Assembly: GCA_934394985.1 (NCBI GenBank)
Contig: CAKRRF010000025.1
Location: 1 to 37,261, forward strand
From: an uncultured Marvinbryantia sp.
Lineage (GTDB): Bacteria; Bacillota; Clostridia; Lachnospirales; Lachnospiraceae
Reading direction: 5' to 3'
Length of the DNA stretch: 37,261 nucleotides
The translations under genes and the position numbers were made by a program. This document shows, in pieces, positions 1-37,261 of this stretch. Every line of letters starts with the position of its first letter. The first letter of the stretch is position 1. The notes beneath the pieces are model-generated. The model was not told the origin of the DNA, ran no database searches, and saw only the letters and a program-made list of their open reading frames with translations.

Positions 1-169
1 AGGTTTGTGGCAATGCCAAGGTTTGTGGCGATGCCAAGGTTTGGGGCAATGCCAAGGTTTGTGGCAATGCCAAGGTTTGTGGCAATGCCAAGGTTTGTGG
101 CAATGCCAAGGTTTGTGGCGATGCCAAGGTTTGTGGCAATGCCAAGGTTTGTGGCGATGCCGAGGTTTA
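1..169 (+). repeat. 18-bp tandem repeat, nine units plus a partial
   Basis: Units of AGGTTTGTGGCAATGCCA repeat with almost no divergence. The only changes are CAATG/CGATG alternation, one TGT to TGG change in unit 3 and a final G. Because 18 is a multiple of 3, copy-number change keeps the frame and adds or removes six-residue coils of the encoded beta-helix. The array continues beyond the left edge of the window. Confidence 0.95.
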
Positions 170-413
170 TCGGATGGATCATATCCTGGTGATTGGACCG
201 GCTGGCAGCAGAAATGATTTCACAACATTCTATCGTGATAAAGATAATGAGATCACCGTGAAATGTGGCTGCTTTCTCTGGAAAATTGATAAATTCCTTG
301 AAAAGGTTGCGCAAACGCACAAAGACAATAAATATGCTGTAGTATATCGCACAGCTGTGGAACTGGCAAAGCTGCAGATTGATCTTTCTAAGGAGAATGA
401 AGCAAATGAGTAG
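3..413 (+). CDS. Hexapeptide-repeat (left-handed beta-helix-like) phage protein, 5' truncated
   Basis: Open from the first complete codon of the window to TAG at 411-413, with no start codon inside the window, so the true start lies upstream. The reading frame gives nine near-identical hexapeptides of the form V-C-G-(N/D)-A-K, the V-x-G-x-A-x pattern of left-handed parallel beta-helix proteins, followed by a globular tail of about 80 residues (starting near MDHILVIGP) with a conserved-looking CGCF motif. I recognise the same architecture (repeat plus a tail containing TTFYRDKD and AKLQIDL) from hypothetical proteins of Bacillota phages. Function is unknown; a trimeric beta-helix scaffold is inferred. 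Two other frames are also open through the repeat because the unit is 18 bp, but only this frame continues into non-repeat coding sequence. Confidence 0.8.
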   Translation, partial: VCGNAKVCGDAKVWGNAKVCGNAKVCGNAKVCGNAKVCGDAKVCGNAKVCGDAEVYRMDHILVIGPAGSRNDFTTFYRDKDNEITVKCGCFLWKIDKFLEKVAQTHKDNKYAVVYRTAVELAKLQIDLSKENEANE

Positions 414-570
414 TATCGTGTGCATCATAGCAGTATTGGCTTTTGGATTCCCAGTGTATTACACGGGAGTGAAACGAGAAAGAAAAAGAAACAGTATTGC
501 ATACCGGAAAAGATTGTTCACAAAGAAACCTATTATAGATCTGAAAGAGGGAGAATACTGGATTGGTTGA
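406..570 (+). CDS. Small single-pass membrane protein
   Basis: 54 codons. The ATG at 406 overlaps the end of the upstream gene (ATGAGTAG) and has AAGGAG at 390-395. Residues about 2-22 (SSIVCIIAVLAFGFPVYYTG) form one hydrophobic segment; the rest is strongly basic (KRERKRN, RKRLFTKK), so an N-out, C-in topology is expected. The end overlaps the YqaJ nuclease start by 8 bases, indicating translational coupling within the early operon. No recognised family. A longer in-frame start at 379 has no better ribosome site. Confidence 0.55.
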   Translation: MSSIVCIIAVLAFGFPVYYTGVKRERKRNSIAYRKRLFTKKPIIDLKEGEYWIG

Positions 571-1213
571 GAAGAAAGTGTTTGCTAGCCGTGAAGAATG
601 GCTGCAAGCCAGAAATAACCGGATAGGCGGCTCAGATGCTGCTGCAATTATCGGGCTTAATCCGTATATGTCCAACGTGGATCTATGGGAGATCAAGACC
701 GGCAGGAGACAGCAGGAAGATATATCCCAAAAACCCTATGTGAAGTACGGAACGAAAGCAGAGAAGTATCTAAGGGAACTATTCAAGCTGGATCATCCAG
801 AGTATCTGGTACTCTACCAAGAAAATAACATGTTCCTCAACGATGCTTACCCGTGGGCTCACGCTTCTCTTGACGGCTGGCTTGGGAGTGAGAATGGCTT
901 CCGTGGCATTTGGGAATGTAAGACGACAAACATCTTGAATAGTCAGCAGAAAGAAAAGTGGGACAACCGGATACCGGATAATTATTACTGTCAGCTCCTG
1001 CATTACTTCATGGTGACAGAATACAAATTTGCAGTGCTGAAAGCCCAGTTGAAATACGATTATGGTGACGATGTAATGTGTGTCACGAAGGAATATCGTA
1101 TAGAGAGGACAGAAGTAGAGCAGGACATCCGGTATCTGGCAGAAAAAGAAAAAGAATTTTGGGAGTGTGTAAGGGAAGATCGAAAACCTACACTGATACT
1201 TCCAAGAATATAA
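563..1213 (+). CDS. YqaJ-family phage exonuclease (PD-(D/E)XK)
   Basis: 216 residues. YqaJ/lambda-exonuclease fold enzymes degrade one strand of duplex DNA to make 3' overhangs for an annealing partner. The family signature GGSDAAAIIGLNPY is at residues 22-35, and the catalytic acidic/lysine set is visible as D104 (ASLDGW) and E118-x-K120 (WECK). The start is taken as TTG 563, which has AGAGGGAG about 10 bases upstream; GTG 578 is the alternative. It is followed by a DUF1351 gene and recT, the usual recombination cassette of Bacillota phages, so it should supply the 3' tails on which RecT anneals. Confidence 0.88.
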   Translation: MVEKKVFASREEWLQARNNRIGGSDAAAIIGLNPYMSNVDLWEIKTGRRQQEDISQKPYVKYGTKAEKYLRELFKLDHPEYLVLYQENNMFLNDAYPWAHASLDGWLGSENGFRGIWECKTTNILNSQQKEKWDNRIPDNYYCQLLHYFMVTEYKFAVLKAQLKYDYGDDVMCVTKEYRIERTEVEQDIRYLAEKEKEFWECVREDRKPTLILPRI

Positions 1214-1227
1214 GAAAGGAGAAAGGA

Positions 1228-2067
1228 ATGGAATTTAAGTACTTATCAGAAGTTGTACTGCCACAGGCTCCGATCTTTAATTATGAGGATTTGAAAGCAG
1301 AGCTTGAGCAGAAATGCAAAGAGTATGAGAACCTGATCTATACAGAAGATCAGATTAAAATGGCCAAAGAAGATAAAGCCAAGCTGAATAAGTTGAAAGC
1401 AGCACTGAATAATGAACGGATCCAGCGCCAGAAGGAATGGAATGCGCCGTTTACAGAATTCAAAAGCAAGGTGGATGATCTTATCTCTATCATAGATAAA
1501 CCGGTTTCCATGATCGATAAACAGGTCAAAGAATATGATAAGCAGCAGGAAGATGCCAAAAGAGAGAAGATCAGAGAAGTGTGGAACACCCTGGAAGGAA
1601 AACCAGACTGGCTGAATCTGGATGATTGTTTTTCTAATGGCTGGCTTCTAAAATCATGCAGCATGTCAAAAGTAAAAGGATGCATGGAAGAAATTATTGC
1701 TACATCTAATCGGGATATTGCCACTCTGGAACAGCTTCCTGAATACAGCTTTGAAGCAATCGTAGCGTACAAAAAGAGCAGAAAGCTGGATGAAGCAATT
1801 GCAGAAGCAACAAAGCTGACCAATCTCAGAAAGATGAAGGAAGCACAGGAAGAGGAACAGCGAAAGAAAGCTGCAGAAGAAGCAATAAAGAAACAAGCAG
1901 AACAGTCTGCAAAAGATTCAGCAGAGCTTACACCGGTTGCTCAGGCAGTAGAAGAGAACGCAACAGTATATCACATGGTATTTGAATGCGATATCAATAT
2001 CAACCAGGCACTGAAACTCAGAGCATTCTGCGACAGTATTGGAGTTGAATTAAAGAAAGTTAATTAA
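1228..2067 (+). CDS. DUF1351-family protein of the recombination cassette
   Basis: 279 residues. The start at ATG 1228 has AGAAAGGAGAAAGG just upstream; the frame is open further 5' but overlaps the nuclease gene there. The N-terminal half matches the DUF1351 pattern (KAKLNKLKAALNNERI, W-x-APF, a run of helices). Residues about 200-240 are a highly charged coiled coil (KMKEAQEEEQRKKAAEEAIKKQAEQ), and the C-terminal 40 residues form a small alpha/beta unit ending DSIGVELKKVN. DUF1351 proteins regularly sit between YqaJ and RecT. The molecular role is unknown; an accessory of the exonuclease-annealase pair is inferred from position. Confidence 0.85.
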   Translation: MEFKYLSEVVLPQAPIFNYEDLKAELEQKCKEYENLIYTEDQIKMAKEDKAKLNKLKAALNNERIQRQKEWNAPFTEFKSKVDDLISIIDKPVSMIDKQVKEYDKQQEDAKREKIREVWNTLEGKPDWLNLDDCFSNGWLLKSCSMSKVKGCMEEIIATSNRDIATLEQLPEYSFEAIVAYKKSRKLDEAIAEATKLTNLRKMKEAQEEEQRKKAAEEAIKKQAEQSAKDSAELTPVAQAVEENATVYHMVFECDININQALKLRAFCDSIGVELKKVN

Positions 2068-2080
2068 AGGAGGAAGAACA

Positions 2081-3037
2081 ATGGCAGTAAATAATCAGTT
2101 AGTTAATCAGGATAACAAAAAACCGTCTGTCGGTGCTACGATCGCAACATTTCTTTCTGGCGAAGCAGTGAAGAAAAATATTGCTGATGTTGTGGGGAAA
2201 ATGGATTCTACAAGATTCGTAACATCTATTGTATCAGCAGTACAGAACACACCGGCACTGAAAGAATGCACGAACGTGTCTATTTTCTCAGCGGCATTAC
2301 TGGGGCAGGGGCTGGAGCTTTCACCAAGTCCACAGCTTGGACAGTTCTATATGGTTCCATTCGAAGACAAAAAAGCCGGGATAAAGCAGGCAACATTCGT
2401 ATTAGGCTACAAAGGATATATCCAGTTGGCTATTCGTTCCGGTCAGTACAAACGTCTGAATGTCATGGCTATCAAAGAAGGCGAATTACAGTACTTTGAT
2501 CCTCTGAACGAAGAAATCAGCGTGAATTTGATGAGAGATAACTGGGATGCCAGAGAAAAGGCAAAAACCATTGGATATTATGCATTCTTTGAACTTACAA
2601 ATGGATTCAAAAAAGCAATGTATTGGAGTATTGACCAGATGATCAATCATGCTGATAAGTACAGCCCGGCATTCAGCAAGAATGCAACGAGCGGAAGATA
2701 TCCAAAAGTATCCTATGCAGATTATCTAGCCGGTAATTATGATAAAAAAGATGCCTGGTTGTATTCCAGTTTCTGGTATAAAGACTTTGATGGTATGGCA
2801 TATAAAACCATGTTGAGACAGCTTATAGGAAAATGGGGCCCCATGAGCATCAGCATGCAAAATGCTTTCGCAGCAGATAATGCAGTAGTAGATCAGAATG
2901 GTTGCCCGATTACATATCCAGATCAGGAAGAAGCGGAAATGCCAACGGTAGATACGACAGCAACAGAAGAATCTGTGCAGGAACGGCCGGCACCGGATCA
3001 ACAGCAGGATATCAACGATATCTTATTTAGTAATTAA
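2081..3037 (+). CDS. recT: RecT-family single-strand annealing protein
   Basis: 318 residues, preceded by AAAGGAGGAAG. The core carries typical RecT features: SIFSAALLGQGLELSPSPQ near 75-95, GQFYMVPFEDKK, FVLGYKGYIQLAIRSGQY near 110-125, and DFDGMAYKTMLRQLIGKWGP near 235-255. The last about 60 residues are an acidic, Gln-rich linker ending in DINDILFSN, a typical SSB-like acidic tip. RecT binds ssDNA and anneals it to complementary strands, giving recombination-dependent replication and mosaicism. Its partner is the YqaJ nuclease two genes upstream. Confidence 0.92.
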   Translation: MAVNNQLVNQDNKKPSVGATIATFLSGEAVKKNIADVVGKMDSTRFVTSIVSAVQNTPALKECTNVSIFSAALLGQGLELSPSPQLGQFYMVPFEDKKAGIKQATFVLGYKGYIQLAIRSGQYKRLNVMAIKEGELQYFDPLNEEISVNLMRDNWDAREKAKTIGYYAFFELTNGFKKAMYWSIDQMINHADKYSPAFSKNATSGRYPKVSYADYLAGNYDKKDAWLYSSFWYKDFDGMAYKTMLRQLIGKWGPMSISMQNAFAADNAVVDQNGCPITYPDQEEAEMPTVDTTATEESVQERPAPDQQQDINDILFSN

Positions 3038-3118
3038 TAACATTTGAGCACCTACACTTGAAATATATCACACAACATTCAAAAGCAGGGAGGTGCAGGC
3101 AATGAGAGGTACATAGAT

Positions 3119-3445
3119 ATGTCCATCAACTCAAGACAGAAAGGGGCAGCAGGTGAAAGAGAGCTGTCCCACAAGCTAAAAGAATACGGCTATGAAGCAC
3201 GAAGGGGACAGCAGTACTGTGGTTCCAACGGCGATGCAGACGTTGTAGGGCTTCCAGGAGTCCATATTGAGTGCAAGCGGGTCGAGAAACTGAATATTGA
3301 TGCGGCCTTACAGCAGGCTATCCATGATGCATCAGAACAGGAGATCCCAGCCGTATTCCACCGCAAGAATCGAACCGATTGGAAGGTTACGATCAGGTTA
3401 GAAGATTTTATGAAGCTGTACAAGGATTCGTGCAGCAGAAAATAG
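3119..3445 (+). CDS. Holliday junction resolvase-like PD-(D/E)XK endonuclease
   Basis: 108 residues. The start at ATG 3119 has GAGAGGT 9-15 bases upstream. The nuclease core is plain: E13 (GERE), D41 in GDADVVGLPG, then E51-x-K53 (HIECKRVE), the PD-(D/E)XK arrangement of phage resolvases. A small phage resolvase directly after recT fits cleavage of branched recombination intermediates before packaging. The 80-base gap before it (3038-3118) contains a strong GGGAGGTG followed by a 4-codon ATG-AGA-GGT-ACA-TAG reading frame, possibly a mini-leader or just a fortuitous site. Substrate specificity is inferred, not visible. Confidence 0.82.
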   Translation: MSINSRQKGAAGERELSHKLKEYGYEARRGQQYCGSNGDADVVGLPGVHIECKRVEKLNIDAALQQAIHDASEQEIPAVFHRKNRTDWKVTIRLEDFMKLYKDSCSRK

Positions 3446-3457
3446 AAAGGGGCAGCC

Positions 3458-4126
3458 GTGGCAAGACCAGAAAAAAGCGGCATTGATTATTTTCCCCTGG
3501 ACACTGATTTTTTTGATGATAAAGCTATCAAGATCCTCATTTCAAAGTTTGGAAGTGATGGGATAGCGCTATTGATCTATCTATACTGTGATATCTACAA
3601 AAACGGTTATTTCAGAACGGTCGATGAAGACTACTGGGATATCGTCAGTGCAGATACGAAGATCAACCAGAATACAATTGGACAAGTGATGTCATACTTG
3701 CATAGGCGGTCACTGATCGTAGCAATTAAACTTCCTATGTCGGTCAACTGTCTCACCTCCACCGCAATTCAAAGACGGTATATGTTCGCCGTCAAAGAGA
3801 GAGCCAGGAAGGCGAAGCGGTCCATATTGGTCGATCGTAATATATGGATGATACCAGAATCAGAGATACCGGAAATTCGGATCGTAAATGATGATGGACA
3901 TGCATCCCTTATTAAAGTCATCCAATTTTCAGATAGTCCAAGGAAAAATGAAGTTATTCCACGGAAAAACACAGGTAATTCCACGGAAAAATGCCTAAAA
4001 GAAAAGAAAAGTAAAGTAAAGAATAATAATGCAGTAAGCGCCCGTGGGCGCAGTAACAGTTTTAATAATTTCCCGCAGAGAGATTATGACTATGACGAAC
4101 TAGAAAAGCAGCTACTTGACTGCTGA
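3458..4126 (+). CDS. DUF4373 (Lin1244/Lin1753-like) phage replication protein
   Basis: 222 residues from GTG 3458, with GAAAGGGG upstream. The N-terminal half begins GIDYFPLDTDFFDDKAIKIL and continues with an LIYLYCDIYKNGYF segment, a winged-helix module typical of Lin1244/Lin1753-like phage replication proteins. A basic low-complexity linker follows (CLKEKKSKVKNNN). The C-terminal FNNFPQRDYDYDELEKQLL peptide is common to phage initiator and helicase-loader proteins. The likely role is origin recognition or helicase loading, inferred from family and position. No helicase or DnaC-like ATPase is visible nearby. Confidence 0.78.
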   Translation: MARPEKSGIDYFPLDTDFFDDKAIKILISKFGSDGIALLIYLYCDIYKNGYFRTVDEDYWDIVSADTKINQNTIGQVMSYLHRRSLIVAIKLPMSVNCLTSTAIQRRYMFAVKERARKAKRSILVDRNIWMIPESEIPEIRIVNDDGHASLIKVIQFSDSPRKNEVIPRKNTGNSTEKCLKEKKSKVKNNNAVSARGRSNSFNNFPQRDYDYDELEKQLLDC

Positions 4127-4139
4127 TAAGGAGGAAGTG

Positions 4140-4319
4140 ATGGGACGTAAAGGATATTACCAGGTAGAGACCTGGTGGAGGGATGAAGTACCAGATGAAC
4201 GGAAACTCTGGGAAAGCAAGAAAATGTATTCATGGCCAGAAGTGGTACAGTACATGGATGATATGATGACACAGGGACTGGCAGTACACGCACAGTTCTT
4301 TGAGGATTTGAGAGGGTAA
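4140..4319 (+). CDS. Small phage protein of unknown function
   Basis: 59 residues from ATG 4140, with a strong AAGGAGG 5 bases upstream. Tryptophan-rich N-terminus (YYQVETWWRDE) and acidic C-terminus; no recognised family. It follows the replication gene by 13 bases and is one base from the next start, so it belongs to the same transcript. Confidence 0.65.
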   Translation: MGRKGYYQVETWWRDEVPDERKLWESKKMYSWPEVVQYMDDMMTQGLAVHAQFFEDLRG

Positions 4320-4320
4320 A

Positions 4321-4773
4321 ATGGAAAGATTAACAAAAAGAGAAATTAGCGGAATCACGTACAATAATAGTCCCGGATTCATGTGCAGTTGCTATTGCGA
4401 TAATTGCTCAAAAGGAACAAAAAATTGCGACAGATTAAAAGCTATGGTCAATCGTCTTGCAAAATTTGAAGACTTAGAAGAGCAGGGCTTGCTTGTGAGA
4501 TTGCCGTGTAAGGTTGGAACTAAGATGTATGCAATATCATCGTTCCTTGACTGTATTTATAATTATGAGCATTGCAAGGCTACACAAGAGTGGAAATGCG
4601 AAGAAGATATTCAATGCGAGTATGAAAAGAGATTATATTACGTGAAAGAAATTAAATTTTGTCTAACTTTGAAAAGCGCTATCGGTAAAACCGTATTCCT
4701 CACCCGCGAAGAAGCTGAGAAGAAGTTGGAGGAGATGAAAGGGGAGCACGATGCAGGACGGAATCATTATTGA
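4321..4773 (+). CDS. Cysteine-rich phage protein of unknown function
   Basis: 150 residues. Cysteines cluster near the N-terminus (MCSCYCDNCSKG at about 21-32) and again at about 77-100 (LDCIYNYEHCK, WKCEEDIQCEY), suggesting metal-binding knuckles. The C-terminal GKTVFLTREEAEKKLEEMKG is a motif I recognise from many gut Bacillota phage proteins of this type, which often occur in several copies. No enzymatic motif is seen. Translation starts one base after the previous stop. Confidence 0.7.
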   Translation: MERLTKREISGITYNNSPGFMCSCYCDNCSKGTKNCDRLKAMVNRLAKFEDLEEQGLLVRLPCKVGTKMYAISSFLDCIYNYEHCKATQEWKCEEDIQCEYEKRLYYVKEIKFCLTLKSAIGKTVFLTREEAEKKLEEMKGEHDAGRNHY

Positions 4774-4869
4774 TACAAAATAACGGACACGTAGCATTTG
4801 GATAAATCAATCATGGAGGACTGCACAATAGCGTGCCAATTGCTTACATGGGGAAAGTGAGGATGAGAA

Positions 4870-5058
4870 ATGGAGAAACTAAAACCTTGTCCGTTTTGCG
4901 GAGGAAAGGCAGAAATGTTGATTGATGAATATAGCGTTTCAAGAAAAGAATATCTTGTAGCCTGCACAGAATGCGATGGAATGGTGGAACGCTGGAGAGA
5001 AACAAAGGAAGAAGCGGTAGAGCAGTGGAACAGGAGGACAAGTAATGAGCGAAATTAA
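4870..5058 (+). CDS. Lar-family restriction alleviation-like zinc-ribbon protein
   Basis: 62 residues. The CPFCGGKAE signature at 7-15 and a second knuckle CTEC at 32-35 frame one zinc ribbon, and the C-terminal AVEQWNRR is the usual end of Lar-like proteins. Lar of the Rac prophage moderates type I restriction-modification; most phage members are untested. The ribosome site is AAAGTGAGGATGAG. The 96 bases before it (4774-4869) hold no convincing gene. Confidence 0.75.
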   Translation: MEKLKPCPFCGGKAEMLIDEYSVSRKEYLVACTECDGMVERWRETKEEAVEQWNRRTSNERN

Positions 5059-5608
5059 ATTCAGCGACGGAATGCCAAAAAGAGAAAGACGTCCCAGCAC
5101 AAGAATTTACCCAGAAGAATTGCTGGATAAAAAATGCGGTGGCTGTGTAAGATGTCAGCCGAGAGAAAGAAAGGGCGAGACAGGCTATCGTTGCACGACA
5201 CAGCCTTACAACAAAGACATTTCTCCAGAAGATAAAGCTTGCGTTATTTACCGGGACAGAGAGGAAGAAGAAAAGTACAAGGCGTTAACAGCACAGGACG
5301 AGGAGAACCGCAGAAAAGAACTCTGGAATATCTATTCAAAACGTGAACCAATTAAATTGCCTATCGTAAATGATGGGTACGGAATGATTCCAGAATGCCC
5401 TATATGTGGGGAAATGCCATATAGCACTAAGCAGTGCCATTGGTGCGGTCAGAGATTTATCCAGGACGAAGAAGTGGAAGAATATATAAAACCACTGACT
5501 AAAGAGGTAACTTGCTTTTCATGCGGTAGAAAGGTAACGGCGAACGTGAGCAAGTACAACGGACACATTAGTTATCATTGCCAGTGTGGAACGAATTTTA
5601 TCGAATAA
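5045..5608 (+). CDS. Multi-zinc-ribbon phage protein
   Basis: 187 residues, overlapping the Lar-like gene by 14 bases. There is an N-terminal Cys cluster (C31, C34, C37, C50, C66), then a zinc ribbon C118-x2-C121 / C131-x2-C134 (CPICGEMP, CHWCGQRF) and a second C157-x2-C160 / C179-x-C181 (CFSCGRK, CQCG). A charged helical stretch links them (about 70-100). Function unknown. Two to three metal sites suggest a nucleic-acid or protein adaptor; this is inference only. Confidence 0.68.
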   Translation: MSEIKFSDGMPKRERRPSTRIYPEELLDKKCGGCVRCQPRERKGETGYRCTTQPYNKDISPEDKACVIYRDREEEEKYKALTAQDEENRRKELWNIYSKREPIKLPIVNDGYGMIPECPICGEMPYSTKQCHWCGQRFIQDEEVEEYIKPLTKEVTCFSCGRKVTANVSKYNGHISYHCQCGTNFIE

Positions 5609-5620
5609 GGAGGACACAAA

Positions 5621-6058
5621 ATGAGAAGCTACACGATAAAACTTCCGAGAGGACTGGAAGTAGATATTTTCAATCTACCAGAAAATTTTGATGCAGAAAT
5701 CAACCGCGTATTTGGAGAATACACACAAGAAACATCGGAAGATTATAGAGATTGCGACAGATTAGGGTTTATTGATTGCTGTGTGAGACATATCAATGGA
5801 AATAAAGACAGATACGATGTGGTAGATCAAAAAGTCGAGGACTACATTACTTCTCAGTGGAGAGAATACGGACAACTCGACAATAAAGATGATGTGTACA
5901 GTGCTGATTTCATGGCAGATTGTTATGCAGATGGCGTACATAATGCGGTATTATGTTCACATTTTGGAACTGACGATCACCATATTTACGACCAGATTCA
6001 GAAAGTGCTTGTGAGAATTATTAGAGTTGTAATGAACTACGAGGACAAGGAGGATTAG
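5621..6058 (+). CDS. Phage protein of unknown function
   Basis: 145 residues, preceded by AAGGAGGACAC. Acidic and soluble, with several aromatic/His pairs (FGTDDHHIYDQI near 117-128). I do not recognise a family. It is co-transcribed with its neighbours, which are spaced by 6-15 bases. Confidence 0.65.
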   Translation: MRSYTIKLPRGLEVDIFNLPENFDAEINRVFGEYTQETSEDYRDCDRLGFIDCCVRHINGNKDRYDVVDQKVEDYITSQWREYGQLDNKDDVYSADFMADCYADGVHNAVLCSHFGTDDHHIYDQIQKVLVRIIRVVMNYEDKED

Positions 6059-6064
6059 TGCAAA

Positions 6065-6196
6065 ATGTTTTATTGCTGTAACGAATGTAAAAACAAAGAA
6101 TGTCCCGTAAACTATCACAATAGAAAGAAAGGCGAGCCACTGTTTGTGAAAGCATACTGTGGAACCAAAAAGTGCAAAGGATATAAAAGACCATAA
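6065..6196 (+). CDS. Tiny cysteine-rich (zinc-knuckle-like) protein
   Basis: 43 residues (MFYCCNECKNKECPVNYHNR...). Cysteines at 4, 5, 8, 13, 32 and 37 plus H18 could ligate one zinc. The ribosome site is GGACAAGGAGG (6046-6056), overlapping the upstream gene's end, and the gene is followed directly by AAAGGAGG of the next gene. Tight operon spacing and biased composition support it as real. Function unknown. Confidence 0.6.
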   Translation: MFYCCNECKNKECPVNYHNRKKGEPLFVKAYCGTKKCKGYKRP

Positions 6197-6209
6197 AGGA
6201 GGACGCAAA

Positions 6210-6566
6210 ATGTTAATCAGAAGTCAGGATAAAATGTCTTTAGTAAAGTTTGAGAATATTGTTGTGAATATCAACAATATCAATGGCAAAGAAATCATTT
6301 GTTGGAGTCAGATGAATCCCGGAGAAGATGAGTATATCTCATTGGGAAATTATTCTACCAAAGCAAAAGCCATGAAAGTACTGGACATGATTCAGGAAGC
6401 CTATGCGGAATATAAAATTACCTGTACTTTTTTGACAGGCTTTACAGGACATCGAGCAATTGTGGAATCAAACGATATTTGCGTCAATGGTTTTAAAGAA
6501 CTTGCAGAAGGCTTTAAAAAGAATATGGTCTTTCAGATGCCAGAAGATAGGAGTGTGGAAGAATGA
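6210..6566 (+). CDS. Small phage protein of unknown function
   Basis: 118 residues from ATG 6210, with AAAGGAGGACG upstream; an in-frame start at 6159 would run through the previous gene and is rejected. The N-terminal part is a beta-rich module (LIRSQDKMSLVKFENIVV..., YISLGNYSTKAKAMKVLDMI) seen in many Bacillota phage and host hypothetical proteins, here fused to a C-terminal helical stretch. Function unknown. Confidence 0.65.
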   Translation: MLIRSQDKMSLVKFENIVVNINNINGKEIICWSQMNPGEDEYISLGNYSTKAKAMKVLDMIQEAYAEYKITCTFLTGFTGHRAIVESNDICVNGFKELAEGFKKNMVFQMPEDRSVEE

Positions 6567-6640
6567 CGGAAATATGGATATATCTGCATTGTTTACAATA
6601 AATTTGAAAGATTTTTTGCAAATTAAAAGAAAGGAAAAAA

Positions 6641-7261
6641 ATGAGCAACAAATTAAAAAAGAACAGCGCCCAGAAACGAACCAGAAGATATCTGGGTATC
6701 AATCAGAAAGTGATTAACCAGTACAACAAAAAAGAGACAGAAGAGAAAGCAATGCTTGCGGTATCGACCAGTATCTGCTGGATGACTTACCTTACTCTGT
6801 ATGATTTGCTTGGGTTCAAAGAGAAGCGGCTCAGGAAGTTTTACAGTATGGCTATAGACATGAAGGTAAGGTGGCATGATGGAGATGCAGACATCACAAC
6901 AGAATCCATGCAGAACTACTGCATAGCAAAGAAAATCAAATATCAGGACTGGATCCGGAGCATACCAGAAGTACAAAAGCGGGCATTGTGCCCTGTTACT
7001 ATAACAACAAATGAGGGTATCCGATACCTTGATGCGGTTATACTGGCAAATATTCTGCCTATGCTTATCATCTTAAAAGAAGAATTCCGGGTGTCAACGA
7101 AAAAGGTCAATGAGGTACTGGATAAGATCAAGTACCTGATCGGATGCTATTCTGCCAGACAGCCAAGATGCAAGAAACCATATCTGACTGATGACATGAT
7201 CTTGCAAGCGTTCCGGGATGAATTAAAACTGGATCTGGTGACGGGAAAGAAGGTGGCATGA
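6641..7261 (+). CDS. Phage protein of unknown function
   Basis: 206 residues, with AAAGGAAA before the ATG. The N-terminus is basic (KLKKNSAQKRTRRYLG), followed by mostly helical sequence with a hydrophobic segment near 45-58 and the pattern ITTNEGIRYLDAVILANILPMLIILKEEFR. No known domain is recognised; nucleic-acid binding is only suggested by the basic N-terminus. The stop overlaps the next ATG (ATGATG). Confidence 0.62.
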   Translation: MSNKLKKNSAQKRTRRYLGINQKVINQYNKKETEEKAMLAVSTSICWMTYLTLYDLLGFKEKRLRKFYSMAIDMKVRWHDGDADITTESMQNYCIAKKIKYQDWIRSIPEVQKRALCPVTITTNEGIRYLDAVILANILPMLIILKEEFRVSTKKVNEVLDKIKYLIGCYSARQPRCKKPYLTDDMILQAFRDELKLDLVTGKKVA

Positions 7262-7485
7262 TGGAAAAAAGGTTAAATCAGGATTCTTACGAAAAAGGAT
7301 ATCAGGATGGATATTCGAATGGATATAGTGATGGAAATTTTTTTACAAAAGCTCATATACTTGAAAAATTTTCTATGGATTTTAAAGAAAAATTTATGGT
7401 TTTTGGTTTTACAGAAGAAATAAACGAAAGAGATTTTGATGAATTCATTGAAAAAATGAAAACAGAAATTGATGAAAGTGAGTGA
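7258..7485 (+). CDS. Small phage protein with Gly/Tyr/Asp repeats
   Basis: 75 residues (74 if the second ATG is used). It contains a short internal repeat YEKGYQDGYSNGYSDG at about 12-27, a G-Y-x-D-G pattern common in phage small proteins, then an Asp/Phe-rich acidic helix. Overlap with the previous stop (ATGATGG) suggests coupled translation. Base composition is more AT-rich than its neighbours. Function unknown. Confidence 0.58.
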   Translation: MMEKRLNQDSYEKGYQDGYSNGYSDGNFFTKAHILEKFSMDFKEKFMVFGFTEEINERDFDEFIEKMKTEIDESE

Positions 7486-7489
7486 TGAT

Positions 7490-7795
7490 ATGAATAAGAT
7501 AAACGCAATAAAAACACTCAAACATCATTATGCGTGGCTAAAGCAGAGCTGGAAACCATATCCAGATCAGAAAGTGCTAGACGCTATAGGGACTGCTGTC
7601 AGTGCACTTGAAAAACAAATACCGAAGAAGCCAACATATGATGGATATGTATCTGTATCAGGCGGAACATTTGTGCGGGATGAGTGGATATGTCCGAATT
7701 GCGGTAGCCGGTATGAACTGGAATATGGTGACTATGAATATTGCCCTAACTGCGGACAGACAATAGATTGGAGCGCTGAAAATGAAACTGAATGA
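7490..7795 (+). CDS. Zinc-ribbon phage protein
   Basis: 101 residues from ATG 7490 (alternatives TTG 7469, ATG 7472 and GTG 7478 lie within the previous gene). Helical N-terminal half (INAIKTLKHHYAWLKQSW), then a classic zinc ribbon C68-x2-C71 / C85-x2-C88 (CPNCG twice) and a short tail. This helix-plus-ribbon design is frequent in phages of gut Bacillota. Function unknown. Confidence 0.66.
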   Translation: MNKINAIKTLKHHYAWLKQSWKPYPDQKVLDAIGTAVSALEKQIPKKPTYDGYVSVSGGTFVRDEWICPNCGSRYELEYGDYEYCPNCGQTIDWSAENETE

Positions 7796-7991
7796 AAAGC
7801 AACAGAAACTAAAATACAAGATGGTTGAGGTTGCGATGCTCTTGTCTGACCTGTCGGAAGAACAGAACGGCATTTATACCTGCGTGGATGCAGAAACAGA
7901 AATACCAGAAAAAGGAAAAAAGCTGGTCATGCATTTTGATTTCGATATAGTGGAGAGTGATAATGTGGCCGAGAAAACAGAAGAAAAGTGA
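7782..7991 (+). CDS. Small acidic phage protein
   Basis: 69 residues, overlapping the previous gene by 14 bases. An N-terminal helix (EKQQKLKYKMVEVAMLLSDLSEEQ) is followed by a beta-like stretch GKKLVMHFDFDIVES. No family recognised. The overlap on both sides argues for a real gene in a packed operon. Confidence 0.52.
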   Translation: MKLNEKQQKLKYKMVEVAMLLSDLSEEQNGIYTCVDAETEIPEKGKKLVMHFDFDIVESDNVAEKTEEK

Positions 7992-8124
7992 AGATGCAAT
8001 AGCAAGGATTAAAAACACGGATCCTGCTATCAAACATCCAGATAGCAAGGCATTGGAATGGATGAGGCGAAAACCTTATGAGGTGGAGAAAAAGAATGAG
8101 GACAAGGAAGAAAAAACTCAGTGA
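7963..8124 (+). CDS. Very small charged protein
   Basis: 53 residues (MWPRKQKKSEDAIARIKNTD...EEKTQ), in frame from ATG 7963 to TGA 8122. It overlaps the genes on both sides by 29 bases, and TGGAGAGTGA upstream is a fair ribosome site. Composition is dominated by Lys, Glu and Arg. It fills an otherwise empty 104-base gap; alternatively it is spurious. Confidence 0.4.
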   Translation: MWPRKQKKSEDAIARIKNTDPAIKHPDSKALEWMRRKPYEVEKKNEDKEEKTQ

Positions 8125-8395
8125 TTATGGCGTGTTTCCAGAAGATGAGAAGAAAATTCTTACCATGTGCCGCATGGCGGATAAACAGGAACGGCAGGAG
8201 CTGATGCAGATATGTATCGCTTCTGCCCCGTGCGGCATCGAAGTGTACCTGTATTGGTCCATGACTCTCAATATGAGTTACGATGAGATCAACAAGAAAG
8301 AGTACATAGCAGCCACCAGGGACGATTTCTACGGATACCGGCGGAAAGCTATGGCGAAGTTCTACGACTGGCTGAGGCTGACACGGCGGATATAG
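8096..8395 (+). CDS. Small basic phage protein, possible late-gene regulator
   Basis: 99 residues from ATG 8096, with AGGTGGAG 8 bases upstream; ATG 8078 has no ribosome site. The pattern LSDYGV...DDFYGYRRKAMAKFYDWL resembles a family of about 100-residue proteins that sit just before the terminase in Bacillota phages. Position between early and packaging genes suggests regulation of late transcription; this is inference. No canonical HTH can be read with confidence. Confidence 0.6.
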   Translation: MRTRKKKLSDYGVFPEDEKKILTMCRMADKQERQELMQICIASAPCGIEVYLYWSMTLNMSYDEINKKEYIAATRDDFYGYRRKAMAKFYDWLRLTRRI

Positions 8396-8440
8396 TGCAG
8401 AGACACGGAAAAGTGATGAGAACTATAATTGAGGTAGAAC

Positions 8441-8716
8441 ATGAACCTGAATTTAAAAATGAGAAAGCTGCAGCAGGCGATTTTGCTGAAAACCGGATTG
8501 CCGGTAAAGATCAGTCAGAGACAGTTCTATAGCCAGGAACAGAATCGGATGATAACGATGTACTCTCTTAGCGTATCTACACTGCAGCATACCAAAAAAG
8601 GACAGAAAGAAAGGGACTATGAGATTATTAGTACGGCATCCCAGATAGAAGCGTTACTGTGTTTAAAAGATATCTGGGAGCAGATGCAAGGATGGGAACA
8701 TGATACTGACACCTAA
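8441..8716 (+). CDS. Small phage protein of unknown function
   Basis: 91 residues, preceded by TTGAGGTAG. Basic N-terminus (NLKMRKLQQAILLKTGLPVKI), beta-rich middle, acidic helical end. It overlaps the terminase gene by 17 bases. Not recognised. Confidence 0.55.
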   Translation: MNLNLKMRKLQQAILLKTGLPVKISQRQFYSQEQNRMITMYSLSVSTLQHTKKGQKERDYEIISTASQIEALLCLKDIWEQMQGWEHDTDT

Positions 8717-10322
8717 GCAGAAAGCTTTTGCAGATGAATACATACGGAATAGTGGGAATGCGACACAGGCGGCGATTGCGGCCGGGTACAGTGCAAAAAG
8801 TGCGAGATATATAGCTGCTCAGAACTTATCAAAACTCAACATAGCTGCCTATATTGCAGAGCGGCAAAAAGAAATCGAATCATCTCGTATCTGCGATCTG
8901 AAAGAGATACAGGAGTTCAGGAGCCGTGTGATGCGTGGTGAAGAGAAAGATTCGTTTGGTCTGGAGATCGGAGCAGGAGACCGCCTGAAGGCCGCAAACG
9001 ATCTGGAAAAGGCGCTGACCATCAAACAACAGTTTGAGGAGAAGCAAAAGGCAGAAGAACGTGCCAGACAATGCGGTATATATCACATAGATCTGGATGT
9101 GATCGCTGATGTATTCCATCCAATGATCCGAGACATCAGGAGTGGGCGGCATTCAGAGTACATATTACCTGGAGGACGAGGATCTACCAAGTCCTCTGGG
9201 ATTTCCTGCATTGTACCAGAACTGATGAAGAATAACCCAAATATCCATGCGCTGGTACTGCGTAAGGTCGGGAATACCATTAAGGACTCTGTATACGCAC
9301 AGATGAAATGGGGAATAGACAAACTCAATCTGAATGAGGAATTTACCTGCAAGGTATCCCCAATGGAGATTACATATAAGGCAACCGGACAGAAGATTTA
9401 TTTTCGTGGTGCGGATGATCCATTAAAGATCAAATCAATCAAACCAGAATTTGGTTATATCGGGATTGTCTGGTTTGAAGAATTGGATCAGTTTGCAGGA
9501 CCGGAAGAGATCCGAAACATCCAGCAGTCCGCATTACGAGGCGGTGATATCGCCTACAAATTCAAATCATTCAATCCACCGAGAAGCAAGAATAACTGGG
9601 CGAACGAATACACGGCAGAAGCAGAACAGAAAGACGAAAAAGCTCTTGTATGCCGTAGTACATACAAGGATGTACCGGAAGAATGGCTGGGAGAAATCTT
9701 TCTGAATGATGCAGAGCATCTGAAAGAAACCAATCCAGATGCCTATGATAATGAATACATGGGTGTAGCTAACGGCAATGGTGGCAATGTCTTTGAATTC
9801 ATCGAGGAGCGAACTATCACAGATGAAGAGATCAGCCACATGGATCGCATATACCAAGGCACAGACTGGGGATGGTATCCAGATCAATATGCATTTGTGC
9901 GGCTGTATTATGATGCAGATAAAGAGACAATATACTTCATAGACGAGATATACGAGAATAAGAAATCAAATGAATGGACAGCAGGAGAAATCAAACGGCG
10001 AGGATATGATGATTATGAGATCACTTGTGATTCTGCAGAACCAAAATCTGTAACAGACTACAGAGACTATGGTTTGGCTGCCAGAGGAGCTATTAAGGGC
10101 CCTGGTAGCATTGAATACTCAATGAAATGGTGGCAGAAGCGGAAACTGGTTATGGATCCAGCGAGAACACCAAACGTCTGTAAAGAATTCAAAGGCTATG
10201 AATATGAGCGGGACAAGGATGGGAATATCATTACCGGTTATCCAGATCACGATAACCATCTGATAGATGCAAGCCGGTACGCTACAGAGCCATTGTGGAG
10301 AAGAAGAGGAAACAGCGCATAA
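8700..10322 (+). CDS. Fused terminase: small-subunit DNA-binding domain plus large-subunit ATPase/nuclease
   Basis: 540 residues. Residues 1-125 match the terminase small subunit: LTPKQKAFADEYIRNSGNATQAAIAAGYS HTH, then a helical oligomerisation region. From about residue 126 the sequence is a PBSX-type large terminase: Walker A GGRGSTKSS (158-166), Walker B IVWFEE (256-261), coupling motif near SFNPP (290-294), and an RNase H-like nuclease with acidic residues D389 (GTDWG), D444 (CDSAEP) and D523 (HLIDASRY). The enzyme cuts and pumps phage DNA into the procapsid through the portal encoded next (TAATG overlap). Most phages encode TerS and TerL as separate genes; no separate terS exists here. 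The Walker A has Thr where Gly is commonest. Confidence 0.92.
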   Translation: MILTPKQKAFADEYIRNSGNATQAAIAAGYSAKSARYIAAQNLSKLNIAAYIAERQKEIESSRICDLKEIQEFRSRVMRGEEKDSFGLEIGAGDRLKAANDLEKALTIKQQFEEKQKAEERARQCGIYHIDLDVIADVFHPMIRDIRSGRHSEYILPGGRGSTKSSGISCIVPELMKNNPNIHALVLRKVGNTIKDSVYAQMKWGIDKLNLNEEFTCKVSPMEITYKATGQKIYFRGADDPLKIKSIKPEFGYIGIVWFEELDQFAGPEEIRNIQQSALRGGDIAYKFKSFNPPRSKNNWANEYTAEAEQKDEKALVCRSTYKDVPEEWLGEIFLNDAEHLKETNPDAYDNEYMGVANGNGGNVFEFIEERTITDEEISHMDRIYQGTDWGWYPDQYAFVRLYYDADKETIYFIDEIYENKKSNEWTAGEIKRRGYDDYEITCDSAEPKSVTDYRDYGLAARGAIKGPGSIEYSMKWWQKRKLVMDPARTPNVCKEFKGYEYERDKDGNIITGYPDHDNHLIDASRYATEPLWRRRGNSA

Positions 10323-11773
10323 TGGGAATCATATCAGCAATTAAAAGGTGGATAGGGATGTTTTTTAAGAATCAGGCAGAGAAAGACTTTCAGACGGATA
10401 TAATTGAATCACCCGTGATGGAAGCGATGATACAGAATTGTGCGAGCATATATGCAGGAAGACCGAGCTGGATAAGCTCAGGCGATAGAATCAAGACTAT
10501 CAATTTTGCAAAGTCTGTGTGCTCCGAAACAGCCAGACTTGCGACACTGGCTATCGGAATACAGATCGATGGATCTGTGAGAGCTACATGGTTCCAGGAG
10601 CAGATTGATAAGATATATTTTCAAATTCGCCACTGGGTAGAATATGGATGCGCTTATGGCACTGTGTTTATCAAGCCGAACGGGACTGGATTTGATATGT
10701 TTACGCCGCTCGATGTGGCACTGACTGATTGCGATAATCAGGAAATCAGAGGAATTATCTTTAAGGACCAGTATGCAGATGGGGATAAATACTACACACG
10801 GCTTGAATATCACAGGTTTGTGGATAGCGAGGTTGATGGAATTAAGGTATCCCCGTACTACATCAGTAACCGAACATATGTATCATCTACACCAGATAGC
10901 ATTGGAAAACAGATTGCTATGAGTAAAACGAAGTGGGCTGGATTAATGGAAGACACGCCACCAATTCTGAAAGGGAATAATGAGAGCCTTGACGGTCCGA
11001 TGTTTGGCGTGTTTCGGACGCCACAGGCAAATAATCTTGATTTGAATACCGTTCTGGGGCTTCCAATCTTTGCAGAAGCTATCGAAGAACTGAAAGATCT
11101 TGATATAGCATACAGCCGCAATTCTGGGGAGATATTTGATTCTGAAAAGATCATCTTGGCAGATGACAGACTTCTGATCCCAGACGGCACACCAATCAAG
11201 AACAGGAATACAAAATATAATGAGAATCGAAAAAAAGAAATGAAGCTTCCTCATTATGTGAAAAATGTATTCGGGCAGGAAGACAAGGAATTCTATCAGG
11301 AGATCAACCCACAGCTTAACACAGATATCAGAATTACTGGCATAAATGCTCTTTTAAGCCAGTTAGGTTACAAGATCGGATTTTCCAATGGCTATTTCGT
11401 ATTCAATGAATCTAGTGGCATTCAGACGGCTACAGGAGTGGAAGCGGAACAGCAGAGAACGATTCAGTTCATCAAAGATGTGAGAGACAAGTTGGAATCC
11501 TGCCTTGACGGAGCCATCTACGCAATGAACGTGTACGCTGATCTATATGGACTTGCACCGGTTGGAACCTACGAAGTCAATTATGATTTTGGTGACATCA
11601 CATATTCTTATGAAAATGATAAGCAGACGTGGTGGAGCTATGTGAATACAGGCAGAGTACCGTTCTGGTATTATCTCGTTAAATTCGAGGGATTCTCAGA
11701 AGAGGATGCAAAGGCTCTTGCAGACGAAGCACAGCAGCAACAGCAAGATAGCGGTCTGTTCGGTGATGAATGA
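10322..11773 (+). CDS. Portal protein (SPP1 Gp6-like)
   Basis: 483 residues from ATG 10322, which overlaps the terminase stop by one base. The family pattern is seen in ARLATLAIGIQIDG near 73-86, WVEYGCAYGTVFIKPN near 105-120, ITGINALLSQLGYKIGFSNGYF near 340-365, and a Gln/Asp-rich C-terminal tail (EAQQQQQDSG). The portal dodecamer sits at one capsid vertex, docks the terminase and is the DNA channel. Downstream minor capsid genes overlap by ATGATG, so translation is coupled. Confidence 0.88.
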   Translation: MGIISAIKRWIGMFFKNQAEKDFQTDIIESPVMEAMIQNCASIYAGRPSWISSGDRIKTINFAKSVCSETARLATLAIGIQIDGSVRATWFQEQIDKIYFQIRHWVEYGCAYGTVFIKPNGTGFDMFTPLDVALTDCDNQEIRGIIFKDQYADGDKYYTRLEYHRFVDSEVDGIKVSPYYISNRTYVSSTPDSIGKQIAMSKTKWAGLMEDTPPILKGNNESLDGPMFGVFRTPQANNLDLNTVLGLPIFAEAIEELKDLDIAYSRNSGEIFDSEKIILADDRLLIPDGTPIKNRNTKYNENRKKEMKLPHYVKNVFGQEDKEFYQEINPQLNTDIRITGINALLSQLGYKIGFSNGYFVFNESSGIQTATGVEAEQQRTIQFIKDVRDKLESCLDGAIYAMNVYADLYGLAPVGTYEVNYDFGDITYSYENDKQTWWSYVNTGRVPFWYYLVKFEGFSEEDAKALADEAQQQQQDSGLFGDE

Positions 11774-12198
11774 TGAAAAAAGATATAGTTGGCAGTGTAC
11801 ACATAGAACTGAATCTGGATCGCATAACCGGAAATCTGGATAAAGCACAGATGGCACTAAATCAGCAGATCGTAGCAGACAGCACACCATACATCCCATT
11901 TCAGCAGGGAGCGTTAAGATCACAGGTCAGATACCCGGATGGAATGACAGGCGGAACTATAGAATGGTATGCGCCATACGCCCATTATCAGTACATGGGA
12001 GAGGTATATGGCCCGAACATCCCAAAGAAGGATGCAGATGGCAATATAATAGGCTGGTGGTCACCACCGGTAAAATATCCAACAGGGCGAAAGTTACAAT
12101 ACCATGAGCCAGGGACCGGCGCAAAATGGTTTGAGCTGGCAAAAGCTGAACATTTGCCAGAATGGAAAGAGTTGGTAAAAAGAAAGTTGGTGGAATGA
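11770..12198 (+). CDS. Minor capsid protein (Minor_capsid_2-like)
   Basis: 142 residues (141 from the second ATG). The motif DSTPYIPFQQGALRSQVRYPD at about 38-58, followed by WYAPYAHYQYMGEVYGPNIP and GTGAKWFELAKAEH, is typical of the Minor_capsid_2 family of Bacillota siphoviruses, probably head-tail joining. It is placed here before the major capsid rather than after it. It overlaps its neighbours by 4 bases on both sides. Confidence 0.8.
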   Translation: MMKKDIVGSVHIELNLDRITGNLDKAQMALNQQIVADSTPYIPFQQGALRSQVRYPDGMTGGTIEWYAPYAHYQYMGEVYGPNIPKKDADGNIIGWWSPPVKYPTGRKLQYHEPGTGAKWFELAKAEHLPEWKELVKRKLVE

Positions 12199-13466
12199 TG
12201 CTGGAACCGGATTACTTTTTGGGGAAAGAAGACCGTCTGATAGAGATCTTCCGGAAGTTAGAGGATGATATACTGCACGATATCACAAGACGTCTGGTAA
12301 ATGCCGGTGAGCTAACAGCTACAGCAGATCGGTTATTATACCGGCTACAGCAGATGGGAGAGAGCCGGGAATACATAGAACAGAAGTTGGCTGAGTATAT
12401 GGATATGAGTCGGGCAGAACTCAGGAAGATATTGCAGAACGCTGTTCTGGCATCGTGGGCGAGTGACGAAGAGACTTTGAAGCAGATGGGCCTTGTGGTA
12501 TCGCCGCCACTGAAAAACCCACTTGTGATCCAGATTATGGATGCTGAGTACCGGAAGACACTTGGTGAACTGTCCAACCTCACCAGAACCACAATGGACC
12601 AAGCACAGAAAGATCTTATCAACCTGATGGACGAAGCAGAGATGAGAGTGGCAGCAGGAGCGGAAAGTTACACGCAGGCAACAGCAGATGTGTTAGATCG
12701 GTACGCTGGTCGTGGCGTGATGGTCACGTATCCGACCGGCACAAAGCGAACATTGGAAGCTGCTGTGCGGTGCTGTGTGGTCACATCCATGAATCAGACA
12801 GCCGCACAGGTGACAAACCAGTATATTGTGGAAACAAAAAGTGAATATGTATTGATCTCTGCTCATACCGGAGCCAGGCCACAGAAAGAGGGACAACCGT
12901 ACTGTGCTGGTCACGAAAACTGGCAAGGAAAAGTATACCGGATACGTGGATCAGAACCGGGCTATCCAAATCTGTTGGAATCCACAGGATACAACATTGA
13001 TCCAGTTACCGGACAAGGGAAAGTGGTGAATCCTCTCGGACTGCACGGCTATAACTGCAGGCATAGCCACCAAATGTGGGATAAGGATCTGCGGAATCCA
13101 TATCTGGATGAAAATGGCAATCTGAAGATCAGCACAGAGGAGAACCAGAAGAAATATGATCTGATGCAGGAGCAACGAAAAATGGAGCGGTCGATCAGGG
13201 CAACCAAGCGCAGGCTCCTGACGATGCAAACAGAACTAAATATGTTGTCGGATGGAACACCGGAAAAAGCAGACATACAGAACAAATACGATGTGCTAGC
13301 ATATAAACTGACACGGCAGAACAAAGCGTACAACGATTTTTGCGATCGGAACAATATGGCTCCACAATATGAGCGAAACAAGGTGGCTGGTTACGGATAC
13401 GATCAGGAACGGCGAAGCAAATCCGGTGCAAAACGATATAAGCAGAAAGCGGTATATAACTCATGA
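12195..13466 (+). CDS. Phage minor capsid protein (Minor_capsid_1 / Mu F-like relative)
   Basis: 423 residues from ATG 12195 (ATG 12198 is equally possible; an in-frame ATG at 12162 lies in the previous gene). The N-terminus LEPDYFLGKEDRLIEIFRKL is typical of Minor_capsid_1. The C-terminal half carries GLHGYNCRHSH (near 284-294), the conserved CRH core shared with Mu F-type head morphogenesis proteins, followed by a coiled-coil region. It is thought to sit inside the capsid near the portal. Confidence 0.85.
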   Translation: MMLEPDYFLGKEDRLIEIFRKLEDDILHDITRRLVNAGELTATADRLLYRLQQMGESREYIEQKLAEYMDMSRAELRKILQNAVLASWASDEETLKQMGLVVSPPLKNPLVIQIMDAEYRKTLGELSNLTRTTMDQAQKDLINLMDEAEMRVAAGAESYTQATADVLDRYAGRGVMVTYPTGTKRTLEAAVRCCVVTSMNQTAAQVTNQYIVETKSEYVLISAHTGARPQKEGQPYCAGHENWQGKVYRIRGSEPGYPNLLESTGYNIDPVTGQGKVVNPLGLHGYNCRHSHQMWDKDLRNPYLDENGNLKISTEENQKKYDLMQEQRKMERSIRATKRRLLTMQTELNMLSDGTPEKADIQNKYDVLAYKLTRQNKAYNDFCDRNNMAPQYERNKVAGYGYDQERRSKSGAKRYKQKAVYNS

Positions 13467-13768
13467 ATTGGTTAGATATGATTCAGCAGATACTTTCCAT
13501 CTGCGGTGGAATTTCTTTAATTGGCGGAGCTGTGGCGGTAATTCACAAATGGATATCACCAGCCATTAAACTCAATGAGAGGGTGGAAGTACTGGAACAG
13601 CACGACAGACAGGATTTTGAGACATTGAAGCGGATATCTGAAAGAGATTCCATGATTCTTGAAGTGCTGTCTACTATGCTGGACAGTCAGATCAGCGGAA
13701 ACAACACGGAACAACTAAAAAAAACGAGAGAGAAGCTTACACAGTATTTAGCGCAGAATCAGCGCTAG
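13463..13768 (+). CDS. Small membrane-anchored coiled-coil protein
   Basis: 101 residues, overlapping the minor capsid gene by 4 bases. One hydrophobic segment (about 6-28) is followed by Lys/Trp and then a long amphipathic helix (LNERVEVLEQHDRQDFETLKRISERD) and a charged tail. The architecture resembles haemolysin XhlA-like or holin-associated proteins, but I cannot assign it. Its place within the packaging operon is odd for a lysis gene. Confidence 0.55.
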   Translation: MNWLDMIQQILSICGGISLIGGAVAVIHKWISPAIKLNERVEVLEQHDRQDFETLKRISERDSMILEVLSTMLDSQISGNNTEQLKKTREKLTQYLAQNQR

Positions 13769-13773
13769 CATGG

Positions 13774-13989
13774 ATGAGGTACGGGCTTGTGAATGTCTAT
13801 GATTTTACAGTTCCGGAATTGAACTACTTCCGGGATGTCTGCAACTTTACAGAACCAGAACGAGAATTATTCGAACTACGGGCAAAGTGCGTACCTCTGG
13901 AGCAATGCGCTGAGAGAATGAATGTGAGTGTGTCCACCGCCAAGCGGATCAGCCGGAGAGTAAACCGAAAAATATTAAAAGTAAGCTGA
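13774..13989 (+). CDS. Small sigma-70 region-4-like HTH protein
   Basis: 71 residues from ATG 13774. The N-terminal VYDFTVPELNYFRDVCNFTEPERELFELRAK and the HTH at about 42-65 (LEQCAERMNVSVSTAKRISRRVNRKI) have the layout of sigma-70 region 4/LuxR-type HTH. The same small family occurs in many Bacillota phages near late genes. A DNA-binding or polymerase-recruiting role in late transcription is inferred. A strong terminator lies 215 bases downstream, so it may act on the accessory and capsid units beyond it. A competing 10-codon frame from ATG 13770 is ignored. Confidence 0.65.
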   Translation: MRYGLVNVYDFTVPELNYFRDVCNFTEPERELFELRAKCVPLEQCAERMNVSVSTAKRISRRVNRKILKVS

Positions 13990-14054
13990 AAGGATGCTTG
14001 CTATTCTCTGTGAACAGGCTATATACTGAATATAGCATAGATCACGGAGGTATA

Positions 14055-14186
14055 ATGATGAATAACTTCAATCTCGCTTCTGACGTAATCAAAGAAGCAA
14101 AAGTACAGACCAAGCGGTGGAGAACTGCTTGCATAGTGGCAGCAGTAGGATGGATTGCAACGGCAGTTAAATTATTGATGCAGTGA
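14055..14186 (+). CDS. Tiny single-pass membrane protein
   Basis: 43 residues from ATG 14055 (or 14058), with GGAGG at 14046-14050. An amphipathic, basic N-terminal half is followed by a hydrophobic segment at 24-41 (TACIVAAVGWIATAVKLL). It is the last gene before a factor-independent terminator. The 65 bases before it (13990-14054) show no gene. Function unknown; a small holin or antiholin is one possibility. Confidence 0.5.
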   Translation: MMNNFNLASDVIKEAKVQTKRWRTACIVAAVGWIATAVKLLMQ

Positions 14187-14204
14187 TACTTTTCTGACAC
14201 TATT

Positions 14205-14240
14205 AAGAACCTTAGATGAACTGTCTGAGGTTCTTTTTTT
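14205..14240 (+). terminator. Rho-independent terminator
   Basis: AGAACCTTAGA (14206-14216) pairs with TCTGAGGTTCT (14224-14234; one G-U), with a 7-base loop and then a run of T (14235-14240). It ends the packaging/minor capsid transcript. It lies on the strand of the upstream genes, and a new unit starts at 14281. Confidence 0.88.
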
Positions 14241-14280
14241 ATGCAAAAATATAACCAGAAAGAAGCATAGGAGGTATTTT

Positions 14281-14724
14281 ATGTACCCTTACAATACAAT
14301 GATAGATCCACAGCAGTTTGCGAATGAACAGGCTATGTTACAGAACCGAATCAATCAGCTTGAACAGCAGAGAAATCAGCAGATGGGAATGTACTCTGGT
14401 CAGAATCAGCAGGTACAGGCACCTACATCCAACGTAAATTGGATACAGGTAGCCGGTATCGAGGGAGCAAGGAACCAGATTGTGCAACCGGGACATACTG
14501 CATGGATGATGGACAACAATAGTCCAATTTTCTACGTGAAATCAGTTGATGGCATGGGAAGCGCAACGTTCAAGATGTTTCAGTTTATGGAAATACAGCC
14601 AGAAGCTCATAAAACGGCTGAGAATCAAAATAGCAATGCAAATGGTGACTATGTTACACGAAAAGAATTTGACGCTTTATTGAAGCGTTTAGGAGAGTTA
14701 CCAGATGAGGAGGTATCAGAATGA
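14281..14724 (+). CDS. Gln/Asn-rich phage protein of the accessory virion module
   Basis: 147 residues, preceded by ATAGGAGG. The N-terminus is a Gln-rich helix (EQAMLQNRINQLEQQRNQQMG), the middle is a compact beta module (WIQVAGIEGARNQIVQPGHTAWMMDNNSPIFYVKSVD) and the C-terminus ends in YVTRKEFDALLKRLGEL. I recognise this gene as a recurrent companion of the next one and of the Cys-triplet gene in gut Bacillota prophages. Function unknown; virion-associated is inferred from place. It overlaps the next start by 4 bases. Confidence 0.7.
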   Translation: MYPYNTMIDPQQFANEQAMLQNRINQLEQQRNQQMGMYSGQNQQVQAPTSNVNWIQVAGIEGARNQIVQPGHTAWMMDNNSPIFYVKSVDGMGSATFKMFQFMEIQPEAHKTAENQNSNANGDYVTRKEFDALLKRLGELPDEEVSE

Positions 14725-14981
14725 ATCCATTAATGAGTATGATTAGTGGCATGGGTGGAGGGAATAATCCGATGTCTGCAATGATGCAGGCAATGCAGGT
14801 TATTAACCAGATCAAGAAGTCTGGTAATCCACAGGCGATGCTGAACCAGATGGCACAGACCAATCCGAATATTAAGCAGGCTATGGATATGTGCAAAGGG
14901 AAGAACCCACAGCAGATTTTTGAGAATGGATGCAGGCAGAATGGAATTGACCCGGCACAGTTTACCGGGATGCTGAAATAA
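14721..14981 (+). CDS. Met/Gly/Asn-rich small protein of the accessory module
   Basis: 86 residues. Met- and Asn-rich, low complexity at the start (MSMISGMGGGNNPMSAMMQAM), then an NQMAQTNPNIKQAMDMCKGKNPQQIFENGC helical pattern. It forms a fixed pair with the preceding gene in this phage group. It is followed by the terminator region of the antisense HNH gene. Function unknown. Confidence 0.68.
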   Translation: MNPLMSMISGMGGGNNPMSAMMQAMQVINQIKKSGNPQAMLNQMAQTNPNIKQAMDMCKGKNPQQIFENGCRQNGIDPAQFTGMLK

Positions 14982-15003
14982 AAAAGTGGGGATTACTCCC
15001 CAC
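14979..15003 (-). terminator. Terminator of the antisense HNH gene
   Basis: GTGGGGA (14986-14992) and TCCCCAC (14997-15003) form a 7-bp stem with a 4-base loop. Read on the minus strand it is followed by TTTTTTATTTC, a U-tract, so it is oriented to stop the HNH transcript. The HNH stop codon lies in the hairpin. Confidence 0.75.
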
Positions 15004-15637
15004 AATATGAATCTTTTCTATGAAATTTTGGAACATTTATCGCTTGTTCAAAAGTAAAACCATTTACAGACATTCGTTTTTCAATAAAATCATAGTCAAG
15101 ATTTAATTCTCTGCACCAGTCAGCTAAAATTTGGGTTTTACCCTTGTAAGTAATAAAACGGTTATTTCTTTTATTTTTGGATTGCTCATTAAAAGGAATC
15201 CATTTGCAATTATTTGGACAATAATCTTTATTATAGTCAATGCGCTCAATAGTAAGAGAATCATTATAACCATTTGCATAAGCCCAATTCATAAAAGAAA
15301 CAAAGTCATTGTTCCAGTCAGCACACAAATGAATACCTTTTGCACCATAATATCTATATTCTTGTGAAGACGGATTATTACAACGACGTTTCATATTACA
15401 CCAAGTATTGTAAAGCCTTGTATGCCGCATACCATGTGTTTTATTTCTACTTTCAAATTTGAAACATCCGCACGACTTAGTATGCCCGGATAATAAATCC
15501 GTAGATTGGACAATAGTTTCGTTTCCGCAATCACATTTGCATAACCATGTAGCACGTCCACGTTTTGTACTTCCTGAACGATTGATAACAGTAAGTTTGC
15601 CAAAACGTTGATTTGATAAATCTTTAAGTTTGGACAT
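14993..15637 (-). CDS. HNH homing-endonuclease-like protein (free-standing mobile gene)
   Basis: 214 residues from ATG at 15637 (minus), with AGGTG 8 bases upstream; the longer open frame includes leader RNA and is rejected. N-terminal module RFGKLTVINRSG...WLCKCDCGNE...SCGC (residues about 11-59) with Cys knuckles. The central region contains LTIERIDYNKDYCPNNCKWIPFNEQSKNKRNNR (129-160), the E-R-x-D/N-C-x-W/N-x-R pattern of HNH-type phage homing enzymes. The C-terminal 50 residues (ITYKGKTQILADWCRELNL...) look like a DNA-recognition repeat. It is the only antisense gene of the head region and has its own promoter, structured leader and terminator, as expected for an invasive element inserted in a virion operon. 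Cleavage activity is inferred. Confidence 0.78.
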   Translation of the reverse strand: MSKLKDLSNQRFGKLTVINRSGSTKRGRATWLCKCDCGNETIVQSTDLLSGHTKSCGCFKFESRNKTHGMRHTRLYNTWCNMKRRCNNPSSQEYRYYGAKGIHLCADWNNDFVSFMNWAYANGYNDSLTIERIDYNKDYCPNNCKWIPFNEQSKNKRNNRFITYKGKTQILADWCRELNLDYDFIEKRMSVNGFTFEQAINVPKFHRKDSYCGE

Positions 15638-15664
15638 AAAAATAACACCTTGCCTTTCTGATGT

Positions 15665-15733
15665 ACGCCTTAAATGGAATGTGGGAAAATCACTAAGGCA
15701 TGTGACTTTCGGGTCGCGAATCCCTATTCCCAC
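15665..15733 (-). promoter_or_regulatory. Structured, pseudoknotted leader RNA of the HNH gene
   Basis: On the minus strand the predicted transcript begins GUGGGAAUAGGG. P1: GUGGGAA (15733-15727) with UUCCCAC (15687-15681). P2: GGG (15724-15722) with CCC (15713-15711), followed by a GAAA joint. P3: GUCAC (15706-15702) with GUGAU (15693-15689). The P3 loop AUGCCUUA (15701-15694) is complementary over 8 bases, one G-U, to UAAGGCGU (15672-15665) just outside P1, giving a pseudoknot. The ribosome site begins about 15 bases after the pseudoknot. I do not recognise it as a named riboswitch or ribozyme. Confidence 0.6.
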
Positions 15734-15739
15734 ATAAAT

Positions 15740-15768
15740 ATTATATCATAAATTTTCTTGTTAAACAA
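15740..15768 (-). promoter_or_regulatory. Sigma-A-type promoter for the HNH gene
   Basis: On the minus strand, TTGTTT (15768-15763) and TATAAT (15745-15740) are separated by exactly 17 bases. The predicted +1 is position 15733, the first base of leader stem P1. Confidence 0.78.
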
Positions 15769-15770
15769 TG

Positions 15771-15795
15771 ATATTTAGGTGCGCACCTTAAATAT
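15771..15795. repeat. Inverted repeat upstream of the HNH promoter
   Basis: A perfect 12-bp palindrome AGGTGCGCACCT (15777-15788) is flanked by ATATTT and, after one extra T, AAATAT. It lies just upstream of the -35 box on the minus strand and 30 bases before the next + gene. It could be an operator, an element boundary or a hairpin in the + transcript. Confidence 0.6.
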
Positions 15796-15824
15796 AAATT
15801 TTATGAAAAGGAGACTACTTAACT

Positions 15825-16511
15825 ATGAACGAAGGCTTAGGACTTACGGCTGCTGACGTAGCTGCAGTCACAAGAAATGACAACGATGATATGTGGGGCG
15901 GAAATTGCTGGATTTGGATTATTTTCATAGCATTCTTATTCCCAATGTTTATGGGCGGATGGAACCGCGGTGGTGTTGAGACTGGAGTACAGGACAACTT
16001 CATTAGTGATGAATTTGTCAAACGTGATATTTTCAACACAAACCAGAATGTATCCAATACCGCTTGCCAGACTCAGAGAGACGTACTGGAAAACCGGTAC
16101 ACAAATCAGCTTGGCTTACAGCAGTTACAGGCATCTCAGCAGAACTGTTGTTGCGAAACACAGAAAGAGATTCTGCAGAGCCGGTATGATGCAGCTTTGA
16201 TGGCTCAGAACATGCAGGCGCAGATGGCTCAGTGCTGCTGCGACATCAAAGAGAGCATTCTGGCGGATGGCAACGCAACCAGACAGCTTATGCAGGAAAA
16301 TACGATTCAGGCACTTAGAGACAAGATTGCAGACCGTGATCGTGATCTGCAGAACGCTTACAACCAGATCAGTCAGGTATCTCAGACACGTACCATCATT
16401 GATGCAGTGCGTCCGACACCTACACCGGCTTACATCACATGTTCACCATATTTTGCATATAATATGGCTGGACTTGGCGGTGGATGCTGTGGAAGCGGCA
16501 ATGTTCTCTGA
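15825..16511 (+). CDS. Cys-triplet membrane protein of the accessory module
   Basis: 228 residues, preceded by AAAAGGAGA. A short soluble start is followed by a strongly hydrophobic, Trp-rich segment (about 28-43, CWIWIIFIAFLFPMFM) and then a long Gln-rich helical region with two CCC triplets (108-110 and 137-139, each in a C-C-C-(E/D)-x-(Q/K)-(K/E) context) and a terminal GGGCCGSG. The periodic Cys triplets on a coiled coil suggest metal or Fe-S binding or disulfide cross-linking of an oligomer. I know the family as a recurring hypothetical in gut Bacillota phages; its role is unknown. The stop overlaps the next ATG (TGATG). Confidence 0.72.
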   Translation: MNEGLGLTAADVAAVTRNDNDDMWGGNCWIWIIFIAFLFPMFMGGWNRGGVETGVQDNFISDEFVKRDIFNTNQNVSNTACQTQRDVLENRYTNQLGLQQLQASQQNCCCETQKEILQSRYDAALMAQNMQAQMAQCCCDIKESILADGNATRQLMQENTIQALRDKIADRDRDLQNAYNQISQVSQTRTIIDAVRPTPTPAYITCSPYFAYNMAGLGGGCCGSGNVL

Positions 16512-16723
16512 TGAATTACCGTGAACTGTCTGCTCTGGATCTTCTGAATCTGTTTGGGGTATTCCTACAGGCAATGAACTATCAGAGCGATCTGTCACAG
16601 GCAAGCAACGCTGACATAGCAAAGCACCTGCAAGAACAGGACAGAAAGTATCTGGACAAAATCATCGAAAATCAAAACAAAATAATTAGCATGTTGGAAT
16701 CATCCATATCTACAGAAAAGTAG
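16511..16723 (+). CDS. Small helical protein of the accessory module
   Basis: 70 residues from ATG 16511, overlapping the previous stop by one base; an in-frame start at 16484 lies inside the previous gene. Starts MNYRELSALDLLNLFGVFLQAMNY and ends in a charged coiled coil (EQDRKYLDKIIENQNKIISMLE). Probably a partner of the Cys-triplet protein, by coupling and shared coiled-coil character. Function unknown. Confidence 0.62.
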   Translation: MNYRELSALDLLNLFGVFLQAMNYQSDLSQASNADIAKHLQEQDRKYLDKIIENQNKIISMLESSISTEK

Positions 16724-16737
16724 TCTTGCAAATAACA

Positions 16738-16770
16738 GGGGGTAGGCGTGGAGCTTGCCCCTTATTTTTC
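16738..16770 (+). terminator. Possible weak terminator or attenuator hairpin
   Basis: GGGG (16738-16741) pairs with CCCC (16758-16761), with TAGGC/GCTTG pairing inside after a bulge and a GTGGA loop. TTATTTTT follows. It sits between the small helical gene and the next one. Confidence 0.45.
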
Positions 16771-16786
16771 GAAAAGGAGAATAGCT

Positions 16787-17215
16787 ATGTTAAATGTAAT
16801 CGCAAAAGACGCACAGCAGATTAGTGCAAATGAGAATGTTATCTTTACAGGAACCAGAGTAAAATCTCGCCGGTGTGGATGCTCTGGTGGGTGGCTCAAC
16901 CACATCGAGGGCAGCGGACTGTTTACAATCACAAACAGAAGCAATCAGCCGATGGCGGTAGAACTTCAATTCAATGCAAACGTAACAGCAGCCACCGCAG
17001 GAGCAACAGCACTGGTTCTTAAGCTGAATGGAGAAGCCATTGGAGGAACAGAGATGGACTACACAGTAGTTACAGCCGATACGTATCAGAATGTGAGCGC
17101 AGACACTCTTATTCCTGTACCTGCTGGAACATCCTTAACTATATCCGCCGGAAACATTTCAGCCGGTGCCGTTATGGTTAAGGATGCAAACCTTATCATC
17201 AAAAAGGTAGCATGA
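16787..17215 (+). CDS. Beta-sandwich-like virion protein (putative decoration or surface protein)
   Basis: 142 residues from ATG 16787, with AAAAGGAGA upstream. After a RRCGCSGGWL patch (about 26-35) the sequence alternates beta strands with Ala/Thr/Gly-rich turns (NVTAATAGATALVLKLNGEAIGGTEM, AGTSLTISAGNISAGAVMV). This is reminiscent of BclA/TNF-like or collagen-tail C-terminal jelly rolls. A surface decoration or adhesion role is possible; no search was done. Co-occurs with the Cys-triplet gene in related phages as I recall them. Confidence 0.62.
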   Translation: MLNVIAKDAQQISANENVIFTGTRVKSRRCGCSGGWLNHIEGSGLFTITNRSNQPMAVELQFNANVTAATAGATALVLKLNGEAIGGTEMDYTVVTADTYQNVSADTLIPVPAGTSLTISAGNISAGAVMVKDANLIIKKVA

Positions 17216-17228
17216 GGAGGTGATCTGA

Positions 17229-17825
17229 ATGATTACCTTCAAGAGCAAAAGAGATGTAAGCAGTATAGAGTCTATCTTTTCAGAGATTAACGCCCGGATG
17301 ATTGCGGCTCTTATGTTTCATGACCAGATGTCAGATTATTTTGATTTTCTCGGCATGAAAGGATATAAACAGCTGCACGAATACCAGTATTTTGCGGAAT
17401 CACTGGAAAGAAAGAAACTTAATCAGTATTACATCAACCATCACAACAAACTGATACCGGATACTTATTCTGGACAGGTTGCAATGATACCGGAGAACTG
17501 GAAGACAGCGAACCGGATTAGTGTTGGAAAATCCACAAAACAGAAAGGTATTGAGGATGGATTTGGCCAATATCATGAGTGGGAATCGGAGACTAAGAAC
17601 CTATATGAACACTATTCCTCACGTCTTCGTGAGATGGGAGCAGTAGCAGATGCGATTATGGTGGAAAAGTTGGTGGAAGATGTGAACAGCGAACTGAAAA
17701 AGTTAGAAAGAATCATTGTTGACCTGATATCTTCCGGTTACGACATGGTATATATCACAGAATCTCAGCAGAGAATCCACGATAAGTACAAGGCTAAACT
17801 GCATGAGATATTCGGAGAGAGGTGA
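17229..17825 (+). CDS. Phage protein of unknown function, possibly ferritin-like helical fold
   Basis: 198 residues, preceded by GAGGAGGTGA. Mostly helical. The central MIAALMFHDQMSDYFDFLGMKGYKQLHEYQYFAESLERKKLNQYY stretch (about 23-67), with regularly spaced His, Glu and Tyr, looks like a helical bundle and hints at a ferritin/Dps-like arrangement, but the carboxylate pattern is not clear enough to claim a metal site. Overlaps the next ORF's region by its GTGA stop. Confidence 0.58.
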   Translation: MITFKSKRDVSSIESIFSEINARMIAALMFHDQMSDYFDFLGMKGYKQLHEYQYFAESLERKKLNQYYINHHNKLIPDTYSGQVAMIPENWKTANRISVGKSTKQKGIEDGFGQYHEWESETKNLYEHYSSRLREMGAVADAIMVEKLVEDVNSELKKLERIIVDLISSGYDMVYITESQQRIHDKYKAKLHEIFGER

Positions 17826-17830
17826 TAGCA

Positions 17831-18253
17831 ATGAAAGATATGATTAAGATTCTGGAGAATCAGCTAAAAATCGAAGAAGAGAATGTGAAGAAGCAGCTCA
17901 CAAACAACAATCTGGATGTAGTTTTTAAGTTGACCACAACTATCTGCAACTTGAAACAGATGTGTGGTGAGTGGAAAACATCTGAGACTGTCGCAGAAGT
18001 CGCAGAGGATGTTATCAAGAAATACAGCAATGGCAGATATGATCATAATATCGATGCATTGTACGATTCATATATAGCCGCTAAACAGGCTTATCAGACC
18101 AACGGTGACCAACAGCATAAGGACAAGCTCATGGAAGCGCTGGGACGGCTTATGGTAGAGATTTACGATATGCTCTCAGCAATGATGGTGGATTCTGATT
18201 TTCGAGACGAAAAAGAAGAGATTATGAGGCGCATCAAGATGCTATCTGATTGA
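17831..18253 (+). CDS. Helical phage protein of unknown function
   Basis: 140 residues from ATG 17831, with AGAGAGGTGA upstream; GTG 17822 is a weaker alternative start. Predicted almost all helix, charged, with a Met-rich end (EIYDMLSAMMVDSDF). Last gene of the accessory module, before a 500-base non-coding region. Not recognised. Confidence 0.58.
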   Translation: MKDMIKILENQLKIEEENVKKQLTNNNLDVVFKLTTTICNLKQMCGEWKTSETVAEVAEDVIKKYSNGRYDHNIDALYDSYIAAKQAYQTNGDQQHKDKLMEALGRLMVEIYDMLSAMMVDSDFRDEKEEIMRRIKMLSD

Positions 18254-18600
18254 TGTGCAGATGAATGCCACCAGCATTTTGCTATAATTTAATTGGAATC
18301 GGAAATGCTGTATAAACCTGAAAAGGTTTGACATATTTTTCTTTTCCTCCTTTCTTATAGTATGAGGTGTACTCCCTTAAGAGAAATGCGCCAGTTACCA
18401 ATGACAGGTTTTTTCTCCTTACAGTGTATTATATGATTTTTTTGTTACGGCGCAGAGGCTGAAAAGCGGATGCAATTTCCGGGGTGCACCATCCCGTTTG
18501 TGGTAGGACGGGTCTTCCTTATAGTTTTTCTGACACAGCCCCCTCGCTGTGAACATTGGTAATTTTACCAAACCCTCACAACCGGCGAAAGCCGGTTCAT
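18254..18600. other. Non-coding region rich in hairpins, candidate structured RNA
   Basis: No credible gene on either strand. Visible elements on +: CAGCATTT/AAATGCTG (18272-18279 with 18303-18310), spanning an extended -10 TGCTATAAT at 18280-18288; AAACCT-GAAA-AGGTTT at 18314-18329, followed by a U-rich run; GCGCC and GGCGC about 60 bases apart near 18390-18460; CACAGC/GCTGTG around 18534-18551; TTGGTAA-TT-TTACCAA near 18556-18571; and a 7-bp stem with GAAA loop at 18580-18597, immediately before the tRNA. The density of perfect stems suggests one structured transcript that includes the tRNA. Large phage RNAs such as ROOL and GOLLD are known to lie beside phage tRNAs; membership cannot be judged here. 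Confidence 0.5.
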
Positions 18601-18672
18601 AGCAGGATAGAGAAGCGGAATCTCACAAGGTTCATACCCTTGAAAACGGCGGTTCGAATCCGCCTCCTGCAA
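18601..18672 (+). tRNA. tRNA with CAU anticodon (Met), initiator-like
   Basis: A full cloverleaf can be drawn. Acceptor AGCAGGA/TCCTGCA pairs at six of seven positions with an A1-A72 mismatch. D-stem GAGA/TCTC has loop AGCGGAA, and anticodon stem CAAGG/CCTTG has loop TTCATAC (anticodon CAT). Variable AAAAC (G15-C48 Levitt pair possible), T-arm GGCGG-TTCGAAT-CCGCC, discriminator A at 18672. CCA is not encoded. The 1-72 mismatch, A11-U24 and G30-C40/G31-C39 pairs are features of bacterial initiator tRNAs; position 29-41 is A-U rather than G-C. It could be initiator-like, an elongator Met or a lysidine-type Ile tRNA. Confidence 0.85.
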
Positions 18673-18752
18673 TTACCTTGCCGGTGGTCTAACTGGCTTA
18701 ATCCATTTACCTGCGGCGGCAGGTCAATAAACACGACCAGGAGGATAATAAT

Positions 18753-19400
18753 ATGCAGAAATTAATTGAGACCTTAAAGTCTTTTGGAATTGAGATTCCA
18801 GAAGATAAAAAAGAAGAGATTAAAAGATCACTTTCAGAGCATTACAAAAATGCTGGAGAGTACGACAAAGTAGTCAAAAAGATGAATGAGTATAAAACCT
18901 CTCTCGATGATGTTCAGACAAAACTGGACGGGTTCAAAGACATTGATGTAGAGGATCTGAAAGGACAGATCTCCACACTCACTACTCAGTTGAATGATGA
19001 GAAAGCAGCAAGGGCAGCAGACGCCAGAAAAATCGAAGTAGAGAAGACTGTGAATGAGTTCCTTTCTTCCACTGATGATAAAGGCAATAAGCTGTACGAA
19101 TTTCTGAATGACATCACATCAGACCATTACCGGGATGCTCTTGTTAAGGCTCTTGATGATGATTCTGCAAAAGGAAAGTCTATCAGTGATATTTTCAAAG
19201 GAATGATTACTGATAAGGACGGCAACCAGAAGCCAGGAATTTTCGTGGATCAGCAGCAGAGACAGGCGCAGCAGAATGCGGCACATTTTACAACTGCAGC
19301 AGGCGGTAAACAGCCACCAGCAGGGCAGAAGTATTCAATGTCTGAACTGATGAAGATGAAAAACGAAAATCCGAATCTGGATATCAGACAGTATATGTAA
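18753..19400 (+). CDS. Capsid scaffolding protein (GP20-like)
   Basis: 215 residues, with GACCAGGAGGATAAT upstream. N-terminal LIETLKSFGIEIPEDKKEEIKRSL, then a long coiled coil (about 40-105, VVKKMNEYKTSLDDVQTKL...), an acidic middle and a Gln-rich C-terminus with a short basic/helical end (SMSELMKMKNENPNLDIRQYM). This is the layout of siphovirus scaffolds, and it directly precedes the major capsid gene. It should template procapsid assembly and leave or be degraded before packaging. The 80 bases between the tRNA and this gene include a hairpin ACCTGC-GGCG-GCAGGT. Confidence 0.82.
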   Translation: MQKLIETLKSFGIEIPEDKKEEIKRSLSEHYKNAGEYDKVVKKMNEYKTSLDDVQTKLDGFKDIDVEDLKGQISTLTTQLNDEKAARAADARKIEVEKTVNEFLSSTDDKGNKLYEFLNDITSDHYRDALVKALDDDSAKGKSISDIFKGMITDKDGNQKPGIFVDQQQRQAQQNAAHFTTAAGGKQPPAGQKYSMSELMKMKNENPNLDIRQYM

Positions 19401-19404
19401 CTTA

Positions 19405-19482
19405 ATAACAACCGGCGGTACGAGTGGAGTACCGTTGCTTACCTAATTACCTTTAATAGTTATAGGTGGAAAGGATTTTTTT
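19405..19482 (+). promoter_or_regulatory. Conserved two-hairpin leader before the major capsid gene (copy A)
   Basis: It starts AATAACAACCG. Hairpin 1 is CGGTAC (19416-19421) with GTACCG (19429-19434); hairpin 2 is ACCTA (19441-19445) with TAGGT (19463-19467) around CCTTTAATAGT. GGAAAGGATTTTTTT then leads to the ATG. The same order of elements and conserved single-stranded words (TAACAACCG, TGGA, CCTTTAA, AGTTATAGG, GAAAGGATTT) recur before the major tail gene at 22761-22840. Confidence 0.75.
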
Positions 19483-20655
19483 ATGCCATTATTTGACAAT
19501 AAAAATTTCAACGGTGAGGTTTTTGGCGCGTATGTCGATACTGTTCCAAATCTCAAAAGAAATGAACTGTTAAAATCCGGTGCTATCGTGGAGAAATCCC
19601 AGTATGCGGCCATGCTTCCGGATCAGACTGGTGGTAATTACATTACGGTTCCGATTAAAGCAAGAATCGGTGGAACACCAGACAACTACGATGGATCAAC
19701 CGACATTACAACAGATTCCAGAGACACATTCACGCATGGAAGAGTTGTAGTGGGACGTGCTCATGGATGGACAGAGAGGGACTTTTCCTCTGACATTACC
19801 GGTGAAGATTTCATGCCAGCAGCGCAGGAAGTTGCTGAGTATTGGGACGATATCGACCAGGCTACACTTCTTGCGGTTCTGGATGGTATTTTCTCCATGA
19901 CCGGAGCAGAAAATCTGAAGTTCGTCAACGGTCATACCTACGATGTGTCTTCAGATCCAGAAAGTGGCTTTAAAGAGACCACTTTGAACAATGCTATTCA
20001 GAAGGCTCTTGGTGACAATAAAGCGAAGTTCAGCCTGTCCATCATGCATTCTAAGATTGCAACTGATCTGGAAAATCTGAAGCTGCTGGCGTACATGAAG
20101 TACACGGATGCCAATGGAATTGAGAGAGACTTGACACTGGCAACATTGAACGGAAGAACTGTTCTTGTGGATGATGATATGCCAGTGGAAGAAACCAAAG
20201 CGCTCTATGTGAGAACAACTCAGACTGAGCAGGGGGCACTGAAAGTTACTACAGACGGAACTGGTGTATACGAGGTTGCAAAAACAGCGGTAATCACAGA
20301 TATCCCAGATGTAGCCGAGGGAGACTATGTGAAACTTCTTCCGGCAGGCAATATCTACACAACCTACGTTCTTGGAGCAGGAGCAATCGAATACACGAAT
20401 TGCGGTGCAAAGGTTCCTTACGAGATGGATAGAGATCCTGAAAAGAATGGCGGAGAAGATACACTGTATTCCAGACAGAGAAAGATTTTCTCACCTTACG
20501 GCATTTCTTTCAAAAATTCTGGCATTGTTTCTCCTACAGGCGATCAGCTCAAAGCTGGCTCAAACTGGGAACTTGCTAACAACAATGCTTCAGGAACAAA
20601 GAAATACTTCCCGATCAAGGCTATTCCGATTGCCCGGATCAAGGCCAGAGGGTAG
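19483..20655 (+). CDS. Major capsid protein (HK97 fold)
   Basis: 390 residues. Follows scaffold and precedes connector genes. The N-terminal LFDNKNFNGEVFGAYVDTVPNLKRNELLKSGAI and the GGNYITVPIKARIGG stretch, with RVVVGRAHGWTERDFSSDITGEDFMPAAQEVAEYWDDIDQATLLAVLDGIFSM (about 86-140, a long spine helix), are typical of Bacillota siphovirus capsid proteins. Ends in a basic IPIARIKARG. Strong AAAGGA ribosome site inside the special two-hairpin leader. Confidence 0.88.
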   Translation: MPLFDNKNFNGEVFGAYVDTVPNLKRNELLKSGAIVEKSQYAAMLPDQTGGNYITVPIKARIGGTPDNYDGSTDITTDSRDTFTHGRVVVGRAHGWTERDFSSDITGEDFMPAAQEVAEYWDDIDQATLLAVLDGIFSMTGAENLKFVNGHTYDVSSDPESGFKETTLNNAIQKALGDNKAKFSLSIMHSKIATDLENLKLLAYMKYTDANGIERDLTLATLNGRTVLVDDDMPVEETKALYVRTTQTEQGALKVTTDGTGVYEVAKTAVITDIPDVAEGDYVKLLPAGNIYTTYVLGAGAIEYTNCGAKVPYEMDRDPEKNGGEDTLYSRQRKIFSPYGISFKNSGIVSPTGDQLKAGSNWELANNNASGTKKYFPIKAIPIARIKARG

Positions 20656-20669
20656 TGAGGTGATCTGGC

Positions 20670-21164
20670 ATGGCATACGCTGATTATGATTTTTACACAG
20701 AATCCTATTATGGCAATGTCGTGCCAGAAGCCGACTTTGATCGTCTGGCAGACAGAGCCAGTGATTTCATTGATGTAATGACATTTGACAGGTTGGTGGA
20801 CGGATTGCCAGTCGATAAGCGTTCACAGAAACGTATTAAAAAGGCAGTCTGTTCATTGGCTGAATTAATGTATCAGATTGAGCTTGCTGAAAAGAATGCA
20901 ATCAATCAGGCATCAGCAAATCTTACCGACACAAATGTCGGGAACATCTCAACAGGCATTGTAACATCTGTAAGTTCTGGCAGTGAATCCATCTCTTATG
21001 CAACGCCTCAGCAGAAAGCGTCAGGAGCAAAGGAATGGAGTGCGGTGTATGCCGCCGCCGGAGATGTGCAGAAAACAAACAACTTACTTTATAAGACAGC
21101 TTTACCGCTTCTAATGGGGGTAAGGACGGATGATGGGATACCAATATTGTATGCAGGAGTGTAA
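20670..21164 (+). CDS. Head-tail connector (Gp6/adaptor-like)
   Basis: 164 residues, with GTGAGGTGA upstream. N-terminal YADYDFYTESYYGNVVPEADFDRLADRASDFIDVMTFDRL is the helical pattern of Gp6-like connectors, and GVRTDDGIP near the end is also typical. It should form a ring below the portal. Its middle is a Ser/Thr-rich loop (TGIVTSVSSGSESISYA), which in connector families enters the DNA channel or contacts the tail; that part is inference. Confidence 0.75.
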   Translation: MAYADYDFYTESYYGNVVPEADFDRLADRASDFIDVMTFDRLVDGLPVDKRSQKRIKKAVCSLAELMYQIELAEKNAINQASANLTDTNVGNISTGIVTSVSSGSESISYATPQQKASGAKEWSAVYAAAGDVQKTNNLLYKTALPLLMGVRTDDGIPILYAGV

Positions 21165-21166
21165 TT

Positions 21167-21370
21167 ATGAATAATCAGATTGAAAACAACTTTATGTATC
21201 ACAGCCAAAAAGACGGACAGGCAGAAAAATATGAAGAAATCAGAGCAAAAGGGAAAGAACTGGCGTATCTGATTGATGGTATTTGCCCGAACAGCAGAGA
21301 AAAATCTCTTGCCATGACAAAGCTTGAGGAATCTGTCATGTGGGCAAATGCTTCTATTGCGAGAAATTGA
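21167..21370 (+). CDS. Acb2/Tad1-hairpin-like protein, putative anti-CBASS cyclic-nucleotide sponge
   Basis: 67 residues, starting 2 bases after the connector stop, with GGAGTG upstream. Two-helix layout: MYHSQKDGQAEKYEEIRAKGKELAYLID and then NSREKSLAMTKLEESVMWANASIARN (42-67), the signature of the Acb2/Tad1 hairpin domain. Acb2 hexamers soak up cyclic di- and trinucleotides made by CBASS (and related signals), blocking effector activation. A tyrosine at position 11, where I recall a ligand-contact residue in characterised Acb2, is present; the second contact position has Arg instead of Lys. Sitting inside the head-tail operon means late expression. Function inferred from motif; ligand unknown. 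Confidence 0.75.
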   Translation: MNNQIENNFMYHSQKDGQAEKYEEIRAKGKELAYLIDGICPNSREKSLAMTKLEESVMWANASIARN

Positions 21371-21379
21371 GGTGAAATT

Positions 21380-21715
21380 ATGGAAGCATTATTTACAAAC
21401 GTAACTCTGATTCTGGCAGTAATCAGCGTACTGGCGTTTTGCGTATCTGTGATTACACAGGTGATTAAAAACGTTGGATTTCTGTCTAAGATTCCGACAG
21501 ATGCACTGGTGCTTGTACTGTCCGTTGGAATCACTGTAGCCGCTTTTGTGGCGTATATGCAGTATATCCACATGACAATCTTGTGGTATATGATTTTAGC
21601 CGCTATCATGGCTGGGTTTATTGTGGCGTTTATCTCCATGTTCGGCTGGGAGAAGATTACGGAATTATGGAAGCGAACGTCCAAGGTTGACGTGGATAAG
21701 CTGAAAAATAAATGA
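21380..21715 (+). CDS. Three-segment membrane protein, holin-like
   Basis: 111 residues, with TTGAGGTGA upstream. Three hydrophobic segments at about 3-31, 40-62 and 66-88, then a basic tail (KRTSKVDVDKLKNK). Size and topology fit a holin or a superinfection-exclusion protein, but its position among head-tail joining genes and beside the Acb2-like gene is unusual for lysis. A defence-related or exclusion role is an alternative. Not assignable by sequence alone. Confidence 0.62.
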   Translation: MEALFTNVTLILAVISVLAFCVSVITQVIKNVGFLSKIPTDALVLVLSVGITVAAFVAYMQYIHMTILWYMILAAIMAGFIVAFISMFGWEKITELWKRTSKVDVDKLKNK

Positions 21716-21731
21716 TTAAGGAGAGGGTATC

Positions 21732-22208
21732 ATGTATAGCAAGATTGTGACGATTTTTAATTATTACGAATCAGCCACGACAGGAGAAGCGTACTGGTAT
21801 CCTCATGTGTTATCTGGCGTTGACCTAAACACTGACAGAGGAGCGATTATCAAGAAATACGGACCGGATACCGCCGATAATGCACAGCTGCATGTAATTT
21901 ATTATATGCATGCCACAGACCCGGAAGACACCAGGAAATTAATTGCTACAAAATCCGGACTGATTTTATGGATTCCACCTAAAGAATGGAAAAAACAGAC
22001 CAACGATTTACTGCCTGAAACTATCACATTCTCACCAGAATCGGATTTTTTCTGGGAGAGTGAATGGGACAAGGGCGTTGTGAATGATGAGGATTACCGG
22101 GGCGGATTCTACCAGTATATGAACCAGAGCCGGGACAACGTATTCAAGATCACCAGCGTGGGCGGACCGTATAGTCTGATACCGCATTTTGAGATTCTGG
22201 CGAAATAA
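21732..22208 (+). CDS. Head-tail joining region protein (DUF6751-like)
   Basis: 158 residues, with AAGGAGAGGG upstream. Contains YYESATTGEAYWYPHVLSGVDLNTDRGAIIKKYG near the start, LILWIPPKEWKK near 79 and a C-terminal SVGGPYSLIPHFEILAK, a pattern I associate with DUF6751 in Bacillota phages. Position between connector and tail terminator suggests the stopper ring. Exact role not demonstrated. Confidence 0.68.
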   Translation: MYSKIVTIFNYYESATTGEAYWYPHVLSGVDLNTDRGAIIKKYGPDTADNAQLHVIYYMHATDPEDTRKLIATKSGLILWIPPKEWKKQTNDLLPETITFSPESDFFWESEWDKGVVNDEDYRGGFYQYMNQSRDNVFKITSVGGPYSLIPHFEILAK

Positions 22209-22217
22209 GGAGCAATT

Positions 22218-22721
22218 ATGGCAGACAACAAACCTATTGGAAAGGACGCAGAGGGCTACGAGATTCTAACAGAAGCCATGAAAGCCCTGCTAAATCAGTA
22301 TCCGGGACTATATGACGGCGAAAGAATCAAGTATGAAGAGCTTGGAACCGACAGCGGTATTTCTTTTTATGCAGACACAGGAGCATTAATCTATTCAGAA
22401 AAAGAGGACATCTGCGGAACAATGCATCAAGTTTGTCAATATCCGTTTATTGTGGTTTATCGGACTGCTTCTGAAAAGGAAAGGCAAAAACTATCTGTTC
22501 AACAGTTTCTGGACAATCTTGGTAAATGGATTTGTCGGGAACCAGTTACCGTAGATGACACTGAGACACGTTTATCTGCTTTTCCAGAACTTTCCCGTGG
22601 ACGAACAATTGAACGCATCACTCGTGATAATTCTTATGGCACGCAGCCACAGGAAAATGGTGTGCAGGACTGGCTTTTGCCGATCACCGTAAAATACAAA
22701 TACGAGTGGGAAAAGTGGTAA
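22218..22721 (+). CDS. Tail terminator / minor capsid-like protein
   Basis: 167 residues, preceded by AAGGAGC. Alpha/beta fold typical of tail terminators: helix LTEAMKALLNQYPGL, strand-loop YEELGTDSGISFYAD, C-terminal DWLLPITVKYKYEWEKW. Homologues in clostridial genomes often carry misleading transferred names. It should cap the tail tube and join it to the head. Followed by the ACTCGA array and the second two-hairpin leader. Confidence 0.68.
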   Translation: MADNKPIGKDAEGYEILTEAMKALLNQYPGLYDGERIKYEELGTDSGISFYADTGALIYSEKEDICGTMHQVCQYPFIVVYRTASEKERQKLSVQQFLDNLGKWICREPVTVDDTETRLSAFPELSRGRTIERITRDNSYGTQPQENGVQDWLLPITVKYKYEWEKW

Positions 22722-22722
22722 A

Positions 22723-22760
22723 ACTCGAATCACACTCGAAAAAGACTCGAAAAAACTCGA
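22723..22760 (+). repeat. Four ACTCGA direct repeats in helical phase
   Basis: ACTCGA at 22723, 22734, 22745 and 22755, with spacings 11, 11 and 10 bases, separated by A-rich spacers. They lie directly between the tail terminator stop and the leader of the major tail gene. Confidence 0.85.
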
Positions 22761-22840
22761 TTAACAACCGACTGCCAATATGGAAGGCAGCCGCTAACCT
22801 ATATAGCCTTTAAAAAGTTATAGGCAGAAAGGATTTATTT
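22761..22840 (+). promoter_or_regulatory. Conserved two-hairpin leader before the major tail gene (copy B)
   Basis: It starts TTAACAACCG. Hairpin 1 is CTGCC (22772-22776) with GGCAG (22786-22790); hairpin 2 is CCTATA (22798-22803) with TATAGG (22819-22824). CAGAAAGGATTTATTT then leads to the ATG. Stems differ in sequence from copy A but pair in the same places, while the joining words are kept. Confidence 0.75.
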
Positions 22841-23341
22841 ATGGCAGGAGTAACAGGAAAAATCGCCCGTAAATATATGGGACATTATATTGATGCAGGC
22901 TCACTCTGCGGTGGACTTTCCCCAGAATATGAAAGGCTTGGTAAAGATCTGGAAGAGTACAACGTTGAACTCAACCCAGATACTGAGACATCTAAGAACA
23001 TTCTTGGGGAATCCACATTTAAGCACAATGGATATGAAGTTTCTTCCGAAGTAGATCCATATTACGCAGAAACAGATTCCACACTTTTCGAAAAGCTTCA
23101 GAAGATCATTGATGAACGCTTGCAGGATGATAATTTAAAAACCAATGCAGTAGAAGTTCATTTGTGGAAAGATGCAACAGAAGGAGCGTACGAAGCTTAC
23201 CAGCAGGAATGCTATGTTGTTCCGACTTCCTACGGTGGTGATACATCCGGCTATCAGATTCCATTTACTGTTAATTATACAGGCGAAAGAATCAAAGGAA
23301 AATACAACATTAGTACCGGAGCTTTTACACCGGATGCTTAA
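22841..23341 (+). CDS. Major tail (tube) protein
   Basis: 166 residues. Starts MAGVTGKIARKYMGHYID, then LGKDLEEYNVELNPDTETSKNILGE and a C-terminal beta-rich part (YQIPFTVNYTGERIKGKYNISTGAFTPDA), the pattern of tail tube subunits of Bacillota siphoviruses. Position between tail terminator and tail chaperones fits. Polymerises as hexameric rings around the tape measure. Expected to be made in very high amounts, consistent with its special leader. Confidence 0.82.
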   Translation: MAGVTGKIARKYMGHYIDAGSLCGGLSPEYERLGKDLEEYNVELNPDTETSKNILGESTFKHNGYEVSSEVDPYYAETDSTLFEKLQKIIDERLQDDNLKTNAVEVHLWKDATEGAYEAYQQECYVVPTSYGGDTSGYQIPFTVNYTGERIKGKYNISTGAFTPDA

Positions 23342-23366
23342 GATACAATGATAGGAGGAAAAGCAA

Positions 23367-23792
23367 ATGGCGAAACAAATTAAAACCGCTGTTGAAGCGG
23401 AGGAATATGAGTTTTTGGATGCCAGTGGGAAACCATTGTTTACTATCTCTTTCCATGCATCAGATATTGCGATCATTCACAGATATGATGAGGTTGTGGA
23501 ATATCTGAACAAACTGGATTTGTCTGGGCTTCAGTCTTCTGAGAACACATCAGAAGAACTCACAAGAGTTGAAAATGAACTTGCCAGTCAATTAAACAAA
23601 ATGTTTAATTCCAATATTGCAGATCCAATTTACAGTGTTATGAGCCCATTCACACCACTCGCAAGCGGAAAGCTGTATATCGAAGAAATTATCGAAAAAA
23701 TCGGTGGACTGATTGAAGCGGAAACCGGTGCAAGGATGAAAAAGGTACAGAGTCGCATGAGTAAGTATACGGCGAAGTACCAGAAGAAATGA
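23367..23792 (+). CDS. Tail assembly chaperone (gpG-like position)
   Basis: 141 residues, with ATAGGAGGAAAAGC upstream. Acidic, helical, with a beta start (YEFLDASGKPLFTISFHASD). Place between tube and tape measure matches the gpG/gpGT slot. The next gene starts at ATGA over the stop; no clear slippery heptamer is present at the junction, so the two are probably separate products. Confidence 0.7.
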   Translation: MAKQIKTAVEAEEYEFLDASGKPLFTISFHASDIAIIHRYDEVVEYLNKLDLSGLQSSENTSEELTRVENELASQLNKMFNSNIADPIYSVMSPFTPLASGKLYIEEIIEKIGGLIEAETGARMKKVQSRMSKYTAKYQKK

Positions 23793-24388
23793 GCGCCTGG
23801 GATCTTCCCACAACGATAAATATCCACGGAACTGAATACAGAATACGGTCGGACTTCCGGGCTGTTCTGGACGTGCTTACGGCCATGAACGACCCGGATC
23901 TTTTTTTGCCGGATGCTGATGAGTGGGAACAGCAGGCGGTAAGAATGTCAACCATGACCACGATCATCTATCCAGATTATGAACTGATACCAAGAGATCA
24001 TTACATGGAGGCCTGTAACAAAGCAATCCAGTTTATTGATATGGGAATGAAAGAGGATAATAAAAGACCACTGCCACGCTTAATGGACTGGGAGCAGGAT
24101 GGCCAGATCATCATACCAGCAATTAACCGGGTAGTTGGAAAAGAGGTACGTGCACTGGAATACATGCACTGGTGGACGTTTATGGGAGCATACATGGAAA
24201 TTGGCGATTGCCTTTTTTCACAGATCGTTTCTGTGCGTGGGAAAAAAGCAAAAGGAAAAAAACTGGATACCTGGGAAAAAGAATTTGTGCGTGAGAATCG
24301 TGACCTTGTAGAGTTGGGGAAACGATACAGTCAGGAAGAACTGGAAGAACAAGAGCGACTGAATAAGATTTTGAACGGAGAATTATAA
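23789..24388 (+). CDS. Bacteriophage Gp15-family protein (tail assembly)
   Basis: 199 residues, overlapping the preceding stop by 4 bases. N-terminal WDLPTTINIHGTEYRIRSDFRAVLDVLTAMND is the clear Gp15 signature; HWWTFMGAYMEIGDCLFSQIVSVRGKKAKGKKLDTWEKEFVRENRDL (about 132-178) is also diagnostic. Gp15 occupies the second chaperone position before the tape measure in Bacillota siphoviruses. Confidence 0.85.
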   Translation: MSAWDLPTTINIHGTEYRIRSDFRAVLDVLTAMNDPDLFLPDADEWEQQAVRMSTMTTIIYPDYELIPRDHYMEACNKAIQFIDMGMKEDNKRPLPRLMDWEQDGQIIIPAINRVVGKEVRALEYMHWWTFMGAYMEIGDCLFSQIVSVRGKKAKGKKLDTWEKEFVRENRDLVELGKRYSQEELEEQERLNKILNGEL

Positions 24389-27300
24389 TGGCAGATGGAA
24401 AAGTTACGATTGATACTGCGATAGATTCGAACGGATTAAAAGCCGGCTCAAAAGAATTGGAAGCAGCTGTAAAAAGACTGGCTTCTAATATTGATGGGAT
24501 AGGAACAAATGCAAAAAAAAGTCTGGAAAAGCAAGTCACATCTTTCGAAAAAGCAAATCAGCAGTATGCAGCGCAAGAGCAAAAAGTACAGGATCTGAAA
24601 GCGAAAATTGCAGAACTCGGAAACCAGAAGATTCCAACCGAAGAATTCAAGGAAATTGGTAAGCAAATAGATGCTGACACACTAAAACTGAACCGACTCA
24701 TTGAACAACAGAGAATATTCGAGGAAACTGGTGGAAGAACTAATTCCAGAACTTATCGTGCAAGGCAATTGCAAATCGAAGAACTGGCCAATAGTATCAA
24801 GTATGCTAAAGGTGAGCAGGAAGATCTACTCGCTTCTGGCGGTGCATATATAGTTCCAGATACAAGTAAACAGACCGAAGCTCTATATCGAGAAGAGGAA
24901 AAACTTGCCGATATGAATACGAAAGTACAGCAATCCTATAATGGCGTGTCAACATCGGTGAGTGATTACAAAAACAAAATAACCATGTTGTCTGGAATAA
25001 CCAACAGATTATCCGCAGTAGGGCAAAAAGCCTCTGGTGCAATCAAAAACCTTGCACGTAATCTTTTACAGATGGTAAATGGCGCAATTGTTACTGGTTT
25101 AAAGAAAATTGGTGCGGGTATTCTTGGCATTCATAAATCAGCCAATAAGAGCACGATATCGATTGGTAAGATGCTGAAGTATTTATTCGGCATCAGAAGT
25201 CTTTACACTCTGTTTAACAAGATGAGATCCGCACTGGTAGATGGATTTAAAAATCTGGTGCAGTATTCTGGCGAAACAAATAGTGCTATCTCTTCTGTAA
25301 TGAGCGCACTGACTCAGTTAAAGAATAGTTTTGCTACAGCATTCGCCCCGATCGTGACCACTGTGGCTCCGTATCTGGTCAAGTTTATCAATCTCATATC
25401 CGAGTGTGTGACACGTGTAGGAATGTTCGTTGCAGCGTTGACAGGAAAGAACACATTCACAAAAGCAGTAGCTGTGCAGGAAGATTATGCGGCCAGCCTT
25501 GATAAAAGTTCTAAGAACACCAAAAAAGCAACAAAAGCAGCTAAGAATTATCTGAGTCCACTTGACGAAATCGAACGATACGAGAGTAACAAGGATACAT
25601 CAACGCCGAGCAGTGGGAAGTACACAGGACCATCACCATCCGATATGTTCCAGGAAGTTCCAATTGAATCGTCAATAAAGGGTGTTGCGGATAAGATCAA
25701 GAACCTTATTAAATCAGAAGACTGGGAGGGACTTGGTGCTTACGTTGCGTCTGGTATCAATGCCGGTATGCAGAAGATCTATGATGCAATCAACTGGAAT
25801 AATGTAGGACCGAAGATCACAAAGTTTACCACGGCATTTACCAGAACTTTTAATAGCTTGGTGGACCATATTGACTGGGATCTGATGGGGCGGACGATTG
25901 GTGCTGGAATCAATACAATTGTCTATACTCTCAATCAGTTAATTACTGGAATCAACTGGAAAAATCTTGGAAAAGGATTTGCTAACGGCTTCAACGGAAT
26001 TGTACAAGAGGTAGATTTTAACGCACTCGGTAGACTGATCGGAAACAAATTTATGATTATCCCGAATATATCCTATGGATTTGTAAAAAATCTAAACTGG
26101 AAAGCGTGCGGAACAGCTCTTGGTAATGGCCTGAATGGAGTGGTTCAGTCGATTAATCTTGGTACCATTAGCACAGCATTTGGAACTGCTATTACTGGAA
26201 TGTTCCAAATGGCTATAAACTTCTCACAGACATTCGACTGGAAAGCGTTGGGAGAAAATATCTATACAGGAATCAACAATCTTCTGTATAGCCTTGATTT
26301 TGCTACGATCGGTAAAGGATTCAGCGATCTTGCGGTTGGTTTTCTTAATACGATAATCATATCACTTGGCGGTGTTGACTGGGAATCTCTTGGAAGCAAA
26401 CTTGTAGAATTTATTCTCAACATCAATTGGATACAGTTGGCTGGACAGCTTGGAATCATTGGACTTGAATTGATCGGCGGAATCGGTGCTGGTGTTATCG
26501 GCGCAATGAAGACTATCGGAGCATGGTTGAAGGAACATGTGGTTGATCCGATCGTAAATAAAGTAAAAGAGCTTTTTGGCATCCATTCCCCGTCTACTGT
26601 CATGGCAGAGATCGGAAAGATGCTGATGCAAGGTCTGTACAACGGTATAGAATCGTTTATAGAGACGATTAAAAAGATCTTTGAAACTCTGTGGAATGGT
26701 ATTAAGACAACCACAGAAACAGTGTGGAGAGGAATCACAAGCACTGTATCCGGTGTATGGAATGGGCTAAAAACCAGCGCATCTACTATATTTAGCGGAA
26801 TATCAACTGCTGTGTCCGGAGTATGGGATGCAATCAAGAAGAAATCCGGAGATATCTGGGATGGATTGAAAACCGATATTCCAGAAGCTGCGAAAACAAT
26901 AAAAGAAGGCATACATGATAGATTTGTGGAAGCAAGGGATAGCGTGAAAAAAATATTTGAGAAATTGGCTGATTACGTAAAAAAACCTATCAATGGTGCA
27001 ATTAAACTGGTGAATGGCGGAATCGGCAAAATGAACAGTGCACTTGGCGGATTAGAGAGCGCTTTTTCGTTCGGGCCGTGGGACATCCCAACGCCTTTTG
27101 GAACCAAAACCATTGGTTTTTCTGCAAAATTCCCAAGGATCGGAACCATTCCGTATCTGGCGAAAGGAGCGGTTATACCTCCGAAGTCGGAATTCCTGGC
27201 CGTGCTGGGTGACCAGAAATCAGGACGCAACTTGGAAGCCCCAGAAGATCTGATTCGCCAGATTGTCCGGGAAGAGTCCGGATCCGGCCAGAACGGAAAT

Positions 27301-27408
27301 TACCGTTTCACAGCTCAAATTAACCGCAGAACTATCTTTGACGAGGTAATTGACGAAGCAAAGTTGAGACAGAGCACAACCGGGCGCAATCCGTTTGAAT
27401 TGGCGTAG
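24388..27408 (+). CDS. Tape measure protein
   Basis: 1006 residues. N-terminal coiled coil (about 15-190), hydrophobic/amphipathic region (about 210-350), then about eight degenerate repeats of roughly 35-45 residues with the pattern (N/D)W-x2-(L/M/V)G-x2-(I/F)-x2-G-(I/F)N (about 440-700). A GIHSPSTVMAEIGKMLMQGLYNGIE motif follows near 727-751. The C-terminus (IPYLAKGAVIPPKSEFLAVLGDQKSGRNLEAPEDLI) is typical of Bacillota tape measures. Using about 1.5 angstrom per residue, the tail would be around 150 nm. Sets tail length, is ejected ahead of DNA and may form a membrane channel. Confidence 0.9.
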   Translation: MADGKVTIDTAIDSNGLKAGSKELEAAVKRLASNIDGIGTNAKKSLEKQVTSFEKANQQYAAQEQKVQDLKAKIAELGNQKIPTEEFKEIGKQIDADTLKLNRLIEQQRIFEETGGRTNSRTYRARQLQIEELANSIKYAKGEQEDLLASGGAYIVPDTSKQTEALYREEEKLADMNTKVQQSYNGVSTSVSDYKNKITMLSGITNRLSAVGQKASGAIKNLARNLLQMVNGAIVTGLKKIGAGILGIHKSANKSTISIGKMLKYLFGIRSLYTLFNKMRSALVDGFKNLVQYSGETNSAISSVMSALTQLKNSFATAFAPIVTTVAPYLVKFINLISECVTRVGMFVAALTGKNTFTKAVAVQEDYAASLDKSSKNTKKATKAAKNYLSPLDEIERYESNKDTSTPSSGKYTGPSPSDMFQEVPIESSIKGVADKIKNLIKSEDWEGLGAYVASGINAGMQKIYDAINWNNVGPKITKFTTAFTRTFNSLVDHIDWDLMGRTIGAGINTIVYTLNQLITGINWKNLGKGFANGFNGIVQEVDFNALGRLIGNKFMIIPNISYGFVKNLNWKACGTALGNGLNGVVQSINLGTISTAFGTAITGMFQMAINFSQTFDWKALGENIYTGINNLLYSLDFATIGKGFSDLAVGFLNTIIISLGGVDWESLGSKLVEFILNINWIQLAGQLGIIGLELIGGIGAGVIGAMKTIGAWLKEHVVDPIVNKVKELFGIHSPSTVMAEIGKMLMQGLYNGIESFIETIKKIFETLWNGIKTTTETVWRGITSTVSGVWNGLKTSASTIFSGISTAVSGVWDAIKKKSGDIWDGLKTDIPEAAKTIKEGIHDRFVEARDSVKKIFEKLADYVKKPINGAIKLVNGGIGKMNSALGGLESAFSFGPWDIPTPFGTKTIGFSAKFPRIGTIPYLAKGAVIPPKSEFLAVLGDQKSGRNLEAPEDLIRQIVREESGSGQNGNYRFTAQINRRTIFDEVIDEAKLRQSTTGRNPFELA

Positions 27409-27416
27409 GAGAAAAT

Positions 27417-27791
27417 ATGACAGAATATATTACAATGAATGGGGTCAAAATCTTCCAGCCGGATGAGGAACTTGAATACAATTTTACGACAACATATACA
27501 GAGAACAGCAAACGAACGCAGAAAGGTGCGGGGCATTTCACCCCGCTCTTCACAGTAGAACAATTTGGCTACAAAGCAACTGATGTTCCATCTGAAGAAG
27601 CAAGTAAGATTTTAAAAATCATAGCTAAAGGCAAACCATTTACGCTACATTGCTTTTCTGTATACTATAACGCATGGAGAGACGCAAAATTCTACGTGGG
27701 AAAAGGAAATCTCAGCATTAAGAGAGTATCCCCAAAAGACGGAAAGATTGGTGAACTATCATTTAATATGACAGGAGTGAATCCTATATGA
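27417..27791 (+). CDS. Distal tail region protein (DUF6711-like)
   Basis: 124 residues, with GTAGGAGAAA upstream. Begins EYITMNGVKIFQPDEELEYNFTTTYTENSKRTQKG and ends GELSFNMTGVNPI, a pattern I associate with DUF6711 proteins immediately after tape measures. Probably contributes to the distal tail hub. Overlaps the tail-tip gene by 4 bases. Confidence 0.7.
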   Translation: MTEYITMNGVKIFQPDEELEYNFTTTYTENSKRTQKGAGHFTPLFTVEQFGYKATDVPSEEASKILKIIAKGKPFTLHCFSVYYNAWRDAKFYVGKGNLSIKRVSPKDGKIGELSFNMTGVNPI

Positions 27792-30700
27792 TTACGGCTA
27801 CTGAAGAATTTAAAAATATATTGGCAGATGGAACAGAACCACTATATGAAGAATTGGAAATTGCATTTTCTGATGGAACGAAAAAGACATTTCTCGATGA
27901 AATTTCTCCGGATGGCAGTGAATTTTCTGACGGAGCTGGCAGCAGTTCATTCCCGATCGGGGCTACTATATGTAAGACGCTCACTTTTGATCTGAATAAT
28001 ACGGATGGCGAACTGGATGAAAAGAAATTCTATGGAGCCAGAATTATTGCCTATCTCACGTTTCTGAGCGAAGACGGAACGAAAACAAGAATCAAAAAAG
28101 GTAGTTTCGTTGTGACGGATTCTAAGGGCTATGATGAGGTGATAAGTGTTACTGCTATGGATGATATGGCAAAGACCAATCAGCTATATATAAGTGGTCT
28201 TGTGCTTCCACAGACAGCAGATGCACTAATCAATGATATATGTACTACGCTTAATATCTCAAAGGGATTTACTAGTCTGAGGCATGGTGCGTACATTATC
28301 AATGATATCCCAGAAAAAGTGACATATAGGCAGATGATCGGTTATATAGCTGCAATCAACTGTTCCAATGCAAGAATTGATGTAGATGGTTATCTGCAGA
28401 TGATTGAGTGGGATTTTTCTGATATCGATAATGTACGGATACTAATAGATTTCGAAGATTCTCCAACATTTTCGCAAGATGATATCTCAATCACTGGTAT
28501 CAGGGTTAAAAATGGAGAGATTGAGTATCTATATGGGTCATCTGGTTATGTTATTGAGATTGAGAATGGCTTAGTAGATGAGCAATCTATCCAGACTGTA
28601 GCAGCATGGATAGGGGATGCTATAATCGATACACCTTTTCGTAGTATGGACGGAAGCCTTATTCATGATCCTCTGATTGAATTTGGAGACATTGTTAAGT
28701 CTGAAGATCGGAAAGGAACCTCATATCTTACACCTATCACAGATGTAACCTATGTGCATTTCGGGTCGACAGAGGTTAAGACGGTGGCTCAGGATCCAGA
28801 ATCTACTACAGCAAAATACGAGAACAATTCTTCTAAGACGTACAATGAAGCCAAAAAGTACATAAACCAGCAAGTATCTGCTGTAAATAAAAATATAGAA
28901 AAACTTGGTGAGACAATAGCCAATGCATCCGGTATGTACTCAGCGCAAGAGAGACAGCCTGATGGCAGCACGATTACATATTATCATGATAAGCCAGAAT
29001 TGAAAGAATCCACAAATGTTCTTAAATTCACGTCAGCAGCTATCGGGATCTCGAACGATGGTGGAAAGACATATCCTTACGGCATTGTTCTTGATGGCAC
29101 ATTCATAGCTAATCAATTATACAGTGTCGGAATTAACGCAGATTACATTACAACCGGTAACTTCCAGATTGTTGATGATAGTGGGAAAGTACTTTTTTCT
29201 GCAGATAAAGATACAAAGCAGGTAATTCTTGACGCTTCGAACGTATTTATCGGAGAGAATAGTATCACAAAAAGAATTGAAGATCTGCAGAACCAGACAG
29301 ATGGGAATATCCAGACATGGACAAGTAGCCTGGAACCAACTCTTGATAATTATCCAGCAAATCAGTGGCTCACGGATGATGAGCGAAGCAAACATGTTGG
29401 TGACATCTACTACGATTCTAATAACCAGGCGTATCGGTTCCGGTATGATTCTGAAGGATATAACTGGCAGATGCTGAAAGATACAGATGTTACCAAGGCA
29501 TTGCAGGATGCGGAAGCTGCCAAAAAACAGGCTGAGAATGCAGAAAAAGCGGCTGCGCTTGCTAAAAACGTGACGTTACAATTGAGTAATGATTATGCTA
29601 CGGTATCTGTGGATAGTGAAGGGAATTATGATAAGTTCCCGGATATAACAATCAAGCCTGTTGTGATGTACGGATCTTCCAATATTACAACGGAATGTAT
29701 TTATAATGTGCTGAAATCGGATTCTGTATCTGGTAGCTGGAACAGCAATACCTTAACATATACATTGACCGGGTTATCGGCGAACAGTGGATGGGTAGAT
29801 ATCAGGGCAACTTATCTAGGTACATTATCGGTTACAAAAAGGTTTAATATTTCAAAACTGTATGCCGGGGAAAAGGGTGAAAAGGGCGATACCAGTACTT
29901 CAGTATTTCTCTCTACATCCAATACGGTAGTACGAAAGATGGCAAGAAATGTACTGATGCCAAGTACGATATCCTTTACTTCATATTATTTAGACGGCAG
30001 TAATGCACAGAAACCGTATGATGCGATCTTTTCGATCGAAGAATCTGAAAATGGTGAGGTATGGAAAGAAGTCTACAGAAGCACATCTGCAGAATCGAGC
30101 GTAAATCACTGCCTATACACAATACTATCTGGAAAAGATAATATAGCATTACGAGATGCAGACGAAGGCGTGATAATCGCTACTGCAAGGCAAATATCAG
30201 CAATTCGTTGCAGTATATATACTGTGGGAAATGAATTGATTGATACGCAAAATATATCAGTGGTCACGGATGCGACTGCACTTACTCAGCAGGAAATCGT
30301 TGAGATATTATCGGATGATGGATATTGGAAAGGCCTGTATTATCTGAATGGCCGGCTGTATATATCGTTTGATGCGGCTCTTGGCGGAGCTCTGACACTT
30401 GGCGGAGAGAATAATGGGAACGGTTTACTGAAGATCAGAGATGCGGAAGGCAACGATATTGGCTATATCGATAATACCGGCGTACATTTCAACCAGGGAG
30501 AATTCTCTGGAAAAGTTCATGCATCTCAGATTGATGGATCCAAAGTAACCGGATCAACTTTTCTTTCTGATAACAGAAAAACAGCGACAAAAGTAGAAGC
30601 CGGTACCGTTCGTTTCCGAAATACAGCGTTGGATGAGAATGCCTACGTCGAGAATGAAGATACTGGGGAAATGGACTATGTTGGAGCAGAAGATGCAGAC

Positions 30701-31480
30701 TGGTCATCCGAATCAGATATAGCCAATGCCGGGTATATGCAGACGTCATCCAGGTATTATCCGGATTTTGCAAATTCGGAAGTGACAGTAGAAGAGAATG
30801 TTGCAGCCATGGAGCTCAATGCATTCTGGGGACTGTTTATTCGAGCTGAGAAATCCGACATAGCATCATTCGGGAAAAATCTTGTTAAGTTATTCGGCAG
30901 GACAGAAATACAGGGAGATACAAATATCACTGGAGATGTGGAAGTCCTGAACGGCAACGGGCAAGTACATTGCAATACGTTGTGGACGAAGTATCTGCAG
31001 GTTGATTCGACAAAGAGCAGACTGGTAAACACACAAAATTACCAGAAGCAATACCTACACGCTTTCGAAACGCCAACGCCTATGTTCGGAGATTACGGAA
31101 GCAGTCAGTTGAATGAGTCCGGGGAAGATCTGGTACCGATTGATGACATATTATTGGAAACAATTAACTCAGGTATTGAGTATCAGGTATTCCTTCAGAA
31201 AGAAGGATCTGGAGATATCTGGGTGGAATCAAAGATGCCTCTATATTTTACAGTAAAAGGAACGCCAGATTTAAAGTATTCTTGGGAAATTAAAGCAGTG
31301 CAACGGGATTATGAGCATATACGATGGGATGATATGACAGTTATAGCGTTAGACACAGATCTTGTCGAATACGATACATACATGATTAATCTGCAAGAGG
31401 AAGAGTTGAAAGATATGGATGAGATAGAACGCCTACTTCTTGCAGAAGTGGAAAGGAGTGAATTGCCATTAAAACAGTAA
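27788..31480 (+). CDS. Large tail-tip / tail-associated protein
   Basis: 1230 residues. Residues 1-340 form a hub-like domain (FKNILADGTEPLYEELEIAFSDGTKKTF..., LEDITDVTYVHFG-type end). A coiled coil follows (about 345-375, KTYNEAKKYINQQVSAVNKNIEKLGE), then beta-rich fibre segments. A central helix (AAKKQAENAEKAAALAK near 580) leads to Ig-like strands and a short collagen-like GEKGEKGD (near 698-705). A long C-terminal region ends in HAFETPTPMFGDYGSSQLNESGEDLVPIDDILLETIN (near 1095-1131), a module common to Bacillota phage fibres. It should form the tail tip and bear or anchor host-binding parts. Confidence 0.82.
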   Translation: MITATEEFKNILADGTEPLYEELEIAFSDGTKKTFLDEISPDGSEFSDGAGSSSFPIGATICKTLTFDLNNTDGELDEKKFYGARIIAYLTFLSEDGTKTRIKKGSFVVTDSKGYDEVISVTAMDDMAKTNQLYISGLVLPQTADALINDICTTLNISKGFTSLRHGAYIINDIPEKVTYRQMIGYIAAINCSNARIDVDGYLQMIEWDFSDIDNVRILIDFEDSPTFSQDDISITGIRVKNGEIEYLYGSSGYVIEIENGLVDEQSIQTVAAWIGDAIIDTPFRSMDGSLIHDPLIEFGDIVKSEDRKGTSYLTPITDVTYVHFGSTEVKTVAQDPESTTAKYENNSSKTYNEAKKYINQQVSAVNKNIEKLGETIANASGMYSAQERQPDGSTITYYHDKPELKESTNVLKFTSAAIGISNDGGKTYPYGIVLDGTFIANQLYSVGINADYITTGNFQIVDDSGKVLFSADKDTKQVILDASNVFIGENSITKRIEDLQNQTDGNIQTWTSSLEPTLDNYPANQWLTDDERSKHVGDIYYDSNNQAYRFRYDSEGYNWQMLKDTDVTKALQDAEAAKKQAENAEKAAALAKNVTLQLSNDYATVSVDSEGNYDKFPDITIKPVVMYGSSNITTECIYNVLKSDSVSGSWNSNTLTYTLTGLSANSGWVDIRATYLGTLSVTKRFNISKLYAGEKGEKGDTSTSVFLSTSNTVVRKMARNVLMPSTISFTSYYLDGSNAQKPYDAIFSIEESENGEVWKEVYRSTSAESSVNHCLYTILSGKDNIALRDADEGVIIATARQISAIRCSIYTVGNELIDTQNISVVTDATALTQQEIVEILSDDGYWKGLYYLNGRLYISFDAALGGALTLGGENNGNGLLKIRDAEGNDIGYIDNTGVHFNQGEFSGKVHASQIDGSKVTGSTFLSDNRKTATKVEAGTVRFRNTALDENAYVENEDTGEMDYVGAEDADWSSESDIANAGYMQTSSRYYPDFANSEVTVEENVAAMELNAFWGLFIRAEKSDIASFGKNLVKLFGRTEIQGDTNITGDVEVLNGNGQVHCNTLWTKYLQVDSTKSRLVNTQNYQKQYLHAFETPTPMFGDYGSSQLNESGEDLVPIDDILLETINSGIEYQVFLQKEGSGDIWVESKMPLYFTVKGTPDLKYSWEIKAVQRDYEHIRWDDMTVIALDTDLVEYDTYMINLQEEELKDMDEIERLLLAEVERSELPLKQ

Positions 31481-31482
31481 GA

Positions 31483-31668
31483 ATGATCTCTATTATTAAT
31501 CAGGGCGGCGAATATATGATAGCTGTGTACTATAACGAATGTGATGAGAACGGAAACATCACTAAGAGAAATGTGAAAGCACCAGTATACTATGCTGTAT
31601 CTGAAATGTTGGACAAAGTAAAAGAACTGGATGCCCTTGTCAAAAGTAGATTAAATGAAAGTGAGTAA
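31483..31668 (+). CDS. Small tail-region protein
   Basis: 61 residues if started at ATG 31483, which has no ribosome site. In frame upstream, ATT at 31462 lies just after GAAAGGAG (31451-31458) and would add MAIKTVR, a very natural N-terminus for this kind of protein. The product is a short beta hairpin (MISIINQGGEYMIAVYYNECDENGN) followed by a helix (EMLDKVKELDALVKSRLNESE). Function unknown; small XkdX-like accessory position. Confidence 0.62.
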   Translation: MISIINQGGEYMIAVYYNECDENGNITKRNVKAPVYYAVSEMLDKVKELDALVKSRLNESE

Positions 31669-31673
31669 AACAA

Positions 31674-32573
31674 ATGGCAGTTAAATCGGTACAAGCCATC
31701 GTAAATGGCCAAACAATCAATCTGACGCTTAATAACTCGACAGGAAAATATGAAGCCACAATTACTGCTCCGAGCACATCGAGTTATAATCAGCCTGGAC
31801 ACTATTATGGGATTACATTGAAAGCAACAGACGATGCCGGTAATGTGACCACCGTGGACGTAACAGATGCCACACTGGGAGAAGCATTGAAGCTGATTGT
31901 TAAGGAAAAGGTTGCACCTGTGATATCAATCACAAATCCAACATCTCAGGCAACACTGAAGAACAATCAGCCAACAATCGAATGGAAAGTGATGGATGCT
32001 GATTCCGGGGTTAATCCAGATACAATCAGCCTTACGATTGATTCTGGAAGTAAGATCACAGGATCCTCTATCAAGAAGACGGCTGTATCTGGTGGATATG
32101 CTTGCAGCTATACACCAACAGCGGCTCTAACGGATGGATCCCATACCATCAGGTGTGATGCATCCGACTACGATGGTAATGCGGCGAGTCAGGTGAGCGT
32201 AACATTTAAGGTTGATACTACACCTCCTACGCTGAGTATTACTTCTCCAGCTGAAGGATATGTCACAAATAAAAATACTATCACTGTATCCGGTGTGACA
32301 AACGACATTACTTCATCCCCAGTAACGGTAACAATTAATGGAGAAGCTACCACAGTTGCGGTCGATGGAAAATTTAGTAAGGATGTTACGTTAAAAACTG
32401 TTGGCAATAATAGCATTACTATAATTGCCAAAGACAGCGCAGGCCAGACAACCACAATTACAAGAATTGTTAGATATGACCCGAATCCGCCTAAGATCAC
32501 AGGAGCGGAAGCAACGCCAAATCCAGTTGATACAGGTAAGACATATGTACTGTCCGTGACAGTCACAGATTGA
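31674..32573 (+). CDS. Ig-like repeat tail appendage protein
   Basis: 299 residues. Three Ig-like (Big_3/Ig-fold) modules: 1-80 (VKSVQAIVNGQTINLTL...), 85-175 (APVISITNPTSQATLKNNQPTIEWKVMDADSG) and 177-265 (TPPTLSITSPAEGYVTNKNTITVSG). A short C-terminal strand pair TPNPVDTGKTYVLSVTVTD follows. Such domains decorate phage tails and bind weakly to surface sugars. The last element is repeated at the start of the protein encoded at 33314. Overlaps the next ATG by one base. Confidence 0.78.
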   Translation: MAVKSVQAIVNGQTINLTLNNSTGKYEATITAPSTSSYNQPGHYYGITLKATDDAGNVTTVDVTDATLGEALKLIVKEKVAPVISITNPTSQATLKNNQPTIEWKVMDADSGVNPDTISLTIDSGSKITGSSIKKTAVSGGYACSYTPTAALTDGSHTIRCDASDYDGNAASQVSVTFKVDTTPPTLSITSPAEGYVTNKNTITVSGVTNDITSSPVTVTINGEATTVAVDGKFSKDVTLKTVGNNSITIIAKDSAGQTTTITRIVRYDPNPPKITGAEATPNPVDTGKTYVLSVTVTD

Positions 32574-32983
32574 TGATTACCAGAGTGTACGGTACATGTA
32601 ACGAATTCAACATCGAATTCTCGAAAAGGCAAGGTTCTGATCTGGAGATCTGGGATGCAATTGTCCCAGCTTCTCCAGACGGAATATATGTATGCGAGAT
32701 ATATGCAGAAAGTAGTAGTGGCATGAGTGCATATGCTGCCACTGTTGTATTTCTGATATCCGGGCACGATGTCAGAGGGAAACTTGTGCCGAGAGGGTTT
32801 CGTATAGAAAATGACAACTTGGAATACAATTCTTTACTAAATAAGTATCAGATGAAAGGAGAGCTTGATCAGAGAGAATTTGAATCCGAAACAAAAAATG
32901 CCGAATATGCATCTTTATTGGATATAGAAGAACTGATCGGAGAAATATTCGTAAGATGCTTTTCAGGAGAAAAATTATGCTGA
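32573..32983 (+). CDS. Tail appendage protein with Ig-like N-terminal domain
   Basis: 136 residues from ATG 32573. Residues about 1-68 are a beta domain (EFNIEFSKRQGSDLEIWDAIVPASPDGIYVCEIYAESSSGMSAYAATVVFLI), followed by a helical, acidic C-terminal tail (LEYNSLLNKYQMKGELDQREFESETKNAEYASLLDIEELIGE). The module recurs in Bacillota phage tail operons beside Ig-repeat genes. Role as tail accessory inferred. Confidence 0.68.
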   Translation: MITRVYGTCNEFNIEFSKRQGSDLEIWDAIVPASPDGIYVCEIYAESSSGMSAYAATVVFLISGHDVRGKLVPRGFRIENDNLEYNSLLNKYQMKGELDQREFESETKNAEYASLLDIEELIGEIFVRCFSGEKLC

Positions 32984-33000
32984 AAGGGGGATAAAAGTGA

Positions 33001-33309
33001 ATGGCAATCAGATATGTCGAGAAAACTGAAATGGATCTCGGTGAAAAAATCAGATTCAAAAGCAATGTGAAACCTGTATGTGATGCAGACATCCCCTTTA
33101 CAATCGCATCAGCCGAGTACGAATTACTTTATATTGGCGAAGACGATGGGGATGGAACAGTAGAAGACTCAGGACAGTGCAATATCAATGCGCATGTGTT
33201 AGATGCCTTAATTGAGCCGAAAAAAGCCGGTATCTATTGTTTACGATATACCTATCATATTGCAGAAGAGATCTGGGTGGACAACTTCCAAATCAAAGTA
33301 AAGGGGTGA
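33001..33309 (+). CDS. Small beta-sandwich tail protein
   Basis: 102 residues, with GAAAGGGGG about 10 bases upstream. Strand pattern (MDLGEKIRFKSNVKPVCDADIPFTIASAEYELLYIGEDD, GIYCLRYTYHIAEEIWVDNFQIKVKG) is that of an Ig-like or baseplate-attachment domain. It probably belongs to the same appendage as its neighbours. Confidence 0.68.
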   Translation: MAIRYVEKTEMDLGEKIRFKSNVKPVCDADIPFTIASAEYELLYIGEDDGDGTVEDSGQCNINAHVLDALIEPKKAGIYCLRYTYHIAEEIWVDNFQIKVKG

Positions 33310-33313
33310 TTTT

Positions 33314-33496
33314 ATGGCAGAAGCAAATATACGTATTACTGATGCCAGGATTACCCCTAATCCTGTAAATACAGGTGGAAAATATGTGATATCGGTTAGT
33401 GTAGTAAATAAAGCAATAGTGTTGGCAGCAAATACATCCGGTGCATTACTTTCTGGATCCAATATCACAGCTTTAAAAGTAAAGGAGAATAAGTGA
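33314..33496 (+). CDS. Short tail protein sharing the TPNPV...Y..SV element
   Basis: 60 residues, with AAAGGGG upstream. ITDARITPNPVNTGGKYVISVSVV (about 8-31) mirrors the C-terminal GAEATPNPVDTGKTYVLSVTV of the 299-residue Ig protein, so the two share a domain. The remainder is a short apolar strand. The stop overlaps the fibre start by one base. Possibly an assembly link between appendage and fibre. Confidence 0.62.
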   Translation: MAEANIRITDARITPNPVNTGGKYVISVSVVNKAIVLAANTSGALLSGSNITALKVKENK

Positions 33497-34038
33497 TGGC
33501 AGATAGCTTTATAAGTAAATTAATCACAGAACTTACAGCAAAGACAACGGCGGCAGACACCGATCTGGTGCCAATTGCAGATTCCAATGGCAATTTTTTT
33601 AAGATGACATGGCAGAAAATGAAGCAGCTTTTGCTTGGTACAAAAGATATTTCTGGTGTAGGTGATGGAACAGTCACCGGAGCAATAAGTGAGTTAAACA
33701 CGAAGTTGATATTTGACGCTTCTGCATTACATCTATATTCCATTTGGCAAGTGCAATATTTTGAATGTTTTAAAGTTAATGGGATTGTAACAATTAATGC
33801 GGCATTGTTTTGTAACGGACAAATTAATGCAAATACTAATTACACAATGAACTCCGAACCGATAGATTCATCACTAATGACATTAAATGAAGTAAGAATT
33901 ATAGGTAATGCTTGCGATTCAAATTACGGCAATACGGTTTGTGCGAATATACATTTTGAGAATGGTTATTTAAAAATCAATATTCCAAATTCTGATTGCC
34001 GGTATATTGCTTTTAGTGTCACATATCACTCGCTATGA
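33496..34038 (+). CDS. Receptor-binding tail fibre, expressed form (constant N-terminus plus cassette C1)
   Basis: 180 residues from ATG 33496, with AAAGGAG upstream. Residues 1-71 are the constant attachment part (MADSFISKLITELTAKTTAADTDLVPIADSNGNF...GTVTGAISELNTKL), a pattern seen at the start of Bacillota fibre proteins. Residues 72-180 are the variable, beta-rich tip C1, ending CRYIAFSVTYHSL. The switch point is the codons for TKL, which contain the recombination-site core CACGAAGTTG. Three further tips (C2, C3, C4) follow without starts or ribosome sites. Swapping tips should change host-surface specificity. Confidence 0.82.
   Translation: MADSFISKLITELTAKTTAADTDLVPIADSNGNFFKMTWQKMKQLLLGTKDISGVGDGTVTGAISELNTKLIFDASALHLYSIWQVQYFECFKVNGIVTINAALFCNGQINANTNYTMNSEPIDSSLMTLNEVRIIGNACDSNYGNTVCANIHFENGYLKINIPNSDCRYIAFSVTYHSL
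33691..33708 (+). repeat. Recombination site S1 at the fibre constant/variable junction
   Basis: GAGTTAAACACGAAGTTG, coding for ELNTKL. The right arm CACGAAGTTG is identical to both arms of the palindrome at 34342-34368. The 7 bases before it (AGTTAAA) would be the crossover spacer; the left arm is degenerate. Confidence 0.75.
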
Positions 34039-34344
34039 TCATACAGGATAACATATTGTCGCATCGATCCTTTCTACACTAGTGTACGATGGGTAATAAA
34101 AGCACAGTGCGTTGTCACTTTTCCTCAAATATGACGTGTAATTATGACCGCCAGCAGTCCCAAGAGAAAATGTCAACATCGAAGAAATTTTTGATGCTGG
34201 TAATGTCCAGCATATAGGAGTGTCATGTGAGATCTCATGCGGCGTAACCTCGATATGTATAAAACATATTCCATTTTTGATTATATAACTTGCTTCTCCC
34301 TGAGATCCTTGAATGGTTAAGTTTCTTTCTTCAGTACTTGTCAA
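34039..34344 (-). pseudogene. Silent fibre tip cassette C2 (inverted)
   Basis: Open minus-strand frame whose first codon is the TTG (L of TKL) of the site, then 100 codons (TSTEERNLTIQGSQGEASYII...IDATICYPV) to TGA. It has no ribosome site or true start. Joined through the site it continues the constant part in frame as ...TKL-TSTEERN. It converges tail-to-tail with C1; the two stops meet in TATGATCATA (34034-34043). Beta-rich, fibre-tip-like. Not decayed: an intact alternative coding cassette rather than a dead gene. Confidence 0.78.
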
Positions 34345-34368
34345 CTTCGTGTATGATACACGAAGTTG
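34342..34368. repeat. 27-bp perfect palindrome: shared recombination site for C2 and C3
   Basis: Two 13-base arms, each ACACGAAGTTG-type (left CAACTTCGTGTAT, right its exact complement), surround a single central G at 34355. Seen as a tyrosine-recombinase site it is two 10-base arms CAACTTCGTG/CACGAAGTTG around the 7-base spacer TATGATA. Each half leads into a cassette: minus into C2, plus into C3. The arms resemble the loxP arm AACTTCGTATA. Confidence 0.88.
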
Positions 34369-34680
34369 CTCCTAAAAAACATATCAATCGGGAAAATTGT
34401 AGATTTTGTGCAAACACCTAAAGCCTTGTTGGAATCGATAGGCGGAACCTTATCTAAAGATGGATCTGTGTTAGTTGATTTTTCGTGCTTTTCTGCTGAT
34501 AACTCAAATAAGACGACGAATTCTCCATTTACAGGCGTTTATCCAGAGTGGTATAACATTATCACGTTTGGCTATCCTTCCAGATGTAGTCAGATCGCAA
34601 TAAGCTGTTATCAGGATAAGTGGTCTATATGGATTCGCTATCAGCATGATGATATTATAAGTGGTTGGAATCAATTATAG
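34366..34680 (+). pseudogene. Silent fibre tip cassette C3
   Basis: Begins at the TTG of the palindrome and reads 103 codons (LLKNISIGKIVDFVQTPKALLESIGGTLSKDG...DDIISGWNQL) to TAG. No ribosome site is present, so it is expressed only if joined to the constant part at the TKL codons. The content is beta-rich with a Trp/Tyr-rich end like the other tips. An intact alternative cassette. Confidence 0.76.
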
Positions 34681-34697
34681 CAATGTAAATACGTCTA

Positions 34698-34925
34698 TTA
34701 TATTTTACCTTCAATGTATGTAATATCAACTTGAAGTGTCGTATTTTTTAAGTAAGTGCTATTGAAACCCCATACAGAGAATCCATTTATTCTTCCAAAT
34801 GTGAACCCCGTATATGATGTGACACCTCCAGCAGCTATTACTATAACATCTTTTGCAAAATTTATTGTAAAAGATCCGTCACTGTTTGTTGTTACTGTAT
34901 ACATTTGAGACTTGATATTTTTCAT
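34698..34925 (-). pseudogene. Silent fibre tip cassette C4 (inverted)
   Basis: Minus-strand frame whose ATG sits in the site (CACGAATATG). It has 74 codons after it (KNIKSQMYTVTTNSDGSFTINFAKDV...LQVDITYIEGKI). Joined to the constant part it would give ...N-T-N-M-KNIKSQ or TKL-type hybrids. Shorter than the other tips. Converges with C3 across a 17-base gap. No ribosome site on the minus strand. Confidence 0.74.
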
Positions 34926-34939
34926 ATTCGTGTTTAGTT
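34923..34939 (-). repeat. Recombination site S4 of cassette C4
   Basis: Minus-strand AACTAAACACGAATATG. The spacer-like AACTAAA matches the S1 spacer AGTTAAA at five of seven bases, and CACGAA is shared with all sites, but the outer arm is TATG instead of GTTG. The terminator stem begins at the very next base. Confidence 0.6.
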
Positions 34940-34972
34940 AAAAAACAGATACAAAAAGTGTATCTGTTTTTT
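34940..34972. terminator. Strong bidirectional terminator between shufflon and recombinase
   Basis: A perfect 14-bp stem, AAAAAACAGATACA (34940-34953) with TGTATCTGTTTTTT (34959-34972), and a 5-base loop, ending in a T-run on either strand. It isolates the recombinase gene from the tail transcript. Confidence 0.88.
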
Positions 34973-35002
34973 CTGTGTTATTGTATTTATATCAATACAC
35001 AG
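34973..35002. promoter_or_regulatory. Inverted repeat in front of the recombinase
   Basis: CTGTGTTATTG (34973-34983) and CAATACACAG (34993-35002) pair with one extra T, around TATTTATAT. It ends at the recombinase ribosome site GAAAGGTGG. It could be a repressor operator or an RNA hairpin controlling translation. No convincing -35/-10 pair is seen here. Confidence 0.55.
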
Positions 35003-35016
35003 AAAGGTGGTACAAC

Positions 35017-36009
35017 ATGGATAACAGAGAAAAAATCGTAAGAAATGTGGCAATGGCACTGAGCACCGAAATGGATACAGAACTGATCCGGATGGTGCAG
35101 GACGTACTTGTAATGGAATTAAATGAATACGAAGTACAGGAAAGATGTACTGATATTGCCAGGGTGGAGACAGGCGGAGAAAAAATGATGCAGCGTTATG
35201 TGGCAACAAAAAGAATCGAGGGGTTGTCAGAGAATACAATAAGAAGGTACATAGATGTAAATATGAAACTTTTGAATTTTCTCGGAAAACCTATTAACGA
35301 AATAACAACCTATGATGTCAGGTTTTATTTATCATACAAAAAAGAAAAAGATAAGGTGAAGAAGTCGACATTGGATGGCATGAGACGATGTTTTAATGCG
35401 TTCTACAGTTGGCTTGCGGCAGAGAATCTAATTGATAGAAACCCGTGCCAGGCGTTGGCGCAAATCAAATGCAAAAACGAGATAAGAAAGCCATTTTCAG
35501 CTATCGAACTTGAAAAATTAAAAAGTGCATGTAAAACAAAAAGAAACCTTGCACTGGTGGAATTTCTATATTCTACCGGTTGCAGGGTTTCTGAGGTTTC
35601 TGCGCTTAATAGATCGGATATTAATTTTGAGGAATTAGAAATTAAGGTGCTGGGAAAAGGAGATAAAGAGCGGATCGTCTACCTTACGCCGGTAGCAGCT
35701 ATGAGACTACAAGAATATCTGGATACCAGAGTAGATAATGATCCGTGTCTGTTTTATAGTCGGGCAAAAAGAAGATTTGGGAAAAATGGGATAGAAGCAA
35801 TAATTAAAAAGATAGGCACTGATGCAGGGGTTGAAAAGGCTCATCCGCACAGGTTTCGCCGGACACTTGCGACAAATCTTCTTGATCGTGGAATGGACAT
35901 ACAAGATGTAGCAGCAATACTTGGTCATGCCGACCTTAAAACAACAAAAATATATTGTTATACATCGCAGAGTAAGGTTAAGAGAGAGTACCGAAAATAC
36001 TCGCTATAA
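35017..36009 (+). CDS. Tyrosine recombinase, proposed fibre-cassette invertase
   Basis: 330 residues from ATG 35017, with GAAAGGTGG 6 bases upstream; an in-frame GTG at 34975 lacks a ribosome site. SAM-like core-binding domain at about 55-150 (MMQRYVATKRIEGLSENTIRRYID...). Catalytic domain with R190 (STGCRVSE), Lys in GKGDKER (213-219), H278-x-x-R281 (HPHRFRR), H304 (ILGHAD) and nucleophile Y313 (KIYCY). All active-site residues are present. An extra N-terminal helix region of about 50 residues precedes the core-binding domain. XerD-like. Its placement directly after the four tip cassettes, not beside a repressor or attP, points to site-specific inversion rather than integration, although an integrase role cannot be excluded. 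Confidence 0.88.
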   Translation: MDNREKIVRNVAMALSTEMDTELIRMVQDVLVMELNEYEVQERCTDIARVETGGEKMMQRYVATKRIEGLSENTIRRYIDVNMKLLNFLGKPINEITTYDVRFYLSYKKEKDKVKKSTLDGMRRCFNAFYSWLAAENLIDRNPCQALAQIKCKNEIRKPFSAIELEKLKSACKTKRNLALVEFLYSTGCRVSEVSALNRSDINFEELEIKVLGKGDKERIVYLTPVAAMRLQEYLDTRVDNDPCLFYSRAKRRFGKNGIEAIIKKIGTDAGVEKAHPHRFRRTLATNLLDRGMDIQDVAAILGHADLKTTKIYCYTSQSKVKREYRKYSL

Positions 36010-36015
36010 TGTGCT

Positions 36016-36045
36016 TTGTACAATAAATGCATATAAAGCTATGAT
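36016..36045 (+). promoter_or_regulatory. Possible promoter for the endolysin
   Basis: TTGTAC (36016-36021) and TATGAT (36040-36045) with an 18-base spacer, 29 bases before the amidase start. ATGAT and ATCAT also form a small inverted repeat around the -10. Confidence 0.45.
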
Positions 36046-36073
36046 TTTTGTATCATTTGATAGGAGGTGCAAA

Positions 36074-37261
36074 ATGTATAGCATAATTAATAAAGTATCA
36101 TCTTCAAGAGTACCTGCTTGGGGGAATACTCATAATTTTATTGCAATCCATTACTTGGGATGCGTAGGAGAGAATTATGAGCTGGCGCCAGATGGTACGG
36201 GAGCTCATTTCACGATCTTTTATGATGGATCAATTTATCAGCGGTGCTCTTATGATGCAGTACCATGGGCTGTGGGAACTGCAGGTTATTACAAACAGAA
36301 ACATCCAAAAGCAAATAACTATAGCACAATTTCCATTGAGTTATGTGTGAAAAAAGCCAATAATAAAGGCTCTGGAAATCTGGCAGAAGATAAAGATTGG
36401 TATTTTACAGAAGAGACTCAGAATGCAGCAGTATGGCTCGTCCAGAAACTTATGAAAGACTTGAATATTCCAATTGAAAATGTCCTTCGCCACTATGATA
36501 TCGTAAATAAATGGTGTCCGGCCCCATATTGCTGCAATAATAAATACAAAACATCATGGACGTGGGATGAATTTAAGGCAAAAGTAGCTGGTAAGCCTGT
36601 TGATTCTTCTGAAACACCAGAATCAGATGGTTACTACAGAGTAAGAAAGACATGGAAAGATACTAAATCTCAACTTGGCGCATATATTGTGCTGGACAAT
36701 GCAAAAAACAATTGCCCGGCTGGCTATACCGTGTATGATTGCCATGGTAAAGCACTCTACACCAATGCGGAAAAGGAAACAACCTATTCAGGAGAAACGG
36801 ATAAAATCTGGATGGGATGGACGAAGAGAGAAACTGGTTTGGAAGGACTTCGATGCATTCATGGCGATAACGGGAATGCTTATGGATTGCAGTTTGATTA
36901 TCGCTATGGACTGATTCCATTCCTGAAATATTGTGTAGAGTACAATGCAGAGAGATATGCCGGATTTAAGCCGTATATTGTTCTTGGAGCTGGTAACAGC
37001 AAATTGATCTACAATCAGGGACTTGGTAAGCTATGGCAGACACTGTACGACAGCTATACTGCTGAGTTTGAACAGCTGCAGTACACCTGTGCGTACCAGC
37101 AGTATTATCTGCCAGCAAAGGAATATTGCCTGAAGAACTATGGACTTGATATGGACAAGTGCCATCCAGCAGTCAAGGGAACACTGTGGTCTATGTCGTT
37201 CCGTTCTGGCGCGCAGACTGGTGCACAGAAGTTCGCAGGATGCGCCGGAAAGAGCGATGAA
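36074..37261 (+). CDS. Endolysin: N-acetylmuramoyl-L-alanine amidase with extra C-terminal domains, 3' truncated
   Basis: Open from ATG 36074 (TAGGAGGTGC upstream) to the window end, 396 codons so far. Residues 1-170 are a zinc amidase of the PGRP/Amidase_2 type with ligands H26 (IAIHYLG), H140 (LRHYD) and C148 (KWCPAPY) and E89 (SIEL); it cleaves the amide between muramic acid and L-Ala. After a linker, residues about 187-230 (YYRVRKTWKDTKSQLGAYIVLDNAKNNCPAGYTVYDCHGKALY) look like a small binding module often joined to such amidases. From about 262 onward a further domain (GDNGNAYGLQFDYRYGLIPFL) is reminiscent of phage lysozyme-like hydrolases, which I cannot confirm. Confidence 0.85.
   Translation, partial: MYSIINKVSSSRVPAWGNTHNFIAIHYLGCVGENYELAPDGTGAHFTIFYDGSIYQRCSYDAVPWAVGTAGYYKQKHPKANNYSTISIELCVKKANNKGSGNLAEDKDWYFTEETQNAAVWLVQKLMKDLNIPIENVLRHYDIVNKWCPAPYCCNNKYKTSWTWDEFKAKVAGKPVDSSETPESDGYYRVRKTWKDTKSQLGAYIVLDNAKNNCPAGYTVYDCHGKALYTNAEKETTYSGETDKIWMGWTKRETGLEGLRCIHGDNGNAYGLQFDYRYGLIPFLKYCVEYNAERYAGFKPYIVLGAGNSKLIYNQGLGKLWQTLYDSYTAEFEQLQYTCAYQQYYLPAKEYCLKNYGLDMDKCHPAVKGTLWSMSFRSGAQTGAQKFAGCAGKSDE

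Follow-up and report, generated by a model that had tools for sequence, protein, structure and literature searches.

A putative phage receptor-binding-protein shufflon and the relatives of its tyrosine recombinase in Lachnospiraceae

Introduction

The closest described system is the Rin shufflon, which was published for Bifidobacterium prophages (PMC6109161) and is known too from Eggerthella lenta clade 1 prophages (PMC8778435). The accessible text of these papers describes prophages of gut bacteria in which a receptor-binding protein (RBP) has a constant N-terminus and several C-termini that differ from one another (in Bifidobacterium 95-100 residues long), with short asymmetric sites and an adjacent tyrosine recombinase (XerD-like and without an arm domain in Bifidobacterium). 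The locus described here, in a window of 37,261 nucleotides (the whole stretch of DNA that was analysed), probably comes from a bacterial virus of the gut and is alike in all these respects; its sites occur in both orientations, and none was found elsewhere in the window. It differs in site sequence, with TAAACACGRR here and TTCCCTAACCC or ttccgtat in the published text, although the two published rix sites also differ from one another and site sequence was thus judged non-defining. The same text gives a full-length Rin gene with two directly oriented sites, whereas here we found two-tip segments, with the tips tail to tail, and a back-to-back palindrome. Also unlike Rin, the relatives here are chiefly in Lachnospiraceae and the core encodes a hinge common to many stems.

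A second comparison is the R64 PilV shufflon with Rci, which belongs to a plasmid pilus adhesin and has 19-bp sfx sites. It shares with our locus a tyrosine recombinase and invertible segments with two opposed C-terminal frames. A first-pass annotation of this DNA had proposed the logic of R64 PilV, applied to a gut-phage adhesin. The opposed-frame geometry is R64-like; the phage tail context and the short site of other design set the locus apart from R64.

In the phage systems Gin, Cin and Min, inversion also switches part of a tail fibre, but by a serine recombinase and not a tyrosine recombinase as here (described in the accessible part of PMC6109161). Inversions have also been reported for the tail-fibre loci of proteobacterial prophages (accessible part of PMC5903667). 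Within the literature searched, in the portions available, tyrosine-recombinase RBP shufflons were described from two actinobacterial prophage groups. We read the array as a Rin-like phage shufflon with R64-like geometry; Rin is the earlier example of a phage RBP shufflon served by a tyrosine recombinase (PMC6109161, PMC8778435).

Results

One stem and four tips

The array has a tape measure, a tail protein and an amidase around it, and thus stands in a phage tail module. The features were as follows.

33496 to 33708, + strand: stem, the constant N-terminal part of the tail-tip protein (71 codons, C-terminal end ELNTKL)
33695 to 33708, + strand: site S1, the expression junction, TAAACACGAAGTTG (core at 33698)
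33709 to 34038, + strand: tip C1, in the expressed position (one frame with the stem; same tip type in homologues)
34039 to 34344, - strand: silent tip C2, tail to tail with C1 (101 aa; fused homologues)
34342 to 34354, - strand: site S2, left half of the palindrome (core at 34352)
34356 to 34368, + strand: site S3, right half of the palindrome (core at 34358)
34366 to 34680, + strand: silent tip C3 (104 aa; fused homologues)
34698 to 34925, - strand: silent tip C4 (75 aa; fused homologue)
34923 to 34936, - strand: site S4 (core at 34933)
34940 to 34972, no strand: terminator-like hairpin that separates array and recombinase gene (hairpin scan)
35017 to 36009, + strand: tyrosine recombinase, likely the invertase (P0003, 330 aa; domain match, alignment and locus association)

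A single frame of 180 aa (33496-34038) comprises the stem and C1, and AAGGAG precedes its ATG. This confirmed the constant stem of 71 residues with a variable tip that had been annotated, joined to C1 at S1. The stop codons of C1 and C2 abut, and the ends of C3 and C4 are 17 nt apart. The tip frames of C2, C3, and C4 are intact, and all begin at the shared core in the codon phase of the stem. Their alternating orientation was as first annotated, but each is one codon longer than the 100, 103 and 74 given then.

That C2, C3, and C4 are independent genes is very improbable. The one feature in favour is an AGGAG upstream of the TTG of C2, but it is 24 nt away, and a ribosome site with proper spacing is absent; a GTG in C2 with good ribosome-site spacing runs into a stop after 6 codons. 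In C3 and C4 a stop codon stands immediately upstream of the site in the site's reading frame, and in C2 an in-frame stop lies 6 codons upstream with no start codon in between. The annotated lack of a ribosome site needs a small correction for C2, which has this badly spaced AGGAG. Homologues of each tip are also found as C-terminal portions of stem proteins.

Homologues of the stem and tips

Of 116 candidates from the search with the stem and C1, 77 were homologues; 70 of these matched through the stem and bear many different tips, and seven matched through the C1 tip. Together, 83 proteins and the window's three silent tips formed 39 tip clusters with at least five stem types (MADSF-long, MADSF-short, MADNY, MTGIG, and MAYEK). 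The LNT[K/N] junction was at aa 70 in all 40 long MADSF stems (including the window's) and all 9 MADNY stems, and at aa 53 in all 21 short MADSF stems. The C1 tip type was found on MADSF and MTGIG stems and stemless in P0127 and P0129, while fusion to a stem in frame was seen for the tip types of C2 (P0147, P0174, P0195, and P0198), C3 (P0170, P0201, and P0204) and C4 (P0148). All four tip types are thus joined elsewhere to a stem at LNT[K/N], the predicted junction, in line with the first-pass claim of one stem with several tips. C1 (P0127) and C3 (P0202 and P0203) also follow an almost identical stemless leader with the C-terminal end CVKSPINT, as a silent slot with exchanged content would predict. 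No stem relatives were found in IMG/VR viral contigs (14 pattern stretches) or GTDB genome contigs (320), and a search of INPHARED by blastn and tblastn found none either.

For the stem and tips there was no Pfam match above cut-off and no match to a PHROG with a known function, so their identity as tail tip or RBP rests on position and relatives. The site-bearing genes of loci L005 and L012 had PHROG tail-fibre or minor-tail matches, with Pfam tail-fibre matches below the curated cut-off, and the stem of locus L017 matched no tail family. AlphaFold models were poor for both the stem with C1 (pLDDT 49.0, pTM 0.26) and C2 (pLDDT 59.5, pTM 0.45). When the C2 model was compared with the PDB, the best 16 of 622 matches were lactococcal phage receptor-binding or baseplate chains, at E values of 0.06-0.26 and with none below 0.001; four of the top rows were 4v96, which we take to be the TP901-1 baseplate. 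The modelled resemblance of the C2 fold to such chains is suggestive only.

Recombination sites

Together S2 and S3 make up a perfect palindrome at 34342-34368, with 13-nt arms and a 1-nt centre. The core ACACGAA[G/T][T/A]TG has four copies in the whole window, every one inside the array. In 2000 dinucleotide shuffles of 33001-36100 it occurred with a mean of 0.011 and a maximum of 1, a control that flatters the result because the motif was derived from these same four sites; codon phase, open frames and homologues are the stronger evidence. The phase is alike at S1-S4 (AAC/TAC-ACG-AAG/AAT). Core and phase were therefore the same at every cassette, as annotated, but the TKL junction was not, with C4 having TNM.

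Three properties of the sites count against a shufflon. S2 and S3 have ATACACGAA where S1 and S4 have AAACACGAA, the core common to the sites is short (10-12 bp), and S1/S3 and S2/S4 are direct repeats, at which recombination would delete tips. Nothing found in the array accounts for the avoidance of tip deletion between direct sites.

The adjacent tyrosine recombinase

The recombinase matched Phage_integrase (tyrosine) at 1.5e-35, and R190, K214, H278, R281, H304, and Y313 were invariant in all 16 aligned sequences. We take these six to be the catalytic set, as known for XerD and by alignment with XerA. The annotated intact tyrosine recombinase behind a terminator was upheld, with all six positions present and the hairpin at 34940-34972 terminator-like; the region had 3 such hairpins against a shuffle mean of 1.9.

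The recombinase might instead be the phage's integrase, beside repeats that arose by chance or are attP-like. The gene adjoins the lysis genes, it matched integrase PHROGs, and no second integrase was found among the subset of window ORFs searched, in a window that ends inside the amidase gene. However, the domain search gave a SAM-like and a catalytic domain only, with no Pfam domain matched in the N-terminal 57 residues (arm-binding domain absent). At many loci the sites also recur in pairs flanking tip cassettes that adjoin a recombinase of this family, and more distant relatives adjoin inverted hsdS-like cassettes. We consider the integrase explanation highly unlikely.

Loci of recombinase relatives

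Relatives of the recombinase (49-64% identity) were found chiefly in Lachnospiraceae genomes. A search of 397 genomes belonging to the family of G001 gave five at E <= 1e-100, the centre genome among them. A convergent tip pair bounded by sites was present at 20 of the 27 close loci (window included). None of 42 loci with distant tyrosine recombinases had one; this control, of unmatched base composition, kept 42 of 58 loci (L033-L090), the other 16, the majority of them short or matching close to a contig end, having been removed by hand. L003 is a copy of L017 and one locus with it; distinct close loci with the pair were 19 of 26, or 18 of 25 without the window. This agreed with the earlier reading of a shufflon with an adjacent tyrosine recombinase. 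The seven close loci without a convergent pair as defined here were L013, L018, L021, L023, L029, L030, and L031. The first four of these carry sites, though masked, or different in spacing or placement. L018 contains N, and L029 is a 3.3-kb contig.

For 97 of 132 within-locus pairs the triplet following AACAC was the same (5000 shuffles: mean 27.9, maximum 48), as predicted if partner sites must match; this covered 25 loci and 88 sites, chance matches such as those continuing with CAT or CAG included, with L003 and L029 left out.

Phase-variable type I systems are known for tyrosine-recombinase-linked hsdS inversion. The more distant relatives L116 (37% identity) and L120 (32%) resemble our locus in having a related recombinase and inverted sites within a coding hinge, but their target matches Methylase_S and their site is TAAATGATAATTTA.

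Inversion in a relative

In one bacterial genome assembly, a segment is seen to be inverted exactly between sites of this kind. Two scaffolds of Eubacterium sp. 14-2 (L017 and L151) share one 767-bp segment that is 100% identical and in opposite orientation relative to its flanks. The flanks (34 and 95 bp) are likewise 100% identical, each including 14 bp of common core, and the crossover lies within the 14 bp that contain the core. This bears out the annotated invertibility for arrays of this kind. When 49 loci were cross-compared, mixed-orientation stretches at >=80% identity appeared in this pair and in L015/L027, where the block with the recombinase has the reverse orientation with respect to the flank on the lysis side. 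L015/L027 was set aside as proof of inversion, the recombinase genes being only 75% alike in the best stretch. L015 and L028, in one genome, have in common an inverted 682-bp segment at 99.85% with unrelated flanks.

Such a segment shows cassettes moving between prophages, and the window itself presents a single arrangement; both would suit a static, degenerate array, in which the silent tips come from past inter-phage recombination, no inversion occurs now and the recombinase has another purpose. The four frames and the recombinase are, however, intact, the sites agree in sequence and phase, and both orientations occur within one assembly of a relative. A static array is unlikely, if somewhat less so than an integrase or independent genes.

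Discussion

Our preferred reading is that the locus is a phage receptor-binding-protein shufflon, with a probability of about 0.92. It draws on the anatomy of the array, the exchangeability of tips across sequences, the association of recombinase and sites, and the exact inversion in a relative. In this model the stem would be expressed with whichever tip stands in frame after S1, and the tyrosine recombinase would swap strands between inverted sites in a short asymmetric core, approximately TAAACACGAA, which encodes the hinge LNT[K/N]. Recombination of S1 with S2 would exchange C1 and C2, that of S3 with S4 would exchange C3 and C4, and that of S1 with S4 would turn both segments. The model has 8 arrangements and 4 possible proteins. 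We infer that this recombinase acts on S1-S4 and that the window's own phage inverts at present. The tips, as C-terminal receptor-binding heads, would determine host recognition and hence host-range switching, giving a phage population with mixed adsorption specificities.

Because it encodes the shared hinge LNT, the site might also act as a plug common to many phages, at which tips would be traded among unrelated stems through the recombinase or homologous recombination. We offer such a common mobile head pool in Lachnospiraceae phages tentatively, as something we doubt more than we believe. The tip clusters across five stem types are compatible with it, as is the tip pair that two different prophage loci in a single genome (L015 and L028) share in nearly identical form.

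What is new here is a distinct family with its own site at many loci in Lachnospiraceae, which are abundant gut bacteria. Eubacterium sp. 14-2 is a named strain with both orientations already in its assembly. The tips of the family, delimited at a defined boundary, make up a large collection of natural candidate receptor-binding heads. The switch might also explain, in a way that can be tested, why a clonal stock of phage may adsorb to some members of a host population and not to others.

Organization of the stem, tips and sites

The window is the genome of a tailed phage. Its genes encode a terminase, a portal, a major head protein and a tape measure, as well as a long tail protein and a protein with an Ig domain; an amidase gene stands at the right end. 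An HNH endonuclease gene (14993-15733, -) lies amid the plus-strand head genes. The stem is separated from the long tail protein by a protein with Ig-like and Glucodextran_B domains (31674-32573), perhaps an additional adhesion part. The tip array was placed between the tail genes and the lysis genes, with these features:

33496 to 34038 (+): stem + C1 gene with a proper ribosome site; codons 1 to 71 form the stem, the remainder tip C1
34039 to 34344 (-): silent tip C2
34366 to 34680 (+): silent tip C3
34698 to 34925 (-): silent tip C4
between C4 and the recombinase gene: hairpin with a T run
35017 to 36009 (+): tyrosine recombinase gene

The tips form two tail-to-tail pairs, C1/C2 and C3/C4, and the stop codons of C1 and C2 abut. 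The core ACACGAA[G/T][T/A]TG opens every tip in the stem codon phase (4/4), and these four copies (S1 to S4) are the only ones in the 37-kb window, which bears out the first-pass annotation of one stem and four tips at a common core. None of 2000 shuffles of the 3.1-kb region contained more than one core, for a motif derived from these same sites. The back-to-back sites between the tip pairs make a 27-bp palindrome. Global alignments of C1 to C4 showed mutually dissimilar tips, any two of them agreeing at 15 to 27 residues (19-35% of gap-free columns). In the reading frame set by the site, a stop lies within 7 codons upstream of every silent tip. The window stem and tips had no match above cut-off to any Pfam or PHROG family of known function.

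Tips as modules in homologous proteins

With the stem-plus-C1 gene as query, about 5.8 billion proteins yielded 77 homologues among 116 candidates, 70 aligning via the stem and 7 via the C1 tip. Five additional proteins from a C3-region search and the window's own protein brought the set to 83. The stem ended at residue 70 in all 40 long stems of the MADSF type (window's included) and all 9 of the MADNY type, and at residue 53 in all 21 short MADSF stems; the junction across these 70 stems read LNTK in 46 and LNTN in 24. LNT also closes the smaller stem groups MTGIG (3), MAYEK (2) and MASFE (1).

With thresholds of 40% identity and 60% coverage of the shorter tip, the 83 proteins and the three silent window tips fell into 39 tip clusters. 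Stem-fused relatives were found for the C1 type (P0124 and MTGIG stems), the C2 type (P0147, P0174, P0195 and P0198, 81-88% identical), the C3 type (P0170, P0201 and P0204) and the C4 type (P0148). Frames silent in the window are thus joined to stems elsewhere, at the junction that inversion predicts. As the homologues come from many assemblies, exchange is evident over time and not inside one clone. A nearly identical leader without a stem precedes both C1 (P0127) and C3 (P0202 and P0203), resembling a silent position whose content changes.

The recombinase family and its loci

The window recombinase is XerA/XerD-like and, as first annotated, intact, with all six catalytic positions present; these were invariant in 16/16 aligned sequences. 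Recombinases 49-64% identical to it were encoded on 5 viral contigs and at 21 genome loci. Most of the 21 genome records are titled Lachnospiraceae or a genus of it, the exceptions being L023 ("bacterium") and L029 ("Clostridiales").

We scored arrays as sites A[A/C/T]ACAC[G/C][G/A] in LNT phase around convergent open tips, each 50 codons or longer. Convergent pairs bracketed by sites occurred at 20 of the 27 close recombinase loci, window counted, or 19 of 26 with the identical L003 and L017 counted once. The same search showed none at 42 distant tyrosine recombinase loci (entered out of 58, 16 being left out by hand, with base composition unmatched). The triplet after AACAC matched much more frequently inside a locus than across loci, with identity in 97/132 within-locus pairs (mean 27.9 and maximum 48 in 5000 shuffles), an agreement that fits a rule by which partner sites would have to match within the exchanged region.

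Site-carrying genes of two loci, L005 and L012, matched PHROG tail-fibre or minor-tail families, with Pfam matches below the curated cut-off. The L017 site-carrying gene had no tail-family match; its stem end has GTxDISGxxDGTxTGAxSxLNT in common with that of the window.

Several loci showed further features. L020 (Acetatifactor muris) carries three convergent pairs, or six sites, at 6959-12253, with a second recombinase copy interrupted by stops (G008:C38:17281-18223). L032 has an exact 642-bp duplication with site and tip (7358-7999 and 9128-9769) next to a shortened recombinase match, and L024 has duplicated stretches, 96.7% identical, either side of its recombinase (2375-2858 and 5023-5498).

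Inversion and cassette exchange in relatives

In Eubacterium sp. 14-2, a 767-bp segment (L017 9119-9885) recurs 100% identical on another scaffold of that assembly, L151 (4351 bases), in the opposite orientation to its two flanks. Both flank matches were 100% (34 and 95 bp) and each overlaps the segment by 14 bp, so the crossover is confined to 14 bp containing TAAACACGGAT. The simplest reading is a culture holding both orientations; L151 is an assembly product with a run of N at 713-3483. L151 also carries the tip from L017's other position (616 bp, 99.8%) in frame with a stem flank 96.6% like that of L017, a weaker second case since this flank may derive from another prophage copy.

In Parablautia sp. 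Marseille-Q6255, loci L015 and L028 have in common an inverted 682-bp segment (99.85%) that ends at sites. It lies directly behind the stem in L015 and looks silent in L028, where its frame extends upstream only into the recombinase gene antisense. Because the outer flanks differ, the two loci show that prophages have exchanged the cassette, not that it simply inverted. A flank common to L015 (9691-12743) and L027 (4248-7301), two loci of one genome, is 89% identical over 3 kb, breaks at a site and lies to one side of the recombinase block in the first locus but to the other side in the second; by ORF reading it is a lysis region.

Together, the tips fused to stems elsewhere, the recombinase family tied to arrays and the exact inversion in Eubacterium sp. 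14-2 uphold the shufflon reading of the first-pass annotation. We put the probability that the window array is a phage shufflon at about 0.92, with activity in the window phage and recombinase action on S1-S4 as predictions; weighing slightly against it, the window stem and tips lack a family match and the relatives' Pfam tail-fibre matches fall below cut-off.

Proposed mechanism and relation to known systems

The adjacent recombinase would invert DNA between oppositely oriented sites and so place a different tip behind S1. The four sites allow 8 arrangements, every tip being expressed in 2; from the window state C2 and C4 are each one inversion away (S1-palindrome and S1-S4, as first proposed) and C3 two. 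A possible role of the hairpin is insulation of the recombinase gene.

The tips are predicted to bind receptors, because the gene that carries them is the final one of the tail set, ahead of the recombinase and lysis genes, because they vary on a constant stem and because relatives have tail-fibre matches. A C2 model hints at the same role, its top 16 PDB matches being lactococcal phage receptor-binding or baseplate chains (E 0.06-0.26).

A related recombinase also lies beside inverted Methylase_S (hsdS-like) cassettes in two phage-labelled contigs from human faeces, L116 (4206-7111) and L120 (406-3447), 37% and 32% identical to the window's. These type I specificity-subunit cassettes differ from the window array in target and in their common site, TAAATGATAATTTA, which does not have an open frame behind every copy. 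On these sequences, the enzyme group therefore seems to act in several types of inversion within coding regions.

The window's convergent two-tip segments resemble those of R64. In the mostly open-access journal literature covered, searches on phage inversion in Lachnospiraceae or Clostridia showed no recognisable report of this family. Judged by its described parts, the closest system is Rin, an RBP shufflon with a tyrosine recombinase from prophages of Bifidobacterium (PMC6109161), which is reported from Eggerthella lenta too (PMC8778435). Rin is alike in parts and logic but has another site sequence, another geometry and other hosts. For the phage, tip switching would have the putative effect of altering host range.
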